This document shows positions 1 through 64,000 of a stretch of DNA of 64,000 nt, one piece after another; position 1 is the stretch's first letter; each line of letters begins with the position of its first letter. The notes beneath the pieces are model-generated. The model saw only the letters and a list, made by a program, of their open reading frames with translations. It did not search any database and was not told where the DNA came from. A program made the position numbers and the translations under genes. Source of the DNA: Methanococcus maripaludis C5 (GTDB lineage Archaea > AGJL01 > Methanococci > Methanococcales > Methanococcaceae); NCBI RefSeq assembly GCF_000016125.1, contig NC_009135.1, positions 868,001 to 932,000 on the forward strand, written 5' to 3'.

Positions 1-1297
1 CAATGTATACAAATCTTGCTGCAAAGACGATTGCAAGTAAATACACGATTGGGTGTACTTCTTTTCCACGTCCCGCAATTAATTTAATTAATGGGTAGAA
101 AATAAACCCTAGTTGAAGTCCTGTTGCAATACTGTACGTTAATGGGATCGTAATCAATGCAATAAATGCAGGAACTGATTCTGTAATATCATCTAAATCA
201 ATTCTTTTTATTGCAGAAATCATTAAAGCTCCAACAATCACCAGTGCAGGTGCTGTCGCGTATGCCGGAATTGATGCAACAAATGGTGAGAAGAATATCG
301 AAAGCACAAACAGTGCAGCCACCACAACTGAAACAAATCCTGTTCTTCCCCCAAGTCCGATACCTGAAGCTGATTCAATGTAGCTTGTAACTGTCGAAGT
401 ACCTAAAGCTGCCCCAACAGCAGTTGCAACTGAATCGGACATTAATGCTTTTTCTGCTTTTGGCAGTTTTCCATCTTTCATGTATCCTGCCTGTGAACTC
501 AGTGCACTTAATGTTCCAAGTGTATCAAATAAATCCACAAAAAAGAATGCCAAAATTATGTTTATAAGACCAAAGTTAAGAGCCCCCATAACATCCATTT
601 GCATCAGAGTTGGTGCTAAGGAAGGAGGCATTGAAACTAAACCTGCAGGAAGTGCTGAAACACCAAGTCCCATACCGATTACTGCTGTTAAGATAATGCC
701 CCAGAGAATTGCACCTGTTACTTTTCTGGCCATCATTGCAGCAGTTGCAAATAAACCAAAGAGTGCCAAAAATGTTGCAGGTGAAAGCACGTTTCCAAGG
801 CCCACCAATGTAGATTCATTTGCAACAATAACTCCTGCGGATTTTAAACCAATAAATGCAATAAATAACCCGATACCAACTGCAGTACCGTATTTTAAAG
901 AATCAGGTATTGCATCAAATATCCAGGTTCTAATTTTGGTTAATGTTAACAAAATAAATAAAATACCAGAAATAAAAACAGCGCCAAGAGCAGTTTGCCA
1001 GCTTAGGCCCATGCCCATAACCACCCCAAATGTAAAGAATGCGTTTAAACCCATTCCCGGTGCAAGTGCAAACGGATATTTAGCATAAACACCCATTATA
1101 AAAGTACCAAGTGCAGCGGAGATACATGTTGCAACCATAACTGCCCCAAAGTCCATTCCCGCTAGACTCAAGATCGACGGATTTACAAATATAATGTACG
1201 CCAGGGTCATAAAAGTTGTAACTCCAGCCATGGTCTCTACTTTGAAGTTTGTGTTATGTTCTTCAAACCCAAAGTACCTAGCCAAAAAATTTGCCAT
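1..1297 (-). CDS. Purine (adenine/guanine/hypoxanthine) permease, AzgA-like, C-terminus cut by window edge
   Basis: A reverse-strand frame is open from the ATG at 1297 to the window edge, about 432 codons, so only the extreme C-terminus is missing. The translation begins MANFLARYFGFEEHNTNFKV and continues as a polytopic membrane protein. It carries the AzgA-type signatures GVTTFMTLAYIIFVNP near residue 25, an FFVDLFDTLGTL segment in the middle and the STVTSYIESASGIG loop that follows. AzgA-type carriers bring purine bases into the cell by proton symport. The ribosome site GGGGTGAAGTT precedes the ATG. It is divergent from sepS. The exact purine specificity cannot be read from sequence. Confidence 0.88.
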   Translation of the reverse strand, partial: MANFLARYFGFEEHNTNFKVETMAGVTTFMTLAYIIFVNPSILSLAGMDFGAVMVATCISAALGTFIMGVYAKYPFALAPGMGLNAFFTFGVVMGMGLSWQTALGAVFISGILFILLTLTKIRTWIFDAIPDSLKYGTAVGIGLFIAFIGLKSAGVIVANESTLVGLGNVLSPATFLALFGLFATAAMMARKVTGAILWGIILTAVIGMGLGVSALPAGLVSMPPSLAPTLMQMDVMGALNFGLINIILAFFFVDLFDTLGTLSALSSQAGYMKDGKLPKAEKALMSDSVATAVGAALGTSTVTSYIESASGIGLGGRTGFVSVVVAALFVLSIFFSPFVASIPAYATAPALVIVGALMISAIKRIDLDDITESVPAFIALITIPLTYSIATGLQLGFIFYPLIKLIAGRGKEVHPIVYLLAIVFAARFVYI

Positions 1298-1391
1298 AAC
1301 TTCACCCCAATTTATTAATATATAATATAAGCAACTATAATGATATAAAGATTACATTTTAATCATATAATTTAGAAATTTAGTGATAATG

Positions 1392-3005
1392 ATGTTTAAG
1401 AGAGAAGAAATCATTGAAATGGCCAATAAGGACTTTGAAAAGGCATGGATCGAAACTAAAGACCTTATAAAAGCTAAAAAGGTAAACGAAAGTTACCCAA
1501 GAATAAAACCAGCTTTTGGAAAAACACATCCTGTAAATGACACTATTGAAAATTTAAGACAGGCATATCTTAGGATGGGTTTTGAAGAATACATAAATCC
1601 CGTAATTGTAGATGAAAGAGATATTTATAAACAGTTCGGCCCTGAAGCAATGGCAGTTTTAGATAGATGCTTTTATTTAGCAGGCCTTCCAAGACCTGAC
1701 GTTGGTTTGAGCGATGAAAAAATTTCCCAAATTGAAAAACTTGGAATTAAAGTTTCTGAACACAAAGAAAGTTTACAGAAAATACTTCACGGATACAAAA
1801 AAGGAACTCTTGATGGTGACGATTTGGTTTTAGAAATTTCAAATGCACTTGAAATTTCAAGCGAGATGGGTTTAAAAATTTTAGAAGAAGTTTTCCCAGA
1901 ATTTAAGGATTTGACCGCAGTTTCTTCAAAATTAACTTTGAGAAGCCATATGACTTCAGGATGGTTCCTTACTGTTTCAGACCTCATGAACAAAAAACCC
2001 CTTCCATTTAAACTCTTTTCGATTGATAGATGTTTTAGAAGAGAGCAGAAAGAAGATAAAAGCCACTTAATGACATACCACTCTGCATCCTGTGCAATCG
2101 CAGGTGAAGGCGTTGATATTAACGACGGAAAAGCAATCGCAGAAGGCTTATTATCACAGTTTGGCTTTACAAACTTTAAATTCATTCCTGATGAAAAGAA
2201 AAGTAAATACTACACCCCTGAAACACAGACTGAAGTCTACGCATACCACCCAAAATTAAAAGAATGGCTCGAAGTTGCTACATTTGGAGTATATTCACCA
2301 GTTGCATTAAGCAAATACGGAATAGATGTTCCAGTCATGAATTTGGGACTTGGTGTTGAAAGACTTGCAATGATTTCTGGAAACTTTGCAGATGTTCGAG
2401 AAATGGTATATCCGCAGTTTTACGAACACAAACTTAGTGACAGGGCTGTTGCTTCAATGGTAAAACTTGATAAAGTTCCAGTAATGGATGAAATTTACGA
2501 TTTAACAAAAGAATTAATTGATTCATGCGTTAAAAACAAAGATTTAAAGTCACCTTGTGAATTAACTATTGAAAAAACATTTTCGTTTGGAAAAACCAAG
2601 AAAAATGTAAAAATAAACATTTTCGAAAAAGAAGAAGGTAAAAATTTACTCGGACCTTCAATTTTAAACGAAATCTACGTTTACGATGGAAATGTAATCG
2701 GAATTCCTGAAAGCTTTGATGGAGTAAAAGAAGAATTTAAGGACTTTTTGGAAAAAGGAAAAGCAGAAGGTGTTCCAACAGGCATTCGATATATCGATGC
2801 ACTTTGCTTTAAAATTACTTCAAAATTAGAAGAAGCGTTTGTGTCAAACACTACTGAATTCAAAGTTAAAGTTCCAATTGTTAGAAGTTTAAGCGACATT
2901 AACTTAAAAATCGATGATATCGCATTAAAGCAGATCATGAGTAAAACTAAAGTAATTGACGTGAGAGGCCCTGTCTTTTTAAATGTCGAAGTAAAAATTG
3001 AATAA
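1392..3005 (+). CDS. sepS: O-phosphoseryl-tRNA(Cys) synthetase (SepRS)
   Basis: This class II synthetase loads O-phosphoserine onto tRNA(Cys); SepCysS then converts it to Cys-tRNA. It is the route to cysteine in methanogens without CysRS. The product is 537 aa, the family length, and begins MFKREEIIEMANKDFEKAW. The class II motif 2 region (FSIDRCFRREQKEDKSH) and the motif 3 segment (GLGVERLAMISG) are intact. An upstream in-frame GTG at 1383 and ATG at 1389 exist, but AGTGAT spaces best with the ATG at 1392. It is divergent from the purine permease. The gene is diagnostic of a Methanococcus-type methanogen. Confidence 0.97.
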   Translation: MFKREEIIEMANKDFEKAWIETKDLIKAKKVNESYPRIKPAFGKTHPVNDTIENLRQAYLRMGFEEYINPVIVDERDIYKQFGPEAMAVLDRCFYLAGLPRPDVGLSDEKISQIEKLGIKVSEHKESLQKILHGYKKGTLDGDDLVLEISNALEISSEMGLKILEEVFPEFKDLTAVSSKLTLRSHMTSGWFLTVSDLMNKKPLPFKLFSIDRCFRREQKEDKSHLMTYHSASCAIAGEGVDINDGKAIAEGLLSQFGFTNFKFIPDEKKSKYYTPETQTEVYAYHPKLKEWLEVATFGVYSPVALSKYGIDVPVMNLGLGVERLAMISGNFADVREMVYPQFYEHKLSDRAVASMVKLDKVPVMDEIYDLTKELIDSCVKNKDLKSPCELTIEKTFSFGKTKKNVKINIFEKEEGKNLLGPSILNEIYVYDGNVIGIPESFDGVKEEFKDFLEKGKAEGVPTGIRYIDALCFKITSKLEEAFVSNTTEFKVKVPIVRSLSDINLKIDDIALKQIMSKTKVIDVRGPVFLNVEVKIE

Positions 3006-3041
3006 TTAATTTTTTATTTTTTAAAAAAAGGAATTTTATTT

Positions 3042-3755
<714 letters not shown>

Positions 3756-3786
3756 TTATATTTAACTTTTTGAAAAAAGGAGAAAT

Positions 3787-4605
3787 TTAGATTTTTATTT
3801 CTTTTAATGCTTCTTTTACTTCTGCATCTTCGTGAACGATTTTGCAGATTGCACTTGTAATTCCTTTGACGTCTTTGTGTTGGAATACGTTTCTTCCAGA
3901 AGCTACTCCTTTTCCACCTGCGTGCATTGCATCTTTTACCATTTGTAAGAATTCTTCGTCAGTGTTTGTTTTAGGGCCGCCTGCAATAACAATTGGTGCG
4001 GGACATCCTTTGACAACTTCTTTGAAGGTATCTGGGTCTCCAGTGTAATTTGTTTTGATGATATCAGCACCAAGTTCAGCACCAAGTCTTGCAGCGTGTG
4101 CAACTACCTCGGGGTCTTTTTCATCTTTAATTTTTGGACCTCTTGGGTACATCATTGCAATTAATGGCATTCCCCACTGTTCACAAGTTTCTGAAATTAA
4201 ACCTAAATCCCTGTACATTTCAAAGTCGGATTCTGCACCAACGTTTACGTGTAATGAAACTGCGTCTGCACCAAGTCTTATTGCATCTTCAACTGTTGTT
4301 ACAATTACCTTTTTGTTTGGATCGGGTGAAATTGAAGTTCCTGCAGACATGTGTATGATTAACCCAATGTCTCTTCCGTATCCCCTGTGTCCGTGTCTTA
4401 CAAGTCCTTTGTGACCCAAAACTGCATTTGCTCCACCGTCAGCAACTGCATTTGTCGTAATCCGCATATCCTTTATACCATCAAGTGGCCCCGATGAAAC
4501 ACCGTGATCCATAGGGATTATTACCGTTTTTTCACTTTTTTTATCGAATATTCTTTCTAATCTGATAAGTTTTCCTACATTTTTGATATTGTCGAACATT
4601 TTCAT
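3787..4605 (-). CDS. aroA': 2-amino-3,7-dideoxy-D-threo-hept-6-ulosonate (ADH) synthase, class I aldolase fold
   Basis: The protein is of the archaeal FBA-like family that starts the alternative route to dehydroquinate and aromatic amino acids, condensing 6-deoxy-5-ketofructose phosphate with aspartate semialdehyde. It has 272 aa and begins [45 protein letters not shown], the Schiff-base lysine in DIIKTNYTG and IVIAGGPKT are all present. GGTGAT lies five bases before the chosen ATG; a TTG six bases further upstream would also be in frame but lacks spacing. In M. maripaludis this family member is the ADH synthase rather than a glycolytic aldolase, which is knowledge of the family and not visible here. 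Confidence 0.9.
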
Positions 4606-5005
4606 AAACAATCACCGTTAAAAATTATATAGTGTCTTCTTTGGATTTATAGTATATAGTATGGAGAATATACTCTTATCATTAAATTCCTTAAAATCTG
4701 CAAAATACCGCAATCGAACAATTTACGAATACAGTTTAATTTAACTAAACAATCTCAGCAGTTAATAATACCACTGGTATGAAAAAAACAATCTAAACCC
4801 TAATGCGCCACATAATTTATTTACAATACAATTCGAATTCCTGATGCTACTCTGCGTATGCGTCATTTTCATCCCTCTTTTTTCCTTTGTATCTAGTCTT
4901 TATTTTCAATTTTTTATTTTACACAAATTCATCTAGCTATTTTAATATATATATTTTCCGATTTTGGTTATCCGCACATAAACCGTAGATTGAATAGTAA
5001 TTACC
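4606..5005. other. 400-bp gap without a recognised gene
   Basis: The gap holds the aroA' promoter at its left end. On the minus strand a TATA-like ATATATATTAAAA (about 4935-4955) precedes a possible 36-codon ORF (4872 down to 4762, ATG after GAGGGATGAAA) that I do not recognise and cannot support strongly. No tRNA, repeat array or clear terminator is visible. Confidence 0.3.
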
Positions 5006-5647
5006 CTAAACTATTCTATAAATATCTACCGGAACGTTTACAGCCTTTTTCTTATGGAATTCATAAATTGCAGGTATCCTAAAGTCTGCCTGGAAAATAT
5101 TCGTAATTTCTCGGCCTTTTTCTTTAACATAATTTATTAAAAAATCTCTTGTTGCAGTATTGTGTATTGTGTAAATTACATCACCAATTTCAAACGCCTT
5201 ATCTAAAAAAATCCTATCTGCATACTTTTTTTGGGATCCGAAAGGAGGATTTTGAATAACTACCTTTTTTAAATTATTAAAATTGGAATAATTATCTTCA
5301 AAATATTTTTTATCGATATTTTTAACATCGGAATTTAAAAAATCGACTTTTAAATCTAAATTTGAGTCTACGTTTAAATTTTTTAAATTTTCTTCTGCAG
5401 TATCAATTGTTTCATTATCAATGTCAAGTCCAACCGCACGTTCTGCACCAAGAACTTTGGCACCGATTATAAGTCTACCACTACCACAACCAAGATCAAT
5501 TGCAAAACTACCATCAATATCATCTTTAGCAAACAATAAAAACTCGCTTGCAAGGTTTCCTTCGATAGAATACTGTTCAAGGTGTGCTTTTGGTTTTGGA
5601 TGCGGTTTTAAGTTGTCAAGTAAAATTTCAAGGTGTCTCTTTTTCAT
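5006..5647 (-). CDS. METTL5-like N6-adenine RNA methyltransferase
   Basis: A 213-aa SAM-dependent methyltransferase. The SAM loop DLGCGSG is at residues 51-57 and the N6-adenine catalytic motif NPPF at 133-136, followed by FGSQKKYADR. The basic N-terminus (MKKRHLEILLDNLKPHPKPK) and LEQY segment are typical of the archaeal/eukaryotic METTL5 group, which methylates an adenine in small-subunit rRNA. The start at 5647 follows GGGATTTTA; the longer reading from 5665 has no ribosome site. The substrate is inferred from family membership. Confidence 0.8.
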   Translation of the reverse strand: MKKRHLEILLDNLKPHPKPKAHLEQYSIEGNLASEFLLFAKDDIDGSFAIDLGCGSGRLIIGAKVLGAERAVGLDIDNETIDTAEENLKNLNVDSNLDLKVDFLNSDVKNIDKKYFEDNYSNFNNLKKVVIQNPPFGSQKKYADRIFLDKAFEIGDVIYTIHNTATRDFLINYVKEKGREITNIFQADFRIPAIYEFHKKKAVNVPVDIYRIV

Positions 5648-5752
5648 TAAAATCCCAAAAATCATTATAAGAACTGATTAAAATTACAAGTATAAAAAAG
5701 CATTATCAAAAATTAAAATTATTTAAATAAAAAATAAATATTTTTAAATTAA

Positions 5753-6217
5753 TTATTCTATGTCAATTCCGGTTCTCTTAGCTTTTTCTGCTTTTGGAAG
5801 GGTCACGATCAACATTCCGTTTTCGAATTTAGCAGAGGAATTTCCTTCTTTAACTGGAGCGGGTAATTTTATGGTTTTGTAGATTTCTTCGTCTTCAGGT
5901 ACTTCTGAATAAATTACTTTTTCTGATTCCATTATTGCCATTGGAGCTCTTTTCGCCCTTAATTCAAGAGTTTCCCCTATTGCATTTATTACAATGTCGT
6001 TTTTATTTACTCCCGGAGCCATTGCAATGATTTTAATCGTTTCGTCACCCTCAATTAATGTTATAGGCATGAAACCTTTTCCGCTGATTTCTAAACCCAA
6101 TGAACTCATTTGGAACATTGATTTCCCCATTGGGCCCCCAAAACCTTCCATGGGAACGCCCATACCGAAAACCTTAAAGATTTCTGAAAATGGATCTTTT
6201 GGATCTCTACCGAACAT
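5753..6217 (-). CDS. Small heat shock protein, Hsp20/alpha-crystallin family
   Basis: ATP-independent holdase chaperone of 154 aa. The N-terminal 45 residues are rich in Gly, Met and Phe ([19 protein letters not shown]). The alpha-crystallin domain follows with [20 protein letters not shown] and the closing strand [16 protein letters not shown]. The C-terminal extension is short and lacks a clear IxI motif. The start follows AAAGGGGTGATAAA, a very strong ribosome site. It is divergent from ftsY; an inverted repeat lies in the shared upstream region (6315-6339). Confidence 0.9.
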
Positions 6218-6314
6218 GTTTTATCACCCCTTTCTAATATTACTTACTTTGAAGTTCTATATAAATATTATGGTTACTATATTGTAAAAATATCCCTAAA
6301 TGCAATATATTTAA

Positions 6315-6339
6315 AATACAATGAAATAAACATTGTATT
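6315..6339. promoter_or_regulatory. Inverted repeat between hsp20 and ftsY
   Basis: Perfect 9-bp arms AATACAATG and CATTGTATT are separated by 7 bases. The repeat lies just after a TATA-like AATATATTTAAA (6304-6315) and upstream of ftsY, so it sits where a regulator could block or assist transcription. No regulator can be named. Confidence 0.45.
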
Positions 6340-6370
6340 ACTAATTCCTATTGCTGCAAGGGGGAAAATA

Positions 6371-7522
6371 ATGTTTGGAAGTTTAAAGGAAAAATTAAAC
6401 AGCACAATCTCAAAATTAAGTGATAAAATTTACGCTAAAGGGGATGCTAAAACTATCGAAGAAACAGTTTTAGATGAAACTCCTAAAAAAATTGATGAAG
6501 AAAAAGAAACTATTCTAGAAAATCCGGAAAATACGTTAAAAGAATCAGAAAAGGAATATTTTGAAAGAAAAGAAAAAGTTGGATTTTTTGACAAATTATC
6601 AATTACTAAAAGCATTAAAAAAGTCCTTGGACAAGATGTAGTCTTAACGGAAAGTGATATTGAAGACATACTTGAAGAAATGGAAATGGAACTTTTTGAA
6701 GCAGATGTTGCATTTGATGTCGTTGAAAAAATCATTGGATCACTAAAAAATCAGCTTGTTGGACTTAAAATATCTGCTAAAGATAATCCCGAAGAAATAA
6801 CCATAAATGCACTAAAAAAATCCATTAAAGAAATTTTATCCCAGGAAAAAATTGATGTTTTTGGACTTATCGATGAAAAAAAGTCAAAAGGAGAACCTGC
6901 AGTATTGCTATTTGTCGGAATAAATGGAACTGGAAAAACAACTTCTATTTCTAAATTAGCATATATCTTAAAAGAAAGAGGATATTCTGCAGTAATGGCG
7001 GCAGGTGACACATTTAGGGCAGGTGCAATAGAGCAGCTCGAAGAACATGGGAAAAATACCGATATTAAAGTTATAAAGCATCAAAAAGGTGCAGACAGTG
7101 CTGCAGTAATTTATGATGCGATAAACCACGCAAAAGCAAAAGGACTCAACGTAGTGCTTGCGGACACTGCTGGAAGGCAGACTACAAACATTAATTTGAT
7201 GGATGAAATTAAAAAGGTAGTAAGGGTTACTAAACCAGATTTAATCATATTTGTTGGGGATTCCCTTGCTGGAAACGATGCAATATCGCAAGCAGAGGAA
7301 TTTAACAATGCAATTAATATCGATGGTGCAATACTTACAAAAACAGATGCTGATGCAAAAGGCGGTGCTGCACTATCCATTGCATACGCAATTGGAAAAC
7401 CAATATTATTCATGGGAATCGGCCAGAGATATTCGGACCTTCAAGAATTTGATGTTAAATGGATGGTAAAAAAACTATTCTCAGAAGAAGACATTAAATT
7501 ATCGTCTGAAAGACAATTTTAA
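6371..7522 (+). CDS. ftsY: Signal recognition particle receptor FtsY
   Basis: SRP-dependent GTPase that docks ribosome-nascent chain complexes at the membrane. The 383-aa protein has an acidic, charged A domain (residues 1-75, many Glu/Lys), an N domain (about 75-170) and the G domain. G1 GINGTGKT is at residues 183-190, followed by [16 protein letters not shown] and [10 protein letters not shown], and it ends with the [12 protein letters not shown] segment of the NG family. GGGGGAAAATA precedes the ATG. All GTPase motifs are intact. Confidence 0.96.
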
Positions 7523-7622
7523 TGGGTACCATTATCCATTATATCGATTATCGTCCAAATCATTTGGTAAATTATATAAACCTTAAAAACTTAACTTTTT
7601 TAACTAATTTATCGGTGGTATA

Positions 7623-8189
7623 GTGACTAATAAATTACCTTATCTAATAACTGCCTTTGGGATATCTATTAATGTTTTAGGCGGATTTATTGCCACAACG
7701 TATGAATTGCCAATCTTTTTAAACAATCTTGGAACCATCTTGTGTGGATTATTACTGGGGCCTGCAGGAGGTACAGTAACAGGTCTTTTTTCAAACTTAA
7801 TTATTGGTTCTACTGTTAATTCGGTTTATATTCCATTTACAATTGTAAACGTTGTTGTAGGTTTTGTTGCAGGGTATGCTGCGATTAAACATAATCGAGA
7901 GTTTACTTCAATGATAATACATGCTTTTTTAATATCAATTATAGCATTGTGTCTTGCAATACCGATAGAACTTTTTATCTTTGGTGGCCCACTTGACCAA
8001 ACCCTTATTTCATATGCCACAACAATAAATGCAAATACTGGATTAAACATGTTTGGTGCAACATACTTTGCTGAATTCCCGCTAATGATTGCAGATATCG
8101 TATTATCTGCGATTTGGGCATATGTTGTACTAATGTTATTGCCTAAAAAAGTATTGGATATGTTAGATATTAATAATGAAAATATTTAA
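7623..8189 (+). CDS. Putative ECF-type transporter substrate-binding (S) membrane protein
   Basis: A 188-aa integral membrane protein with about five to six helices. The segment FLNNLGTILCGLLLGPAGGTVTG followed by an IPFTIVN-VVVGFVAGY segment resembles ECF transporter S components of the CD3073 type (a Gly-rich loop between helices 1-2 and 2-3). The start is GTG, preceded by ATCGGTGGTATA. No ECF A or T components are adjacent, so the partner would have to be encoded elsewhere. The substrate is unknown. Confidence 0.6.
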   Translation: MTNKLPYLITAFGISINVLGGFIATTYELPIFLNNLGTILCGLLLGPAGGTVTGLFSNLIIGSTVNSVYIPFTIVNVVVGFVAGYAAIKHNREFTSMIIHAFLISIIALCLAIPIELFIFGGPLDQTLISYATTINANTGLNMFGATYFAEFPLMIADIVLSAIWAYVVLMLLPKKVLDMLDINNENI

Positions 8190-8196
8190 TTTCTTT

Positions 8197-8380
8197 TTAA
8201 TTTTTAGATGTTTTTTGGCTAAAATAAAATCCTGGGCACAAAAATACTGCAAAAAATATCAATATCGAAATTTTTAAAATGTTTTGGATCTGGAATCATA
8301 TAATATACAAATAAAACCGAAAATCCAAGTGCAAGCAGTAATTTACATGTAATTAAGCGTAGTTCTGGCGATTTTATCAT
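8197..8380 (-). pseudogene. Small two-helix membrane protein gene with a frameshift
   Basis: From the ATG at 8380 a frame encodes MIKSPELRLITCKLLLALGF followed by SVLFVYYMIPDP, one clear membrane helix, and then becomes poor-looking before stopping at 8219. A single-base shift near 8290 would join it to a second hydrophobic stretch (ILKISILIFFAVFLCPGFYF) ending at 8197. The joined product of about 60 aa would be a two-helix protein. No strong ribosome site is visible. It fills most of the gap between the ECF-like gene and uraA. Either it is a decayed gene or the sequence carries a base error. Confidence 0.35.
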
Positions 8381-8528
8381 ATTTTTCGCCAGTTTGTTTT
8401 TGAATTATATAATACATTATATCAATTATTCTTTTTCGCTTCTTAAAAATATTATATATAATATTTTACCAATATTTATTGGGAACAAAAAATGTTTTTT
8501 AACGTTTTTAATTTTTGGAGGGTAAACT

Positions 8529-9770
8529 ATGAAAAGAATAGCTTTGGGTTTTCAGCACGTACTCGCAATGTTTGGTGCAACTGTAACCGTTCCGCTTGTT
8601 GTGGGGTATGCAATTGGACTTTCGATGTCTGAAATTGCGCTTTTACTTCAAGCAGTATTGCTTGCAATGGGTGTTGCCACACTTTTACAGACCTATGTAG
8701 GTTCAAGATTACCGATTGTTCAGGGATCAAGTTTTGCATTTATTCCCGGATTAATTGCAGTTGGATCTGGAATGGGTCTTGCTGCAGTTGAAGGTGCTTT
8801 AATTATGGGTGGTGTCATCGAAGCTGCCACCGGTGCGTTAGGATTAATTGGAAGGTTAAAAAAACTTTTCTCCCCGATAGTTACAGGCGTTACAATCATG
8901 CTTATCGGGTTTAGCCTTGCAAATGTTGCAGTTCAGTATTCATTTAACTATTTTGCAGATCCTGCAGGCGGATCAATTGCAATATCTGCACTTGTTGCGG
9001 CAATAACATTTATAACAACAATACTTGTTTCGTTACAGGGAAAAGGAACATTAAAAGCAATGCCTGTTATAATTGGGGCGGCTGTCGGATATATTATAAG
9101 TATTTTCTTAGGTCTTGTAGACTTTTCAATGATGGCCCAGCTTTCATGGTTTGCAATGCCAAAACTTATGCCTTGGGGAATGCCAGTATTTGACGTTAAT
9201 GCAATTGTAATATTGTTATTTGCATTTATGGTCAGCATTATTGAAAGTGTTGGGGATTACCATGCAATTTCAACAATTGCAGATTTAAAAATTGATGACA
9301 ACAAAATAAATAGAGGTATCGCTTCAGAAGGTTTTTCCTGTACTCTTGCAGGTCTTTTTGGTGCATGTGGTACAACGAGTTACTCTGAAAACATCGGGCT
9401 TGTTGCACTTACAAAAGTTTCAAGCGTTCAGGTAGTTCAAATCGGTGCTGGAATTTTAATACTTCTTTCATTAATTCCAAAATTCTCAGGTCTTTTAGCA
9501 TCAATTCCGGCTCCAGTACTCGGGGGGCTTACAACGGCACTCTACGGTATGATCAGCATTACAGGTCTTAAATTGATAAAAGACAAAGTCGAGTTAAACG
9601 ACAGAAACACACTGATATTGGCAAGCGCACTTATATTCGGTCTTGGTGCACCACAACTTCCAGCAGAATTCTTAAGCCTGTTTCCACAAATCGTTTCAAG
9701 CATTTTAGAATCAGGAATGGCAGTTGGTGCAATAACCGCAATATTAATGGACCAGTTGTTAAAAAAATAA
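8529..9770 (+). CDS. uraA: Uracil (nucleobase) permease, NCS2 family
   Basis: Proton-coupled nucleobase transporter of 413 aa with about 14 predicted helices. Family marks include the LGFQHVLAMFGATVTVPLV N-terminus, the QGSSFAFIPG loop, the conserved E-S-V-G-D-Y motif (ESVGDYHAIS) and the GTTSYSENIG motif. GGAGGGTAAACT precedes the ATG. The next gene, 36 bp away, is uracil phosphoribosyltransferase, which supports uracil as substrate and a two-gene salvage operon. Confidence 0.92.
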   Translation: MKRIALGFQHVLAMFGATVTVPLVVGYAIGLSMSEIALLLQAVLLAMGVATLLQTYVGSRLPIVQGSSFAFIPGLIAVGSGMGLAAVEGALIMGGVIEAATGALGLIGRLKKLFSPIVTGVTIMLIGFSLANVAVQYSFNYFADPAGGSIAISALVAAITFITTILVSLQGKGTLKAMPVIIGAAVGYIISIFLGLVDFSMMAQLSWFAMPKLMPWGMPVFDVNAIVILLFAFMVSIIESVGDYHAISTIADLKIDDNKINRGIASEGFSCTLAGLFGACGTTSYSENIGLVALTKVSSVQVVQIGAGILILLSLIPKFSGLLASIPAPVLGGLTTALYGMISITGLKLIKDKVELNDRNTLILASALIFGLGAPQLPAEFLSLFPQIVSSILESGMAVGAITAILMDQLLKK

Positions 9771-9806
9771 TTATTATGAATTAACTTACGAAATCGAGGG
9801 TGAATT

Positions 9807-10502
9807 ATGATAAAAGATGAAAGATGGGAAGGAGTTTACTCTTTTGAAGACTCGCCCTATTTAATGGAAACATTGACTGATTTAAGAAAGATCAGTACTG
9901 AAAACATATCTTTTAGAAAAGGACTCGTAAGACTTGGAAGATACATGGGTTATGAGTTAACGAAAACCATGGAATTTGAAAAAATGCCCATTCAAACGCC
10001 TTTAGAAAAAACAGAAGGTGTTTTTGCAAAAGATAGAAAAAATGTAGTGATTATAACAATTTTAAGAGCTGCATTTCCACTGATGGAAGGATTGATTAAA
10101 AATTTCGAGTCTGCAAAAGTAGGAATCGTGTCTGCTTCAAGAGGGCATGCGCCAGACTTTAAAATAGAAATGAATTACATTAAAGTTCCTCAACTTAACC
10201 CTGAAGATACGGTTATTGTATCTGACCCGATGATTGCAACAGGTTCTACATTAATACACGTTTTAAAAGAGTTTAGAGACTCAAAACCAAAACGAATGAT
10301 GATAGTTGGAGTTCTTGCAGCACCTGAAGGAATAAATGCAGTGAAAAAAGAATTTTCAGACGTTGAAATATTTGTAACAAAGATCGACGAAAATCTAAAT
10401 AAAGACGGATATATAGTTCCGGGCCTTGGAGATGCAGGGGATCGTGCATTTGGCGAACCATTTAAAGTACCTATGCTACCGCAGATGCATAACTTGGAAT
10501 AA
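9807..10502 (+). CDS. upp: Uracil phosphoribosyltransferase
   Basis: Converts uracil and PRPP to UMP. The 231-aa protein has the type I PRTase PRPP loop ([12 protein letters not shown], about residues 140-151) and the uracil-recognition C-terminal segment [27 protein letters not shown] stands before the ATG. It is in an operon with uraA, so uptake and activation are coupled. No fusion or truncation is seen. Confidence 0.95.
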
Positions 10503-10592
10503 ACATAAATACCTTTCTATTTCTCTTTTTTAAGTAATTATATATAGATTTTACAAGTAACATATTAAAATAGACTTTTTGGAGGTATAATT

Positions 10593-12170
10593 ATGGATTT
10601 TGGCATACTATCATTATTGCCACCTGTTGTTGCAATTGGGTTAGCCTTGATCACAAGAAGAGTTTACATGTCTCTATTCTTGGGTATTTTGGCAGGTTCA
10701 TTGCTTTACAATAACTGGAATATCGTTGCGAGCGCATCGCATATTGTAAATACAATTATCGGCAGTGTTGAATTAACTTCTGTTACAGGCATTTCTGCAT
10801 TTACGGGCGTTGGAAATCTCTGGAATTTGTTGATTTTATTGTTTTTAGTAATGCTTGGTATATTGATTGCATTAATCACGAGGGCAGGCGGAGCTCTCGC
10901 ATACGGAAACTGGGCGTCTAACAAAATTAAATCTAAAGAAAGCGCAAGCCTTTCAACATCGTTACTTGGTATTTTGTTATTTATTGATGATTATTTCAAC
11001 TGTTTAACTGTTGGAACAGTAATGAAACCAATTACCGACAAATTCAAAATCTCGAGAGCAAAACTTGCATATATTATCGATTCAACAGCAGCACCTGTTT
11101 GTATATTAATGCCAGTTTCAAGCTGGTTTGCAGCAGTTGTTGGAAATTTAGGGGAATCTGGCGTTGGTACGGGTGCTCTTTCAAGCATGAGTCCATCAAG
11201 CGTATTCTTTTCAGCAATACTCTACAATACTTACGCACTTGTTGCATTATTCATGGTTGCAGTTATTATATCCCTTAAAAAAATGGATTTTGGTCCAATG
11301 AAAGTTCACGAAACGGTTGCATCTGAAACTGGTGACTTATTTAATGGAGATGCTGAAACTGCAGCAATTGAGTCAGAAATCGAACCATTAAGTGGCGGAA
11401 AAATTTCATACCTAGTGTTACCATTAGTAGTCCTCATTTTTGCAATTATCTTTGCATTTATGATTTCAGGCGGTCTTTTCGCAGGTACTGGAATTATAGA
11501 ATCTTTCTTAAGCATGGATGCGTCATGGGGTCTTTTCTGGGGCGGTTTAGTAACTTTAGTATTTACTGCACTCTACTTCATAGTATCAAAAGCAATTCCT
11601 GCAAAAGAAATTGCGCATCTCTTTGCAAAAGGTTCAAAATTAATGCTTCCTGCAATTACAATCCTTATTCTTGCATGGTCCCTTGGTTCAGTTATCGGAG
11701 ACCTTGGAACTGGAACGTACCTTTCAGGATTAATTCAAAACAACCTACCAGTTCAGATTTTGCCTGCGATAATCTTCCTATTATCAGGATTTATGGCATT
11801 TTCAACAGGTACCTCATGGGGTACTTTTGGAATCATGCTCCCTATTGCGGTTCCCATGGCAGTCGGTCTTGGAATGCCTGAATTCGTTGTTCCATTTGTT
11901 GCAGCAGTTCTCGGTGGTGCAATATATGGTGACCACTCTTCCCCGATTTCAGACACAACAATTATGAGTTCAACTGGAGCAGGTACCAAACACATTGACC
12001 ACGTTCAAACACAGCTTCCATACACAACTTTGATCGGAATCATGGCATTTTTAGGCTACCTGATCGTAGGATATACCATAAATTTAGGTTACTGGGTAAG
12101 TGGCCTCATTAATCTTGCATTCGTAGCTTCAGCAGTTTACGTTGCAGCAAGCTTCCTTTCAAAAAAGTAA
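10593..12170 (+). CDS. Na+/H+ antiporter, NhaC family
   Basis: A 525-aa polytopic membrane protein. Family features are LGILLFIDDYFNCLTVGTVM, the paired segment DSTAAPVCILMPVSSW, the discontinuous-helix FSTGTSWGTFGIM and GDHSSPISDTTIMSS near the end. Such proteins exchange Na+ for H+; in Na+-dependent methanogens they help link the two gradients, though the direction cannot be read here. GGAGGTATAATT precedes the ATG. The gene is convergent with the HTH regulator; the 100-bp T/A-rich gap probably ends both transcripts. Confidence 0.88.
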   Translation: MDFGILSLLPPVVAIGLALITRRVYMSLFLGILAGSLLYNNWNIVASASHIVNTIIGSVELTSVTGISAFTGVGNLWNLLILLFLVMLGILIALITRAGGALAYGNWASNKIKSKESASLSTSLLGILLFIDDYFNCLTVGTVMKPITDKFKISRAKLAYIIDSTAAPVCILMPVSSWFAAVVGNLGESGVGTGALSSMSPSSVFFSAILYNTYALVALFMVAVIISLKKMDFGPMKVHETVASETGDLFNGDAETAAIESEIEPLSGGKISYLVLPLVVLIFAIIFAFMISGGLFAGTGIIESFLSMDASWGLFWGGLVTLVFTALYFIVSKAIPAKEIAHLFAKGSKLMLPAITILILAWSLGSVIGDLGTGTYLSGLIQNNLPVQILPAIIFLLSGFMAFSTGTSWGTFGIMLPIAVPMAVGLGMPEFVVPFVAAVLGGAIYGDHSSPISDTTIMSSTGAGTKHIDHVQTQLPYTTLIGIMAFLGYLIVGYTINLGYWVSGLINLAFVASAVYVAASFLSKK

Positions 12171-12270
12171 ATTGAAATAAAACCTTTCTTTTTTAATTTT
12201 TATTTTAAAATAAATTTAATTTAAAAAATAGAATTATATGTTAAAAACTTTAAAAAAAGCATTTTCGTAA

Positions 12271-13251
12271 TTATTTAGTTGATTTTTTCTTTTTTTCAAT
12301 GAACTCAAGCAAATCTACTGTATCGCCGATTTTTTCAAGTTCAGAAATGCTCATACTAGTTATTCGTTTGTTTTCATTCGTTTTCTTTTCTAAAACTAGT
12401 AATGAGTGACTGTTTAGCATTTTAGAAATTTCATCTACAATCATTGCTTTTCTTCTTATCTCTTCATTCTCGGTTTCCTGAATATTTGTAAATATTATAT
12501 TTTGATTTTCAGAGTCATCTTCTTTTGATTCCTCAGCTACTGCATCAAAGGGTGCTTTTGTAGTTTCGAGCAGATTAAAACCCATATCTCCAAGAATATC
12601 AATAACCCGTATTTTAAAATCTTCACTTTCTTTCAATATCTTTTCAAAAGCTTCTTCTCGACTTTTTTGAGATTTTAATCCTTCCATGTAATCAACTATA
12701 TTAATTCCTTTGATTAATGGAACATCTAAATACTCTTCTATTTTTATTGCAACTTCTGCTGAAGGGTTTGCTTCATTCTGCTCGTATTTATATATCGTTT
12801 TTCTTGAAACCCGAGATATTTCTGCAAGTTCTCCGACTGAAATTTTTAATTTTTCACGTGTTTCCCTTAAAACTGCCCCATCAATATTTACAAAAAATCC
12901 GCCCCTGTTTGCATAGACTACCGGCGGTTCTCCAAATAATTGGTCCCTAAATGTATTGAAAGTAACTGCTTTTATACCATATCTTTCATATACTGCCCCT
13001 TCCTCCATTACGGAGTTTCTGGTACGGGTTCCAATAATTATCGGAACTGCCTGAAGCATTTTTGCAATATTTAACAATTCTTCAGACTGTTCAGTGCTTA
13101 AACTATCTATGTTTTTCAAAATCTTTATTAAAAATCTTAAATCTGCTTTTTTAGCAATTAAATCAAAACAAGATCTTCCAAAAGGCTTCGATATCACAAA
13201 ATGGGATTCATAAAGCAGATCAATACATTCCGAAAGTAAAACTTCTCTCAT
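12271..13251 (-). CDS. Archaeal HTH-type transcriptional regulator (XRE HTH, conserved methanogen family)
   Basis: A 326-aa protein. A central Cro/C1-type helix-turn-helix (about residues 133-185) includes LREtREKLKISVGELAEIS-like sequence, then RVSRKTIYKYEQNEANPS. The N-terminal 130 residues look like a nuclease-fold or dimerisation domain (SKPFGRSCFDLIAKKADLRF). The C-terminus is charged and ends in a lysine run. The layout matches the conserved archaeal 'putative HTH-type transcriptional regulatory protein' family. Targets are unknown. AAAGGCATTTTGTT precedes the ATG. Confidence 0.8.
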   Translation of the reverse strand: MREVLLSECIDLLYESHFVISKPFGRSCFDLIAKKADLRFLIKILKNIDSLSTEQSEELLNIAKMLQAVPIIIGTRTRNSVMEEGAVYERYGIKAVTFNTFRDQLFGEPPVVYANRGGFFVNIDGAVLRETREKLKISVGELAEISRVSRKTIYKYEQNEANPSAEVAIKIEEYLDVPLIKGINIVDYMEGLKSQKSREEAFEKILKESEDFKIRVIDILGDMGFNLLETTKAPFDAVAEESKEDDSENQNIIFTNIQETENEEIRRKAMIVDEISKMLNSHSLLVLEKKTNENKRITSMSISELEKIGDTVDLLEFIEKKKKSTK

Positions 13252-13372
13252 AACAAAATGCCTTTGAGGTGTAAACCATATATTTTGATTCTAAATCTAA
13301 TCCACAATGTATATATTTCTTGCGGAAAACGTATATAATATGTTCTAAATATTGATTTGTAAGGGTGATAAC

Positions 13373-13858
13373 GTGAAAAAGATAGCAGAAGATAAAGGAA
13401 TTTCTTCACAATTACGACATTTTAAGGCGGCTGTTTCGGAGTATGAATCTAAAAGCATACTGTATAGTGGTTCAAAAGGAGTATGTCTTCCGTTTGCATT
13501 GTTAAATGCTTATGCAGTAAGATCTATTGAAGAACAGTACTTCACCCCCGATGCAAAGCTCGATGAAATTTCAAAACTTAATTCTGGAAGTTTAGGGTAT
13601 ACTTACACAGATTTAGACGACAAAAAAGACATTGATTTAGATATGCTTGTTTTAATGGGTGGTCTTGCAATGCCGCATTCCAAAGTAACTGTTTCAGATG
13701 TTAACGATTTAATTGATAAAATAAATCCAAAAAAAGTTATCGGAATCTGTTTTTCAAGTATATTCCAAAAGGAAAAATGGGATAAGGAAATTGACTTCGA
13801 CCGAGTAATCGACAGTCAGTTAGAACCTGTTACGGTTTACGAAAAAATAAAAATTTAA
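13373..13858 (+). CDS. DUF2124 family protein
   Basis: A 161-aa protein starting at GTG (MKKIAEDKGISSQLRHFK) after AAGGGTGATAAC. Conserved-looking parts are GSKGVCLPFALLNAYAVR, LVLMGGLAMPHSKV and KVIGICFSSIFQ. I recognise it as the methanogen DUF2124 family, for which I know no function. It is divergent from the HTH regulator and followed 80 bp later by an AAA ATPase gene. A TATA-like GTATATAATA (13331-13340) lies upstream. Confidence 0.7.
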   Translation: MKKIAEDKGISSQLRHFKAAVSEYESKSILYSGSKGVCLPFALLNAYAVRSIEEQYFTPDAKLDEISKLNSGSLGYTYTDLDDKKDIDLDMLVLMGGLAMPHSKVTVSDVNDLIDKINPKKVIGICFSSIFQKEKWDKEIDFDRVIDSQLEPVTVYEKIKI

Positions 13859-13938
13859 TCTCATTTAGTAGTAAATAAATTATAAAATGACGTCAAGATA
13901 TATTTACAATTAAATCCCTTTTAAAACGGTGTAATCTA

Positions 13939-15336
13939 ATGATAACCCCCCAAATATCATTACTCAACAGCCAAAATTCAATAAAACTCAGGTTTAAAAA
14001 GCTTTTAACGGATCTAAATCGGCTGATATTGTATAGAAATCTGCTTGATAACAAAATAATTGGCTATTTAACAAATATTATAAAAGAACTTGCAGAAGAC
14101 GAAGCTAATGAATCAATTGTTGAAAAAAATTACTATGAATTAACTCATGACTTAATTATAAACGCAGAAAAGGAAAATCTTAGTGGAAATATTTTAAAAT
14201 CGTATATTATGAATTCAATTTTGAAAGATGAAAATATTTTTGCAATATCTTGCGAAAAACATAACCATAATTTAGAAAGTCTTTATGAACTTGCATTTAG
14301 GGATATAAGTGTTTTAAAAAGGGTTATGGATATTGACACTAAACATTTGCGAACCCTACTTGATTCGAATGATGAAACCATTGAAAATTATACTCCCACA
14401 CTTTACAAGGATGAAAAAACCGTTTTTTCTGAATACCGAGAAGAACTTTTAGATATTGATTCTGTTCCCGAACTTTTAGATTCGATTATTGAATATTACT
14501 ATAAAATCGGATCTGGTGAACTTGTAGATCATGTTGCATTTAAGTGGGATGATAAAAAGGGATTTTCTGGAATCAAATACTGTGATTTAGGAAATATGGG
14601 GAGTATCGTTGGATATAATTACCAAAAAGAAATACTTTTGAAAAATACCTCAGCATTTATCGAAGGAAATCCCTCAAATAATATTTTACTTGTTGGATCC
14701 CGAGGAACTGGAAAATCGTCACTTGTAAAATCACTAGTAAAAGAATATTATCTTGATGGTTTAAGGATTATTGAACTTAAAAAAAGCCAATTGAAAGATT
14801 TTGACTTAATTATAGATAATCTAAGAAATAGAAATAAAAAATTCATAGTATTCCTTGACGATTTATCCTTTGAAGATAATGAAACAGAATATAAAGAATT
14901 AAAATCGATTCTTGAAGGAAGTTTAGAAAAAAAACCTGAAAATGTAATAATTTACGCAACTTCTAACCGAAGAAATTTAATAAAAGAATCTTGGTCAGAA
15001 AGAGAATCAGAAATTCATTCAAACGACTCGATAAATGAAAAAATGTCACTTTCTGACAGATTTGGAATAACTTTGAGCTTCTATTCACCTACACAGGAAG
15101 AATATTTGAATATGGTTAAAAAACTCGCTACTGAAAATGGAATCAATCCATGTAATCAAGATGACGTTAAATTTTATTCGATGAATATTGGAAAATTGTC
15201 TGAACAGACCGGAAGGATTATGGCCTGGGAAACACTCCGTGAAGATGCGATAAAATGGGGCATCTCTCAAAACGGCTTTTCTGGAAGGACTGCAAAACAA
15301 TTTATTGATTATATTATTGGAACTTACAAAAATTAA
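13939..15336 (+). CDS. DUF815-type AAA ATPase
   Basis: A 465-aa protein. The N-terminal half is helical and variable; the C-terminal half is an AAA ATPase with Walker A GSRGTGKSS near residue 253-261 and Walker B FIVFLDDLSFED. SNRRNLIKESWSERE and LSDRFGITLSFYSPT follow, the typical DUF815 sensor and arginine-finger segments. The cellular role of the family is not established. No partner gene is obvious apart from the DUF2124 gene just upstream. Confidence 0.8.
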   Translation: MITPQISLLNSQNSIKLRFKKLLTDLNRLILYRNLLDNKIIGYLTNIIKELAEDEANESIVEKNYYELTHDLIINAEKENLSGNILKSYIMNSILKDENIFAISCEKHNHNLESLYELAFRDISVLKRVMDIDTKHLRTLLDSNDETIENYTPTLYKDEKTVFSEYREELLDIDSVPELLDSIIEYYYKIGSGELVDHVAFKWDDKKGFSGIKYCDLGNMGSIVGYNYQKEILLKNTSAFIEGNPSNNILLVGSRGTGKSSLVKSLVKEYYLDGLRIIELKKSQLKDFDLIIDNLRNRNKKFIVFLDDLSFEDNETEYKELKSILEGSLEKKPENVIIYATSNRRNLIKESWSERESEIHSNDSINEKMSLSDRFGITLSFYSPTQEEYLNMVKKLATENGINPCNQDDVKFYSMNIGKLSEQTGRIMAWETLREDAIKWGISQNGFSGRTAKQFIDYIIGTYKN

Positions 15337-15646
15337 CTATTTTAACCATTTAAAATTATTTTATAGTGGATCATGCCTGATTTTTAAATTTTAAGCGTAT
15401 TTGTTACATTTATTTTTTTGGTATTTTTGTTTTGAAATGGAGGTTTATCCATTTAACTATTATTTTTTAAAAATAAGATTAATCGTATAATAATACATTA
15501 AATTACGAATTTTTATTCTTTTTTACTTAAAATTGACGATTATTATATGATAAAATTAATATTGCTTGAAAAATAAAGATTAATTTGATAGTTGGGGGTA
15601 GAATAATCTAATTCATGCGTCATCATTTATCACGGAGGGGGTGTAA
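15337..15646. other. 310-bp gap, nothing recognised
   Basis: Very AT-rich. A 7-bp inverted repeat (AAATGGA/TCCATTT, 15437-15456) is the only small structure I see. The right end carries the leader and the strong ribosome site GGAGGGGGTGTAA of the TPR gene. Confidence 0.3.
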
Positions 15647-16876
15647 ATGATAAAACTTTTAGTGGCTACTATGGTCATATTATCAATTTTTTTACCATTA
15701 CCTACGAATGAAAGTTTTAGTTCCTATGCTGAAATGGGGGAGCAGTACTATCTCGAAAAAGACTACGAAAATTCTATAGAATGTTTTGATAAAGCACTTG
15801 AGTTAGATCCTGAAAACACTCGTTCATTAGAATATTTAGGAAAATACTCAATGAAAAATGGAGATTATCATAAAGCAGAAAATTATTTTGATAGATTAAT
15901 TGAAATAGATCCTGAAAATGAATGTGCTCTGAAAAATTTAGGGCAAATATATATGGCGTATGAAGAATATGAAAAAGCGCTTTATTATTTTAATAAATCA
16001 CTTGAAATAGATAATTCCATTGGAAAAACTTGGTTTTACAAAGGAATATGTTTAAAAATGCTTGGAAACTATGATGAATCAATTGAATCGTTTGATAAAT
16101 CTACAGGAAACTATGAAGAAATCGTTTTGATATGGAATGAACTTGGATATATATATTATCAGAATGAAGAATATGAAAAAGCATTAGAATGTTTTGATAA
16201 AGCATTATTATTGAATAGGAATCTCAAATATTCTTTCAATGGCAAAGGGCTTTGTTATGAAAAAAAAGAACAGTACCTTTTGGCCATTGAATGTTTTGAT
16301 AAAGCATTGCTTCAGGACAGTTTTTATTATGGTGCCTGGCATAATAAGGGAATAGAATACTATAAGTTAAAAAATTACTCTAGTGCAGTATTATGTTTTG
16401 ATAAAGCATTGGAATTGAATAATTCCAGCCCACACTGCTATTTTTACAAAGCAGATTCATTGAAATGTCTGGGAGAATATGAAAAAGCAGTTTTAAACTA
16501 TAAAAAAGCAACTCAACTTGATCCTGAAAATCCTGTTTTTTGGAGTGGAATGGGACTTTCATATAGTTATTTAAAAGACTATAATCGTTCAATTGAAGCT
16601 TATGAAAAAGCAGTTGAGTTGACTCCAAACGATGATGTTTTGTGGAGCAATATTGGATATCTGCAGTATAATAATAAAAATTATAATGAATCTATTTCTT
16701 ACTTTGAAAAAGCACTTGAATTAAATTCTGAAAATAAATATGCTTGGAATGGACTTGGAAATTCTTATTTATTAATTAAAAATTATGAAAAAGCAGTATT
16801 ATGTTATAATCGCGCAATTGAAATAGATCCAACATATACTGAAGCTAAAATAGGTAAATCCTTGATTTCAAAATAA
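15647..16876 (+). CDS. Exported or membrane-anchored TPR repeat protein
   Basis: A 409-aa protein. The first 20 residues are hydrophobic (KLLVATMVILSIFLPLP), a signal peptide or anchor. About eleven 34-residue TPR units fill the rest, most matching A-ECFDKALELDPEN. The repeats are very regular and DNA copies of FDKALEL recur, suggesting recent repeat expansion. TPR arrays bind partner proteins; no partner is visible nearby. The next gene (reverse strand) is a broken panE. Confidence 0.85.
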   Translation: MIKLLVATMVILSIFLPLPTNESFSSYAEMGEQYYLEKDYENSIECFDKALELDPENTRSLEYLGKYSMKNGDYHKAENYFDRLIEIDPENECALKNLGQIYMAYEEYEKALYYFNKSLEIDNSIGKTWFYKGICLKMLGNYDESIESFDKSTGNYEEIVLIWNELGYIYYQNEEYEKALECFDKALLLNRNLKYSFNGKGLCYEKKEQYLLAIECFDKALLQDSFYYGAWHNKGIEYYKLKNYSSAVLCFDKALELNNSSPHCYFYKADSLKCLGEYEKAVLNYKKATQLDPENPVFWSGMGLSYSYLKDYNRSIEAYEKAVELTPNDDVLWSNIGYLQYNNKNYNESISYFEKALELNSENKYAWNGLGNSYLLIKNYEKAVLCYNRAIEIDPTYTEAKIGKSLISK

Positions 16877-17797
16877 TTAGAAATCATTCTTTTTTGATTT
16901 TAAATTTTCAAGAAATTTTATCTGTTCAGTAATAAATTTATTGTAGGGCGTTTTTATCCCAAATTCTTTTGTGATTGAAATAACTGCACCATTTAACAAA
17001 TCTATTTCTGTTATATTTCCTTTTGAAATATCCTGAAGCATTGATGAATGGTGTGTAGCAGTATTTGGAAGCTGAAATTCTTTTAAATATTCTAAATATT
17101 CTTCTGGCGTATTCCATGGTAAAATTACTTCTTTTTTAGATGTAACTTCAAATATTTCAGATACGCTATTTTTAATGATATTCCACGAATGTTCATTAGA
17201 AAGTTCGCCATATGGTACATTCATAACTGCTCCAAGGGGATTTAAAGCACAGTTATAAATTGTTTTTGACCATATGGCGCCTTGAATATTTTCTGTTTCA
17301 GTTACAGGTATTCCAGAACTTTTTATTAAGTTTACAAAATCAGTTACTTCTTTATCAGTTCCATTTGGAAATCTTCCAAGTCATCGGGCCACCATCTACT
17401 GAAACGTGCACTTTTGCATCACCCAGCCACTCAAAGCCCGTTATAATAGTTCCACCAATTACTTTATCAGCATATTCTGAAATTATTTCTTCGTTTCCGA
17501 CACCATTTTGGATGCTGATAACATTTTTGCCTTTTATAACATCTTTATTGCTCACAGATTGATTTTGTTGCTAGTCCCTTTGAGGAAATAATTATATAGT
17601 CAAAATCACGATTCAAAACATTTTCAGAAGCTTCAAAGTTAAAGGTTCCTTCTCCCCATATTCCCGTCATTTTAAAGCCATATTCGCGTATGATTTTTGC
17701 ATTTCGCTCTCTCGTTACTGCAAAAACATTTGTGACTTTTGATAATTTAGCAGCCAGACATTCCGACAGCACCAGCCCCAATAATTAAAACATTTAT
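16877..17797 (-). pseudogene. panE: Ketopantoate reductase (PanE/ApbA), broken by three frameshifts and a lost start
   Basis: Read with frame changes, the region encodes a full 307-codon ketopantoate reductase (2-dehydropantoate to pantoate, for CoA). The Rossmann start NVLIIGAGAVGM lies in one frame; AAKLSKVTNVFAVTRER in a second (17781-17545); NVISIQNGVGNEE in a third (17555-17355); and GRFPNGTDKEVTDFV through the C-terminus back in the first. Shifts fall near 17756, 17550 and 17385. The start codon position holds ATA, and a TAA precedes it. Three shifts of the same sign plus a lost start argue for real decay. Pantoate would then have to come from another enzyme. Confidence 0.85.
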
Positions 17798-17899
17798 TTA
17801 AAAACCCTCGTTTTCAAGTTAAACTAAATTTAATTTAAATATCTGTAAAAATAGTATTAAAAGATTTAGATAAATAGTTAAAAATAAAAAATATTGTCC

Positions 17900-18094
17900 T
17901 TATTTTAAAATTTCCTGAACCCTTCCAACCTGGCCATCTTCGAGCCTTACCTTTATTCCATGCGGGTGATAGCTTGAATTAGTAAGAATATCTTTTACAA
18001 TTCCTGTTGTTAATTTACCTGTTTTTTGGTCTTTTTTAAGGACTATGTTTACTTTTAATCCTGTTGTTATTTCAGACCTGTTTTTTCCATCCAT
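17900..18094 (-). CDS. YwbE family protein
   Basis: A 64-aa basic protein with IKVRLEDGQVGRVQEI at the C-terminus and NRSEITTGLKVNIVLKKDQ at the N-terminus, the YwbE/DUF2196 pattern (a small SH3-like barrel). Function unknown. The ATG follows GTGATGAT. It lies 9 bp after the EamA transporter gene, so the two are probably co-transcribed. Confidence 0.8.
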   Translation of the reverse strand: MDGKNRSEITTGLKVNIVLKKDQKTGKLTTGIVKDILTNSSYHPHGIKVRLEDGQVGRVQEILK

Positions 18095-18103
18095 ATCATC
18101 ACG

Positions 18104-18994
18104 TTATAATTTTATTTTTAATTTATCGCCTTTTTCAGAGATATAAACTCCGAATAACACCAAAACTGCACCAATTGTTGCATATATATTTGGAATATTT
18201 TTTAAAATTATGGAATCTGCAATCATTGCAACGATTGGAATAAAATAAATCCCGTTATTTGTAGTGCTTGCGCCTGCAAGTCTTATCGACATATTCCAGA
18301 ACAAATACGCTATTGCCGAACAAAAAATTGCAAGATAAAGTACTGCAAAAGTTAATGGTGGATTTAAAAATACTCCCAAATCTAAAACGCCTTTGGAACC
18401 AAACTCAAGTAACATGAACGGTACAGACAGCAATACCCCAATTAACGTTATATCCCTTGTAACCGTTAAGTTGTCGTGTTTTTCAAGTTTTTGAATTACA
18501 AATGTGTACAATACCCATGAAAGAACTGCACCAATCATTAACAAATCCCCAATAGGATTTAATTCCAATATCAACCTTCCATTCAATATCAAAATCGAAA
18601 CTCCAAAAAGTCCGATTAAACTTCCGAAGTATTGTATTTTACTCGGAATTCGTCTTTCAACTAAATCTGACACCATTAAATAAAATATGGGCACAGTTGC
18701 TGCAATTAATGCGGCATTCGTTGCAGTAGTATATTCTAAAGCCACATTTTCAAACAAAAAATATGATGTAATCCCTAAAAAACCTGCGAGTACCAGATTT
18801 AAAAAATCTTTTTTCGAATAACTTGGAAAATTTCTTATCAAAACAATTAAAATCATTGCAGCAATTGCAAAACGTATAAATCCCAAAGTAATTGGCGGAA
18901 TATATACTAAAATGATTTTTGTCGCTACAAACGAAATTCCCCAAAAAATTACGGTTAAAAACATTAATAAAATGCCTAATGATCTGTCGTTCAT
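18104..18994 (-). CDS. EamA/DMT family transporter
   Basis: A 296-aa protein with ten predicted helices in two EamA repeats. The first repeat shows FWGISFVATKIILVYIPP and LGFIRFAIAAMI; the second begins GDLLMIGAVLSWVLYTF. Drug/metabolite exporters of this kind carry amino acids or other small metabolites. The substrate is unknown. The start follows CTGGTGAATTT. It probably forms an operon with ywbE. Confidence 0.85.
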   Translation of the reverse strand: MNDRSLGILLMFLTVIFWGISFVATKIILVYIPPITLGFIRFAIAAMILIVLIRNFPSYSKKDFLNLVLAGFLGITSYFLFENVALEYTTATNAALIAATVPIFYLMVSDLVERRIPSKIQYFGSLIGLFGVSILILNGRLILELNPIGDLLMIGAVLSWVLYTFVIQKLEKHDNLTVTRDITLIGVLLSVPFMLLEFGSKGVLDLGVFLNPPLTFAVLYLAIFCSAIAYLFWNMSIRLAGASTTNNGIYFIPIVAMIADSIILKNIPNIYATIGAVLVLFGVYISEKGDKLKIKL

Positions 18995-19082
18995 AAATTC
19001 ACCAGATAATAGCGGACTAAATAGGATAAATTTTTAAAAAAACAGAAAATTTAATTGAAAGTTAAAAAATTAAAAAGAGGAA

Positions 19083-19760
19083 TTATTCTTGTGTTTCAGC
19101 AGCAGGTGCTTCTGCTACTTCTTCAGCAGCAGGTTCTTCTACAGGTGCTTCAACAGCTTTTCCAAATTCTAAAACTTCTGATTTGAAGATTTCTACTCTT
19201 TTTAATGGGAACATTTTTTTACAGTCGCCGTAGATTTTTGAACCTAAGCCACCCATTAACATAGCGTGTACGAATTCAGCGAATGCTGTTTCTTTTGCCA
19301 TGTGTCTGATGATTTGTTCCATGTTAATTCTAATTTCTGTTTTGTGGTGGTCTCTTGCTCTTACAGCTGTTAAAACTAATGCTTTAACTCTTACTTTGAA
19401 ACCATCTTTTGTTCTTACATCAACGATTGCGTTGATTTTGCTTCTTCTTCTTCTAACTTGTGATTTTAAGTATTCTCTTGTTGTGTCGTGACCTACAAAC
19501 TGTGATGTAGCGTTGTTTCCACTTACGCCATCAACTTTGAAGTACATTCTTGTCATGTGTTTTGAATGTTCGTTAGTTAAGTCTCTTAAGCTGATTTCTG
19601 AAATCCTACCGATTAAAGTTGCAGGATCGTTTGCAGGGGTTTGTCCGATTACGTCTCCACCAAATGATTGTGGTGTGTAAATATCGTACCATACTTTGGA
19701 TTTCCATGTATCTTTGGCCACTCTTTTTCCTTTAGCGGACCTAGCTTTCATTCTTGCCAT
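19083..19760 (-). CDS. rps3ae: Small ribosomal subunit protein eS1 (S3Ae)
   Basis: A 225-aa ribosomal protein with a basic N-terminus (RMKARSAKGKRVAKDTWKSK), the eS1 core WYDIYTPQSFGG, RRRRSKINAIVDV and MFPLKRVEIFKSEVLEF. The tail after residue 200 is an Ala/Glu/Pro extension (EEPAAEEVAEAPAAE), common in methanococcal eS1. GAGGTGTAACA precedes the ATG. It is the last gene of a uS2, zinc protein, eS1 cluster with gaps of 29 and 12 bp. Confidence 0.96.
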   Translation of the reverse strand: MARMKARSAKGKRVAKDTWKSKVWYDIYTPQSFGGDVIGQTPANDPATLIGRISEISLRDLTNEHSKHMTRMYFKVDGVSGNNATSQFVGHDTTREYLKSQVRRRRSKINAIVDVRTKDGFKVRVKALVLTAVRARDHHKTEIRINMEQIIRHMAKETAFAEFVHAMLMGGLGSKIYGDCKKMFPLKRVEIFKSEVLEFGKAVEAPVEEPAAEEVAEAPAAETQE

Positions 19761-19772
19761 TGTTACACCTCA

Positions 19773-20381
19773 TTATAACATATAGTCGGTTAAATCTGTG
19801 TAATCTCTAAGTGGTTTTACAGGTTCACCGTATATTCTTTTGATTTTACGAGCTAATTCCCTTGAAAAATTTCCTTTTTCAGTTTTTATTTGTTTTATTC
19901 TAAAGAAGTCTCGTCCTGCGCGATATATCTTCTTTTCTTCGAATACATAATCTTGCGGAACAAGTATATTGAAAGAATATGTATTTTCTCTCGAATTTAT
20001 AGATATGCCAACTTTTTTAGGAACATCTACTGATTTTGCCCATATCATCTTTAAATCTTGTACAGCGGATGATGAAACCCTTCTTGAATCTTCAGTTTCT
20101 AATGCAGAGATTTCAACAGATTCGCCAAATGCAAGGATCGTATCCTCGATTTTTAAAACTTCATCTGTTGCAATTTGAATTACAGACTGTTCTGATTCGT
20201 CGTATCTGCTTATTACTATTTTAATGTCTTTTAATTTGAAATTTTTTTCTATATCGTGTACAGTTCCACATTCCTGACACTTTACAGTAAGTTTCAAATG
20301 TTTTTTTGTGTCCCTTTCTTTTAATACATCATGAGGGGTTACTTCATCGCAACCAGGGCATTCGAGATATAATTCTTCCAT
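19773..20381 (-). CDS. HVO_0476 family zinc finger protein
   Basis: A 202-aa protein. An N-terminal zinc ribbon has LECPGCDEVTPH and VKCQECGTVHD (Cys pairs at about residues 8/11 and 35/38). The rest is beta-rich with FSRELARKIKRIYGEPVKPL at the C-terminus. It fits the archaeal HVO_0476 family, whose function is unclear. Its place between uS2 and eS1 suggests a translation-linked role, which is inference. Confidence 0.75.
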   Translation of the reverse strand: MEELYLECPGCDEVTPHDVLKERDTKKHLKLTVKCQECGTVHDIEKNFKLKDIKIVISRYDESEQSVIQIATDEVLKIEDTILAFGESVEISALETEDSRRVSSSAVQDLKMIWAKSVDVPKKVGISINSRENTYSFNILVPQDYVFEEKKIYRAGRDFFRIKQIKTEKGNFSRELARKIKRIYGEPVKPLRDYTDLTDYML

Positions 20382-20410
20382 TTAAACCACATAACTCCTT
20401 TTAAGAAGAA

Positions 20411-21073
20411 TTATCTTCTTCTTCTTTGGAACCTTCCTCTTTGTCTGTTTGAAGGGTTCATTTTTACTTTAACGTTCATTGCTTTTTCGAGGAACTGGTC
20501 GTATGAGAATGGAACTTCTTCGCCAATAAGTCCTCTGTTTTTCATGTATTCTCTTGCAATAAGGTAGTACATTAATGATACTGATTTTCTACCTTTGTTG
20601 TTTGTTGGGATGATGAAATCGATGTGTGAGGTTAAGTGTTCTGTATCACACATACCGATAACAGGGATTCCAATTTCGATTGCTTCTTTTAATGCTTGTT
20701 TGTCAACTCTAGGGTCGCTCAAAAACAAAACTTCTGGTTCAGCGAATTTTTTAGCTGATGGGTTTGTTAATGTACCTGGAACGAACCTTCCAGCTACCGT
20801 GTTTATTCCTGTAACTTTTCCGAATTCTTTTAAAGGACCTACTGAGTAAACTCTTCTTGTAACGGCCATGATGTCTTCAGGCTCGTAGTTTGATAAGAAT
20901 TTAGCAGCGAGTCTTAATCTTTCATCAGTTTTTCTAACATCTAAAACGTATAATCCGTCAGCCCTTACTCTGTAGATAAATCTTCTCATATCTTCAGTTT
21001 TTTGCTGAGTACCGATGTGTATCCCTGACGCCAAATAGGTGTCTAAGGTTGTCAATAGATTTTCATCTGACAT
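20411..21073 (-). CDS. rpsB: Small ribosomal subunit protein uS2
   Basis: A 220-aa archaeal uS2. [47 protein letters not shown] and [18 protein letters not shown] are characteristic, and the C-terminus ends in an Arg-rich tail ([11 protein letters not shown]). A strong GGAGGAAGAAAA precedes the ATG. It is the first gene of the three-gene minus-strand cluster; the 370-bp region upstream (21074-21442) holds its promoter and that of the divergent phosphate transporter. Confidence 0.97.
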
Positions 21074-21442
21074 TTTTCTTCCTCCAAAAAAGTGGTTTCT
21101 TGACTTTGATAAAATAAAGCCTTTTACGGTAATTTTTTTATTCTAGTTGTGTTTTAGTCTTTCAAATTCAAAAATTGACTATTAGAAAAATTTAAACAGT
21201 ATATGAATATGTGATTTAATATATATAGTTTTCCTAAAGCCCGATTTTAAGGATTCTTGCCAATATATAGAATTAAGTTTTCATAATTATTAAACAAGCT
21301 TTAAATAAAGTTAGTTCCTTAAGTGATAATTCGGATTAAACTTTAAAGACATTGATGTTCACATATCATGAACTATTCTATAATTATAATGAATATAATA
21401 TTCTTATTATCTCAAATATTATGGATAATACTGGTGGAACAG

Positions 21443-23068
21443 ATGGAATTTGCGTTGATTGCAGGGGTCCTTGGAGGACTTGCATTATTCATTTACGGAA
21501 TGAATTTAATGGGTAATGGGCTTCAAAAAGTTGCGGGAGATGGATTAAAACGACTTATTGAAGTTTTAACTAAAAATAAATACCTTGGCGTGTTGGTTGG
21601 AACTGTTGTAACGATGTTGATTCAAAGCAGCAGTGCAACAACGGTTATGGTTGTTGGTTTCGTTAATGCATCATTAATGAACCTCAGTCAAGCAATTGGG
21701 GTCATCATGGGTGCAAATATAGGTACTACAGTTACTGCACAGCTTGTAGCATTTAAATTAACAGATATTGCGCCATTGATTGTTGCAATTGGGGTCATTT
21801 TACAACTTATTTCAAAAAAACGAAAACATTCAGATATTGCAGAAGTTTTGATTGGTTTTGGTATTTTATTTATTGGAATGCACACGATGTCAAGTGTATT
21901 AAAACCGCTTGCAGGAGAACCATTCTTTACAGATCTATTAATGAATCTTGAAAATCCAGTTCTTGGATTACTTGTTGGACTTGGAATGACGCTTATGATT
22001 CAAAGCAGTAGTGCTACGATCGGACTTTTGATTGCAGTAGCGTCTACTGGAGCATTAAGCCTTTTGGTTGCATTTCCGATATTATTTGGTGACAACATCG
22101 GAACTTGTGTTACGGCACTTCTTTCGAGTATCGGTGCAAACAGGACTGCAAAAAGAGCTGCTCTTATGCACTTGCTCTTTAACGTTACAGGTGCACTGAT
22201 ATTCATGGTTTTGATCTATACAACCCCTTTAATTTCATGGATTCAAAGTTTGAGTGCAGGAAGTATTGAAAGACAAATTGCAAACGCGCACACAATATTT
22301 AACGTTACAAACACGCTTATAATGCTCCCATTTGCAGGATTTTTCGTCTATGCAGTTGAAAAACTAATTCCAATAAAAGATTATGAAAAAGAATTCATGC
22401 CTGTAAAACATCTTGATTCAAGGATTATTGAGGAGATGCCGTCAATTGCGATCGGACTTGGAATAAAAGAAGTTGTAGAGATGGGAAAGTTCGTACGTGA
22501 AAATCTAAGACTTGCAAAAGATGCTTTTGTAACTAAAAACGTTCAAATTATCAAAGAAGTGCATGAGAAAGAAGCAATTATAGACACGATGGCCCATGAA
22601 ATTACAAACCATTTAATTGAACTTTCAAACCAAGAAATTTCGGACAGTCAAAAATTAAAAATCACGAGTCTCATCAGTAACGTTACAAGCCTTGAGAGAA
22701 TCGGGGACCTTGCAGAAGATATTGCTGATCATGCTGAAAACGTAATGGAAGATAATATTGAGTTTACCGATACTGCAATTGAAGAAATCAACGTCATGTT
22801 TGATAAGGTAATGACCGCTTTAGAGACTGCAATCGAAGCTTTTGAGACTGAAGACGAAGTATTAATCGAAAGAGTAACTTTCCTCGAAGATGAAGTTGAC
22901 AATCTTGAAAAAACATTTAGAAAAAAACATATTAAAAGATTAAATTCCAAAGAATGTGCCCCAAAAGCGAGCATTATATTTTTGGATATTATCGGATACC
23001 TTGAAAGAATATCTGACCACGCTGTAAAAATTGCAACAGGCCTTGAAGACGAAGAATTTGATGCATAA
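21443..23068 (+). CDS. Na+/phosphate cotransporter, NptA family with C-terminal PhoU-like domain
   Basis: A 541-aa protein. The membrane half has two inverted repeats, each with the QSSSATT/QSSSATI signature (GTVVTMLIQSSSATTVMVVGF and GLGMTLMIQSSSATIGLLIA), and the paired GANIGTTVTA/GDNIGTCVTA. The C-terminal 200 residues form helical PhoU-like bundles (LISNVTSLERIGDLAEDIADH and YLERISDHAVKIATG). I start at 21443, where GGTGG stands five bases before ATGGAATTTGCG; the frame is open to an ATG at 21368 without a ribosome site. Probable role is sodium-driven phosphate uptake. Confidence 0.88.
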   Translation: MEFALIAGVLGGLALFIYGMNLMGNGLQKVAGDGLKRLIEVLTKNKYLGVLVGTVVTMLIQSSSATTVMVVGFVNASLMNLSQAIGVIMGANIGTTVTAQLVAFKLTDIAPLIVAIGVILQLISKKRKHSDIAEVLIGFGILFIGMHTMSSVLKPLAGEPFFTDLLMNLENPVLGLLVGLGMTLMIQSSSATIGLLIAVASTGALSLLVAFPILFGDNIGTCVTALLSSIGANRTAKRAALMHLLFNVTGALIFMVLIYTTPLISWIQSLSAGSIERQIANAHTIFNVTNTLIMLPFAGFFVYAVEKLIPIKDYEKEFMPVKHLDSRIIEEMPSIAIGLGIKEVVEMGKFVRENLRLAKDAFVTKNVQIIKEVHEKEAIIDTMAHEITNHLIELSNQEISDSQKLKITSLISNVTSLERIGDLAEDIADHAENVMEDNIEFTDTAIEEINVMFDKVMTALETAIEAFETEDEVLIERVTFLEDEVDNLEKTFRKKHIKRLNSKECAPKASIIFLDIIGYLERISDHAVKIATGLEDEEFDA

Positions 23069-23125
23069 TCTATTTTTTAATTTTTTTAAGCAAAAATAAA
23101 TTAAAACAGAATAAAAAAACTATTT

Positions 23126-23614
23126 TTAAAGTTCATTTAAGTCTTTACAAATACAAAATTCGCAAATGGAAAGTTCATTTGATTGTGCATTTTTTATTGG
23201 ACAGTAATAATTTCCGTTTTTTTCAATTATCTGCTTTCCACCAGGAAATCTCGTTGTTAATGCGTGAAGTGGCCTTTTATTTATAAAAATTAAATAATTT
23301 ATGACAGTTTTTACAAGTTTTTCGTAAGAATCCCTACCAGTTCGTTTAGAACCCATACTAAAAAGTCTTAAATCAACTTTTCTTATTTCTTCTTCTTCGA
23401 TTTCAAAATCTTCGAGTTCTTCTTCAGTTTTATTCCTTATTTCCTTCAAAACTTCTGGAAAAAAAGTAAAAAAATCTTCAAGATATCCTTTTTTATAATC
23501 TTCAGGTAAATAAGCCATATCTTTTTCTAAATACACTTTTGCATTCATTAAATCAAAGATGCTTACGTCATATGACTCTTCCTTAAGTTTAGAGAAAAAT
23601 TTTCGGCTTTTCAT
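23126..23614 (-). CDS. DUF2115 (UPF0305) family protein
   Basis: A 162-aa protein with HALTTRFPGGKQIIEKNGNY and a C-terminal YYCPIKNAQSNELSICEFCIC segment holding Cys residues (about 137, 151, 154, 156) that may bind a metal. This matches the methanogen DUF2115 family, for which I know no function. The start follows CTTTGGGAAACTC. It is convergent with nptA and sits 47 bp downstream of the VIT1-like gene. Confidence 0.75.
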   Translation of the reverse strand: MKSRKFFSKLKEESYDVSIFDLMNAKVYLEKDMAYLPEDYKKGYLEDFFTFFPEVLKEIRNKTEEELEDFEIEEEEIRKVDLRLFSMGSKRTGRDSYEKLVKTVINYLIFINKRPLHALTTRFPGGKQIIEKNGNYYCPIKNAQSNELSICEFCICKDLNEL

Positions 23615-23661
23615 GAGTTTCCCAAAGTATACTTTTATGAAATAATTTTTAATTTAGTTAT

Positions 23662-24222
23662 CTATCCAAAGATTTTTTCGACAACAAAGCATATAACGGC
23701 AACAATTACTCCTCCAAGGACCATTTTTAACCCCGAAGTTATGAGGTTGTCTCTTGAAAGCTTTCCGATGAATATTCCAAGACCTAAAAGTATCAGTAAT
23801 GTGAGTGCTACTGCAATTATTAAAGCAAAACCCGGATCAAACACGAAAAATGGAATTACAGGAATTACTGCCCCTAAACAGGTTGATAATCCATCATACG
23901 TTCCACTGTACATTGTTTTATTTATTTTGTACTGGTATTCGTGAGTTCCTTTTAAATTTCCATTACCAATTAAAAGGCTTTTTTCTTTTTTCTCCCGTTC
24001 TTCTTCGATCATTGCACGTTCTGCAGTTAATGCTCCAAGTATATTTGATATACCGTTTGCAATTCCCCCGCCAATTCCCGCTGCAACGATTATCGAAGTT
24101 TCCCCACCGCTTGCGCCGATAACGACACCAAGTGTTGAAAGGGAGCCATCGATTAAACCTCTCACGACATATCTTGTATCAAATTCATTTTTGAAATTTT
24201 TTAAAACTTCCTTAATTTCCAC
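23662..24222 (-). CDS. VIT1/CCC1 family (TIGR00267-like) membrane protein
   Basis: A 186-aa membrane protein with about five helices. RYVVRGLIDGSLSTLGVVIGAS followed by GIGGGIANGISNILGALTAERA is the VIT1/CCC1 pattern of iron/manganese transporters. GTYDGLSTCLGAVIPVIPF repeats part of it. The start is GTG after AAAGGGGATTTTTA. It lies 26 bp after the SulP gene and may be co-transcribed. Metal transport is family inference. Confidence 0.8.
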   Translation of the reverse strand: MEIKEVLKNFKNEFDTRYVVRGLIDGSLSTLGVVIGASGGETSIIVAAGIGGGIANGISNILGALTAERAMIEEEREKKEKSLLIGNGNLKGTHEYQYKINKTMYSGTYDGLSTCLGAVIPVIPFFVFDPGFALIIAVALTLLILLGLGIFIGKLSRDNLITSGLKMVLGGVIVAVICFVVEKIFG

Positions 24223-24248
24223 TAAAAATCCCCTTTGATGTTTGAAAA

Positions 24249-25868
24249 TTATTCTAATTCATCATCGGCAACATGCCATATCAAATTATCGAGAATACTG
24301 ACTTCTACAATGTTATCTGCTTTTTTAATTAACTTATCACAATCCCTGCTTAAATTAAGGAGATGCAATTGCTTCCCATGTTGAGTATATTTCTCTGCAA
24401 CACTATTTATTGCTTCGATTGCAGAATGGTCGTAAACCCGAGATTTGTTAAAGTCGATAACAACATCAATCGGGTCATTTTGGTAATCAAACAGGCTTTT
24501 GAATTTCGATGTTGATGCAAAAAACAAAGGGCCGTGAAGCATGTATACCTTTTTGTTCTTCATAGATTTTGTACTTGCCCATATATCTTTTCCCCGGTTC
24601 CATGCAAAAACGAGTGCAGCTAATATAATTCCTAAAAATACTGCTGTTGCAAGATTAAATACAACAGTCATGATTGAAACAACTGCAATAATTGCTGCGT
24701 CAGAACTTGGGATTTTTTTCAATATTCTAAAGCTGGACCATTCAAATGTACCGATTACAACGATAAACATGACTCCAACAAGTGCTGCAAGCGGAATCAT
24801 TTCAATTATTGGAGCGCCCCATACGATAAATATCAATAACAATATTGCAGCGGAAATTCCTGAAAGCCTGCCACGCCCGCCACCTCGAATATTTATCATA
24901 CTTTGACCAATCATTGCACAGCCGCCCATTCCACCAAAGAATCCATTTAAGATGTTTGCAATACCCTGACCGATACATTCCCTGTTACTTCTACCGCGCG
25001 TTTCAGTTAGTTCATCAATTAACCTTAAAGTCATCAATGATTCAATTAGTCCAACACATGCAGCTAAAAATGAATAAGGAAGTACTGTTTTAACGGTATC
25101 CCAATTTAGCGGAACATTTGGCAACGCAAATGAAGGAACTGAAACTGCAAGCGTTGTTTTTAGTGGTTCTATCGATTTTATAAAATCAAGTACTGTTAAA
25201 ACTGTGTATCCTGCATTATTTAAGAAATACGAAATTATAGTTACAGTAATTATTGCTACAAGCGTTGCAGGAACTGCACGAGTGATTTTTGGCAAGTATA
25301 TTGCAATTATCATTGTTATTACAATTAAAATGAGCATTACTGAAAGAATCGGCCATGGAAGTAAATTTCCATCTGCACCGTAAAACTGCCCGAGTTGGGA
25401 TAAAAATATTATTATTGCAAGTCCGTTTACAAATCCGAGCATTACAGGATGTGGAATAAGCCTTACGAATTTTCCTACCTTAGATATTCCAAAAAATACT
25501 TGAATAATTCCCATGAAGAGTACTGCAATAAAAAGATGTCCAAGTGCAGACTCCATTCCGCTAGTTTGGACTTTTGAAATTACCAATGGGGCAAAAATAA
25601 CTGCAACAGCACCCGTAGCTCCACTTATCATTCCCGGACGTCCACCAATTAGTGCGGTTACAATTCCCATAATAAAAGCAGCATAAAGGCCGATTGTTGG
25701 GTCAATTCCAAGAATAAATGAAAATGCAATTGCTTCCGGAACCAGTGCCAACGCTACGGTTAAACCTGAGAGTACATCATTTTTTACACTTCCATTTTTT
25801 GGAATTACCAATTCAACTATTTTATTTTTTAAATCCTTTGTTTCATTCGTGTTTATTTTTTCATTCAT
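24249..25868 (-). CDS. SulP family anion permease with STAS domain
   Basis: A 539-aa transporter. The membrane domain begins DVLSGLTVALALVPEAIAFSF, has GGRPGMISGATGAVAVIFAPL and the FFGGMGGCAMIGQSMINIRGGGRGRLSG signature segment. The C-terminal STAS domain includes DVVIDFNKSRVYDHSAIEAI. Called sulfate permease by homology, but several archaeal members may carry bicarbonate or other anions; the substrate is not settled here. The gene is 49 bp downstream of the Pcc1 gene. Confidence 0.85.
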   Translation of the reverse strand: MNEKINTNETKDLKNKIVELVIPKNGSVKNDVLSGLTVALALVPEAIAFSFILGIDPTIGLYAAFIMGIVTALIGGRPGMISGATGAVAVIFAPLVISKVQTSGMESALGHLFIAVLFMGIIQVFFGISKVGKFVRLIPHPVMLGFVNGLAIIIFLSQLGQFYGADGNLLPWPILSVMLILIVITMIIAIYLPKITRAVPATLVAIITVTIISYFLNNAGYTVLTVLDFIKSIEPLKTTLAVSVPSFALPNVPLNWDTVKTVLPYSFLAACVGLIESLMTLRLIDELTETRGRSNRECIGQGIANILNGFFGGMGGCAMIGQSMINIRGGGRGRLSGISAAILLLIFIVWGAPIIEMIPLAALVGVMFIVVIGTFEWSSFRILKKIPSSDAAIIAVVSIMTVVFNLATAVFLGIILAALVFAWNRGKDIWASTKSMKNKKVYMLHGPLFFASTSKFKSLFDYQNDPIDVVIDFNKSRVYDHSAIEAINSVAEKYTQHGKQLHLLNLSRDCDKLIKKADNIVEVSILDNLIWHVADDELE

Positions 25869-25917
25869 TTTTAAATACCTTATATTTTATTGATTAAACG
25901 ATTATTTCATTTTTAAA

Positions 25918-26139
25918 TTATTTTTTGAGATTTACAATATTTTCTGCAAGTTCGTAATTTACAAAAAAGTCATCGAGTATATTTTTTAAAGAGCCGACTG
26001 AATTAGTTTTAATATTCACTTTAATCTCTTCATTATCAAATTTAGTGTCAATTATAAGTCCATCGTCTACATCGTCAACTTTTAAGCTGTTTACAATTTC
26101 CTTTTTTGAATTGTAAGTCATTTCAAAATCTATTTTCAT
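25918..26139 (-). CDS. KEOPS complex subunit Pcc1
   Basis: A 73-aa protein, MKIDFEMTYNSKKEIVNSLK at the N-terminus, with FDNEEIKVNIKTNSVGSLKN and DDFFVNYELAENIV. The short beta-beta-helix-beta-helix layout and the T-S-V-G-S-L-K-N segment fit Pcc1, the dimerising subunit of KEOPS (tRNA t6A synthesis). A start three codons upstream (26148) would overlap the preceding stop as ATGA; I prefer the internal ATG by homology. It is translationally coupled to the PP-loop gene upstream. Confidence 0.75.
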   Translation of the reverse strand: MKIDFEMTYNSKKEIVNSLKVDDVDDGLIIDTKFDNEEIKVNIKTNSVGSLKNILDDFFVNYELAENIVNLKK

Positions 26140-26144
26140 AAAAA

Positions 26145-27020
26145 TCATTCTTTTAAATTTTTAAAATCGAGCCCTCTTTTTTTAAGCTCTTCATATATTT
26201 CATCAGAAACTTCCGGGCATTTTAATGCTTCTTCTGCTTCTTCACGTGTCATGAGGCCGTATCTAATCATTGCAGAAACTCTATCGTATTCAAAATTAAA
26301 TCCATGCTTTTTCTTAAATTCAACAAGTGCAGGAGCAAGAACTAAACAGTTTGTAGTGTATCCGCCGAGATCGGGTTTTTCCCAAGGGATTTCTTTTAAT
26401 ATGTTATATCTATCTTCTTCTGTTAATTTATATGCAACGAGTAGCCTTAACATATTTATTCCTTTTTTCATCTCCCGTATTGCAGTTGTACCGAATGGAA
26501 GTTCGTGTCCCGTCACAATTGTGTCGATATTCGTCTGTCTTGCAAACTGCCAGATTTCGTGCATGTTCATGTCAGAACATACTCTGCATGGAGATTCGCC
26601 TTTGGAAATGGTTTCTTTGAAGAATTTCGTAAAATCCTTGTTTATTACAAGCCAGTCTACTCCAAAATACTTTGCAATGTTTTTACAGTTTGTAAGCGCT
26701 TCTTCTGCCAGATAACCGTTATCAACAGTTACGCACAAAGGGCGGATCCTAAGTTCTTTTACGAGCAAATACAACGCAACAACGCTATCTTTTCCGCCAG
26801 AAAATCCCAAAATACAGTTGTATTTATTATTTCTAATTCTGAGTTCATCTAAATATTCCATTACTTCGTTTTTCATTTCTTCGAAGTTTCTTGGAAATTT
26901 TAGAGCGTTTAAGCATTCAATGCAGATGTTTTTTCCTTCGTGTTTATACATCGGGCGTGTTTTGCTGTTGTGAAGGCAAATTTCGCAGTTTACCGTGTTT
27001 TTTCCTTTAATTTTTTCCAT
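26145..27020 (-). CDS. PP-loop ATP pyrophosphatase, likely tRNA-modification or sulfur-transfer enzyme
   Basis: A 291-aa protein. An N-terminal zinc knuckle (C12, C15, C33, C36) is followed by the PP-loop SGGKDS at residues 74-79. PCRVCSDMNMHEIWQFAR and TIVTGHELPFGTT in the middle are the usual Cys pair and His loop of TtcA/TIGR00269-like enzymes. Such enzymes adenylate a base and insert sulfur or nitrogen. The start at 27020 follows GGTTGAAGATC; an in-frame TTG lies upstream. Pairing with Pcc1 suggests tRNA work. N-acetyl sugar amidotransferases share the fold and are an alternative. Confidence 0.7.
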   Translation of the reverse strand: MEKIKGKNTVNCEICLHNSKTRPMYKHEGKNICIECLNALKFPRNFEEMKNEVMEYLDELRIRNNKYNCILGFSGGKDSVVALYLLVKELRIRPLCVTVDNGYLAEEALTNCKNIAKYFGVDWLVINKDFTKFFKETISKGESPCRVCSDMNMHEIWQFARQTNIDTIVTGHELPFGTTAIREMKKGINMLRLLVAYKLTEEDRYNILKEIPWEKPDLGGYTTNCLVLAPALVEFKKKHGFNFEYDRVSAMIRYGLMTREEAEEALKCPEVSDEIYEELKKRGLDFKNLKE

Positions 27021-27198
27021 GATCTTCAACCAATACTAACTACTTGATTAAATTACTTAAATACATAACTCCAATAAAAATGAAGTTCGCAAAAATTCTT
27101 TTTAAAATTATATTTTTTATGACAATAATAACATATACTGCTTTTAAAAAAATTTAATATGGCTTAAAAACATACGTTCAATCATAACAGGGTGGAAA

Positions 27199-27279
27199 AT
27201 GGATATTCAAATGATTGCCATTATTGCATTGCTTTCGGTTGTAGTCGGGTTTTTAAAAGGGTCAGGATTTAAAATATAA
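27199..27279 (+). CDS. 26-aa hydrophobic peptide
   Basis: ATG follows AGGGTGGAAA, a near-perfect ribosome site. The peptide starts MDIQMIAIIALLSVVVGF and ends with a short basic/aromatic tail (LKGSGFKI), a single membrane helix. It is followed by a T-rich tract. Too short for standard gene callers, but the ribosome site and composition support it. Function unknown. Confidence 0.55.
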   Translation: MDIQMIAIIALLSVVVGFLKGSGFKI

Positions 27280-27416
27280 AAATATAATGCCCTTTCTTTT
27301 TTAAATTTTATAGATTGATTTTCTTTTTTAAATTATATCCTTGATAAAACCGCAAATGAAATATATTGTTTTTTACATATATTTTTTAAATTTTAGAAGG
27401 GTTAAAGGTGGGGAAA

Positions 27417-28208
27417 ATGAAAAAATGTTTAAAATCTTTAAAATTAATGGGTTTTATTCTTTCTTTTTTGATAACTACCTCACCAATAGCATCATTTGTA
27501 AAATTTAATCTCATATATCAGTTTTTTAGTTATTTCGAGTATTCTACTGAAAATGTATTGTATAATTATTTATGGAATACTGTTTTTAATCCCTCATTAG
27601 ATGACATGCTCAAATTAGGGTTAATTATTCTACTTTACCTCTCTTTTTTAGGATATCTGCAATCTAAAAAAGTATTTTTTGAAGATAGTTCAAAAATGTC
27701 AAATTATTTTAATATATTGAACTTAATTTATAGTATTTTAGGAATAACTACCTTGTTTTTATCGATTTATTTAATTTTAGAGAATATATATCTATTTTTA
27801 GTATTTGCAATAACTTATGTAATAGGTTTGTTCTTTTTAGATGCTTTAAAACAGTATAGTAGATGTTTTCATGATTATCAAAAATCTAATGAATATTTAG
27901 AACTTATAAATAAATTAAACCGAAACAAAAAGAACCTAATGAATATGGATGATGGGCCTAATTTTTGGGACAATTTTAAAAATTACTCGATAATTACAAC
28001 AACATACGGATTTATGAGGGCGTTTCAAGTCTACGTAATAATTTTATCATTTTTAACAATATATGCAGGTTTATTTTTTAAAATAAATTTAATAGCCATT
28101 TTGTTCGTCTTTTTAACCATTATTTATTGGTTTATATGCTTGTGTATGATATCATATAAATTTAGAAATAAATCTGACATTTATCTAATTAATGGTGAAA
28201 TTTTATAG
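27417..28208 (+). CDS. Polytopic membrane protein, unknown, ending at a suspect TAG
   Basis: A 263-aa protein with six or so hydrophobic stretches (FILSFLITTSPIASF, LGLIILLYLSFLGYL, ILGITTLFLSIYLIL, FAITYVIGLFFLDAL, VYVIILSFLTIYAGLFF, LIAILFVFLTIIYWFICLC). The start at 27417 follows AGGTGGGGAAA. The last residues KSDIYLINGEIL look like the first strand of a soluble domain. The same frame stays open for 44 codons beyond the TAG (see next entry). I do not recognise the family. Confidence 0.7.
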   Translation: MKKCLKSLKLMGFILSFLITTSPIASFVKFNLIYQFFSYFEYSTENVLYNYLWNTVFNPSLDDMLKLGLIILLYLSFLGYLQSKKVFFEDSSKMSNYFNILNLIYSILGITTLFLSIYLILENIYLFLVFAITYVIGLFFLDALKQYSRCFHDYQKSNEYLELINKLNRNKKNLMNMDDGPNFWDNFKNYSIITTTYGFMRAFQVYVIILSFLTIYAGLFFKINLIAILFVFLTIIYWFICLCMISYKFRNKSDIYLINGEIL

Positions 28209-28343
28209 GATGTATTTCTTATTGAAAATGCTGAAAGTCGACCGTGCATCCACGTGTTGACTGAAAAAGACGGCGTTATTATGGTAACAAAAACTTCAAT
28301 AATTAAAATAACCAACGCCACTTTAAAAAATAATGTAGAATAA
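28209..28343 (+). pseudogene. In-frame continuation of the preceding membrane protein beyond TAG
   Basis: Directly after the TAG at 28206-28208 the frame continues with DVFLIENAESRPCIHVLTEK, then DGVIMVTKTSIIKITN, and stops at TAA 28341. Joined to the upstream INGEIL, this reads as one compact beta domain. The likely event is a sense-to-TAG substitution (GAG to TAG is one step). Pyrrolysine is unlikely because methanococci are not known to carry its machinery. A base-calling error is the other explanation. Confidence 0.55.
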
Positions 28344-28594
28344 TTTAAAATTAGATAAAGACGATATTAAATTAAAAATTTATTTAAAATAACCTCTTTT
28401 TAAATTTTAAAAAGAATATCTTTAATTTTTAAGTCTATTTTATAATTTCAACCAGTTTTAGAAAAATACATTAATATAAAACGTGCAATATTATATAAGT
28501 TTAAATAGGATATTAAAAAAGCCTAAAAATCTGTGCAATAACAAAATTATAAGAAGTTTCCCTTGTTTATTACGAGTTCGACCCGGTGAATACA

Positions 28595-29113
28595 ATGGAT
28601 TTAAGAAAAAAGATAAGAATTGTAGAAGATTTTCCAATCGAAGGAATAAGCTTTAAAGATGTAACTCCAATTTTAAAAGACCCAAAAGCAATGAAACATA
28701 CGACAAAAGAGATTACAAAATACCTCGAAGATAAAAATGTCGATGTTATAGTTGGCCCTGAAGCACGCGGTTTTTTATTTGGCATTCCTGTTGCACATGA
28801 ACTTGATATCGGGTTTGTTCCAGTTAGAAAACCGGGAAAATTGCCGTACAAAACTTTTTCAGTTGATTATGCACTTGAATACGGGGCAGACAGCCTTGAA
28901 ATTCACAGCGACGGAATTGAAAAAGGCCAGAACGTTGCAATAGTTGACGACCTTCTTGCAACCGGCGGAACTGTTTTGGGAGTTTCCAAACTCGTGGAAA
29001 AACTGGGCGGACACGTTTCCGCACTTAACTTTGTAATTGAACTCACAGAACTAAAAGGAAGGGATAAATTAAAAGGATACGGCATACAGTCGCTTGTTAA
29101 ATATGATTTATAA
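28595..29113 (+). CDS. apt: Adenine phosphoribosyltransferase
   Basis: A 172-aa PRTase that makes AMP from adenine and PRPP. It begins MDLRKKIRIVEDFPIEGISF and has DVIVGPEARGFLFGIPVAH and the PRPP loop VAIVDDLLATGGT. GGTGA stands five bases before the chosen ATG; the GTG inside that ribosome site (28586) is rejected as start. Lies 42 bp upstream of the U32 peptidase gene. Confidence 0.94.
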   Translation: MDLRKKIRIVEDFPIEGISFKDVTPILKDPKAMKHTTKEITKYLEDKNVDVIVGPEARGFLFGIPVAHELDIGFVPVRKPGKLPYKTFSVDYALEYGADSLEIHSDGIEKGQNVAIVDDLLATGGTVLGVSKLVEKLGGHVSALNFVIELTELKGRDKLKGYGIQSLVKYDL

Positions 29114-29154
29114 TGCTTTTTTAAATACTAATTATTTTTATTTTGGTGAAGAAT

Positions 29155-30366
29155 ATGGTTGAATTATTGGCCCCTGCAAGAGATTTATCGGGCTTGATTA
29201 CTGCATTCAATAACGGTGCAGATTCAGTATACTGCGGACTAAAAGAAATGAGTATGCGTGCAACCGCTAAAAATTTCGAGAGAAACGAACTAATCGAAGG
29301 CATTAACCTTGCACACGATGCAAATAAGCGAGTATATCTCTGCACAAACACGGTAGTTTACGAAGAGGATATTTTAAATTTAAATGAAATACTCGAATTT
29401 GCTAAATCCGCTGAAGTAGATGCTGTAATTGTAAATGATATTGGAGCAATGGTTACTGCAAAAGATCTCGGACTTGAAGTTCACGTGAGCGTTCAAAACA
29501 ACATTACAAATTCAAAAACTGCTGAATTCTTTTCAAAATTTGCAAAAAGAGTTGTTTTATCAAGAGAACTTACCCTAACTCAGATTAAACAGATTAAAGA
29601 AAATTTAAAAGTAAATAAAGTTGATTTAGAACTTGAAGGATTTATTCACGGGGCACTATGCACCGCAATGAGTGGAAGGTGCTATTTAAGTTCATATTTA
29701 TTTAATAGAAATGCGAACTGTGGAGACTGTTTACAGCCATGCAGGAGATCGTGGAAATTAGTAAATGAACACGCTGACGGAACTCATGAGCTAATCTGCG
29801 AAGGAAAATATCTTCTTTCGCCAAAAGACCTCTGCATGATTGAACATATCCCCGAAATGCTTGAAGTTTTTGACTGCTTTAAAATTGAAGGGCGTGCTAA
29901 AAACGTAGATTACGTGATGCGTACGACAAAAACTTACAGGGAAGCTATTGATTCGGTAATTGATGGGACTTACGAAGAAAAACTCCCATTATTCAAAAAA
30001 GAACTCGATAAAATCTACAATCGAGGATATGATATAGGATTTTATTTCAGAGATCTTACTTGTAATACAGATTTGCAATACGAATTTGAAGGAAATATAT
30101 CTCCTTACAAAAAAATTGAAGTTGGAAAGGTTGTAAATTACTTTAAAAAAGTAGGTGTTGCTGAAATCACCCTTATTGATGATTTAAACGTGGGAGATCG
30201 TGTTTTGATAATTGGGCCGACTACAGGATGCGTTGAAGAAAAAATTGAATCAATGCAGGTCGAAGGCGAAAACATTAAAACTGTCAAAAAAGGCCAAAAT
30301 GTTGGAATCAAACTTGAAAATTTAGTAAGGGAAAATGACAAAGTTTACATTTTAAAAGAGGATTAA
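29155..30366 (+). CDS. U32 family peptidase / RNA hydroxylation-type protein
   Basis: A 403-aa protein starting MVELLAPARDLSGLITAFNN. The U32 signature is complete: LELEGFIHGALCTAMSGRC, then YLSSYLFNRNANCGDC and LQPCRRSW, whose Cys residues may hold an Fe-S cluster. A C-terminal beta-barrel (YKKIEVGKVVNYFKKVGVAE) follows. Bacterial members are collagenase-like or act in prephenate-dependent RNA hydroxylation; the archaeal function is open. GGTGAAGAAT precedes the ATG. Confidence 0.85.
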   Translation: MVELLAPARDLSGLITAFNNGADSVYCGLKEMSMRATAKNFERNELIEGINLAHDANKRVYLCTNTVVYEEDILNLNEILEFAKSAEVDAVIVNDIGAMVTAKDLGLEVHVSVQNNITNSKTAEFFSKFAKRVVLSRELTLTQIKQIKENLKVNKVDLELEGFIHGALCTAMSGRCYLSSYLFNRNANCGDCLQPCRRSWKLVNEHADGTHELICEGKYLLSPKDLCMIEHIPEMLEVFDCFKIEGRAKNVDYVMRTTKTYREAIDSVIDGTYEEKLPLFKKELDKIYNRGYDIGFYFRDLTCNTDLQYEFEGNISPYKKIEVGKVVNYFKKVGVAEITLIDDLNVGDRVLIIGPTTGCVEEKIESMQVEGENIKTVKKGQNVGIKLENLVRENDKVYILKED

Positions 30367-30456
30367 TTTAGTTTTTAAATTAAAAATCCGATATTAGTAC
30401 AGTAAATTTTTATATCTAGAAGTATGAATTATGAATATCAAACTCATGGTGATCAT

Positions 30457-31350
30457 ATGAAAGAAGATAAGATGTCCAAATTTGCACATATTACGAGCGT
30501 ACACCCTTGCTACAACGAAAAACTCCACCACAAAATTGGTAGAGTCCACTTACCTGTTGCACCAAAATGTAATATTGCGTGCAGATTCTGTAAAAGATGT
30601 ATTGGAGAGGAATCAGCCTGTGAAAATAGACCTGGTGTTTCACACCATATCATGAAACCCGCAGAAGTTGAAAATTACTTAAATGACCTGTTGGAAAAAA
30701 GTCCAAATATTAAAGTTGCAGGAATTGCAGGACCTGGAGACAGCCTGTTCAATGAAGAAACTTTCGAAACCTTAGAAATATTACAAGAAAAATTCCCAGA
30801 TCTAGTTAGATGCCTTTCAACAAACGGGCTTTTGCTTCCAAAATATGCTGAAAGGTTAGCAGAACTTGGAGTAAAAACCGTAACCGTTACAGTAAATGCA
30901 GTAGATCCAAAAATTCAAGCACAGATTGTTGACTGGATATACTACGAAGGAAAAGTTTACCGTGGAGAAGAAGGTGCTGAAATATTGATCAAAAACCAGA
31001 TTGAAGGAGTTAAAAAACTAGCAGAATTCGATGTTGCAGTTAAAATTAACACAGTATTGATTCCTGAAATAAACATGAATCATATTGTAGAAATTGCAAA
31101 AACTTTCGAAAAAGATGCATTCGTTCATAACGTAATTCCTTTGATTCCAATGTATAAAATGGAAAACTTGAAAAAACCAACCTGTGATGAAATAAGCAAT
31201 GTAAGAGATACTGCAGAAGAATATCTCCACCAGTTCAGAGCATGCCAACAGTGTAGGGCTGATGCAGTGGGACTTGTAACTGAACACAAACACCTTGAAG
31301 AAAAAGGTAAAAAGTTGAATATTTACGATTTAAAACACTTCTCACACTAA
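30457..31350 (+). CDS. nifB: Nitrogenase FeMo-cofactor biosynthesis radical SAM protein NifB
   Basis: A 297-aa stand-alone NifB that builds the NifB-co Fe-S-carbide precursor. The radical SAM cluster motif C38-x3-C42-x2-C45 lies in KCNIACRFCKRCIG. GIAGPGDSLFN, CLSTNGLLLP and VTVTVNAVDP follow, and FRACQQCRADAVGLV near the C-terminus supplies ligands for auxiliary clusters. It lacks the NifX-like domain, as in other methanogens. GGTGAT precedes the ATG at 30457. It is isolated from a nif operon here. Confidence 0.95.
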   Translation: MKEDKMSKFAHITSVHPCYNEKLHHKIGRVHLPVAPKCNIACRFCKRCIGEESACENRPGVSHHIMKPAEVENYLNDLLEKSPNIKVAGIAGPGDSLFNEETFETLEILQEKFPDLVRCLSTNGLLLPKYAERLAELGVKTVTVTVNAVDPKIQAQIVDWIYYEGKVYRGEEGAEILIKNQIEGVKKLAEFDVAVKINTVLIPEINMNHIVEIAKTFEKDAFVHNVIPLIPMYKMENLKKPTCDEISNVRDTAEEYLHQFRACQQCRADAVGLVTEHKHLEEKGKKLNIYDLKHFSH

Positions 31351-31447
31351 CTTTTTTTAAATTTTTATTTTTTTAACCATAAGGTATAAATGATACTTTT
31401 TAAAGATAGAACTCAAATAAGAAACATGATTTTTAAAGGTGCTATTT

Positions 31448-31720
31448 ATGGAAAATGTAGTAATTACCGTTGTTGGTGTGGATAAACCAGGTATTGTTGC
31501 AGCAGTTACAAAAATTCTCTCAGAACACAGCGCAAATATTGTAGATATCAGACAGACAATCATGGAAGACCTGTTCACCATGATTATGCTCGTAGATATC
31601 TCAAAATTAGACTCAGATCTTTCAGAATTAAATGTTGCTCTTGAAAAGCTAGGGGCAGAAATTGGAGTTAAAATAAACGTGCAACACGAAAACATCTTCA
31701 AATACATGCACAGAATTTAA
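31448..31720 (+). CDS. ACT domain protein (UPF0237 type)
   Basis: A 90-aa single ACT domain: ENVVITVVGVDKPGIVAAVT, then ANIVDIRQTIMEDLFTMIMLV. Free-standing ACT proteins of this type bind small ligands such as amino acids and regulate partners. Start at 31448 after AAGGTGCTATTT. It follows nifB by 97 bp. Confidence 0.88.
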   Translation: MENVVITVVGVDKPGIVAAVTKILSEHSANIVDIRQTIMEDLFTMIMLVDISKLDSDLSELNVALEKLGAEIGVKINVQHENIFKYMHRI

Positions 31721-31802
31721 TTTTTAAATTTTTGATTTTTAATACTTTTTTATTTTGTTCACAACAAAACGATTTAAATAGTTTTTAACACATATTGTTT
31801 GT

Positions 31803-31816
31803 ACACAATATTGTGT
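31803..31816. promoter_or_regulatory. 14-bp perfect palindrome, probable operator
   Basis: ACACAATATTGTGT is self-complementary. It lies between a TATA-like region and the GTG start at 31831, and an imperfect copy (ACACATATTGT) sits 13 bp upstream. This is the layout of a repressor site overlapping a transcription start. Confidence 0.5.
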
Positions 31817-31830
31817 TAGAGGGGAGAATA

Positions 31831-32079
31831 GTGAAAACCATATTAAATGAATGCATTGACAAACTTTCTAATCTTGAATGTGATTTTGAACTTGAAAATC
31901 GTTACATTAAATGGTCAAAACTCGATATCGAGATTTACAAATGCCTTGAAGATCAAGAATACCTAAAAACAAGTTCAAAATGGATAAATAAAGTAATAAC
32001 GTCTGAAAAGCTAAGCAGTAACAAAACCGGAGAAATTTTAGAAATTAGAAAAATGATAAATAGATTAAACCAGAACTAA
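31831..32079 (+). CDS. Small hypothetical protein (82 aa)
   Basis: GTG start (MKTILNECIDKLSNLECDFE) after the strong ribosome site GAGGGGAGAATA. The protein is charged and helical, with RYIKWSKLDIEIYKCLEDQE and a C-terminal basic helix. I do not recognise it. The in-frame codons upstream of 31831 overlap the operator palindrome and are not coding. It might be a small DNA-binding autoregulator given the palindrome in its promoter, but that is a guess. Confidence 0.6.
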   Translation: MKTILNECIDKLSNLECDFELENRYIKWSKLDIEIYKCLEDQEYLKTSSKWINKVITSEKLSSNKTGEILEIRKMINRLNQN

Positions 32080-32154
32080 TCTGTAAAAATCTTAATTTTA
32101 ATATTTTCATACTTTTTTAAAATAAAAATTAAAAGAAAATAATATTTGAAGTAA

Positions 32155-32706
32155 TTATTTGAAGTTTTTAAGTTCTTCTTGAAGTTTTACTGCTTCGTCC
32201 ATCCATTCTTCTTCGATAGGCTTTTCTGATGCAACCATCACTACGGTTTTGTCTCGAATTGTTTTTCTAACCCGCATTCCCTCTGGAAAAACACGGTTCA
32301 TAAAATCAAGAACCCTATCAACAAAATCGTCCTTTGCATCGTGAATTACCATATCTAAATCAAGTTCCGAATCAGTAACAATTTCAAATCTTGAAGGCTG
32401 GTCCATAACATTTATTTTTGCTAAAAGCTCAGGCGCGTAAGTTTCGTCATCAATATTTAATTTAGTTATAGTTTTTCCGTTCGATTTCTTTGATTCATTA
32501 ATTGTTGCAATATCCCTTAATCTTATCAGTTTTGAAGTTGATTTTGGCAAAATTCCAATTATAAAATAAGGAATATCCTGCCTGCAGATCATTTTTGTCT
32601 TTATGATAGATTTTCCCAAAACGAGGTCTTCGAGAGACGTTTGAATAATTCTTTCGTAAATTGCTTTTCCAGCTTCGTCATTGCATTCAACATCGATATA
32701 AGCCAT
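32155..32706 (-). CDS. Probable methanogenesis marker protein 17
   Basis: A 183-aa protein beginning MAYIDVECNDEAGKAIYERI with MICRQDIPYFIIGILPKSTSK and RVFPEGMRVRKTIRDKTVVMV. Length and pattern fit methanogenesis marker 17, a protein found only in methanogens and linked by genomic distribution to methyl-CoM reductase maturation. My recognition is from memory of the family. Start after CAGGGGTAAT. Confidence 0.6.
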   Translation of the reverse strand: MAYIDVECNDEAGKAIYERIIQTSLEDLVLGKSIIKTKMICRQDIPYFIIGILPKSTSKLIRLRDIATINESKKSNGKTITKLNIDDETYAPELLAKINVMDQPSRFEIVTDSELDLDMVIHDAKDDFVDRVLDFMNRVFPEGMRVRKTIRDKTVVMVASEKPIEEEWMDEAVKLQEELKNFK

Positions 32707-32781
32707 ATTACCCCTGAATCTTAAAAATGGATGATTATTTTCTAAAGTAATATATTGTAAAAATAGTATATAAATAAAGTC

Positions 32782-32976
32782 TTAGCCACCTGAAACAATT
32801 GGAACTAACCTCAAAGTGTCGTTTTCAGAAAGATCATCTGTTTCAGAAAGAATTTCGCCATTTCTAACAACAAGATTGTCTTTTATGCCCATTTTTTCAA
32901 TGAAATCTTTTAGCTTTGCATTTTCCGGCAGTTCAATTTCGGACAATTCTCCAGCATTCTTTATAAAAACTTTCAA
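32782..32976 (-). CDS. ThiS/MoaD-like ubiquitin-fold sulfur carrier
   Basis: A 64-aa beta-grasp protein ending in the di-glycine tail VSGG that E1-like enzymes adenylate and thiolate. LSEIELPENAKLKDFIEKMG and LSENDTLRLVPIVSGG are typical. AGGTGG stands five bases before TTG at 32976; a GTG at 32985 lies inside that ribosome site. Role could be thiamin, molybdopterin or tRNA sulfur transfer. Confidence 0.8.
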   Translation of the reverse strand: MKVFIKNAGELSEIELPENAKLKDFIEKMGIKDNLVVRNGEILSETDDLSENDTLRLVPIVSGG

Positions 32977-33033
32977 AAGAACCACCTGATTTTAAAATAA
33001 TAAAAAAATATTTAAAAATGAAAAATAAATGAA

Positions 33034-34026
33034 TCATTCTTCTTTTTCAAGACCGCACATTTTTCTTAATTTTGCACCGACTTCTTCGATTTGTAAGTCT
33101 CCTTCGATTCTTCTCATTGCTTTTAAGTGCGCGTGGTTTACTTGTTTTTCAAGCACGAATTCTTTTGTGAATCTTCCATCTTGGATTTCTTTTAAGATTT
33201 CTTTCATTGCAGCTTTTGAGTCAGCTGTAACGATTCTGCTTCTTCTTGTAAGTCCACCGTATTCTGCAGTGTTACTTACATCGTTCCACATGTTTTTGAA
33301 TCCTTTTTGGTAGATTAAGTCAACAATTAATTTCAATTCGTGGCATGTTTCAAAGTATGCCATTTCTGGTGCGTATCCTGCTTCAACAAGTGTTTCGAAT
33401 CCTGCTTTGATTAATTCGGTAACTCCGCCGCATAAAACAGCTTGTTCACCGAAAAGGTCAGTTTCTGTTTCTTCTTTGAAAGTTGTCTGGATAACTCCGG
33501 CCCTTGATAAACCGATTCCTTTTGCCATTGCTGAAACAATGTCAAATGCGTTGTTTGTTGCATCGATTTCGATACAGATTAAACCTGGAACACCGAAGCC
33601 TTCTTCGTATGTTCTTCTAACCATTTTTCCAGGTGATTTTGGAGCAACTAAAACCACGTTAACTCCCTTTGGTGGAACAATGAATCCATAGTGGATGTTA
33701 AAACCATGTGAAAAGCTGAGTGTTTTTCCTTCCTTTAAATATGGTTTTATCTGGCTTTCATAAACTTCTGCCTGTAATTCGTCAGGAATTAAGATGTGGA
33801 TGATGTCAGCTTTTTCAGCAGCTTCTTCGATAGTCATTACGTTGTGACCGTCTGCTTTAGCGTTTTCCCATGAAGCACCGTTTTTTCTTAAACCAACAAC
33901 AACGTTTAATCCGCTGTCTTTCATGTTTAAGGACTGTGCCCTACCTTGACTTCCATAACCGATTACTGCAATTGTTTTTTCTTTTAAAGCATCTAATTTA
34001 AAATCTGAGTCATAGAATACCTTCAT
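33034..34026 (-). CDS. ilvC: Ketol-acid reductoisomerase
   Basis: A 330-aa class I KARI, second step of valine/isoleucine synthesis. It begins [20 protein letters not shown], with the Rossmann loop [29 protein letters not shown], the metal-binding [12 protein letters not shown] and the [15 protein letters not shown] segment. GAGGTGAAGACA precedes the ATG. Its 5' side is only 34 bp from the attL repeat of the integrated element, which separates it from ilvNB. KARI can reduce ketopantoate in some bacteria, relevant to the broken panE. Confidence 0.97.
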
Positions 34027-34059
34027 TGTCTTCACCTCTAATCTCACAACCTTTTATAG

Positions 34060-34076
34060 TATAATCATATATAATA
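34060..34076. repeat. attL core repeat
   Basis: TATAATCATATATAATA, identical to 56623-56639. It lies 34 bp upstream of ilvC, in its promoter region, so it may double as the ilvC TATA region on the other strand. The match extends imperfectly to the left (TTTTATAG versus TTTTAAAGT). Confidence 0.7.
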
Positions 34077-34085
34077 TTAACATCT

Positions 34086-34101
34086 GATACCAATTTGTAT
34101 C
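34086..34101. repeat. Inverted repeat inside attL, possible integrase site
   Basis: GATAC-CAATTT-GTATC, 9 bp inside the core repeat. A matching GATACC-GAAAA-GGTATC lies 10 bp inside the attR core (56596-56612). In a circle the core would be flanked by both. Confidence 0.55.
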
Positions 34102-34716
34102 CACGAATGTATTAATCAATTATACTTAACAATAGAAATCATGATATTTATAAGTTCTTCTTTTAACGATTAAAGAAAGGAAAACGCTTATTTTTTTAGA
34201 CGATATTTAGACGTATAAATGGACGATTTTTAAGATCTATATTAAAAACGAGTAATTCAGTCTTATTCAATTTGCCGAGCTACAAAGTTGTACGGAAAAT
34301 TTACAGTGTAACACCTTGGTAACTATTATTAGCCCTGACGGGCAAGTTGTGAAAGTTGGTTCCACTGCGCCAAAGTAAAAAGTACGCCCTACACCTTGCA
34401 GGTGCAGGGCTACTGACTAGGGTGTGGGGCTTCGCCCAGAGAGTGCTTGGGGCATATGATTTAAGTTTGGATTATAAAAATAGTAAATGGATCTGTTGCT
34501 TTCGGGTCTCTGAACCCTCAGCCTCATCTCAAGATGCAGGATTGATTAATTTTTAGGGTGTTGCATCTCTCCGATTCGGCACGCAACAGGAATTATTTTC
34601 CAGAGGTCATGCCATGGGCTTATATGCCCTTTCGGGTATCTATCGCCCAGGCGATAATGAGTGCTTAGGGCAATTGATTTTATTCCCTTCGGGCTTGGAA
34701 ACTCGTTAAAATATAT

Positions 34717-34783
34717 AATTTTTTACTATATCGGGTTTTGCCCTTTGGACCGCTACGCTCAAAACCTCGTATAGTAAAAAATT
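34717..34783. repeat. Long inverted repeat (24-bp stem)
   Basis: A 14-bp perfect outer stem (AATTTTTTACTATA/TATAGTAAAAAATT) continues inward as TCGGGTTTTG/CAAAACCTCG with one mismatch and G-U pairs, leaving a 19-nt loop. It is the strongest structure in the window and lies inside the proposed RNA. Confidence 0.8.
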
Positions 34784-34872
34784 CAAAACTACTGAACAAG
34801 ACCAAAAAGGTCAGACAGATTACTATCCCCAAGGGGTTTAATTTGCATATATGATTTTATTCCCTCCGGGTT

Positions 34873-34890
34873 TTACTCGATATCGAGTAA
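34873..34890. repeat. 18-bp perfect palindrome
   Basis: TTACTCGATATCGAGTAA is self-complementary. It could be a hairpin of the RNA or a protein-binding site. Confidence 0.6.
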
Positions 34891-35106
34891 TGCTTCAGAA
34901 AAAACTACTTTTCTGCTGCATTCAAAATATATTTTTATTTTTTTAATTTGTTTTTTCATGCTGCAGACAGTTCATATATTTTTTTCTTATAATAAATTAA
35001 AAATTCCAGGAACAGCCCCTAAAGAAAAAATTTAATCTTTGGAAAATTCTTTAAATTCAATTTAAACGATAAATAAAAGTTTTTCTTATAAGAAAATGTA
35101 AAAAAA

Positions 35107-35256
35107 TTATTTCATTCTATTCAGATCAGATTTATTAAATTTATTTTTTTGTTCCCTAGTTTCCTTTAATTTTTTGGTCTTTTTCTTTTCTAAAATTTCC
35201 CTTCTTACTCTTTCCGAACGAATTCTTTCAATTCCACCGATTTTTAATTTTTTCAT
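35107..35256 (-). CDS. 49-aa highly charged small protein, last gene of the virion/transfer module
   Basis: ATG at 35256 follows GAGGTGTGGGA. The protein starts MKKLKIGGIERIRSERVRRE and is dominated by Lys, Arg and Glu, predicted as one long helix. It follows the ATPase gene by 9 bp. It may bind nucleic acid; no family is recognised. Confidence 0.6.
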   Translation of the reverse strand: MKKLKIGGIERIRSERVRREILEKKKTKKLKETREQKNKFNKSDLNRMK

Positions 35257-35265
35257 TCCCACACC

Positions 35266-35793
35266 TCATGCTTTCATTTGTTGAACATACATTTTTGCAC
35301 GTTCTATTTTTCCAGTTCTTTCAATTGCTTTCTGTTTTTCGAAGAATTCTTCAAAACCTTTCAAAAACGGAACTTCAAAAGAAAAGCCAGTATCAGTTAC
35401 TAATCGCCCATAGTTAGCAATATAAAACGGCTTAAACATGGAACGAATGACTTTATCGAATAAATAAATATCCGGTGCAGTTGTAACAAACATAGGAAGA
35501 ACTTCTCTTACTTCTTGAAGCAAAAAGTTAAAATTTTTATTTTTTTTGGTAGAATAATCACGATTGTTAAATTTAGATGCAAAATCATCTAAAAATATAC
35601 AGTCGAATTCGTCTAAGTCTTCAGGAATATCATTTATTGAGTAACAAATTTTATACTTAAATCCGGCTTTTTCAAACAGATACGCAATTGCGTTCATATG
35701 GGTAGTTTTTCCACTTCCACGAGCCCCCACAATAGCAATAGAGTCATGCTCCCTATTTTCTTTGTTATGTTTCAAAAGGTCTTCAAATCTCAT
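35266..35793 (-). CDS. Small P-loop NTPase, candidate genome-packaging or transfer ATPase
   Basis: A 175-aa ATPase with Walker A GARGSGKT (23-30) and Walker B CIFLDDF (D69, D70). FVTTAPDIYLFDKVIRSMF in the middle may be the sensor region. The size and acidic Walker B resemble the compact A32/HerA-type packaging ATPases of tailless archaeal viruses; an AAA transfer ATPase is an alternative. Its ATG overlaps the previous gene's stop (ATGA), so the two are coupled. Confidence 0.65.
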   Translation of the reverse strand: MRFEDLLKHNKENREHDSIAIVGARGSGKTTHMNAIAYLFEKAGFKYKICYSINDIPEDLDEFDCIFLDDFASKFNNRDYSTKKNKNFNFLLQEVREVLPMFVTTAPDIYLFDKVIRSMFKPFYIANYGRLVTDTGFSFEVPFLKGFEEFFEKQKAIERTGKIERAKMYVQQMKA

Positions 35794-36077
35794 TTCTGAC
35801 CCTCTTTTTTAAGATTTTCCTTTTCTTCAATATCCGAAGATTTTCTATAATCTTGAGTATTATTGCAAACTTGATTATAATATGGCAACATATCCGGGTT
35901 CGAGTGAGTTAAACGGTTTAATTTATTTTTTTGCCAATAATTATACACTTCTTTTGGAAAATGACCCCGTTTTACACATTCTTTCATAATATAATCAAGA
36001 TAATTGTGTGTTTTTGTAACGTATTTAGGCGGAATTATTGCCCGTGCCATCTTCTTCGAAGTTTCTGGATTCGGCAT
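35790..36077 (-). CDS. Hypothetical 95-aa basic protein
   Basis: MPNPETSKKMARAIIPPKYV at the N-terminus; the rest is basic and Asn/Gln-rich (YYNQVCNNTQDYRKSS). GGTGG five bases before the ATG sets the start, so its first 53 bases overlap the end of the upstream gene in another frame. It is translationally coupled to the ATPase. Family unknown. Confidence 0.65.
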   Translation of the reverse strand: MPNPETSKKMARAIIPPKYVTKTHNYLDYIMKECVKRGHFPKEVYNYWQKNKLNRLTHSNPDMLPYYNQVCNNTQDYRKSSDIEEKENLKKEGQK

Positions 36078-37140
36078 TTTTACCACCAAACATCATTTTA
36101 AACATTTCTTCATAAGGATTATCCTTATTTTCTTCAAGAATTTCGTCATTTTCTAATTTATCAACCTTATCAAGTTCGTATTTTGATACTCCTGGTTTCA
36201 AATCAATCAAAATAAGGTTTAAAATTTTTCCAACTTTTTCGATAACTCTTGAATCAAATGAATTTTTCATTTTTGAGTGTTCCTCAAACATATTTGATAC
36301 TTTTTCATTCATTTCCTCGAATATTCCCCGATTAGTCAGATAATCAATTTCCGAATACATATGAACGTCTGAAAAGACAATCCTTTTATTTTCCCAGTCG
36401 ATAGAATCAGCCAAAAAGACAGAGCCACCGTCATGTCCTGAAAATGCTAGAGATTCAACCATGTCATTTTTTAAATGTTTTAAATAGCTGATTTCATGTT
36501 CTAAAACTTCTTTTTTAAATTTAGCTTCGTTAAATTCTTTCAATAAGTTATCATATTTTTTGAAGTTTTGTTTTTGTTTTCCTGTTGCAATTCTATAAGC
36601 TCGTTTTAAATCCTTTTTTCCGGCTTTTTTCATTGCGATAAAGTGATATATAACATTTTCAAGCTCTTCTTTAACTTTTATTTTGGCCCTAATATCTGCA
36701 TCGACTTTTTTAATTTCTTCGATTATTTTATCAAGCTCTTTGGAAGACCCAGCAAACTCGATTCTTGCAATATATTTTTTCTTGGTTCCTGACATTTCCC
36801 ATTCGCCAGTTTTAAAAAGTTTTTTCGGGAAATAGTAAGGAGTTAGTGTTCTACCTTCGATTACAAGAATTACAATATATTCGACTTTGAAAAGACTTGA
36901 AATCATAAGGTATGAGGGAACAGCAAAGGCAAATGCACCAAGTAAGGTATAAATAAACCATACTGGAGCAAATGACATCAAAGAAACTAAAAGCCCGATG
37001 ACTAAACAGACTTTAAAAGCTTTCCAGAGAAATTTTCTTCCCTGATCTACAAGCTCGTACTTCCAGTCGTAATTATATGTTACATTTTTAAGGTTTTCCT
37101 GCGGTTCTTGTCTTGGCATCTGTTGTATATCATCTTCCAT
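36025..37140 (-). CDS. Large membrane-anchored protein with coiled coil (371 aa)
   Basis: MEDDIQQMPRQEPQENLKNV opens a short cytoplasmic tail. Two adjacent hydrophobic helices (VCLVIGLLVSLMSFAPVWFI and YTLLGAFAFAVPSYLMISS) come next, and the rest is a soluble domain with long Lys/Glu helices (about residues 120-220). It may be a structural or motor-associated protein of the virion/transfer complex. The start follows GGGGGCGGTTGGTA and overlaps the previous stop (TAATG). Not recognised. Confidence 0.7.
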   Translation of the reverse strand: MEDDIQQMPRQEPQENLKNVTYNYDWKYELVDQGRKFLWKAFKVCLVIGLLVSLMSFAPVWFIYTLLGAFAFAVPSYLMISSLFKVEYIVILVIEGRTLTPYYFPKKLFKTGEWEMSGTKKKYIARIEFAGSSKELDKIIEEIKKVDADIRAKIKVKEELENVIYHFIAMKKAGKKDLKRAYRIATGKQKQNFKKYDNLLKEFNEAKFKKEVLEHEISYLKHLKNDMVESLAFSGHDGGSVFLADSIDWENKRIVFSDVHMYSEIDYLTNRGIFEEMNEKVSNMFEEHSKMKNSFDSRVIEKVGKILNLILIDLKPGVSKYELDKVDKLENDEILEENKDNPYEEMFKMMFGGKNAESRNFEEDGTGNNSA

Positions 37141-37838
37141 TACCAACCGCCCCCGATTTCATTTTCTTTTTTCTTTTTCATTCGTTTAATCCACAGGAAA
37201 TTTAAACCCGAAACGATAATACCTCCAGTAATCATATAGACAAGTGTGTTAAGGTAGTACCACGATTGTTTAATTAAAATCTCTTTATCTTCGCTTTCCT
37301 CGTACCATTCGATATAACGTTTGTGAATAACCTTTAAAGTTCCAGTATCATAGATAATCTCTTGATTTTCATCTTTAATTTGAACCCTAAATTTATTAAC
37401 GTCTGAATGTTCAAGATTAAAGCGATACATCGAATAACCTTGAGATAAATTATATTTCTTCATCTCATCATCGTTAATGTGGAAAAAAACAGTATTTCCG
37501 CTAAAATTATTATAGATATTTACAAAAATTTCATCGTAAATAATAAAGCTCTTAGGTCTGTATGCTAAGGATATAGAAGAATTCTTCCGTTGTGAAGTTA
37601 TTGTAACATCTAAATCGTTAGTTGTTTTGTAAACCTCACCGTATGCAGTCTTGTCTTCAAGTTTATAATCTCTGGAAATCTCTTTCACATCTTTAAAAAG
37701 TGAAAAGGATTTCGATATTATTGCATCTGATGACTCATTTGCAACGATCATTATTGTATTTTCAGCACTAACTGGAGTAAATAACGATGCAGTAATAAAA
37801 AGAATCATCAAACCTAATACAAATCCTTTTTTAAACAC
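37140..37838 (-). CDS. Secreted/anchored surface protein (signal peptide, beta domain, C-terminal helix)
   Basis: A 232-aa protein. Residues 1-25 form a signal peptide (FKKGFVLGLMILFITASLF-TPVSA). A beta-rich exterior domain of about 165 residues follows, then a single helix (YYLNTLVYMITGGIIVSGLNF) and a basic tail (KRMKKKKENE). This type I topology suits a virion spike or envelope protein. Start GTG after GAGGTTAAAAC. Confidence 0.7.
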   Translation of the reverse strand: MFKKGFVLGLMILFITASLFTPVSAENTIMIVANESSDAIISKSFSLFKDVKEISRDYKLEDKTAYGEVYKTTNDLDVTITSQRKNSSISLAYRPKSFIIYDEIFVNIYNNFSGNTVFFHINDDEMKKYNLSQGYSMYRFNLEHSDVNKFRVQIKDENQEIIYDTGTLKVIHKRYIEWYEESEDKEILIKQSWYYLNTLVYMITGGIIVSGLNFLWIKRMKKKKENEIGGGW

Positions 37839-37852
37839 GTTTTAACCTCATT

Positions 37853-38113
37853 TTAAAATATTACCCTTTTTCCAGTATTCCACAATGTAGCTCCCCAGAT
37901 CATGCCAAGCATGTTTAGAATAATTCCATCAACTTCAATTCGGATACCTAAAATATGGATTATCGGGTCGCCAATTAGCGGATAGATAAATAAATTTTTG
38001 ATAACTATTTCATGAATTCCAAAAAAACCGATGAAGAATAGGATTGTTGTTATCAAAGCCCATTCTTGTTTTTTAATAAGTTTACGACCATGTTCTTTTT
38101 TATTTGGCATCAT
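37853..38113 (-). CDS. Two-helix membrane protein (86 aa)
   Basis: A basic N-terminus (MPNKKEHGRKLIKKQEW) is followed by the helix ALITTILFFIGFFGIHEIV, and later a second hydrophobic stretch (GIILNMLGMIWGATLW). GTGATAACC precedes two adjacent ATGs. Unknown family; part of the module. Confidence 0.65.
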   Translation of the reverse strand: MMPNKKEHGRKLIKKQEWALITTILFFIGFFGIHEIVIKNLFIYPLIGDPIIHILGIRIEVDGIILNMLGMIWGATLWNTGKRVIF

Positions 38114-38124
38114 CGGTTATCACA

Positions 38125-38394
38125 TCAATCGTCATCTTCGAAGAATTCACCGATTATTGGTATTTTTGGAGCTAACCACAGGAGTAAGATAATAGTAATT
38201 ATCATAACGACAAGATAACCAACAGGAGAAAACAGTCCTAAATCCCCCGATGCTATTTGTGCGGTCTGCCATGTTGCAAAATAATACGTAATCGGTGAAG
38301 TAACCATGTTGAATAATCCGGTAATTATCGAAGATATACCATCAAAGACTGCTGAAAACACGTCTTCAAAATATCCGGTTACATCAATTGCCAT
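38125..38394 (-). CDS. Membrane protein (89 aa)
   Basis: An amphipathic/hydrophobic first half (YFEDVFSAVFDGISSIITGL) and a strong C-terminal helix (VGYLVVMIITIILLLWLAP), with an acidic tail ending EDDD. AAAGGGGATAAT precedes the ATG. SPVGY here parallels APIGF in the next gene, so the two may share a C-terminal module. Unknown family. Confidence 0.65.
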   Translation of the reverse strand: MAIDVTGYFEDVFSAVFDGISSIITGLFNMVTSPITYYFATWQTAQIASGDLGLFSPVGYLVVMIITIILLLWLAPKIPIIGEFFEDDD

Positions 38395-38408
38395 ATTATC
38401 CCCTTTTT

Positions 38409-39203
38409 TTAAGTCGGAATTACAAGCCCGATTAAGAATTTTATAAGTCCAATCGCTAGTGCTGCCGAAATTACAAACATGAATGTAAATCCAATCGGAG
38501 CAAACATACCAAATTCATCAATACATGACTGGTAAATGCCCTGAATACAATATGTAATCTCGTTAATTGCGTTAGAAATCCAATCAATAAACTGTACCGG
38601 AATATCAAAGATAGTACTCAATAATTCATCGAGTAACCATTGAACAAGAGCAGATAAAACATCTGCAATATTAACAGTATCCCCATCAATATATTTCGAA
38701 ATTTCAGGCATAGCTTGAACAATTTTTATACCAATATCTCCCGAAAGTGTACCGTCAGACTCTAAACCCTCAGCACTTGCAGGAGTTTCTTCTCCATCTG
38801 TTGAACTTCCACCATAAGAGTCATCAAATGCCCCCAAATCCAAAGTGGTAGTATCATCGTTATTGTTATCATAATCTGAAGAACTTGATGAACTTGAACC
38901 GGAAATAATGTTTGAAACTGCATTTGAAACTGAAGAAACCGCACTTGAAACAACGTTCTTCACACTCGTTGCGACACTTGATACGGCACTTGAAACTGAA
39001 GAAACCGCACTTGAAACAGTACTCGAAACGGTTGAGGCCACTTTCGAAACTGTTGAAGATACTGAAGACACAACATTTGAAACTGTTGAAGATACGCTAC
39101 TTACAGCACTTGAAATTGAACTAGATATACTCGACCAAGACCAAGCATAATTCGGGCTTATTAAAAGGAATAAGCAGAGGATTAATACAAATCCTTTTTT
39201 CAT
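38409..39203 (-). CDS. Secreted Ser/Val-repeat protein with C-terminal membrane helices (264 aa)
   Basis: Signal peptide (KKGFVLILCLFLLISPNYAW), then about 90 residues of near-periodic S-x-V-S-S repeats (units such as SSVSSTVS and SSAVSSV), an acidic Asp/Asn linker, and a C-terminal domain with helices (LIKFLIGLVIP). The repeat has an 11-residue-like rhythm that would make a hydrophobic face on a coiled coil or a beta stack. On DNA the repeat is GAAAC(T/A)G-like units. It is a good candidate for a fibre or surface protein. Confidence 0.7.
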   Translation of the reverse strand: MKKGFVLILCLFLLISPNYAWSWSSISSSISSAVSSVSSTVSNVVSSVSSTVSKVASTVSSTVSSAVSSVSSAVSSVATSVKNVVSSAVSSVSNAVSNIISGSSSSSSSDYDNNNDDTTTLDLGAFDDSYGGSSTDGEETPASAEGLESDGTLSGDIGIKIVQAMPEISKYIDGDTVNIADVLSALVQWLLDELLSTIFDIPVQFIDWISNAINEITYCIQGIYQSCIDEFGMFAPIGFTFMFVISAALAIGLIKFLIGLVIPT

Positions 39204-39210
39204 GCTTTCC

Positions 39211-39600
39211 CTACTTGATTAATTGATTGTATTTGAATGCGTTGAAAGTTAAAACTCCAAAAAATGAAACATAGCCGAGCAAGAAGATACAGCAAGACAT
39301 ATCTCCTGTTAATGCACCGCCTATAATTTCCATTGAAAAGTTTGTGTAACCGTCCATCAAAAGACCTACAAAAGCTCCGATTGACGCACCAATTGATTTT
39401 ACTTGTGTGGTTACGTTACTAACTGTCGAAGTAATTCCAAGCATTCCTGCAACAGACCCTAAAAGCCCAAAGAGGAAATCACCCGAAATTAAAAATCCAA
39501 GTCCTAAAACGACTAAACCGACTACAAAAGGTACAACTGAATCCTTAGTTACTACCTTATCGTATTCGACACCGTCATATCTTCCATCATAAACAGTCAT
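39211..39600 (-). CDS. Membrane protein with Gly-rich helices (129 aa)
   Basis: Three helices: VVPFVVGLVVLGLGFLISGD, IGASIGAFVGLLMDGY and CCIFLLGYVSFFGVLTF. AAGGAGGATTGAGTAAAC precedes the ATG, overlapping the previous stop. Helix-rich small proteins with Gly-packing are common as membrane-virion structural proteins; family unknown. Confidence 0.65.
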   Translation of the reverse strand: MTVYDGRYDGVEYDKVVTKDSVVPFVVGLVVLGLGFLISGDFLFGLLGSVAGMLGITSTVSNVTTQVKSIGASIGAFVGLLMDGYTNFSMEIIGGALTGDMSCCIFLLGYVSFFGVLTFNAFKYNQLIK

Positions 39601-39602
39601 GT

Positions 39603-40460
39603 TTACTCAATCCTCCTTCCTATTTTTCCGGCAAGTTCTGTCGGGTTAAAGTACGGAGTACAAGCAAATGCACCGATTAAAAGTACAATTCCTGAACCGC
39701 CAAACATCATATCTTTCGTGGTTGACGAATCAACGCCTACTGAATCGATAACCTGTACGCAGTAGTAGAATGTGTTTCCTGCACCGCTTGGCAAGTATGT
39801 GGCATCGATATAGAATGTTGTCGTATCTTGTAGTTTCAAGAGAACATCAGGAGTAAATATAAATTCGGCAACAATTGAGCCGGTTTCGTTATCGTATTCA
39901 AGGTCTTCAAATGAGTATTCTCTAACAACTACGCTTGCAGTGTGTAAATTAACGGTAAGTGTTGAATTTGTTTCAATCATATCGACATCGTCTGAGTCGA
40001 TGTAAACTCTGATTTTATCGATTTTGTCAGCTTCTGAACTGTTAAACCGCATAGTTAAGTATGCCATTGGTTGTTGAGTTGATGAAACGTATGTATCGGT
40101 AGTACCTGTCAAGAAGTACGTTAAACCGTCTGAATCGAGAGTATCAAGAGTATATTTGTTTGTTCCGTCAATGAAATATGCACTTGGTAACAAAACAATT
40201 GATGAATTTTCATCACAGTTTGATGCAATAACAGTATTTACGCCAATATCAGATATTGAGTCCATATACAAACCTGCAACAGCAGGGGCAACCAAAGCAA
40301 CCATTAAAACAATTCCTAATGCTATCATGGTCTTTTTCTGTGCCATTTTCTGGTATGTACTTTTACTCATTCTTTTTCCTACTGAATAAGTGTACTTTCC
40401 AGAATTTGCGAACTTATTGCCATAATCTTTGGCTTTTTTTCCGTAATTCTTTTTTGCCAT
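39603..40460 (-). CDS. Membrane-anchored beta-rich surface protein (285 aa), candidate major virion protein
   Basis: A basic N-terminal 42 residues rich in Lys/Tyr/Ser, one helix (MIALGIVLMVALVAPAVAGL), about 190 exterior residues with alternating beta pattern and NxS/T sites, and a C-terminal helix (GSGIVLLIGAFACTPYF) with a basic end. The exterior ends near FYYCVQVIDSVGVDSSTT. Layout fits a major structural protein spanning an envelope. CGAGGTGAGTT precedes the ATG. No known capsid fold is recognisable by eye. Confidence 0.65.
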   Translation of the reverse strand: MAKKNYGKKAKDYGNKFANSGKYTYSVGKRMSKSTYQKMAQKKTMIALGIVLMVALVAPAVAGLYMDSISDIGVNTVIASNCDENSSIVLLPSAYFIDGTNKYTLDTLDSDGLTYFLTGTTDTYVSSTQQPMAYLTMRFNSSEADKIDKIRVYIDSDDVDMIETNSTLTVNLHTASVVVREYSFEDLEYDNETGSIVAEFIFTPDVLLKLQDTTTFYIDATYLPSGAGNTFYYCVQVIDSVGVDSSTTKDMMFGGSGIVLLIGAFACTPYFNPTELAGKIGRRIE

Positions 40461-40472
40461 AACTCACCTCGT

Positions 40473-40736
40473 TTAATTTTTTGAATTTTTATGCATCTGT
40501 TTTCCTGCACCGTAGAATATTTTTGAAATTTTCGCAAAAATTCCGGCTTTTTCAGAGTCTTTTGTCTTTTTAGACATTGCATAAAACTTTTTAGCTTTTT
40601 TGTATGCCGTATTTACAGCCTTTCCCTTATCTTCGCCATAAGTCTTGTTAATGTAGTTCATTTGACCTGAAACATAGTCATTAACACCTTGCTGGGTTTC
40701 AAAAGAGTTCGGGTAAGCTTTTTTTTGTCTTGCCAT
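40473..40736 (-). CDS. Basic soluble protein (87 aa), candidate DNA-condensing protein
   Basis: MARQKKAYPNSFETQQGVND at the start, then Lys/Tyr-rich helices (TAYKKAKKFYAMSKKTKDSE, IFYGAGKQMHKNSKN). Positive charge suggests nucleic-acid or membrane-surface binding. CGGTGGTTAA precedes the ATG. The next gene upstream is separated by a repeat-rich 147-bp gap. Confidence 0.6.
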   Translation of the reverse strand: MARQKKAYPNSFETQQGVNDYVSGQMNYINKTYGEDKGKAVNTAYKKAKKFYAMSKKTKDSEKAGIFAKISKIFYGAGKQMHKNSKN

Positions 40737-40804
40737 TTAACCACCGAAATGTTTTTAGGGTAACCCTGAGTATTAATTATTAAAATGGCAGTATAAAAAA
40801 GCTC

Positions 40805-40883
40805 TAAAAATGTTAAAAACGTTTAAAATGTTGTAAATGTTGAAAATCTCTAAAATGTTTTAAATGTTGTAAATGTTGTAAAT
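40805..40883. repeat. Short tandem repeats within the virion/transfer module
   Basis: Nine-base-type units related to AAATGTTGT recur about eight times (on the minus strand ACAACATTT). A TATA-like TTTTATACT on the minus strand (about 40790-40798) and an AGGGT-A-ACCCT hairpin (near 40756-40766) follow, so an internal promoter for the main structural genes is plausible. Confidence 0.55.
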
Positions 40884-41108
40884 CTAAAGGTCTGATTTAA
40901 CCCATTTTGAAACTAAATATCCAAAAATAAAAGCTGACTCAAAAGCCCAGTAAACGTTATTTATTAATTCTGAATTGTAAAAAACAATTTCTCTAAAGAA
41001 TAAAAGTGCAGAAATAAAGCAGAGAATGTATAAAACACCTATTTTATTATAATGGGCGTTAAATCCCATTAATGCCCCAATAAGCCAGTAGCCATTGTAT
41101 AACAACAT
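40884..41108 (-). CDS. Membrane protein (74 aa)
   Basis: Hydrophobic throughout (WLIGALMGFNAHYNKIGVLY, ILCFISALLFFREIVFY, AFESAFIFGYLVSKW), about three helices. ATG overlaps the previous stop (TAATG), with AAGGGAAAATA just upstream. Unknown family. Confidence 0.6.
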   Translation of the reverse strand: MLLYNGYWLIGALMGFNAHYNKIGVLYILCFISALLFFREIVFYNSELINNVYWAFESAFIFGYLVSKWVKSDL

Positions 41109-41215
41109 TATTTTCCCTTTTTAATTCGAATCCATATAATGGCTAAGATTAAACAAGCAATAAATCCAAATACATATTTGGCAACGAAAAAATACAAATC
41201 GTCAAATAATTTCAT
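41108..41215 (-). CDS. 35-aa single-helix peptide
   Basis: Starts MKLFDDLYFFVAKYVFGFIA and ends with IRIKKGK, a type of single-pass small membrane protein. GGCGATAATCA precedes the ATG, which overlaps the upstream stop (ATGA); its own stop overlaps the next ATG. Coupling on both sides supports a real gene. Confidence 0.6.
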   Translation of the reverse strand: MKLFDDLYFFVAKYVFGFIACLILAIIWIRIKKGK

Positions 41216-41472
41216 TGATTATCGCCTTTTTTAGCTCGTGCTTTTTGAACTCTTTTACTGTGTGCTAATTCCATACCAAGTGCAAAAATTCCCCAAAAAC
41301 AAAACGTTTCAAATGCAATTCCCAAATAAAACAAACTTTGAAATGCAAATAGCATAAATGGGTCATTTTGCATATTCAAATAAACTAAAAATCTTGCAAA
41401 ACCTAAATAAAATATAATATAACCTATTGCAAGTACAATATGTTGCCAAAACTCTTTTTCGACTTTTTCCAT
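41212..41472 (-). CDS. Membrane protein (86 aa)
   Basis: About three helices (HIVLAIGYIIFYLGFARFLV, FMLFAFQSLFYLGIAF, FCFWGIFALGMELAH) and a basic tail. CGAGGGGATAATTC precedes the ATG. Unknown family. Confidence 0.6.
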   Translation of the reverse strand: MEKVEKEFWQHIVLAIGYIIFYLGFARFLVYLNMQNDPFMLFAFQSLFYLGIAFETFCFWGIFALGMELAHSKRVQKARAKKGDNQ

Positions 41473-41475
41473 GAA

Positions 41476-41766
41476 TTATCCCCTCGATACATAGAAATCA
41501 ACTTCATTTTTTGGAATACTGACAAGTTCGAACTCAAATCCGCTTTCAGTTCTCAAAATTCTAAGGCAGATGTGGTTTTTCTTTTGAGTCGAAATATTAA
41601 AAGATAAATTTCTAAATTGCCCGATCTTTAAACCAAGTTTTTCAGGGTCTTCTGAATCAATCCATTTTTCAGCTTCTTCCATAGCTTTCTCTTTTATCTC
41701 TTTTCGAACTCCGCCGTTTATTTTATCGTAAATCTCGATTACTTCATCCGCAGGAACCAATAACAT
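41476..41766 (-). CDS. Soluble hypothetical protein (96 aa)
   Basis: MLLVPADEVIEIYDKINGGV then an alpha/beta pattern (EKAMEEAEKWIDSEDPEKLG, KNHICLRILRTESGFEFEL). One of the few non-membrane proteins of the module. GGGCGATGTAA precedes the ATG. Confidence 0.6.
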   Translation of the reverse strand: MLLVPADEVIEIYDKINGGVRKEIKEKAMEEAEKWIDSEDPEKLGLKIGQFRNLSFNISTQKKNHICLRILRTESGFEFELVSIPKNEVDFYVSRG

Positions 41767-41970
41767 TTACATCGCCCTAAACGATTCTTTGTATTTTGCA
41801 CCAACATAAGAAGAAACTGCCAAAAAAATACAGCCAATGCCACCGCAGATTAAAGAACCTTTAACAGTTCTTGCAACCAAACAGAGCGTGAAAAATACGC
41901 CCATTAAAGTAATTAAAACTCCAACATCAAAGCCTTTGGAAAATCCGTTATCAAATTCACTTTTCTGCAA
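41767..41970 (-). CDS. Two-helix membrane protein (67 aa)
   Basis: I start at TTG 41970, two bases after the previous stop, because AGGTGG lies six bases upstream; a longer frame would overlap the upstream gene without a ribosome site. Helices: VGVLITLMGVFFTLCLVART and LICGGIGCIFLAVSSYVG. Unknown family. Confidence 0.55.
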   Translation of the reverse strand: MQKSEFDNGFSKGFDVGVLITLMGVFFTLCLVARTVKGSLICGGIGCIFLAVSSYVGAKYKESFRAM

Positions 41971-41971
41971 A

Positions 41972-42400
41972 TCAAACCACCTGATAACCATTATTATTGA
42001 ATTCAATTTCTTTTCTGTCAATTAGGTAATCTAAAATTTCATCGATTGTTAATTCATCAAAATCAAGGTCTATATGCTTTAAAATATCTAAATAAGACAT
42101 ATAGCGATTTTTAAAGATTAATTCGTAAACTTTATCGATACTTTCATGAGTTATTGAATTATTTAAGTAAATTCCTTCAATCAATCTCAAATCTCTTAAA
42201 ATTTTAAGAAATATGAAAAACTCGTTTACATTTGGAAATTCTTGTTTAATTTTTTCTATTCTCTGCATTAACTCCTTTCTCGTAATTTTTGTTAGAATTA
42301 CGCTTCTAAATGTTGTTAATAAAGCATTTGCGTGTACTTCGTCCATTATTTTTGAAGTTCTGATTTTTTCTTCCCGTATTGAATTTATGGATTTATACAA
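41972..42400 (-). CDS. Probable winged-helix-type protein (142 aa), first gene of the virion/transfer module
   Basis: TTG start after AAAGGTGAT. Helical, with a C-terminal part resembling a winged helix (YLDILKHIDLDFDELTIDEI, then LDYLIDRKEIEFNNNGYQVV). As first gene it may regulate the module. The promoter is likely at 42517-42535 (CCCTAAAATATAAATATGA read on the other strand). Confidence 0.55.
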   Translation of the reverse strand: MYKSINSIREEKIRTSKIMDEVHANALLTTFRSVILTKITRKELMQRIEKIKQEFPNVNEFFIFLKILRDLRLIEGIYLNNSITHESIDKVYELIFKNRYMSYLDILKHIDLDFDELTIDEILDYLIDRKEIEFNNNGYQVV

Positions 42401-42409
42401 GTTAATCAC

Positions 42410-43670
42410 CTTTAAAATTCAGTTTTTCCATTAATTTTCGTTATATCTTAAATTTACAAAGAGATCATTTTTCAGATCCAGTTGTGAATTTAAACTTAAT
42501 TCTGACCACATTTCCCTAAAATATAAATATGAAATTTACAGATGTGTGTTAAGTCCTGTTTTGAATTTATTGGATTATTGTGGACCTTAAAGCTGAAAAC
42601 ATTTAAAATCTATATTCTTCCCATTTTCAACAGGACTGCTGTTTTCAGCTTTTTTAATAATTCATAACGTTTTTACCAGTTTTTAGTTCGAATTCGATTT
42701 TTTCGGTTTTATCCCAATATAACGATTATTCATAGCCCCGATTACAGAATATATATTGGCGAGAAATCGTCAAACACTCGATAGTGACCCATATACTGCC
42801 CCCCAGTATGGACTATTTAAAATAAACCCACTTGATGTGTGAAATTACGATTTTTTTATAAATGTTTCTTTTTTTTGATAATTTCGATCATTTTATGGGC
42901 ATTTGTCGCAACTTTTTCGATTTTTACATAATCAAAAGTGCTTTATATCACAATTTTCAAAATTTATACTGCCTCGGACGTATCTCCCGGGGTATTTGGG
43001 GGATTATAGGTGGCAGTGGTTTCAATATTTTGGGCCATTTATTTCGAGGGGATTTAAATGGCCCCCAAAACTTTTTTACTATTTTGACCCGATATATTGG
43101 TTTTGATTACCCTAAACGTTTAAATACTGCTATTTTCAGAAATTATATTGCCCGAGGTGGGAAAAACCTTGGGAAACAGGGAGTTTCATCAGTTGGTAAA
43201 TTGATTCATACACCTTTTAGAACAGTTCATTTCGGGGGTTCTGGACTGTTCCAATTTTTAACTTTTTCAATGCTATTTTCAAATTTTTTAAAATTTAAAT
43301 CCCATTTTGTGGATATACCCAATTAAAAGCACAAAAACCTACACAAAGCACTTATATAGTTCAAAAATCACTTTTTATTAGGTCTTGAAGTTCCAGATTA
43401 AGCAGAGGTTATATATTCAAATTTGGACTTCGGGGCACCATTTCATTCACCTGTGAATTGAAATTACATTAAACTTTTCAGAACCATTACGTTAAATTTG
43501 TGCCATTTAATGTATGAAATAAACCTGAAACAAACAGATTATTACCTCGAATATTCAAAATACCACCTTTTTAAACATACCGTGTTACTTCTGCCCTTTT
43601 TTCGCAGATCGGGGCAGATGTTTGGAATTTTTTAACTTTTTCTGAATTTTTTAGCCATTTTTCACCACCA
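42410..43670. other. 1.26-kb non-coding region, possible replication origin
   Basis: Lies between the replication module and the structural module, both on the minus strand. It holds an imperfect inverted repeat (42781-42816, ATAGT...CCATA..ACTG/CAGTATGG..ACTAT), a GGGCCATTT/AAATGGCCC inverted repeat with 15-nt spacer (about 43030-43063), CCCGGGG, and one copy of a 67-bp dispersed repeat (43087-43153). An open frame on the + strand (42862-43326) is Phe/Gly-rich without a ribosome site and I do not count it. Confidence 0.45.
43087..43153. repeat. Dispersed repeat, copy 1
   Basis: Begins ACCCGATATATTGGTTTTGA and ends with AAATTATATTGC. The first 20 bases match copy 2 at 53260 exactly; the rest matches at roughly three positions in four. 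Confidence 0.7.
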
Positions 43671-45794
43671 TTACAAAATTAAAGTCTGCTGCCCTTTTTT
43701 CCGCTCCAAAACATTCAAATCATAGGACACTTTTAAGGTTTTGAGAACTCTTACAGCGGTTTTATTGCCTAATTGGGCAACTACTTGATAAGGATTCTTT
43801 TTTATGTCTTCTCTCGTTTTAATTCCAACATCATAGAGCTTTCTTGCTTTTACCCGACCTATTCCACGGATTTTTAAGAGTTCAACAAGTTCTTCAGAAG
43901 CCCCATATTTTAACCGGACTTCGATATTTGAAAACTCGTTCCAGTAGTCTTTCAGGTTTTCCGAGATTCTGAGAAGCTCTTTTGCCGAATAAATCATCCA
44001 GTTCATTTGCTCTAATTTGTATCGTAAAATTCCGGGTTCTACTGCAAAGTTTTCGTGTATTTCTTCGTCTGTACTTTCATTAATCCAAGCTTTAAACAGT
44101 CCTGAGTAAAAGAAATCATCGACAAGGTCATCTACTGTATCATATCCTAAAGATTCAAGCTCGTTTCTTAATTCTGAATTATCTTCAGGAGTTCGGAGTT
44201 TTGGTTTCATTTCGTGAGTTCCCGAAAGAGTTAATAAGATGTGATCTTCAAAAGAATAGTTTTCAAGTCCTTTTAAGCCGTCTAATATGTGAATCGCAGA
44301 TGAAGGCGAAATATAAAGCTCGGATACTCTCAAACCTAAAGCAGTAACTTCAAGGATTTCATTTTCAGGTCTTACAAGTTTTGAATTTTTGAAATCAAAC
44401 AGGATTTCTTCAACGGTTCTCTTTATTTTCCCGAAATCATCATATTGGTAGGCATAAAACGTATTTTTTAAGAATTTGTAAAGTTCTGTCTTATTTCGGG
44501 TAATATCCGAAGCAATTAAACCTAAAATATGCTTTTCTAAGCTCTTGTAATTGGCAATTCCTGAATAGATGTGTTCAGGGTCTCCATTTAAAAGATTCAA
44601 AGCTTCCATAACATCGGCTTTTTTCTTCAGAACAACTATTCCTTCACCATAAGGGTCAAGTCCGGGTCTTCCTGCTCTACCAATGCACTGGTGAATTTCC
44701 ATAACAGGTATTAATTTCATTCCGTTATCTGAAAATCTCTTTACATCTCGAATTATTGCACGTCTACAAGGCATATTCAGACCTGCTGAGAGTGTTGGAG
44801 TACAGCAAATAACTTTTATTATTCGATTTCTGTAAGCTGATTCAACGATTTTTCTCTGTTGTGTAGTTAATCCTGCATGGTGAAAGGCTATTCCTTTTTT
44901 TACACAGTCTGCAAGAGTTTTAACGGTTTTACCCTCTGAATCTGAGCTTAAAAGTTCTTCAGAAACTTCAATTAATTTCTCAACTTCTAAGGGGTGTAAG
45001 TATTCCCTTAAATCGTGCTTTTTAGCTTCACCAACTGCGTTTCTTTTGGAACTGCAAAAGATTAAACAGGAGCCGTCTTCATTTACTGTATCGATAACTA
45101 AATTTTCTAAAGGATTTTTCTTATGCCTTTTAACGTCCTTTTCTTTCTTATCAGTATATTCAATTGTATTTTCAAAGAAAGTCGCTTTTCTAAGCTCAAT
45201 AGGTCTCCAAGAGTCAATAACTAATTTAGCATTTAACCAGTCTGCGAGTTCTCCAGGGTTCCCGACAGTTGCCGAGAGTCCTATTATCTGCAATTCTAAA
45301 GATTTTAAAATCGTTAAAACCACTTCTAAAGTAGCTCCCCTGTCTCCATCCCCGATTAAATGAATTTCATCTATTACCACACATGAAACGTCTTCAAGCC
45401 AGTCAATTTTATGTCTGATTAATGAATCGAGCTTTTCTGAAGTTGTTATGATAAGATTATTACTTGAAAGGTCTTCTTTTGAATCAAAATCCCCGATTGA
45501 AATACCGATTTTTAAACCGTATTTCTCGTATTTTTCCTTGAATTCTTCGTATTTCTCAGTAGCTAAAGCTTTTAGCGGAACTATGAATATTGCTTTCTTG
45601 TTAGTGGGTTTCTTATTTTCATCTAAAAGATGATTTATAAAAGCCATTTCACCGATTAAGGTTTTTCCGCTTGCCGTTGGAATACATACAAGGAAATTTT
45701 TATTTTTCTCTAAAAGTCCGTTATCTAAGACTTTCTCTTGGGGCGGTCTTAAGGTCTTGATTCCAAAATCTTTTAAAACTTCGTGAACGCTCAT
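43671..45794 (-). CDS. Hel308/Ski2-like superfamily 2 DNA helicase
   Basis: A 707-aa helicase. Motif I PTASGKT (39-45), DEIH box (142-145), GLSATVGNPGELADWL, FHHAGLTTQQRKIVE, TPTLSAGLNMP and QCIGRAGRPGLD are all present. The C-terminus has the ratchet region and a helix-hairpin-helix (ELLKIRGIGRVKARKLYDVG). It is close to archaeal Hel308, which unwinds forks 3'-5'. Here it probably serves element replication. ATG overlaps the upstream stop (ATGA). Confidence 0.88.
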   Translation of the reverse strand: MSVHEVLKDFGIKTLRPPQEKVLDNGLLEKNKNFLVCIPTASGKTLIGEMAFINHLLDENKKPTNKKAIFIVPLKALATEKYEEFKEKYEKYGLKIGISIGDFDSKEDLSSNNLIITTSEKLDSLIRHKIDWLEDVSCVVIDEIHLIGDGDRGATLEVVLTILKSLELQIIGLSATVGNPGELADWLNAKLVIDSWRPIELRKATFFENTIEYTDKKEKDVKRHKKNPLENLVIDTVNEDGSCLIFCSSKRNAVGEAKKHDLREYLHPLEVEKLIEVSEELLSSDSEGKTVKTLADCVKKGIAFHHAGLTTQQRKIVESAYRNRIIKVICCTPTLSAGLNMPCRRAIIRDVKRFSDNGMKLIPVMEIHQCIGRAGRPGLDPYGEGIVVLKKKADVMEALNLLNGDPEHIYSGIANYKSLEKHILGLIASDITRNKTELYKFLKNTFYAYQYDDFGKIKRTVEEILFDFKNSKLVRPENEILEVTALGLRVSELYISPSSAIHILDGLKGLENYSFEDHILLTLSGTHEMKPKLRTPEDNSELRNELESLGYDTVDDLVDDFFYSGLFKAWINESTDEEIHENFAVEPGILRYKLEQMNWMIYSAKELLRISENLKDYWNEFSNIEVRLKYGASEELVELLKIRGIGRVKARKLYDVGIKTREDIKKNPYQVVAQLGNKTAVRVLKTLKVSYDLNVLERKKGQQTLIL

Positions 45795-47194
45795 TTTTTC
45801 ACTTCATTGTCATCAAGCTTTCTAAATGAAATAACCGTTTCATATGCACTGTATTTCCAGTCTTTATCACTCATTTCATAGAGCTTATCTTCATAGTCTT
45901 TCTGAGCTTCCCTGCTTCCAATTTCAAACCGAGAATAATCATCTATTTTTCCACAGTTTTCACAAACATGGCAGTACTTCTCAGGGTCATATCGCATTAA
46001 AAAACCACATTCACAACGGTAAAATCCCTGTAATGAATGTTTTAATCTTAATACCGAGTCTTTCCACCGCCAAAGACCTTTTTTACCACCAAGTTCTTTT
46101 TCAAGTGGGGCAATTAAACCACGATATTTAAGACGTTCTCTAAGACCCCCAGTTGCAAAATCAAACGACAGTACAAAAGCCCGACCAAAAAGGATAGTTT
46201 TTACCAAATTCAAAGGTAAATGCCACCATTCAGCATAATCTTGAACGATATCCTCACCAGTAATTTGTATGGGTCTTAATGAATCAAAATCAAAACCAAA
46301 GAAGGCATAACAATGCTTTATATTCTTAACAATACTGTAATACATTGTTTCAGGACTTCCAACAATCCACTGTCTCGAAGCTTCTCCGTTCCACGTGAAC
46401 TCGTGCCTATTGATCCCCGCTCCTTTTTGATACCTCTTAAACTGAACTTTTATTGATTTTCTTTCAGGAGTGTAATATTCCGTATTTGTCAAATTTCCGA
46501 ATGCTTTCATGTAATTTTGCTTCCTTTCATCAGTAATATGTTGAAACTGAAGCGATTCACAATTTAACCATTCAACGTCAATTTCTGCACTTTGAATTGA
46601 AACCTCAATTAAAGAATAAATATCTTCATTTGAATTATTCTCTCGTGCAATCTTTTCAATATCAATTCCAAAGATTTTTTTAAGGTAATAATCGTATTCG
46701 TACTTATACTGTTCAATTCTGTCGTGAAGGAGTTCTGTAAATTCCCTTAATAAACTTCCTTCTGAATCTTCTACAACCTCGATAGGAAGAACGTTATTGT
46801 CGTGATAAGAATCTTCATAAGGGTCTATATTGTGTTCTTTCATGTAGAGTCGGTTCACATTGAAGTAACCCCTTGCAACGTGTGGTTGCCTGAAAGATAT
46901 CGCAATTGAAGCAATTTCTTCACCATCAAAGTCTTCTTCAAGAGGAAATTTACTCCATGTTTCGACAGGCGTTCTGAAGTGATAATCTCCGGTTTTTCTT
47001 CCGTGTCTTTTTTCAGAAATCAAAGTTACAAGTCGAGGAAAGTCTTCAGACCATTTATTAAATGCAGTCTTGTCAAACCCATTTCCCAACGTTTTACGAA
47101 GTAAAGGCACGTGAATCGTAACATAAACCCTATCGATTACGATTCTCCGTTGATAAAACTCCTCATAGCCCGAGCGATATCTTACCTCATTCAA
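45791..47194 (-). CDS. Possible replication initiator with Cys-rich zinc ribbon (467 aa)
   Basis: Unrecognised large protein. The middle contains an alternating strand pattern ending KVQFKRYQKGAGINRHEFTW, reminiscent of the K-x-Y..R-x-E core of replication initiators of the filamentous-phage gpII type. A zinc ribbon YRCECGFLMRY / CHVCENCGK lies near residues 393-415. Start is TTG at 47194. Coupling to the helicase supports a replication role; the Rep idea is tentative. Confidence 0.5.
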   Translation of the reverse strand: MNEVRYRSGYEEFYQRRIVIDRVYVTIHVPLLRKTLGNGFDKTAFNKWSEDFPRLVTLISEKRHGRKTGDYHFRTPVETWSKFPLEEDFDGEEIASIAISFRQPHVARGYFNVNRLYMKEHNIDPYEDSYHDNNVLPIEVVEDSEGSLLREFTELLHDRIEQYKYEYDYYLKKIFGIDIEKIARENNSNEDIYSLIEVSIQSAEIDVEWLNCESLQFQHITDERKQNYMKAFGNLTNTEYYTPERKSIKVQFKRYQKGAGINRHEFTWNGEASRQWIVGSPETMYYSIVKNIKHCYAFFGFDFDSLRPIQITGEDIVQDYAEWWHLPLNLVKTILFGRAFVLSFDFATGGLRERLKYRGLIAPLEKELGGKKGLWRWKDSVLRLKHSLQGFYRCECGFLMRYDPEKYCHVCENCGKIDDYSRFEIGSREAQKDYEDKLYEMSDKDWKYSAYETVISFRKLDDNEVKK

Positions 47195-47607
47195 CGGTAA
47201 CCACGTCGGAAAATATCTGCAATCTCCCCATCACAGAGACCATAATCTTTTCCTGCACTTTGTAAAGTCGTTAAACTTGCCCCGGTACTTCTGAGTTTTT
47301 TAAGTTCGTCAAGTGCGTTTATGTGGTAACCGTCATCAATCGCAGCTCTAAATCGGTCATCTTCCTGATATGCTAATATTATCATTCGCATATCCATGTG
47401 AGTCAAATAAGCCTGTTTTGAAAGATCTCTTGAAGGACAGTTTGCATAAGACTCAATTAAAACATATCCTGCGTGTTCAGGGTCAAACTCATTAATTACC
47501 TGAGCTTCATCACCGTAACTTTTTTTGTGAGGATAAGCTACAACTCGACCATAGGACAAATTAACCCTTGCAGGTTTCGGAAGTTTGTCAAAGTCAATTA
47601 CTCCCAT
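47191..47607 (-). CDS. Hypothetical protein of replication module (138 aa)
   Basis: GVIDFDKLPKPARVNLSYGR at the N-terminus; the C-terminus (TTLQSAGKDYGLCDGEIADI) looks like a helix-turn-helix. AGAGGCTTAAATC precedes the ATG and its stop overlaps the next gene. Not recognised. Confidence 0.6.
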   Translation of the reverse strand: MGVIDFDKLPKPARVNLSYGRVVAYPHKKSYGDEAQVINEFDPEHAGYVLIESYANCPSRDLSKQAYLTHMDMRMIILAYQEDDRFRAAIDDGYHINALDELKKLRSTGASLTTLQSAGKDYGLCDGEIADIFRRGYR

Positions 47608-47610
47608 GAT

Positions 47611-48054
47611 TTAAGCCTCTTGTGATTTTGCGTTTTCAATAACTTCGTATGCTTTTTTGATTACTGCTTCAGGAATATTCAAGTCTTCAGCGTAACACTC
47701 AATTGTTTTTTCAGAGTTTCCGTTTCTAATCATTCTTACAATTTCCCAAACTTTACCATTTGCAACACACTTATCAAACATTTCTCCAAATCCGCCTTCA
47801 TCTGCGATTTTACTGTCAATAACTTCGCTAAGTAATGATATCGGAATGTTAGCGAGGTATTTTGTTGCACCGTTGGACTGGAACGATTTTACTTCATCGA
47901 AAAATACGGTTACAGTTCCTTCTTTTTCTTCGTTGTAAATGTCGTATTTGTCAGTTTTAGGGTTTTTGTCTTTTCCTTTTTCAATAATTACGCTTACATT
48001 TTTTCCAAAATGTTTTCCGTGAAATTCTGCTTTATGTTCTCCAATTTTAGCCAT
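47611..48054 (-). CDS. Hypothetical protein of replication module (147 aa)
   Basis: MAKIGEHKAEFHGKHFGKNV begins a beta-rich N-terminal domain (VSVIIEKGKDKNPKTDKYDI, EGTVTVFFDEVKSF); the C-terminal half is helical. Could be an OB-like single-strand binding protein, but this is speculation from strand pattern. Start set by GGTTGAT four bases before the ATG; it overlaps the previous gene by 8 bp. Confidence 0.6.
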   Translation of the reverse strand: MAKIGEHKAEFHGKHFGKNVSVIIEKGKDKNPKTDKYDIYNEEKEGTVTVFFDEVKSFQSNGATKYLANIPISLLSEVIDSKIADEGGFGEMFDKCVANGKVWEIVRMIRNGNSEKTIECYAEDLNIPEAVIKKAYEVIENAKSQEA

Positions 48055-48319
48055 TTTTATCAACCTTTTTGATTTTGTAGTCTCCATAGCAATAATTTAC
48101 TTCAATTTTATCGTTAGGCTGCAAACCGTTAGATTCGGTCTTGAGATAGTAAGGATTTTCGTTTCTATCCTCAACGACAAAAACATGAACTTTTACTTCT
48201 CTGCTTCCAAGGTACTCCCCATTTAACGAAAAAGTTTTAACTTTTTTGTATTCGGGAGGTCTTCTTCCTTTTACCACATACTTTTGAAGTCTGTAAGTTC
48301 GTTCAATTTCAGGATACAT
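48047..48319 (-). CDS. Small beta-rich hypothetical protein (90 aa)
   Basis: MYPEIERTYRLQKYVVKGRR, then strands (KTFSLNGEYLGSREVKVHVF, DKIEVNYCYGDYKIKKVDK). Overlaps the genes on both sides by a few bases. Unknown. Confidence 0.6.
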   Translation of the reverse strand: MYPEIERTYRLQKYVVKGRRPPEYKKVKTFSLNGEYLGSREVKVHVFVVEDRNENPYYLKTESNGLQPNDKIEVNYCYGDYKIKKVDKNG

Positions 48320-48448
48320 TTAATCATCCTTGTTTTCACCTTGAATTTTGATTTTTACCTTCTTTCCGATTAGTTTTTTAGGTAATGTGATATGTCCGGT
48401 GTTTCCGAATGGTTTTACCTGTTTTACGAGGGGTTTTTTCTTTGTCAT
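48320..48448 (-). CDS. DUF2080-like AbrB-fold small protein (42 aa)
   Basis: KQVKPFGNTGHITLPKKLIG followed by KKVKIKIQG matches the DUF2080/AbrB swapped-hairpin pattern (SGNSGRIYVPKEWIGKKV in relatives). Such proteins bind DNA and often accompany mobile elements. GAGGCGATA precedes the ATG; its stop is one base from the next ATG. First gene of the replication module. Confidence 0.65.
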   Translation of the reverse strand: MTKKKPLVKQVKPFGNTGHITLPKKLIGKKVKIKIQGENKDD

Positions 48449-48506
48449 TATCGCCTCTTTTGATTGGATTTTAAAATGTTTTGAGGGGGTGGGGGGTATG
48501 TTTCAC

Positions 48507-48526
48507 TAGTGAGTAATTACTCACTA
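48507..48526. promoter_or_regulatory. 20-bp perfect palindrome, operator of the divergent switch region
   Basis: TAGTGAGTAATTACTCACTA is self-complementary. Half-sites (ACTCACTAAT near 48568, TTCACTAA near 48588) repeat downstream. It sits between the replication module (minus) and the winged-helix gene (plus), upstream of the TATA-like CTATATAAAATTT (48548-48560). Confidence 0.7.
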
Positions 48527-48651
48527 ATTAAAATGTGGATATCCAACTATATAAAATTTACTAAATAACTCACTAATGATAAAAAATTCACTAAGGGATA
48601 ATATATCTTTAATTACAAATTCATCTCTAATGATATTATGAGTTGAATTAA

Positions 48652-49035
48652 ATGTTGAGTGCGTTAGCAAAGAAAAATTCAAGAGCCGTTTTAAATCTGC
48701 TTGCTGAAAAAGAGGAAGGTCTTCATTTTGGAGATATTAAAAAAGAATTGGGAATAGATGGGAGAGTATTAACCGATACTTTAAACGCTTTTTTAGATTT
48801 CGGGTTAGTTACAAGAAAAGCAGAAGATGAATCAAAAAGAATGTCAAAGGTTTTCTATAAAATCACTATTCGAGGTCTTGAAGCCCTAAAATTATATGTC
48901 TATTCAGATAAAATCGAAGCAGGCGAATTTGACGGAAAAAAGTCTAATAATGTAAGTATCAACCTTAACGATAATAAAAATCATGGTTTACAGATTATAG
49001 GAAATAATATTCAAAATTTACATGTAAAAAAGTAA
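48652..49035 (+). CDS. Winged-helix transcriptional regulator (127 aa)
   Basis: The N-terminal winged helix reads NSRAVLNLLAEKEEGLHFGD, IKKELGIDGRVLTDTLNAFL, DFGLVTRKAEDESKRMSKVF, as in HxlR/ArsR-like proteins; a polar C-terminal tail (NNVSINLNDNKNH) follows. It lies next to the palindromic operator and is the natural candidate to bind it and keep the replication module off. Ribosome site is weak (no clear GGTG), so low-level or leaderless translation is possible. Confidence 0.75.
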   Translation: MLSALAKKNSRAVLNLLAEKEEGLHFGDIKKELGIDGRVLTDTLNAFLDFGLVTRKAEDESKRMSKVFYKITIRGLEALKLYVYSDKIEAGEFDGKKSNNVSINLNDNKNHGLQIIGNNIQNLHVKK

Positions 49036-49172
49036 TTGGCCTAAATATTACTTTTAAATTTGAATTTTTGAGAGATTAAGAGTTTTATTCAATAATTGCA
49101 GTTACTATATTTAAGTTTGTTGATTGAGGGAAAAATTGAGTTTCTTTAATTTTACGTAGGGGGTGTAATTTA

Positions 49173-49712
49173 ATGTTCAAATCTATTAAGTGGGCATCTA
49201 TTGAAAGTTTAGAAGAGCATAAACCTAAAAAATCTGAACAAACGAAGAAAAATAAAAGAATAACTAAAAAAGAAGCTTTTAAAAAAGGAAAAGCTTTTGA
49301 GTTGTATTGTCTGGATATTTTTCCAGAAAACGAGTTTGATTTGCTTGAAATGACGCATAACCCAAATTCTGCAAATGGCAGGTTTGTTGAAAGTGATTTA
49401 AACCCAGATTTAAAATTTAGGGATAAAAAAACAAATACTATTTTTAGTGTTGAATGTAAATACCGGAGTAATTTATTCAAAGGGGCTTTTAAATGGGCCA
49501 AATATAAAGATCAAGCTGATAGATACCGAGAATTTGAACAAGAACATGGAATTCCAGTATATATTGCAATGGGATTGGGCGGAACTCCCGAAGAACCCGA
49601 ACAAATGTTTATAATGCCATTAAAAGAAATAAAATATAATTCAGTTTATCCAAGTGCTTTGGAAGATTACGAAATTATTGAATCAGAAGATGTTTTTAAA
49701 ATTTTAAGATAA
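49173..49712 (+). CDS. PD-(D/E)XK nuclease-like protein 1 (179 aa)
   Basis: Core motif D79 ... E94-C-K96 within NPDLKFRDKKTNTIFSVECK, the restriction-endonuclease fold signature, then QADRYREFEQEHGIPVYIAM. The N-terminus is basic. The C-terminal 100 residues are clearly paralogous to 52033-53025 (shared VECK, MGLGG, EIKY and YPS segments). GTAGGGGGTGTAATTTA precedes the ATG. The HEPN-like gene starts 60 bp later, probably in the same transcript. Confidence 0.75.
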   Translation: MFKSIKWASIESLEEHKPKKSEQTKKNKRITKKEAFKKGKAFELYCLDIFPENEFDLLEMTHNPNSANGRFVESDLNPDLKFRDKKTNTIFSVECKYRSNLFKGAFKWAKYKDQADRYREFEQEHGIPVYIAMGLGGTPEEPEQMFIMPLKEIKYNSVYPSALEDYEIIESEDVFKILR

Positions 49713-49772
49713 CGTGATTTAAAAGGTATTTTGATCGAATATTGGAAATTTAAGTTTATTAAGTGTGGGAAA

Positions 49773-51185
49773 ATGGGATCTAAAGATAACTCAAATACGA
49801 AAAATGAATTAATAAAAAGTCTATTATCATCTTTTAAATTAAATAACGATAATAATCCAGAATATAATCCTAATCTCAGTTATTTTATGTATGAATCGTT
49901 TTTAATAAGTTTAGTCGAAAAAGATGAAGATATCCTACAAAAAATAGATTCAGAATATTTAATTCATAGTGGAATAGTTACAGAAACCATTGAAGAATTA
50001 AAAAAAGATGAAACATCTGGAAAGTTAAAAAAGAAATCTTACAATGAATTTAAAAGACGATTAAATCAGAAAATAGATAAATTTAACCAAAACGAAGAAA
50101 ACTATACCGCATATATTCCACTAAATGTCAAAATAAGTGGAAATATAAATACATTAACTTTGAAAAATGCAAAAATAGAAATTAAAAAGTCAAATGATGA
50201 AGAAATTAGCGAAATATTTAATTTTAATAAAATAAAAATAGAAGAATTTGAACAAGAATTAACCGATATGAACCCCCATTTAAATTTTGAAAAATTTGTT
50301 TTCGAGAAACAAGATTATATTAAAATAACAATATCTGGTAAAGATAAAGACTATATTTTAGACAAATGTAACGAATACGCAAAGATTTTTTTAGGAATTA
50401 TATCCTGTGCAGGACATCGTTCAAGACCAAAAGAATATTTCCCAACCATTACCTATTTTTTAATTTTTTTATCAAATGAAAAAAATATTATGGATTACTC
50501 GTTTTTACAAAATCAATTTATAGCATATATGTCAAATAGAACCCTATTATCCCCCAAATTTAGAGAAATAATGTCTTCCAAAGATTATCGTGAATTAAAT
50601 AAGCCTAAAAACGTTGTAATTTATAAAAAAGACATAATTAGTAATATTAACGTGGCATTTGATTTGATAAACAATTTTAGTGAAACATGGCAAATTTTTT
50701 TAAATAGTTTATTTTTAAATTATTATAAAGGCACAATTTCTACCGATGTTTCAGAATCGTTTAGATATTTTTGGACAGTTTTAGAATTGGGGTCATGCAG
50801 GAACAATAATGATACCCATAAAGACTTAATCGAAATACTAAAATCACAATTTTATGAATTAACACAGGCATACAAAGAATTATACAAATTAGTATATGAT
50901 TCAAGACATGAAAACGTCCACGAAGGACTTGAGGTAAATCCCTATTCTACACACCTTTTACATTGGGGAATCACTATTTTTTTAGACATGTTACTAAAAC
51001 ATATGCAATACGCAAATTCCAAAGAAGAATTAAGGTTAATACATGGATATATGCGTGAAAATACCGAAAATTTAGAAAAAAAGAGAGAAACTTCTGAAAA
51101 TTCACAAAAATACATTGATTACGTATTAGATATTAAAAGAAAAGCCGAATTGAAATATGATGAAAAAGAATATTTGGAAAAATAA
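49773..51185 (+). CDS. HEPN-like (ApeA-type) protein, 470 aa
   Basis: Unrecognised N-terminal half (beta-rich, with YIPLNVKISGNINTLTLKNA). The C-terminal helical part contains SESFRYFWTVLELGSC and the RNase-type HEPN motif R378-x4-H383 (SRHENVHEG), as in Apea-like abortive-infection proteins. Start ATG at 49773 after GTGTGGGAAA; a frame from 49731 lacks a ribosome site. Flanked on both sides by PD-(D/E)XK genes. Function as an antiviral RNase is inferred. Confidence 0.6.
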   Translation: MGSKDNSNTKNELIKSLLSSFKLNNDNNPEYNPNLSYFMYESFLISLVEKDEDILQKIDSEYLIHSGIVTETIEELKKDETSGKLKKKSYNEFKRRLNQKIDKFNQNEENYTAYIPLNVKISGNINTLTLKNAKIEIKKSNDEEISEIFNFNKIKIEEFEQELTDMNPHLNFEKFVFEKQDYIKITISGKDKDYILDKCNEYAKIFLGIISCAGHRSRPKEYFPTITYFLIFLSNEKNIMDYSFLQNQFIAYMSNRTLLSPKFREIMSSKDYRELNKPKNVVIYKKDIISNINVAFDLINNFSETWQIFLNSLFLNYYKGTISTDVSESFRYFWTVLELGSCRNNNDTHKDLIEILKSQFYELTQAYKELYKLVYDSRHENVHEGLEVNPYSTHLLHWGITIFLDMLLKHMQYANSKEELRLIHGYMRENTENLEKKRETSENSQKYIDYVLDIKRKAELKYDEKEYLEK

Positions 51186-51348
51186 CCCTATTTTTAAATT
51201 TTAATAACCATTCTTATCTTAAATTTTAAATTACTCTTTTTGGATTTGATTGAAAAAAAGAAAAAAGTATTGTTTAATGTTTAAATTTTGGTCGAATGGC
51301 AAGGGGTGGTGTTCTACTAAAAAGCAGACCCTTACCGAAATATTTAGT

Positions 51349-51423
51349 TTATTTTAAGTAAATTTTTACGGATATATTTACCATTACTGGCAACATAACC
51401 GCTAAGACGACCAATGTAAACAT
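51349..51423 (-). CDS. 24-aa hydrophobic peptide
   Basis: ATG follows AAAAGGTGAATAAT, a strong ribosome site. Sequence begins MFTLVVLAVMLPVMVNISVK, one membrane helix with a basic end. Size and context (mobile element cargo) would suit a toxin-like or small membrane peptide; unproven. Confidence 0.5.
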   Translation of the reverse strand: MFTLVVLAVMLPVMVNISVKIYLK

Positions 51424-51682
51424 ATTATTCACCTTTTTGATTATCGGGGTAAATTCCTTTTTAGGGGAAACCCCCAATGAATGTATTACCGTAATAACAT
51501 ATAATTCTAACTAGCACGGTTAATTTATAAAGAAAATGGATAATTGATTTATAAAGAAATGTCCCAGTTTCATATATATACTCCTAAAAGTTAGATTATA
51601 TCTGGATATTAGTTAAATTATCATAATGATTAAATCACTACAAAATACGTATATTATAAATATCAGATTAAGAAAAGTATAA

Positions 51683-51745
51683 TATGACCTCGGAGGTTTC
51701 TGCATATTCAGTGGTGTGAATATGTTTGGACGGGGTTTATTTTAG
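51683..51745 (+). ncRNA. Possible small RNA with two hairpins
   Basis: ACCTC-G-GAGGT (51687-51697) and CATATTCA-GTGGTG-TGAATATG (51703-51724) follow a TATA-like ATATTATAAATATC (51649-51662) at promoter distance. No ORF fits. Strand and ends are guesses. Confidence 0.25.
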
Positions 51746-51945
51746 GTATTCTGACAAGACCAATGTAAGAATTACCTTTTTGATTATTACCTTTTAAAGC
51801 TATTTTAAAACAATTAAACTAATTTTAACGTAAGATAATGCTATTTTTTTAATTTAAAGCGTATCCCCCTCATTAAAAATTCAATTAAAATAATTATTCT
51901 TCGATTGAATATTAAACTTCTCTTTTACAATTTAACATTAAATTG

Positions 51946-51974
51946 GAAATTAAACCTTTAAATTTTATATATAA
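51946..51974 (+). promoter_or_regulatory. Shared promoter/operator element, copy 1
   Basis: GAAATTAAACCTTTAAATT followed by a TATA stretch; the 19 bases are identical at 54723. It lies about 60 bp before the start of the nuclease gene at 52033. Confidence 0.65.
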
Positions 51975-52032
51975 TTTTAAACAGATAAATATCCATTTGA
52001 TTTTAACAAACAAGTTTCAAAAGGGGCGGGTT

Positions 52033-53025
52033 ATGATTTTAGAAACTTTATTTATTCTTTTTATCTGGGGATTGATTTCAAATTCAAATAAAAATAAAAA
52101 AGAAGCATTAACCTATTTAGATAGCACACCTTACGCACTATCGATTTTAACGCATATGCACAAGGAATATGGTTATCGGGTAAATGATTCTGTGTCATCT
52201 AAGAAACTTGCAGATGATACGAAAAAGTATTTAGTCGATGTTGAAAACCATCTCGAATATCTTGCTGAAAAAAAGCTAGTTAAAAAAATTAATACGCAGA
52301 GTGAAGTCTGTCCTGTAAAATACGGTATAACGCCACTTGGAAGAACCATAGTTTCTGAAAAGATAAGAAAAGAACGGCAAAAATCTAAAATTCAAAATAA
52401 GGAAAAAATACAGGTAAATAAAAAACAGGTAAAGAAAAATACAGATATTTTTAGTAGAATTGAAGAAACTAAAACAGAAACCGAACTTCCAAAGAAAAAT
52501 CAAAATTTAATTAAAAATAAGTTTGAAAAGGACGTTCCGATAAATTTCTACTCTAAACCTAAAACTGACGAAAATTTAAGTTTTGAAATTGGTGAAGCTT
52601 TTGAAAACTTTGTTGCTGAAGAACTATTTCCAGATCATCATTTTGTACTGACACACATGACCCCGAATTTTGCAGTAAACAGTAAAAGATATTGCGAAAG
52701 TTCATTAAAACCTGATTTGGGATTTAGGGATAAAAAAACAGGTAAGGAATTCTATGTAGAATGTAAATTCAGGGGCAGTTTAACCGAAGATGGCAAATAC
52801 GACTGGACTAAAGATAAAAATCAGGCCAATAGGTATAGAAATATTCAAAAAGATGAAAATAAACAGGTATTTGTTGCAATGGGTCTTGGCGGAATGTCAA
52901 ATAATCCAAGAAACATATTTTTAGTTCCGATCGATGAAATAAAATATCTCGAAATCTATCCAAGCGTTTTAAGAAACTGGGAAGTTTCAAATAAATACGA
53001 CGTATTTAAAATCGTGAACAGTTAA
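52033..53025 (+). CDS. Winged-helix / PD-(D/E)XK nuclease fusion (330 aa)
   Basis: A short hydrophobic N-terminus (ILETLFILFIWGLIS), a winged-helix-like domain (residues 20-110; SSKKLADDTKKYLVDVENHL, GITPLGRTIVSEK), a Lys/Gln-rich linker, and a C-terminal nuclease domain with D228 ... E243-C-K245. The last 110 residues are paralogous to 49173-49712. GGGGCGGGTT precedes the ATG; the upstream in-frame codons from 51943 cover the promoter repeat and are not coding. The N-terminal helix may anchor it to the membrane. Confidence 0.75.
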   Translation: MILETLFILFIWGLISNSNKNKKEALTYLDSTPYALSILTHMHKEYGYRVNDSVSSKKLADDTKKYLVDVENHLEYLAEKKLVKKINTQSEVCPVKYGITPLGRTIVSEKIRKERQKSKIQNKEKIQVNKKQVKKNTDIFSRIEETKTETELPKKNQNLIKNKFEKDVPINFYSKPKTDENLSFEIGEAFENFVAEELFPDHHFVLTHMTPNFAVNSKRYCESSLKPDLGFRDKKTGKEFYVECKFRGSLTEDGKYDWTKDKNQANRYRNIQKDENKQVFVAMGLGGMSNNPRNIFLVPIDEIKYLEIYPSVLRNWEVSNKYDVFKIVNS

Positions 53026-53076
53026 TTATTGGATTTTTAAATTCTCTTTTCAAATTTTTAAGTAAATATATGAAAA

Positions 53077-53112
53077 ATACTAATAATGCAACTTTTAAAA
53101 ATTATATTGCTG
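53077..53112. repeat. Dispersed repeat, partial copy 3
   Basis: AATACTAATAATGCAACTTTTAAAAATTATATTGCT matches the 3' half of copies 1 and 2. Confidence 0.55.
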
Positions 53113-53259
53113 AAGAAATAAGTTCTTCAGATCCGAAATCATGAAATTGAAAAGTGGCTTTTTCAGACCTCTTGGAGCATTTTAAATCTTAAATGTGTTT
53201 AATCTGCTCCAATTTTAAAAAATAATTTAAGTTCTTTTTTACAAGATTATTTCAATTTA

Positions 53260-53326
53260 ACCCGATATATTGGTTTTGAATGCCTAAAAAGTTTAATAAT
53301 GCTACTTTTAAAAATTATATTGCTAA
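53260..53326. repeat. Dispersed repeat, copy 2
   Basis: Begins ACCCGATATATTGGTTTTGA as in copy 1 (43087). It lies just upstream of the WYL-like gene. About 10 kb separates it from copy 1. Confidence 0.7.
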
Positions 53327-53356
53327 GATAAAACCATTTTTATCGGGGGGAATTAA

Positions 53357-53647
53357 ATGGTCATAAATACATTAAAAACGGCAATAAAAAGTAAAAAAAT
53401 AGTTACTTTTCACTACGGCGGACTACCAAGAGTAGTTGAACCGCACATGATTGCAATAACAGATACTGGAAAATGGATTTTAAAAGCATTTCAAACATGG
53501 ACCTTTGAGTCAAGTAATCAGCCTATTTGGAAGTTCTATTCAATTCCAAATATCGAAAATTTAACTGTAATGAACAAATCTTTTGAATATAAACTAGATT
53601 TTGAAAAAAACCAGTTATACATTGATAAGATAATAATGCAAATCTAA
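53357..53647 (+). CDS. WYL-domain-like small protein (96 aa)
   Basis: IVTFHYGGLPRVVEPHMIAI, then GKWILKAFQTWTF and WKFYSIPNIENL, follows the WYL pattern (Y-x-G..R-x-V-x-P, then a WKLF/FKLDRI-like strand). WYL domains sense nucleic-acid or nucleotide ligands and often regulate defence genes. Here the domain stands alone without an HTH. ATCGGGGGGAATTAA precedes the ATG. Confidence 0.65.
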   Translation: MVINTLKTAIKSKKIVTFHYGGLPRVVEPHMIAITDTGKWILKAFQTWTFESSNQPIWKFYSIPNIENLTVMNKSFEYKLDFEKNQLYIDKIIMQI

Positions 53648-53709
53648 TTAAGATTTGATTTTATTTTTTAAATATTTTAAAACGGTTATTCCAACATCTG
53701 GGGGAAAAT

Positions 53710-54003
53710 ATGATTAATCAGTTTCAAAGGAATATTTTAAATTATGCTTATTTAATGTATAAAGAAAAATCTCCAGTATGTGAATTTGGAAATCTTATAA
53801 CTTATTTTAAGGAATGTAACAGAGATAAATTAATTAAAAATTTAAAAGAACTGTCAAAAATGAATTTAATTCAGATACAAGGCGATTTAGTTGAAAAACA
53901 AAGGGATAAGTTTCATGTTAATTATTCAATTTCAATTAAAATAACAGATTACGGAATACATAATATTGAATCTCATCAAAAAAGCCCTTGGATAAAGTTT
54001 TAA
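53710..54003 (+). CDS. Winged-helix-like small protein (97 aa)
   Basis: MINQFQRNILNYAYLMYKEK, then NRDKLIKNLKELSKMNLIQI and a strand pair (VNYSISIKITDYGIHNI) gives a winged-helix outline. GGGGGAAAAT precedes the ATG. It may regulate the element; no family recognised. Confidence 0.6.
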   Translation: MINQFQRNILNYAYLMYKEKSPVCEFGNLITYFKECNRDKLIKNLKELSKMNLIQIQGDLVEKQRDKFHVNYSISIKITDYGIHNIESHQKSPWIKF

Positions 54004-54061
54004 AGTTTATAAAAAACTAAAAAAGTAGTTAATTGTTTATTTTTACGAAATTTAACAGGCT

Positions 54062-54229
54062 TTATCTTTTATGCTGATGTTTTTTCTGCACAGCTTGCTT
54101 TTTTTGAATTTCTTTCTGTACATCTTGATTTTCCTGTTTTTTCTGCTTTTGCGGGCCAACTTCTCGCTGATACTCTGCTATTTTTTGTTGGTGGCGCTCT
54201 TTTTGTTCCTCTTGTTTTATGTTTGGCAT
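54062..54229 (-). CDS. Gln/Lys-rich small protein A (55 aa)
   Basis: Begins MPNIKQEEQKERHQQKIAEY; about half of all residues are Gln, Lys or Glu. AAAGGGGTATTT precedes the ATG. Its MPxIKxxxxK start is shared with protein B. Probably disordered or a single charged helix. Confidence 0.55.
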   Translation of the reverse strand: MPNIKQEEQKERHQQKIAEYQREVGPQKQKKQENQDVQKEIQKKQAVQKKHQHKR

Positions 54230-54326
54230 AAATACCCCTTTTAGCCTTTTAAAATTAAAAAATGAAAAAGAGTGGGTGGTATCTTTTAATTATTCATTCT
54301 TCTAAGATCCGTTAATTTAAAACGCC

Positions 54327-54500
54327 TTACCTTTTTTGCTGAGGTTTTTGTTGTGCCTGCTTTTGTTGCTGTTGCTGTTGGCCTTGTTTTTGCTGACCTT
54401 GAGCTTGCTTTTGTTGCTGTTGGCCTTGTTTTTGCTGACCTTGAGCTTGCTTTTGTTGCTGTTGATGCTTTTTTGGATCTTGTTTTTTAATGTCTGGCAT
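54327..54500 (-). CDS. Gln-rich repeat protein B (57 aa)
   Basis: Begins MPDIKKQDPKKHQQQQKQ and continues as near-perfect repeats of Q-K-Q-A-Q-G-Q-Q-K-Q-G-Q-Q-Q. AAGGGGTGATACAT precedes the ATG. The DNA repeat unit is about 48 bp, so recent expansion is likely. Low complexity makes functional calls unsafe. Confidence 0.55.
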   Translation of the reverse strand: MPDIKKQDPKKHQQQQKQAQGQQKQGQQQQKQAQGQQKQGQQQQQQKQAQQKPQQKR

Positions 54501-54722
54501 ATGTATCACCCCTTGTTTTACAATAAATATTTTTAATTCAGAGTTATTTAAATTTTATCAGAGTATCGGGTTCAATTTTTGAATTAAACTTTAAAGTGTA
54601 AATTATAATCAATTTTAACGATTTTAAAATAGTAAAAGAACGATTTATGTAAATTACATGAATTAGAATTATCTTTTTAAATTGATTGAATGGGAAAAAA
54701 GTTTTATTTTAACAGTTAATCA

Positions 54723-54751
54723 GAAATTAAACCTTTAAATTATATATATGG
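54723..54751 (+). promoter_or_regulatory. Shared promoter/operator element, copy 2
   Basis: GAAATTAAACCTTTAAATT then ATATATATGG, about 80 bp before the winged-helix gene at 54833; first 19 bases identical with 51946. The rest of the gap 54501-54832 is plain AT-rich sequence. Confidence 0.65.
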
Positions 54752-54832
54752 TGTTAAAAACATGGATATACATTAACTTTTATTATTTTGAAATTCCCAT
54801 TAATTAATAACAATCCACATAGGGGGAAATAA

Positions 54833-55075
54833 ATGCCTGAACTTGAAATAAGAAAAAATATTTTAAAATATTTACATGAAAAAGGCAATTATGTATCGGG
54901 GGGAGAATTAGCCGATAAAATAAATCTTAAAAGAGATGAATTAAAAGTTCATCTTGATTTTTTAGAAACTAAGGGCTACTTGAAATTGAACGGTGCAGTC
55001 GGCGGAATTTCCCACATTTCAGCAATAACCGAGAAAGGAAAAAAGATGGTTGAAAATAACGAGTTTAAATTTTAA
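54833..55075 (+). CDS. Winged-helix regulator (80 aa)
   Basis: LEIRKNILKYLHEKGNYVSG, then GELADKINLKRDELKVHLDF, LETKGYLKLNGAVGG: a complete winged helix with wing. AGGGGGAAATAA precedes the ATG. Because the same upstream 19-mer precedes the wHTH-nuclease gene, this protein may bind it and control both genes. Confidence 0.75.
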   Translation: MPELEIRKNILKYLHEKGNYVSGGELADKINLKRDELKVHLDFLETKGYLKLNGAVGGISHISAITEKGKKMVENNEFKF

Positions 55076-55147
55076 TAACCATTTTTCAATCCAAAAATTA
55101 CTCTTTTTAAATTTGATTGAAAAAGTGATAAAGTTAAAATCATTTTT

Positions 55148-56007
55148 TTATTTACCCATAATCCTTAAATATTCTCTTTTTAAACTCTCTTTATTCTTAT
55201 GAAGAAAATCGAAGTTGTTTTAATGTCTTCGTGACCTAAAATGTCTTGAAGTGTTCTTAAATCCATTCCTTTATCCACGCAAGTTGTTGCAAAGGTATGT
55301 CTCAATATATGCGGAGTAATCCGTTTATTAACCTTTTTTCCATAAACGTCATTCAAATAATTGATATAATGCGTTATAGATGACTTCCCGATTGCCTTAC
55401 CACGCCGATTTAAAAACAAATTCGGTGCTTTTGGTTTTAAAATATCCCTTTCTCGAAGCCATCTTTTTAGATTAATTCCCATATCTAAGTCAAAAAACAC
55501 AAATCTATCTTTTCTACCCTTTCCACCACGTATAAAAATTGTTTGCTCGTTAAAATCTACATCATCAAGTAGTATATTCTGAAATTCTGAAACCCTCACC
55601 CCTGTTTTAATAAAAAACATGGTAAAAATATAGAAATTAACATCAATTATACTTCTAAGAAGGTCATCTGACTGTTTTTGAGTCAAATAATCCCTTTCCT
55701 TTTTATCGGGTTTCAGAGTATTTAAAAAACTTCTAACTGGATTGCCCGTAATATATTTATGTTTATTAGCCCATTCATAAAATCTATTTAGAGACCTTAT
55801 ACGGTATATTTTTGTATTTCTCGAAGCTTCATACACCTCAAAAAATTCAATTATGTCTTCTATTGTTAAATTTTCAAATGAAAGACTATCGTCATAGTAA
55901 TTTAGGAAGATTTTCATAGTAGATTTATAATTTACAAGGGTAGTTTCACTCAGACCCGAACAGAATTTCAAATATCTTTCGACAAGCTCTCTCGATTTAT
56001 CATTCAA
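55148..56007 (-). pseudogene. Tyrosine recombinase (XerC-like integrase), frameshifted at the catalytic Tyr codon
   Basis: The readable frame gives 275 aa (down to 55180): an N-terminal SAM-like core-binding domain, then R138 (TGVRVSEF), K163 (GGKGRKDR), H233-x2-R236 (HILRHTFATT) and H259 (LGHEDIKTTSI). Tyr should stand at 268; the frame reads ATT-TTC there and ends FFIRIKRV. Another frame continues LHKNKESLKREYLRIMGK to 55150, a normal XerC-like tail. Loss of one A from TAT (Tyr) accounts for it. Start is TTG after GGTGAGGG. It lies just after the companion gene. Confidence 0.85.
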
Positions 56008-56008
56008 C

Positions 56009-56533
56009 TTAATCCCTCACCACATACTTTATATTATCCATAGGTAACGATTTATCACGTAATCTAAAGTATTTGCCCTTTCGCTCAACCATTGCCTTAA
56101 ATTCTAAATTATTCATAATTATTTTTTGTAAAATTTCTTCCTGGTTTTTATTCCCTTCAATTCCAGTTTTAATTTTAAAATCTTCATAAGTTAACCAAAT
56201 ATCGGGATTTTTATCTAAAATTCTCACTAATTTATCATAAACTTCTTTAAATTCTGAATCTGTTGGAGCTTCAAGAAATTTTTCAAATGAATCATCAATT
56301 TTCTTTTCAACTCTTTCAAATGAACTTTCAGTAGTCAGCACAACATCTTCAAGTTTAGCTAATATTACATCCATTTTAGTAAGCATTTCATCATTTCGAG
56401 TTTTATACAAGTGCATAAATTTCATTGCATTTTTTGCAAAACTTGAAAGTGAAGTATAACCCAATTCCTTACTCATATTTTTAAAATCTTCAAGATCATT
56501 ATCATCATCAAAATTAATATTTCGCCTTATCAC
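56009..56533 (-). CDS. Integrase-companion protein with coiled coil and winged helix (174 aa)
   Basis: GTG start (MIRRNINFDDDNDLEDFKNM) after GGTGGTTTT. A helical N-terminus is followed by a coiled coil (EDVVLTTESSFERVEKKIDD) and a C-terminal winged-helix-like part (NPDIWLTYEDFKIKTGIEGN). It ends one base before the integrase start. By position it may be an excisionase or a regulator that binds the att inverted repeats. Confidence 0.65.
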   Translation of the reverse strand: MIRRNINFDDDNDLEDFKNMSKELGYTSLSSFAKNAMKFMHLYKTRNDEMLTKMDVILAKLEDVVLTTESSFERVEKKIDDSFEKFLEAPTDSEFKEVYDKLVRILDKNPDIWLTYEDFKIKTGIEGNKNQEEILQKIIMNNLEFKAMVERKGKYFRLRDKSLPMDNIKYVVRD

Positions 56534-56595
56534 AAAACCACCCAGTATATAAATAAAAACTGTATTATTAAATTTATAATTCATTATATATAAGT

Positions 56596-56612
56596 GATAC
56601 CGAAAAGGTATC
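56596..56612. repeat. Inverted repeat inside attR, possible integrase site
   Basis: GATACC-GAAAA-GGTATC, 10 bp inside the right core repeat and counterpart of 34086-34101. It also sits upstream of the integrase-companion gene and could be its operator. Confidence 0.6.
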
Positions 56613-56622
56613 GTTTTAAAGT

Positions 56623-56639
56623 TATAATCATATATAATA
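56623..56639. repeat. attR core repeat
   Basis: TATAATCATATATAATA, identical to 34060-34076. It lies 69 bp before the BASS gene. Confidence 0.7.
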
Positions 56640-56708
56640 ATATCTAAAATTAGGCATAAAATAAAATAAATTACGACAAAACACGAAATTAAATTTGAGG
56701 TGATAACG

Positions 56709-57674
56709 ATGAATAATGGGTCCATACAAATAAAAAAGACTCTGTGGAAACTTACAAAATTTTCAGAGGATTATTTCACAATACTAGTTATTTTAGGATC
56801 GATTATCGGTTTTTTAAATCCTGATTTATTTGGATGGTCATTACCCCACATTTCGCTTATTCTAGGAATTATCATGTTTGGGATGGGAATGACGCTAAAT
56901 AAGGGCGACTTTAAAACGGTTTTAAAAAGGCCTATTGACGTAGTTTTTGGAACTATTTTACAATTTAGTTTAATGCCATTACTTGCTTTTTTTATAGTTA
57001 CACTATTTAATTTACCAACAGAACTTGCAATAGGTGTAATTTTGCTTGGTGCGTGTCCGGGAGGTACTGCATCAAACGTTATAACCTACCTTGCAAAAGG
57101 AGATGTTGCACTTTCAGTTGCAATCACGACACTTTCGACACTTGTTGCACCATTAATGACACCAATACTTGTGCTTTTGTTTGCAGGAGCTTGGATAGAT
57201 GTTTCAGCATACTCGATGTTTATTTCAATTTTAAAAATTGTATTGATCCCAGTAATTCTCGGAGTAATCATAAATAATTCATTTGGGGAAAAAATTGAGT
57301 CTATACGGCAGATTTTACCATTAATATCTGTTTCCGCAATATTTTTAATCGTCAGTGCGATAATTGGAGTTAATTCAGAAAAAATAATATCTTCGGGAAT
57401 TCTCGTATTACTTGCCGTAATTTTGCATAATGCATTTGGTCTTTTATTTGGATATATCGGATCAAAACTCGGTGGGATGGATGAAAAAAAATCAAGAGCA
57501 ATTACAATAGAAGTTGGAGTTCAAAATTCAGGACTTGCTGTAGCGCTTGCAACAATTTACTTTAGCCCGCTTGCAGCAGTTCCCGGAGCAATATTTAGCG
57601 TGTGGCACAATATTACGGGCCCTTTCTTAGCAAATTACTGGTCTAAAAAAGATAAAAAGGAAACTTTAATTTAA
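56709..57674 (+). CDS. BASS family (bile acid:sodium symporter-like) transporter
   Basis: A 321-aa protein with about nine helices. FGMGMTLNKGDFKTVLKRPI, LGACPGGTASNVITYLAKGD (Na+ site crossover) and EVGVQNSGLAVALATIYFSP are family signatures. Archaeal members carry small organic acids; bacterial PanS of this fold carries ketopantoate. GAGGTGATAACG precedes the ATG. It lies between the element and ilvN; a branched-chain keto-acid or pantoate precursor is an open possibility. Confidence 0.85.
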   Translation: MNNGSIQIKKTLWKLTKFSEDYFTILVILGSIIGFLNPDLFGWSLPHISLILGIIMFGMGMTLNKGDFKTVLKRPIDVVFGTILQFSLMPLLAFFIVTLFNLPTELAIGVILLGACPGGTASNVITYLAKGDVALSVAITTLSTLVAPLMTPILVLLFAGAWIDVSAYSMFISILKIVLIPVILGVIINNSFGEKIESIRQILPLISVSAIFLIVSAIIGVNSEKIISSGILVLLAVILHNAFGLLFGYIGSKLGGMDEKKSRAITIEVGVQNSGLAVALATIYFSPLAAVPGAIFSVWHNITGPFLANYWSKKDKKETLI

Positions 57675-57722
57675 AAAGAAAAAATGATAGATGAATATCA
57701 ATAAATTAGTTAAATAAAGTAC

Positions 57723-57989
57723 CTAACAAATCAAATCCCATAATGGTTTTGGAATGCCGTAAACAAGTATTTCTTTTATTATACTTTCTTTTAAACTCGA
57801 TTCTACACGTTTTTCACAGGTATTGTGTACCTGTAATTTTTTTCGATAACCCTCCAGGATTATTCGAAATAAAACATCACCGCATTTATTTTCTCCAACT
57901 ATTGATTTTGCAGTTATGAGTGTGTTTTCGTCAAGATCTTGAATTTTTTTCTCAATTTCATCATCCTGATACCGAATATTATATTCCAT
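57723..57989 (-). CDS. Small hypothetical protein (88 aa)
   Basis: MEYNIRYQDDEIEKKIQDLD opens a helical protein with CGDVLFRIILEGYRKKLQVH and a C-terminal hydrophobic end. ATG at 57989 after GGGGGGAATT; the longer frame to 58124 has no ribosome site. Not recognised. It is convergent with the BASS gene. Confidence 0.55.
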   Translation of the reverse strand: MEYNIRYQDDEIEKKIQDLDENTLITAKSIVGENKCGDVLFRIILEGYRKKLQVHNTCEKRVESSLKESIIKEILVYGIPKPLWDLIC

Positions 57990-58382
57990 AATTCCCCCCA
58001 AATACCCACTAGAAAAATGTAAGTATAGTATAATTTCCTTAACACGATTCAGTGCAATTTTGCTATTTTGTTGTGAGTATCTAAAAATTTCTTTGATGGG
58101 TAATATATACTTATCGAAAAACAAATGATGAATAGTTATTTAAAATTTAAAATTCATAAATAATGTCAGGTTATAATCTTCTATTTTATCTAAATTTCGT
58201 TTTTTACGGCTTTTAGATGATTCTAGGTTATTTCCTATGACACTCTCTATTTAATCTAAATAAGCTCGATGAAATAATATATTGTTTTTGGAGCCCCCCT
58301 TCAAAAATACCTATTTCTAAGTTTTTTTATTTATTTTTTTTAAAAAAGATTTTATCCAATTCAAAATTTAAAAAAAGAGACG
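57990..58382. other. 390-bp gap, nothing recognised
   Basis: AT-rich. It contains the promoter of the small gene to the left and a T-rich end of ilvN to the right (GGAGCCCCCCTTC around 58291-58303 is the only G+C-rich spot). Confidence 0.3.
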
Positions 58383-58892
58383 TTATGCTTTATTCGATTT
58401 TAAGATTTTAGAACCTCTCATGAGTGCAGTGAGCCCAGTTCTTGCAATTTCTTTGATTCCCATTGGCCTTACAAGGTCTAAAAATGCGTTAACTTTTTGT
58501 TCGTCACCAGTAATTTCAACAGTAAGGGTTTCAGTGCTTAAATCAACAATTTTTCCCCTAAATATGTTTGCATACTGGATTACCTGAGATTTACTGTCTT
58601 CGGTTGGAGCATAAACTTTTACAAGACACAATTCTCGCTGTACTGACTTATTGCTATTTAAATCAGTTACTTTTATAACTTCAACAAGTTTATTCAACTG
58701 TTTTACAACCTGTTCAAGCACCGTATCGTCCCCTTGAACAACAATTGTCATCCTTGCAACGTCTGGGTTTTCAGTACTTCCAACAGTCATACTTGAAATA
58801 TTGAACCATCTTCTAGTAAATAAACCCGAAATTCTCTGGAGTACACCGGGTTTGTGTAAAACCAAAACTGAAATGATGTGTTTGTGTTCCAT
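58383..58892 (-). CDS. ilvN: Acetolactate synthase small (regulatory) subunit
   Basis: A 169-aa protein with the N-terminal ACT domain ([35 protein letters not shown]) and the C-terminal ALS_ss_C domain ([20 protein letters not shown]). It confers feedback control by valine on IlvB. ATG at 58892 after GGGTGGTTATC; 13 bp after the ilvB stop, same operon. Confidence 0.96.
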
Positions 58893-58905
58893 GATAACCA
58901 CCCAA

Positions 58906-60669
58906 TTATACCTTAGGATTAAGTGTTTTTTTCATTTCGCTAAAGCATTGAGCTTTTGGAGTTGGCTCCTGTCTTTCCGGGAATAATATATTTGTCATGT
59001 TTCCTCCAGGGGGTACCATGTGAAGTGCTTCTGCAGGATCAATTATAATATCAATCAAATATGGTTTTCCACTATTTAATGCAGTTTTAAAGGCCTCATT
59101 GATATCTTCAGGTTTTTCAAGCCTCAAAGCACCTATTCCATAACTTTCTGCAAGTTTTATGAAGTCAGGTGTTTCCCCAAGGTGTACTGCACACTGTCTC
59201 TTTCCATAATAAAGGTTCTGCCACTGGTAAACCATTCCAAGTGTCCTGTTATCAAAAATTACAACGATAACGGGTATTTCATATTCTGCAATTGTTGCAA
59301 GTTCCTGTGAATTCATTAAAAATCCACCATCCCCAGTTACAGCAATTACGTTTGCATCAGGCCTTGCAAATTTAGCACCTATTGCTGCAGGGAATCCGAA
59401 ACCCATTGTACCCTGCCCACCAGATGAAATAAATGATTTTGGAGCACTTGTTTGGAAATAATGTGCCATCCACATCTGGTTTTGACCAACATCTGTTGTA
59501 ATAACTGTGTTTGTCAAACTTGGATCGATTTCACGAACTGCATTCATCATTTCTTTGATAACTTTTTGGGGTTTTATCGGAGTATTGTCAAATTCCATTA
59601 CAGGCATGGATTTTTTCTGAAGTTTTTTAACATTTTCCATCCATTCTGTCTTATTAACAATTTCTTTTTTCATTAAATGGATCAGTACATCTTTTAAAAT
59701 TGCTTTTGCATCCCCCACTATAGGAATATCTGCCCTAACGTTCTTTCCAATCTCTGCTGGGTCAATATCTACGTGGATAATCTTTGCATTTGGTGCAAAT
59801 GTCGAAATGTCTCCAGTAATCCTATCTGAAAACCTGCATCCAATTGCAATTAAAACGTCACTTTCGTAAACTGAATAGTTTGAAGCTTGGGTTCCGTGCA
59901 TTCCAACTAAACCGAGTGAGAGTGGGTGCTCTTCAGGGAAAACCCCTTTACCCATTAATGTAGTACAAACTGGGATTTGAGCATATTCTGATAATTTTAT
60001 AAGTTCTGGCGTTGCATTTGCAATTTGAACTCCGCCACCTGCAATAATAACAGGTCTTTGCGCGATTTTCATTAATTCTACTGCTTTTTTAATCTGTAAT
60101 GGGTGTCCAAATTTGGTTGGTTTGTACCCCTGAAGATTAATATCTGCAGGAATTGGGTATTTTTCTAAGTCTAATTCGTTATCCTGAACATCTTTCGGTA
60201 GATCAACATGAACTGCACCAGGCCTTCCTGTTTTTGCAATTTCAAATGCTTTTCTAAATATTTTTGGAATTTCATTTGTTTTTTGGATCTGGAAATTGTG
60301 TTTTGTAATCTGCATGAACATTCCAAGTGCATCAATCTCCTGAAATGCATCATTTCCGATTAATTTTGTTGGAACCTGTCCTGTTAATGCAACGACTGGG
60401 GAAGAGTCGGCATGTGCTGTTGCAACCCCCGTAACGAGGTTTGTAGCTCCTGGCCCAGATGTAGCGACACATACCCCAACTTCTCCACTCGCTCTCGCGT
60501 ATCCGTCAGCTGCGTGTGCTGCAGCCTGTTCGTGTCTTGTTAATATGTGTACAAGGTCGCTGTGGTATAGCGCATCGTAAAAGGGAAGTAATTGGCCTCC
60601 AGGATATCCAAAGAGGACCTTCACATTTTCCGCGTCTAGGGCCTTCATCATAGCCTCTGCTCCTTTCAT
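58906..60669 (-). CDS. ilvB: Acetolactate synthase large (catalytic) subunit
   Basis: A 587-aa ThDP enzyme making acetolactate and acetohydroxybutyrate. The [16 protein letters not shown] start, catalytic Glu in [20 protein letters not shown], and the ThDP motif [20 protein letters not shown] with a following N are all seen, as is [23 protein letters not shown] precedes the ATG. Operon ilvB-ilvN; ilvC lies beyond the inserted element. Confidence 0.97.
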
Positions 60670-60830
60670 GAGATCACCAAGTAATAAAGACGTAATGGAT
60701 TTGAAATAATTCGTTTCTAGTTTATTAACTCAAAATCTTATATAAATATTATGAAAGCATAAAATGGTTTAAAATTTGTTTGTTCGAATTATTTCTCATC
60801 CACCATATATTAAATTAATCAAGTGAAATT

Positions 60831-62366
60831 ATGATTTTAGGTATTTGTGATGGCCACAATTCAAGTACATCATTGATCGATGAAAAAAAAATCATCTACG
60901 TGGCAAGCGAAGAAAGATTTACAAGAAAAAAGAATTTTAGAGGATATCCTACAAATTCCCTAAATTATGGGTTAAATTCTTTTGTAAATGAAAAAGAGGA
61001 ATTGTCAGTAATTACTGTGGGGGGACAGTTTAGAAAGGGCGAAAGGCTAAAAAAACTTAAAAGTCTTCAGGAAAACTTAGAAATTCCAATGTATTATTTT
61101 AATCATCATTTATGCCATGCTGCAAGCTACAAACTATCAGATTTCAAAGAATGCCTGATTTTAACAATTGATGGGGGGGGTGACGGGCTTTCTTCAACGC
61201 TATCAATTGGAAATAATTCTGGAATAGAAACTATTGCCCAAAGTGATTTAATTGATTCAGTAGGGGACTTTTACGCGTCAATTACAGAATTACTTGGATT
61301 TAAACCAATGGAAGACGAAGGAAAAGTTATGAGTCTTTCAAGTTTTGAAACGAATGATTCCAAAATTAATCTCGATATTATCGATTATAACGAAAAAACT
61401 AAATCTTTTAAGAATTATCTCGGAGTAATTGGCTCTGAATCAACAAAGGCGTTGAAAAGAATTTTGGATTATTCAAAACCAAATAATTCATACGATATTC
61501 AAATTTCAAAATTTGCCCAAAGTAAATTAGAAGAAGTTGTTTTAAAAATTTTAAAACAGTTTGTGGATGAAACGGGAATTAAAAATATTGTGTTTAGTGG
61601 GGGAGTTGCACAAAACGTCAAATTAAATAAAAAAATAATTCATCAGGACTTTGTAGATAACCTGTACGTCCCCCCATTTACCGGCGATGAAGGGTTATCA
61701 ATCGGATCATCGATTTTGTGCTCCAAAAAAGATTTTGATTTAAAAAATACATATTTAGGTTATAAAATTGATAATTGTAATGTTGAAAAAATTGTTGATT
61801 TAGAAAAAAATTTTAAAATTCGATATATCGAAGAAAAGGATATTCCAGAAATTATTGGAAAGTTAATTTCAGAAAATAAACTTGTATGCATTTCAAAAGG
61901 AAAAATGGAGTTTGGACCACGTGCTCTTGGAAATAGAAGTATTTTGGGACGTCCAACAAAAGAAAATGCAAATAAACTTGCAAAAACACTAAAAAGAAAT
62001 TCATTCATGCCATACGCACCAACAATTCTTGATGAATACTCTGAAATTTATTTGAAAAACAAAAAATACAGTCCATATATGACTATGCTTTTTGATTGTT
62101 TTAAATCTAAAAAACAGGACATTGAAGGAACCATTCATGTTGATGGGACTACAAGAGCCCAAACATTGAAAAAAGAATTTAATGAAACTTATTATAATAT
62201 TATAAATTTTGTAAACGATACAACAAAAATTCCTGCAGTTTTAAACACCAGCTTCAATTTACACGGTGAACCTATTGTTTGTAATGAAATGGATGCCATA
62301 AATTCGTTTAAAAAAGTTGGGGATGCACTTTTACTTGGAAATTATTTAATTGAGAAAATTAATTAG
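60831..62366 (+). CDS. Carbamoyltransferase, NodU/CmcH family
   Basis: A 511-aa protein. The ASKHA-type N-terminus (MILGICDGHNSSTSLIDEKK), the H-x-x-H loop NHHLCHAASYKLSDF, LTIDGGGDG, FSGGVAQNVKLNKKI and the C-terminal YrdC-like part GKMEFGPRALGNRSILGRPT and VLNTSFNLHGEPIVC are present. Such enzymes carbamoylate hydroxyls of sugars or natural products; no biosynthesis cluster is adjacent, so the acceptor is unknown. Divergent from ilvB. Confidence 0.88.
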   Translation: MILGICDGHNSSTSLIDEKKIIYVASEERFTRKKNFRGYPTNSLNYGLNSFVNEKEELSVITVGGQFRKGERLKKLKSLQENLEIPMYYFNHHLCHAASYKLSDFKECLILTIDGGGDGLSSTLSIGNNSGIETIAQSDLIDSVGDFYASITELLGFKPMEDEGKVMSLSSFETNDSKINLDIIDYNEKTKSFKNYLGVIGSESTKALKRILDYSKPNNSYDIQISKFAQSKLEEVVLKILKQFVDETGIKNIVFSGGVAQNVKLNKKIIHQDFVDNLYVPPFTGDEGLSIGSSILCSKKDFDLKNTYLGYKIDNCNVEKIVDLEKNFKIRYIEEKDIPEIIGKLISENKLVCISKGKMEFGPRALGNRSILGRPTKENANKLAKTLKRNSFMPYAPTILDEYSEIYLKNKKYSPYMTMLFDCFKSKKQDIEGTIHVDGTTRAQTLKKEFNETYYNIINFVNDTTKIPAVLNTSFNLHGEPIVCNEMDAINSFKKVGDALLLGNYLIEKIN

Positions 62367-62376
62367 GAGAATATTT

Positions 62377-63390
62377 ATGATTACAATTGATGGAAGTTAT
62401 CTCGAAGGTGGAGGACAGATTGTAAGAACCGCAATTTCTCTTTCTGCAATAACTAAAAAACCAGTTAAAATCATTAATATTCGAAAAAATAGAAAAAATC
62501 CTGGCCTTTCAAACCAGCATATTGCCTGCGTTGAGGCAGTTTCAAAAATCTGTAATGCAAACGTTGAGGGTCTTTTAAAAGGCTCTGAAACATTGATTTT
62601 TTATCCTGAAGATATTACTGCTAAAAATTTTGAGATAGATATTAAAACTGCTGGAAGCATTTCGCTTGTTATTCAATCAATACTCCCCATGTGTCTTGCA
62701 ATTAATAAAAATATCGAAATTACACTAATTGGTGGAACGAATGTTGAATTTTCACCACCAATTGATTATATTAAGAAGATAACATTGAAATTTTTAGAAA
62801 ATATTGGGATTAATTCTGAAATAAACATTATTGAACGCGGATTCTTCCCAGAAGGTGGCGGAATTGTTAAAATATCATTAAAACCTTCAAAAATTGTTCC
62901 ATTGGAATTAATCGAAAATAAAAATATCGAAATTAAAGGAGTTGTTTTTAACCAGGACCTCGATGAAAATATTTCAAAAAGAATAAGAAAATCTGCAAGC
63001 GATATATTACTAAATAAAGGATTTTGTCCTGAAATCAAGCTTGAAAACAGAGAAGGAAAAAGTACGGGTGTTGGAATATTTTTATTCAACAAATATATTG
63101 GTTCAGATTGTCTTGGAAAAAAGGGGCTTTTATCAGAAACTGTTGGAAAAATTGCATCTGAAGACTTACTTGAAGAGTTAGGTACAAAAATGGCGATAGA
63201 TTCACATTTAGCTGACCAAATAATTCCATTTATGCCATTTTCAGATATTAAAATAGGTGTTTCGAAAATTACAAACCATACTCTAACAAATATTTACGTG
63301 GTTGAAAAATTCTTTGACGTTAAGTTTAATATCGAAGAATACTCGAAAGATAATGCAAAAGGATACGTGATATCGACTAAAGGTGTTTAA
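62377..63390 (+). CDS. rtcA: RNA 3'-terminal phosphate cyclase
   Basis: A 337-aa cyclase turning RNA 3'-phosphate into 2',3'-cyclic phosphate via an adenylated His. GSYLEGGGQIVRTAISLSAI is the N-terminal signature, with RKNRKNPGLSNQHIACVEAV following; the catalytic His lies in IDSHLADQIIPFMPF near the C-terminus. AGGAGAATATTT precedes the ATG. It forms an operon with archease (gap 3 bp). Confidence 0.93.
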   Translation: MITIDGSYLEGGGQIVRTAISLSAITKKPVKIINIRKNRKNPGLSNQHIACVEAVSKICNANVEGLLKGSETLIFYPEDITAKNFEIDIKTAGSISLVIQSILPMCLAINKNIEITLIGGTNVEFSPPIDYIKKITLKFLENIGINSEINIIERGFFPEGGGIVKISLKPSKIVPLELIENKNIEIKGVVFNQDLDENISKRIRKSASDILLNKGFCPEIKLENREGKSTGVGIFLFNKYIGSDCLGKKGLLSETVGKIASEDLLEELGTKMAIDSHLADQIIPFMPFSDIKIGVSKITNHTLTNIYVVEKFFDVKFNIEEYSKDNAKGYVISTKGV

Positions 63391-63393
63391 ATT

Positions 63394-63810
63394 ATGTATA
63401 ACTATTTTGAAACTACTGCAGATATTGGAATAATCGCATTTGGAAAAAATCTGGAAGAATCTTTTGAAAATTCGGCAAGAGCCTTATCAAATATTATGGT
63501 TGACATTGATTCAATTGAAAAAGTAGAAAAGCATTCATTTAACATTATTTCCGAAGACCTTTTTGGGCTTTTATACGACTTCTTAACAGAACTTTTGATA
63601 CTCCATGATTCTGAGCTGTTAATATTTTCAGAGTTTGACGTAAAAATTGAAAAAAATGAGTGTTATGAATTAAGCTGTACTGCTATTGGAGACATATATT
63701 CAAAAGACAAATACGAACCAAAAGAAGAAGTAAAGGCGATTACGTACCATAAAATGGAAATAATAAATAATGAAAACTGCTGGAAAACACAGTTTATTGT
63801 AGACTTATAA
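63394..63810 (+). CDS. Archease (RtcB ligase activator)
   Basis: A 138-aa archease. YNYFETTADIGIIAFGKNLE at the start (the ETTADIGI pattern with its metal-binding Asp), LLYDFLTELLILHDSELLIF in the middle and AITYHKMEIINNENCWKTQF at the C-terminus. It speeds guanylylation of RtcB for tRNA splicing and repair. Pairing with rtcA indicates an RNA-end-healing operon. Confidence 0.92.
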   Translation: MYNYFETTADIGIIAFGKNLEESFENSARALSNIMVDIDSIEKVEKHSFNIISEDLFGLLYDFLTELLILHDSELLIFSEFDVKIEKNECYELSCTAIGDIYSKDKYEPKEEVKAITYHKMEIINNENCWKTQFIVDL

Positions 63811-63811
63811 T

Positions 63812-64000
63812 TTAACATTTCATAGATAGATCATATGCAATATCTGCCCATGAATCCATAGTATACCTTGCATTTCTTCGTCCTGATTTTTTAATTGCCA
63901 TTTTTCTTAAAGTAAATATGGTTTCATCCAGTTCTTCTTTTGACATTAACGGAGCTTTCAATAGCATTTCAACTGCCATCTTATCCATTTTATTATCATT
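63812..64000 (-). CDS. C-terminal end of an unidentified protein (runs off window)
   Basis: A reverse frame is open from the window edge to TAA at 63812. The visible 62 residues read as helices (KMAVEMLLKAPLMSKEELDE, TIFTLRKMAIKKSGRRNARY) and end DIAYDLSMKC. I do not recognise the family from this end. It is convergent with archease with a 1-bp gap. Confidence 0.6.
   Translation of the reverse strand, partial: NDNKMDKMAVEMLLKAPLMSKEELDETIFTLRKMAIKKSGRRNARYTMDSWADIAYDLSMKC

Follow-up and report, generated by a model that had tools for sequence, protein, structure and literature searches.

Among published replication systems, that of the archaeal temperate element SNJ2 appears to be the closest to the locus described here. 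As reported for SNJ2, replication requires the Rep protein and a conserved downstream hairpin; changes that break the stem or the loop of this hairpin abolish replication, but a change that preserves its structure does not (PMC13107129). The SNJ2 replication operon is described as arising only upon excision (PMC13107129). Single-strand origins are orientation-specific and active only as single-stranded DNA (ssDNA), and those reported for ICEBs1 have stem-loops (PMC4595007). For the pT26-2 family, a survey describes putative origins of replication without a conserved consensus, and in its main text neither "ncRNA" nor "secondary structure" occurs (PMC6972569). The block presented below is not described in the titles or shown abstracts of the literature on methanococcal integrated elements and ncRNA or on archaeal rolling-circle replication.

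The DNA analysed, called the window from here on, is the whole 64-kb stretch of Methanococcus maripaludis C5. It corresponds to G000:C1:868001-932000, G000 being a genome of two contigs. It carries an integrated element of 22.6 kb between two 17-bp direct repeats, TATAATCATATATAATA, and the ends were determined for this element alone. In genome G001, the host genes ilvC and transporter (named from sequence reading) are adjacent, with a single copy of the 17-bp repeat. Since the flanking host genes adjoin there with only one repeat copy, this locus is considered an empty site. The attL proposed in the initial annotation is thus borne out by the repeat pair and by the single copy in the uninterrupted relative. 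In the excised circle, attP would have the integrase operon on one side and the block on the other, and in G006 this operon and the block are found in the same divergent order as in the window element.

The integration site of the element is a 17-bp intergenic sequence, and neither tRNA nor tmRNA genes were found in the 64-kb window. For pT26-2 plasmids of Methanococcales, tRNA-Ser/Leu integration sites have been reported (PMC6972569). The host site occupied by the window element has, in G002, a decayed block piece (L045:3630-3960) that adjoins a long leucine-rich-repeat-like gene, and this piece reads as the trace of an earlier integration. The window element also contains a Ski2-like helicase gene (43671-45794; Pfam DEAD and Helicase_dom4_arc) with 86% identity to a gene of L058, an element found in the same genome. 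The element proteins encoded at 49173-49712 and 51943-53025 look like paralogues by eye, with common FRDKKTG..VECK(Y/F)R and AMGLGG stretches, and are possibly nuclease-like. A protein that resembles this pair reads immediately to the left of the G023 block.

The block, which is located just inside attL, is confirmed as a genuine, evolutionarily conserved folded structure of about 700 bases in a mobile element. It extends from approximately 34179 to 34880 and begins about 80 bp to the left of 34262, the edge set by the initial annotation. As previously noted, the block is enriched in G+C (0.39-0.45 in 300-base windows over 34150-34899, versus 0.20-0.31 immediately outside), contains no believable ORF and folds into many hairpins. 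Only two of its ORFs reach 50 aa, with lengths of 66 and 50 aa, and the former had no relative when ORFs of at least 60 aa were compared among the elements. The z-score of the 706-nt fold is -3.94 for the plus strand and -4.47 for the minus strand, none of 20 shuffles being as stable. The internal repeats were also recovered, AGTGCTT at 34442 and 34660 and TGATTTTATTCCCTYCGGG at 34675-34693 and 34852-34870. With respect to the UUCG-like loops, the letters are present, but the perfect hairpins read as C(UUC)G triloops, which correspond to C(GAA)G on the opposite strand. Rfam at gathering thresholds gave no match anywhere in the 64-kb window. A scan limited to bacterial promoters gave 7 matches versus 5.7 in shuffles, which is no excess. 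The parts of the block and of the element are collected in Table 1; the conserved AT-rich leader is a possible Rep-binding or promoter segment.

Table 1. Location of the block parts and related features in the window.
Feature	Position	Strand	Basis or remark
attL core, 17-bp direct repeat	34060..34076	.	repeat comparison; empty site in G001
AT-rich leader, conserved (GGAAAACGCTTATTTTTTTAG...)	34179..34260	.	copy alignment; first 21 bases located
Small hairpin, coding-strand hexaloop TAATAG; candidate nick hairpin	34320..34331	-	covarying stem
Hairpin HA, coding-strand C(GTCA)G loop	34332..34343	-	
Hairpin HB	34386..34410	-	seven different stems in seven compared copies
Hairpin HC, coding-strand C(GAA)G loop	34427..34437	-	
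P1/P2/P3 multi-branched domain	34493..34589	-	strong covariation; conserved T-rich apical loop
P4 and P5 hairpins	34623..34656	-	
Repeated small-hairpin plus TTGATTTTAT motif and hairpin P6, C(GAA)G	34660..34693	-	
Long hairpin	34717..34783	-	present in L020; missing from L016, L017, L019 and L044
Third copy of the TGATTTTATTCCC motif, at the right block edge	34852..34880	.	
Rep-like protein gene	45791..47194	-	relatives at each block-bearing locus
Tyrosine integrase	55180..56007	-	protein family scan
attR core	56623..56639	.	17-bp repeat comparison

Related blocks were located at ten loci of Methanococcus and one neighbouring genus, in a set of 36 genomes from the order; a phylum-wide search gave the same 36. 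Six copies are full-length: the window, L016, L017 (same genome), L019 (G001), and L020 and L044 (G002). The L021 block (G006) was already found in the first BLAST search, and three divergent blocks were located through the position of the Rep-like gene (G000:C1 at about 746 kb, here G000b; G023, from the other genus; and G003). L018 and L045 hold decayed pieces. BLAST with the window block as query gave matches at E <= 0.01 in 5 of the 7 genomes of the genus, the weaker ones being short and some of them unconvincing, and a second copy used as query matched 10 of the 36 genomes of the order. The matches in six sister-family genomes were taken as chance; two were inspected and both looked coding-like by eye. 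A covariance model of 165 positions, built from the cores of the six copies, recovers those six by construction (E <= 1e-29), and its scan of the 36 genomes gave no convincing further copy. Eight weak matches of this model (E 0.003-0.9) were taken as chance, five having been inspected, three of them at one orthologous place. The copies gave no blastn match in phage and plasmid collections. Pattern and protein scans gave no confirmed relative in viral and genome contig collections, from which near records may be missing.

One host site, recognised by the same small gene, can be followed in several genomes: G000 has a fragment there (L018:2653-2783), G002 has the full block with element genes (L044:3150-3720), and at the orthologous site of G001 (L054) nothing was recognised. 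In two copies an ArdC-like gene (L016:2558-4540, L019:2755-4821) separates the block from a conserved segment; in the window, this segment (34899-35096) comes directly after the block. The L016 gene shows the Pfam families ArdcN, MPTase-PolyVal and methyltransferase, and that of L019 resembles it by eye and by BLAST of the C-terminal part. Because of the presence of this gene beside the block in two copies, we considered a group II intron, or a transposon, whose ORF had been lost; this was rejected, as the conserved hairpins are entirely to one side of the ArdC-like gene.

The compensatory changes that the initial annotation had put forward as a check were found among the homologues. The six-copy core is formed by six helices, with 92.1% of the cells paired and 9 pairs changed on both sides. 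Its covariation score is 0.267 versus 0.110 for shuffled alignments (sd 0.022), a value reached by none of 500 shuffles, and slid alignments score at most 0.076; relatedness of the copies is corrected by the sliding and uncorrected by the shuffles. The number of further pair types in the six copies is a weak measure (14 versus 11.4 in shuffles, reached by 32 of 500). RNAalifold on the six copies gave 26 pairs with double changes for the plus strand and 30 for the minus strand. The same annotation had named a protein frame conserved across relatives as the contrary outcome, and among the ORFs of at least 60 aa in the compared blocks, none had a relative when the elements were compared.

With a little better than even confidence, we interpret the block as a cis-acting rolling-circle replication region, composed of a nick hairpin and a single-strand origin, that would act as folded ssDNA of the minus strand after excision. 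Both parts are proposed on account of the SNJ2 precedent and of the ssDNA-specific and orientation-specific behaviour of single-strand origins. The integrase would excise and circularise the element, an excision on which the later steps presumably depend. A Rep-like protein, presumably of rolling-circle type, would nick at or near the hairpin with the TANTAG loop (34320-34331), and the coding strand, which is the minus strand of the window, would be displaced as the leading strand is synthesised. The array of stable hairpins at 34332-34880 would then work as the single-strand origin, at which priming of the complementary strand may start.

The loops of the hairpins argue for this replication region. 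GNA and GNNA loops are described as forming extraordinarily stable DNA mini-hairpins (PMC4686876), and GNNA and GNAB loops as forming stably in DNA, as an analogue of the RNA GNRA loop (PMC8373063). Perfect hairpins with a stem of at least 4 and a loop of 3-4 were counted in nine blocks, L021 being left out. C(GNA)G, C(GNNA)G or C(GNAB)G loops are present in 27 of the 85 hairpins on the coding (minus) strand and in none on the plus strand, this class being derived from the literature but picked after the loops had been seen. In 300 dinucleotide shuffles the class appears 0.43 times on average and 4 times at most; the remaining 63 kb of the window has it in 7 of 892 hairpins, and the small second contig of the source genome shows 0 C(GN..)G hairpins with a stem of at least 4. 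Closure by C-G on the coding strand is found in 52 of the 85 hairpins, 25 of which have loops outside the stable class. In homologous hairpins the loops swap inside the class, HA carrying GTCA, GACA, GTTA or GGCA and HD carrying GTTA, GACA, GCA or GAA. P4 departs from it, with AAA in L017 and L044. On the whole, a large RNA accounts for these loops less well than ssDNA folded at an origin of replication.

The base pairs were examined as 495 cells; these come from 13 helices, selected by hand and each compared in 2 to 10 copies, a count that leaves out P5 and the small hairpins, where by eye there are 2 more G·T on the plus strand (L020 and G000b). Watson-Crick pairs account for 469 cells (94.7%) and 9 are of other types. 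Read on the plus strand, the rest are 4 G·T and 13 A·C; read on the minus strand, 13 G·T and 4 A·C, wobble thus being 2.6%. In a folded plus-strand RNA, G·U would be expected to be frequent and A·C scarce, the reverse of what is seen, and 2.6% of wobble is low for RNA helices. Loop and wobble counts are not independent, because the copies are related. Fold z-scores calculated with RNA and with DNA parameters are negative for both strands, and neither strand is consistently favoured.

The candidate nick hairpin is found beside HA. Its loop reads CTATTA, which on the coding strand is TAATAG, with TACTAG in L017 and TAGTAG in G003, and its stems are TAA/TTA, TTA/TAA, TAT/ATA or TCT/AGA. This TANTAG-loop hairpin with a covarying stem is conserved in 10 copies, as a hexaloop in 9 and as a 5-nt loop in G000b. 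A strict version of the pattern, which misses the variant letters of L017, G003 and G000b, has 7 exact matches in the 36 genomes, all within blocks, and its reversed control has none.

The Rep-like gene family is common to the six elements first found and comprises 11 genes in 7 of the 36 genomes (a twelfth entry overlaps one of them). For 10 of the 11 genes a block is located at about 1 to 27 kb, for instance at about 11 kb in the window and about 900 bp upstream of the gene in G003. In 10 of 10 cases the coding strand of the block is the Rep-coding strand, and the plus strand, that of the initial annotation, is opposite to the gene. Single-strand origins are recognised by several stem-loops formed by one of the strands and by a constant orientation towards the replication gene, and both features were found here with respect to the Rep-like gene (27 versus 0 stable loops; 10 of 10 orientations). 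The strict block motif is absent from all 29 genomes without the Rep-like gene. The eleventh gene, in G005, has no block: the left flank of the block of G006, a near relative, is kept (93.75% identity over 160 bases), and at about 55.2 kb of G005:C2 the sequence continues past the point at which G006 carries its block, this point being enclosed by TTGTGCGT repeats. The block has apparently been deleted cleanly between short direct repeats. As the stretch is otherwise close to that of G006, the pair offers a ready-made comparison on replication without the block.

We assign this family to the Rep proteins only weakly. The filamentous-phage G2P family (PF05144) matches 2 of the 11 members at E <= 10, the best E being 0.0018, below the Pfam cut-off (a shorter form of this protein gave 0.0015); the window copy gave no match to it at E <= 0.1. 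HHalign against eight phage gpII proteins gave a probability of 0.1, with 0.0-0.5 for eight control pairs. A plain G2P relative is therefore unsupported, the HHalign result being no better than the controls. The window copy gave no match in a PDB sequence search, and an AlphaFold single-sequence model of the protein was unusable (pLDDT 32). In tblastn with one Rep-like protein, phages gave two matches at E 1 and 9 and plasmids none. By eye, the family shows a winged-helix-like segment and a zinc ribbon.

Of the other explanations, the one that survives best, although we hold it to be rather unlikely, is a large structured ncRNA from the coding (minus) strand, on which the core genes are also read; it would be a trailing RNA or act in trans. 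Such an RNA would agree equally well with the covariation and the low folding energy, RNAalifold prefers the minus strand (-83.0 versus -66.9), and this strand has more G·T cells than the plus strand (13 versus 4). However, wobble remains at only 2.6% of the cells, the GNNA loops show no preference for the GNRA (RNA) type (only 3 of 16), and a terminator-like site of the minus strand falls inside the window block. A transfer or packaging signal, in which ssDNA hairpins would be recognised for export by a relaxase-like protein or by ATPase or secretion-like proteins, seems improbable to us. The block is near a conserved ATPase gene in the window and in L017, and the pT26-2 core is hypothesised to serve DNA or protein transfer (Badel et al., PMC6972569), but no relaxase family appeared among the scanned proteins, which represent part of the elements, and the G003 block is so near the Rep-like gene, about 900 bp upstream. 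Even less probable is a double-stranded cruciform or protein-binding array, such as an integrase, excision or chromatin site: the block adjoins attL in the window and its inverted repeats could extrude, but strand-specific loops and the multi-branched P1-P3 would be unexpected in double-stranded binding sites.

The plus-strand large RNA comparable to GOLLD or ROOL that the initial annotation proposed is hardly tenable, since low folding energy, covariation and the T-rich stretches seen by eye 3' of some copies stand against G·T cells rarer than A·C cells (4 versus 13 of 495), stable DNA loops in 0 of 85 hairpins of that strand versus 27 on the opposite one, no Rfam match in the window and, by eye, no T-tract after the last hairpin of L044. 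What holds of this proposal is a large, conserved, covarying and apparently non-coding block on archaeal elements with no Rfam match in the window; its RNA nature is not supported.

The survey of the pT26-2 family found putative origins and no conserved origin sequence (PMC6972569). If related methanogen elements have a conserved folded origin and share a Rep-like gene, their replication mechanism would become testable, and a route to Methanococcus shuttle vectors would open. A more far-reaching form of this replication region, which we regard as unlikely, is an unrecognised rolling-circle system with a new Rep family and a composite nick hairpin and single-strand origin of hyperstable DNA hairpins, the ssDNA of the 20-kb element being exported by secretion-like core proteins. 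If this were true, such proviruses or plasmids would spread as ssDNA. The wobble asymmetry and the loop class by strand are suggested as a simple computational way to separate structured ssDNA from structured RNA.

GOLLD and ROOL are carried on mobile elements, and the block shares with GOLLD, ROOL and OLE the several hundred structured nucleotides. However, it has no Rfam match and the strand evidence favours DNA. With respect to the pT26-2 family, a protein of the L019 element matches Pfam T26-6p domains and has BLAST relatives in the L055 and L058 elements, but the window element shares only some of those genes. The M13/f1 intergenic region is a non-coding hairpin region of similar type, about 500 nt long and with a nick hairpin; the M13 loop with its closing base is GTTCTTTAATA-G, TAATAG is common to M13 and the present nick-like hairpin, and one Rep-like relative weakly matches the G2P family. 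In contrast, none of the five M13 intergenic hairpins whose stems reach 6 or more has a GNA-type loop, HHalign gave no support for Rep homology, and the present element is of 22.6 kb and has an integrase. The single-strand origins of rolling-circle plasmids and ICEBs1 are also orientation-specific multi-stem-loop DNA in mobile elements (PMC4595007), but they are bacterial and are likened here by description. The SNJ2 Rep-Arvir origin of betapleolipoviruses shares with our locus an archaeal temperate element and the association of a Rep or Rep-like gene with a conserved hairpin (PMC13107129). SNJ2 Rep and the present Rep-like family have no shared Pfam family among those listed. SNJ2 requires the 210 bp that immediately follow rep and contain a single conserved hairpin plus an inverted repeat (PMC13107129), whereas the methanococcal block spans about 430-700 bp, holds many hairpins and is separated from the Rep-like gene by about 1 to 27 kb.

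Follow-up and report, generated by a model that had tools for sequence, protein, structure and literature searches.

An integrated element of Methanococcus maripaludis C5 carries a compact membrane-protein module with a cassette probably related to that of capsid-less archaeal viruses

The integrated element and its genes

The window (64,000 nucleotides of Methanococcus maripaludis C5, contig NC_009135.1, positions 868,001 to 932,000) contains a precisely integrated element of 22.6 kb, at 34060-56638, beside ilvC. It is bounded by direct repeats (Table 1), and the empty site is found in the relative G015, where both flanks are contiguous and the repeat is present in a single copy. The insertion is intergenic, as ARAGORN detected no tRNA anywhere in the window, and a search of Rfam gave no RNA family. 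The left end, which holds a 24-nt inverted repeat at 34717-34783, is a candidate replication origin or regulatory end. No match was found between the 467-aa protein and virus Rep profiles.

In the ORF listing the module itself appears as 16 ORFs in tandem on the minus strand, 51-373 aa long and spanning 35107-42409. A 35-aa single-helix ORF brings the total to the 17 genes that the earlier note had counted. The 15 ORFs that reach 70 aa or more cover 94% of the segment. In 200 Markov-resampled sequences such ORFs numbered 1.5 on average and 6 at most, with coverage no higher than 22%, which excludes a chance origin of the array. The products are mostly membrane proteins, as had been stated, with a strongly hydrophobic TM-like segment in 11 of the 17 ORFs (the 35-aa ORF judged by eye). 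A purine-rich stretch lies upstream of most genes. The ATGA and other short overlaps between them are real (e.g. 35790-35793 and 37140-37146), as is the TAATG overlap at the end of the 35-aa ORF. The small ATPase is indeed a P-loop ATPase, but it is penultimate and not last in the module, being followed by the 51-aa ORF. The 373-aa gene overlaps the 99-aa gene, and the same overlap is seen in all eight elements described below.

Table 1. Features of the integrated element, with positions in the window (aa identities are to locus L011 of genome G023 unless stated; genome and locus labels are our own).
Feature	Position	Strand	Evidence
Left attachment repeat TATAATCATATATAAT, upstream of ilvC	34060-34075		16-bp exact direct repeat
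Non-coding left end, common to related elements	34151-35112		blastn pieces at 73-87%, from G015 and from elements of the same genome
51-aa basic protein, final module gene	35107-35262	-	85-aa basic ORF at equivalent place in L011
175-aa P-loop NTPase, NTPase (VP8/ORF8)-like	35266-35793	-	54%; 31-36% to type A ATPases; model pLDDT 90
99-aa small NTPase partner, ORF7 position	35790-36089	-	profile vs type A 82-95-aa partner, prob 97, E 5e-11
373-aa membrane protein, C-terminal domain soluble	36025-37146	-	52%
232-aa secreted/anchored protein, signal peptide and C-terminal TM	37140-37838	-	44%; TM profile
86-aa membrane protein	37853-38113	-	48%
89-aa protein, C-terminal TM	38125-38394	-	49%
264-aa secreted protein: signal peptide, VSS-rich low-complexity stalk, C-terminal TM	38409-39203	-	counterpart at equivalent place in L011
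129-aa membrane protein, about four hydrophobic segments	39211-39600	-	37%
285-aa protein: basic cytoplasmic tail, TM, beta ectodomain, TM	39603-40460	-	31%
87-aa soluble basic protein	40473-40736	-	ORF listing; no relative found
9-bp tandem repeats in the module's single sizeable intergenic gap	40798-40887		repeat search
74-aa membrane protein	40884-41108	-	ORF listing, TM profile
35-aa single-helix ORF	41108-41215	-	TAATG overlap
86-aa membrane protein (second of this length)	41212-41472	-	ORF listing, TM profile
96-aa soluble protein, kept in type A and type B	41476-41766	-	43%; type A 111-114-aa family, prob 96, E 5e-9
84-aa membrane protein	41767-42021	-	ORF listing, TM profile
145-aa soluble protein, opening gene of module	41972-42409	-	ORF listing
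Hel308-like helicase, 707 aa	43671-45794	-	NCBIfam/Pfam; 86% to own-genome type A element
467-aa replication-side protein, TFIIB-type zinc ribbon	45791-47194	-	alignment of 8 elements; zinc ribbon matches
138-, 158- and 90-aa proteins, kept in most related elements	47191-48319	-	comparison of elements
Tyrosine integrase, uninterrupted	55180-56007	-	Pfam, E 8e-33
Integrase-adjacent conserved protein	56009-56725	-	28-31% to own-genome type A and G023 elements
Right attachment repeat	56623-56638		matches left 16-bp repeat

As for the individual products, the 264-aa protein is a candidate spike or fibre and the 285-aa protein a candidate surface protein. The 89-aa and 264-aa proteins have an FxxxAP-TM motif in common, and the C-termini of the 89-aa protein and the 264-aa family align (E 1.5e-4). 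Matches of the 264-aa protein to PHROG tail and tape-measure families are confined to low-complexity repeats and were rejected as artefacts. The structure prediction suggested for the 285-aa protein gave beta strands at 133-239 (pLDDT 65-77), in a model of low confidence overall (pLDDT 53), because of which the fold search was meaningless.

Related elements in Methanococcales

Among 36 Methanococcales genomes, only one further genome, G023, has a colinear module. It belongs to a different genus, and its module lies in a separate element that shares the replication genes. Homologues of nine module genes are found there, at locus L011, in the same order. Decay in relatives, raised as a possibility in the earlier note, was checked on this pair, and the pattern is that of protein-coding evolution. 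The conserved genes are under purifying selection and not decayed, because in every gene compared the third codon position differs most and the second least (0.37/0.25/0.53 by codon position for the 373-aa gene).

Six other Methanococcus elements, termed type A, share with the window element the replication-side genes, the ends, the integrase, the small ATPase and two small neighbours (the NTPase partner and the 96/114-aa protein). They are located in the same genome at C1:1212-1244 kb and, as a partial copy, at 208-219 kb, in G015 at 626-653 kb, and in G016, G019 and G020. The kinship is visible at the DNA level at both ends and in the replication block. The 467/158/138/90-aa block is common to these elements, being divergent or partial in G016 and in the 208-219 kb copy. 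Full-length members of the ATPase family number exactly eight across the 36 genomes, six in type A and two in the window and G023.

Unlike the window element, type A has VP3-like, PEGA and t26-5p/t26-6p proteins downstream of the NTPase. The window module is a divergent form, type B, known from these two modules only. It keeps the ATPase cassette. Neither t26-5p/t26-6p nor a detectable VP3 or VP4 is present, and five unrelated membrane or secreted proteins, upstream of the ORF6-like position, take their place.

The earlier note had suggested that the module may belong with the pT26-2-like elements, whose intercellular transfer has been unsettled since 2010, with secretion, conjugation-like transfer and vesicles as published proposals (PMC6972569). 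This placement did not hold for the window module. The profile search that had been proposed was run with pMEFER01, and seven core genes were considered (t26-5p, 6p, 7p, 11p, 13p, 14p and 15p). No module protein matched a pMEFER01 core protein, by BLASTP or by profile. Searches with t26-14p and t26-6p across Methanococcales found both elsewhere in the order and neither in the window element. With the pT26-2 family (pMEFER01, TKV2/3, MMPV1; PMC6972569) the element has in common the host order and a tyrosine integrase with att-flanked insertion, which is not diagnostic alone; it lacks t26-5p/6p, the 447-aa t26-14p ATPase and any other detectable core protein. In contrast, the type A sisters carry homologues of t26-5p and t26-6p (Pfam T26-6p domains; PDB 2wb7, E 8e-74), the two largest pT26-2 core proteins, placed where spikes are expected. 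The pT26-2 link of the window module is indirect and runs through these sisters, which share its backbone and ATPase cassette.

Virus relatives and other readings

Direct searches of the window proteins against viral contigs, genome contigs, plasmids and phages gave nothing usable. The absence of a recognisable capsid was borne out: no HK97-fold or double-jelly-roll capsid protein, terminase or A32-type ATPase family of Pfam or PHROG was found in the module, and a spindle-virus major capsid protein was also looked for and not found.

Profile comparisons were more informative. The type A ORF6-like protein matches the Thalassapleoviridae ORF6-like profile (prob 97.8, E 8.9e-13) along 218 columns, among them those of the TM region. 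The eight-member NTPase profile matches the NTPase of these viruses (E 2.3e-6, 160 columns), as does a two-sequence profile from the window and G023 (E 6e-5, 105 columns), which also matches the Pleolipoviridae NTPase weakly (E 7e-4). The match of the type A 124-aa protein to VP3 is weaker (prob 54, E 1.2e-4, 103/122 columns). The best E-value among 78 reversed control profiles was 0.023.

The element resembles the Thalassapleoviridae (Archaeoglobus veneficus pleomorphic virus 1 and relatives; PMC10919331) in its gene order, a big multi-TM protein, a small protein and the NTPase, and in being an integrase-bearing temperate element of an anaerobic archaeal host. It differs in having no recognisable VP4 fusogen or VP3, in an ORF6-like protein apparently split in two, in another replication-side protein (467 aa, zinc ribbon), in its Hel308-like helicase and in its size of 22.6 kb. 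Position, the gene overlap and a weak profile match of the 373-aa C-terminus to the type A ORF6-like protein (E 1e-3) suggest that the 232- and 373-aa proteins may be the first and second halves of this split protein. In HRPV-1, separate ORF6 and ORF7 before the NTPase resemble this arrangement. With the Pleolipoviridae (HRPV-1 etc.; PMC12642806) the element would have in common the expected capsid-less mode, but its size exceeds the 7-17 kb stated for that family. No window protein matched VP3, VP4, ORF6 or ORF7 of HRPV-1 and HGPV-1 directly by profile. Profiles of VP4 match between the two virus families (E 2e-17), and no module protein matches them at the profile level, though a structural match may exist. 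No VP3 relative was found in the module by profile; the 129-aa protein, comparable only in length and hydrophobic segments, is a candidate matrix (VP3-position) protein by topology.

In terms of the ATPase, the P-loop similarity itself is generic. The ATPase profile scores about equally against the pleomorphic-virus NTPase and those of spindle-shaped viruses (SSV1 B251 prob 90, ATV ORF286 88, His1 ORF16 88). Foldseek with the ATPase model gave generic P-loop matches (the inovirus Zot-like ATPase domain, Hda/DnaA, RFC and spindle-virus ATPases, with STIV2 B204 lower), and among the matches in BFVD are ATV ORF286 and a protein of a Nitrosopumilus spindle virus. An archaeal inovirus was dropped since nothing else in the module fits. 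A provirus of a spindle-shaped (lemon) virus, as in fuselloviruses and His1, would have small two-helix coat proteins and an AAA-type ATPase ending the operon, and the SSV1 structural operon likewise ends with an ATPase. We consider this unlikely, however: no module protein matches the coat proteins SSV1 VP3, His1 ORF21 or ATV ORF131 by profile, the type A ORF6-like protein matches the Thalassapleoviridae, and tblastn of AvPV1 gp8 in the phage collection retrieves those viruses only.

Vesicle-based plasmid transfer of the pR1SE kind, in which plasmid-encoded membrane proteins sit in DNA-carrying host vesicles without a true virion, differs from the reading that we favour mainly by definition. 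Such vesicles were suggested for pT26-2 by analogy by Badel et al. (PMC6972569), and the lack of a recognisable fusogen in the module agrees with them. A dedicated viral assembly pathway fits better with the conserved NTPase cassette and with its homologues in viruses, and the vesicle reading seems improbable.

A cell-envelope conjugation or secretion apparatus, the other option entertained earlier, would account for the numerous membrane proteins with an ATPase, and a sub-threshold NCBIfam match (E 0.005, 16.5 bits against a cutoff of 40) links the 285-aa N-terminus with a pilin-like conjugal protein; such an apparatus is nevertheless very unlikely, as the proteins searched against Pfam, NCBIfam and PHROGs include no relaxase, VirB4/VirD4/HerA-type motor, coupling protein or pilin, and the module ATPase is one compact P-loop domain. 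Equally slight is the chance of a domesticated cell-surface or defence locus that has lost its tie to mobility, which fits the mere two copies known but not the intact integrase, the matching att repeats, the empty site and the colinear module of another genus in another element with the same replication genes.

Proposed function and significance

The best explanation, which we regard as probable, gives the module a morphogenetic role, as the envelope operon of an element that is integrated and excisable. The relatives of this element cluster with the capsid-less pleomorphic Thalassapleoviridae, themselves relatives of the Pleolipoviridae. The relationship of the cassette can be read from the profiles, and we infer that particles form. 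The earlier suggestion of an enveloped virion or vesicle, and not a tailed or double-jelly-roll virus, pointed in the right direction, because no capsid protein was found and the best-supported relatives are capsid-less and enveloped.

In such a particle, the element DNA would be circularised, replicated and enclosed in a bubble of host membrane studded with module proteins, among them the split ORF6-like protein. The 285- and 264-aa proteins would form the surface spikes and the 129-aa protein would line the inner face of the envelope. Release would occur by budding, without lysis, with the help of the NTPase. Methanococcus maripaludis is genetically tractable, therefore knockouts are feasible.

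A wider proposal is put forward tentatively, as a possibility we would not yet bet on. Methanococcales may harbour a lineage of enveloped viruses that lack a capsid, keep the ATPase cassette constant and exchange the set of envelope proteins as a whole. The t26-5p/t26-6p proteins would be the spikes of one form, so that the whole pT26-2 family would spread as enveloped virus-like particles, and in the window form the spike and matrix proteins would be new and unrelated to these.

Among methanogens, VP4-type proviruses are reported from Methanonatronarchaeales and Methanomassiliicoccales (PMC10919331). In the literature searched, we found no paper connecting pT26-2 elements with a pleolipovirus-type cassette. 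The position of t26-5p/t26-6p beside this cassette in type A hints that these two pT26-2 core proteins may be envelope proteins of capsid-less particles, a testable answer to the question of transfer. If this is true, the pleomorphic-virus lineage would reach Methanococcales.

Gene content, limits and insertion site

The earlier note's compact 17-gene membrane-protein module is borne out by the ORF listing. Its 15 ORFs of 70 aa or more fill 94% of the segment, whereas none of 200 resampled sequences exceeded six such ORFs or 22% coverage. Strongly hydrophobic segments occur in 11 of the 17 ORFs.

The module belongs to an integrated element adjoining ilvC in a 1.78 Mb Methanococcus chromosome (window at C1:868001-932000). 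The empty site is seen in the genome G015, where both element flanks are contiguous, with one repeat copy. In G016, the same site is filled by other sequence, and this occupancy makes it an integration hot spot. As for replication, the 467-aa protein is present in all eight elements described below, and is possibly a new initiator.

Among the 36 Methanococcales genomes searched, the module was otherwise found only in G023, from a different genus. Nine colinear homologues, from the 175-aa ATPase through the 96-aa protein, share 31-54% identity, and the 264-aa protein also has a counterpart. The G023 module directly abuts the 467-aa protein gene (product 61% identical to the window's), whereas the window has additional small genes (87, 74, 35, 86, 84 and 145 aa) and an intervening helicase. 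Codon-position differences between the two show that the module genes are under selection at the protein level, ruling out a decaying remnant.

Features of the window element and related loci (window coordinates unless a contig, C, or extracted locus, L, is named)
Feature	Position	Remarks
Element	34060-56638	Flanked by 16-bp repeat TATAATCATATATAAT
Module	35107-42409	17 ORFs, all minus strand
Imperfect 9-bp repeat array	40798-40887	Between 87-aa and 74-aa genes; possibly iteron-like or regulatory
467-aa protein	45791-47194	YQK-x2-G-x2-R-x-E motif; C-terminal TFIIB-type zinc ribbon
Paralogous proteins	49173-49712; 51943-53025	Nuclease-like VECK(Y/F)R motif; DNA identity 71% over 94 nt; kept in related elements
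Integrase	55180-56007	Reading frame uninterrupted
ilvC-adjacent sequence, G016	C4:85757-87983 (L094)	~2.2 kb; partly common with left end of window element
Second own-genome element, type A	C1:1212132-1244153 (L041, L016, L044)	t26-5p/6p homologues; integrase; terminal short direct repeats, 16-17 nt
Third own-genome element, partial type A	C1:208404-219054 (L017, L043)	Without t26-5p/6p
1004-aa gene, G019	L014:6592-9606	Opposite strand, after ATPase
767-aa gene, G020	L013:9964-12267	Opposite strand, same spot
660-688-aa gene, G015	C1:627254-629320 (L015)	Opposite strand, left end
660-688-aa gene, own genome	C1:1213057-1215039 (L041, L016)	Same placement; 74% identical to G015 gene

Sister elements and the pT26-2 family

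Exactly eight full-length proteins in Methanococcales fit the ATPase profile, and the remaining matches are confined to the P-loop. Two are those of the window and G023 (type B); the other six belong to Methanococcus sister elements (type A), two in the window's own genome and one each in G015, G016, G019 and G020. Both ends of the window element recur in type A, as do the 467-aa block and the integrase (partial in some). Profile comparison also relates three of the module's proteins between type A and type B: the ATPase is 31-36% identical between type A and the window, its partner of 82-99 aa matches at E 5e-11, and the 96/114-aa protein at E 5e-9. The window's 285/129/264/89/86-aa set is absent from type A; there, the genes downstream of the ATPase encode a PEGA-like protein, several small membrane proteins and t26-5p and t26-6p homologues. 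What is new in the window element is an unrelated, predicted envelope protein set around a conserved cassette.

The second own-genome element, with a Hel308-like helicase 86% identical to the window element's, seems to be complete and not a remnant of a pT26-2 element. Its t26-6p match at C1:1218 kb may be MmaC5_IP1, listed as a "remnant" by Badel et al. (PMC6972569). The third is 98% (ORF6-like protein) and 92% (ATPase) identical to this second element. The genes inserted after the ATPase in G019 and G020 differ from each other, and the spot is possibly a cargo or defence hotspot. The 660-688-aa gene, found in two type A elements, is absent from the window element.

Against pMEFER01, a pT26-2 family plasmid, type A t26-5p homologues gave E 1e-45 to 1e-12 and t26-6p homologues about 1e-31 to 1e-29 (25-28% identity); the latter have T26-6p Pfam domains and match PDB 2wb7 (pT26-6p) at E 8e-74. 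Canonical pT26-2 members lie in separate loci, frequently in a genome that also houses type A; they have the 447-aa t26-14p, and their t26-6p is 41-48% identical to that of pMEFER01. Type A overlaps with their core in t26-5p and t26-6p only. In the window element no core gene was found, and its suggested membership with the pT26-2-like elements was not upheld.

Relationship to pleomorphic viruses

Family profiles of both types were compared with those from five genomes of Thalassapleoviridae, capsid-less pleolipovirus relatives, and two haloarchaeal pleolipoviruses. The known VP4-VP4 relationship gave E 2e-17, and the best of 78 reversed-profile controls 0.023. The type A 410-502-aa protein, directly ahead of the ATPase, matches the Thalassapleoviridae ORF6-like protein (E 8.9e-13, 218 columns), the eight-member ATPase profile their NTPase (E 2.3e-6, 160 columns), and the type A 124-aa protein VP3 over almost its full length (E 1.2e-4). 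The order of big protein, small protein and NTPase is also the same. A profile of the window NTPase and its G023 homologue only reached E 6e-5 against the virus NTPase.

The main rival is a provirus of a spindle-shaped virus, with which this ATPase type would be common; the ATPases of SSV1, ATV and His1 score about as well against the eight-member profile. The specific pointer to pleomorphic viruses is therefore the type A ORF6-like protein, and no spindle coat protein was found by profile in the module.

In the window, the position of the single type A ORF6-like protein is taken by the genes of a 232-aa protein (signal peptide, C-terminal helix) and a 373-aa protein (two or three helices, soluble tail). 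The C-terminal part of the pair aligns colinearly but weakly with it (E 1e-3), and the 373-aa gene as called overlaps the partner gene by ~65 nt, an overlap of 44-77 nt in all eight elements. Position, overlap and C-terminal match suggest a split ORF6-like protein, made plausible by the separate ORF6 and ORF7 of HRPV-1. By size and hydrophobicity the 129-aa protein is a candidate matrix protein, and by topology the 285-aa and 264-aa proteins are candidate surface proteins. None of the three matched VP3 or VP4 in the profile comparison, so we filed the window element under neither virus family.

The element probably excises, replicates and buds. Excision would occur at the 16-bp sites, followed by replication with the element's own replication-side genes. 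From the 17-gene operon, matrix and surface proteins would be placed in the cell membrane and, aided by the NTPase complex, a membrane patch would bud around the DNA and exit without lysis. Of this picture, the integration, the gene set, the kinship and the selection are demonstrated, and the budding and the roles of the proteins are inferred. Vesicle-type plasmid transfer stands close to this reading. A conjugation apparatus, the earlier note's other alternative, lost ground, as hallmark conjugation proteins were absent from the proteins searched.

In the literature searched, nothing ties Methanococcales elements or pT26-2 to pleolipovirus relatives. The main value of these results is that the question of pT26-2 transfer becomes directly testable.
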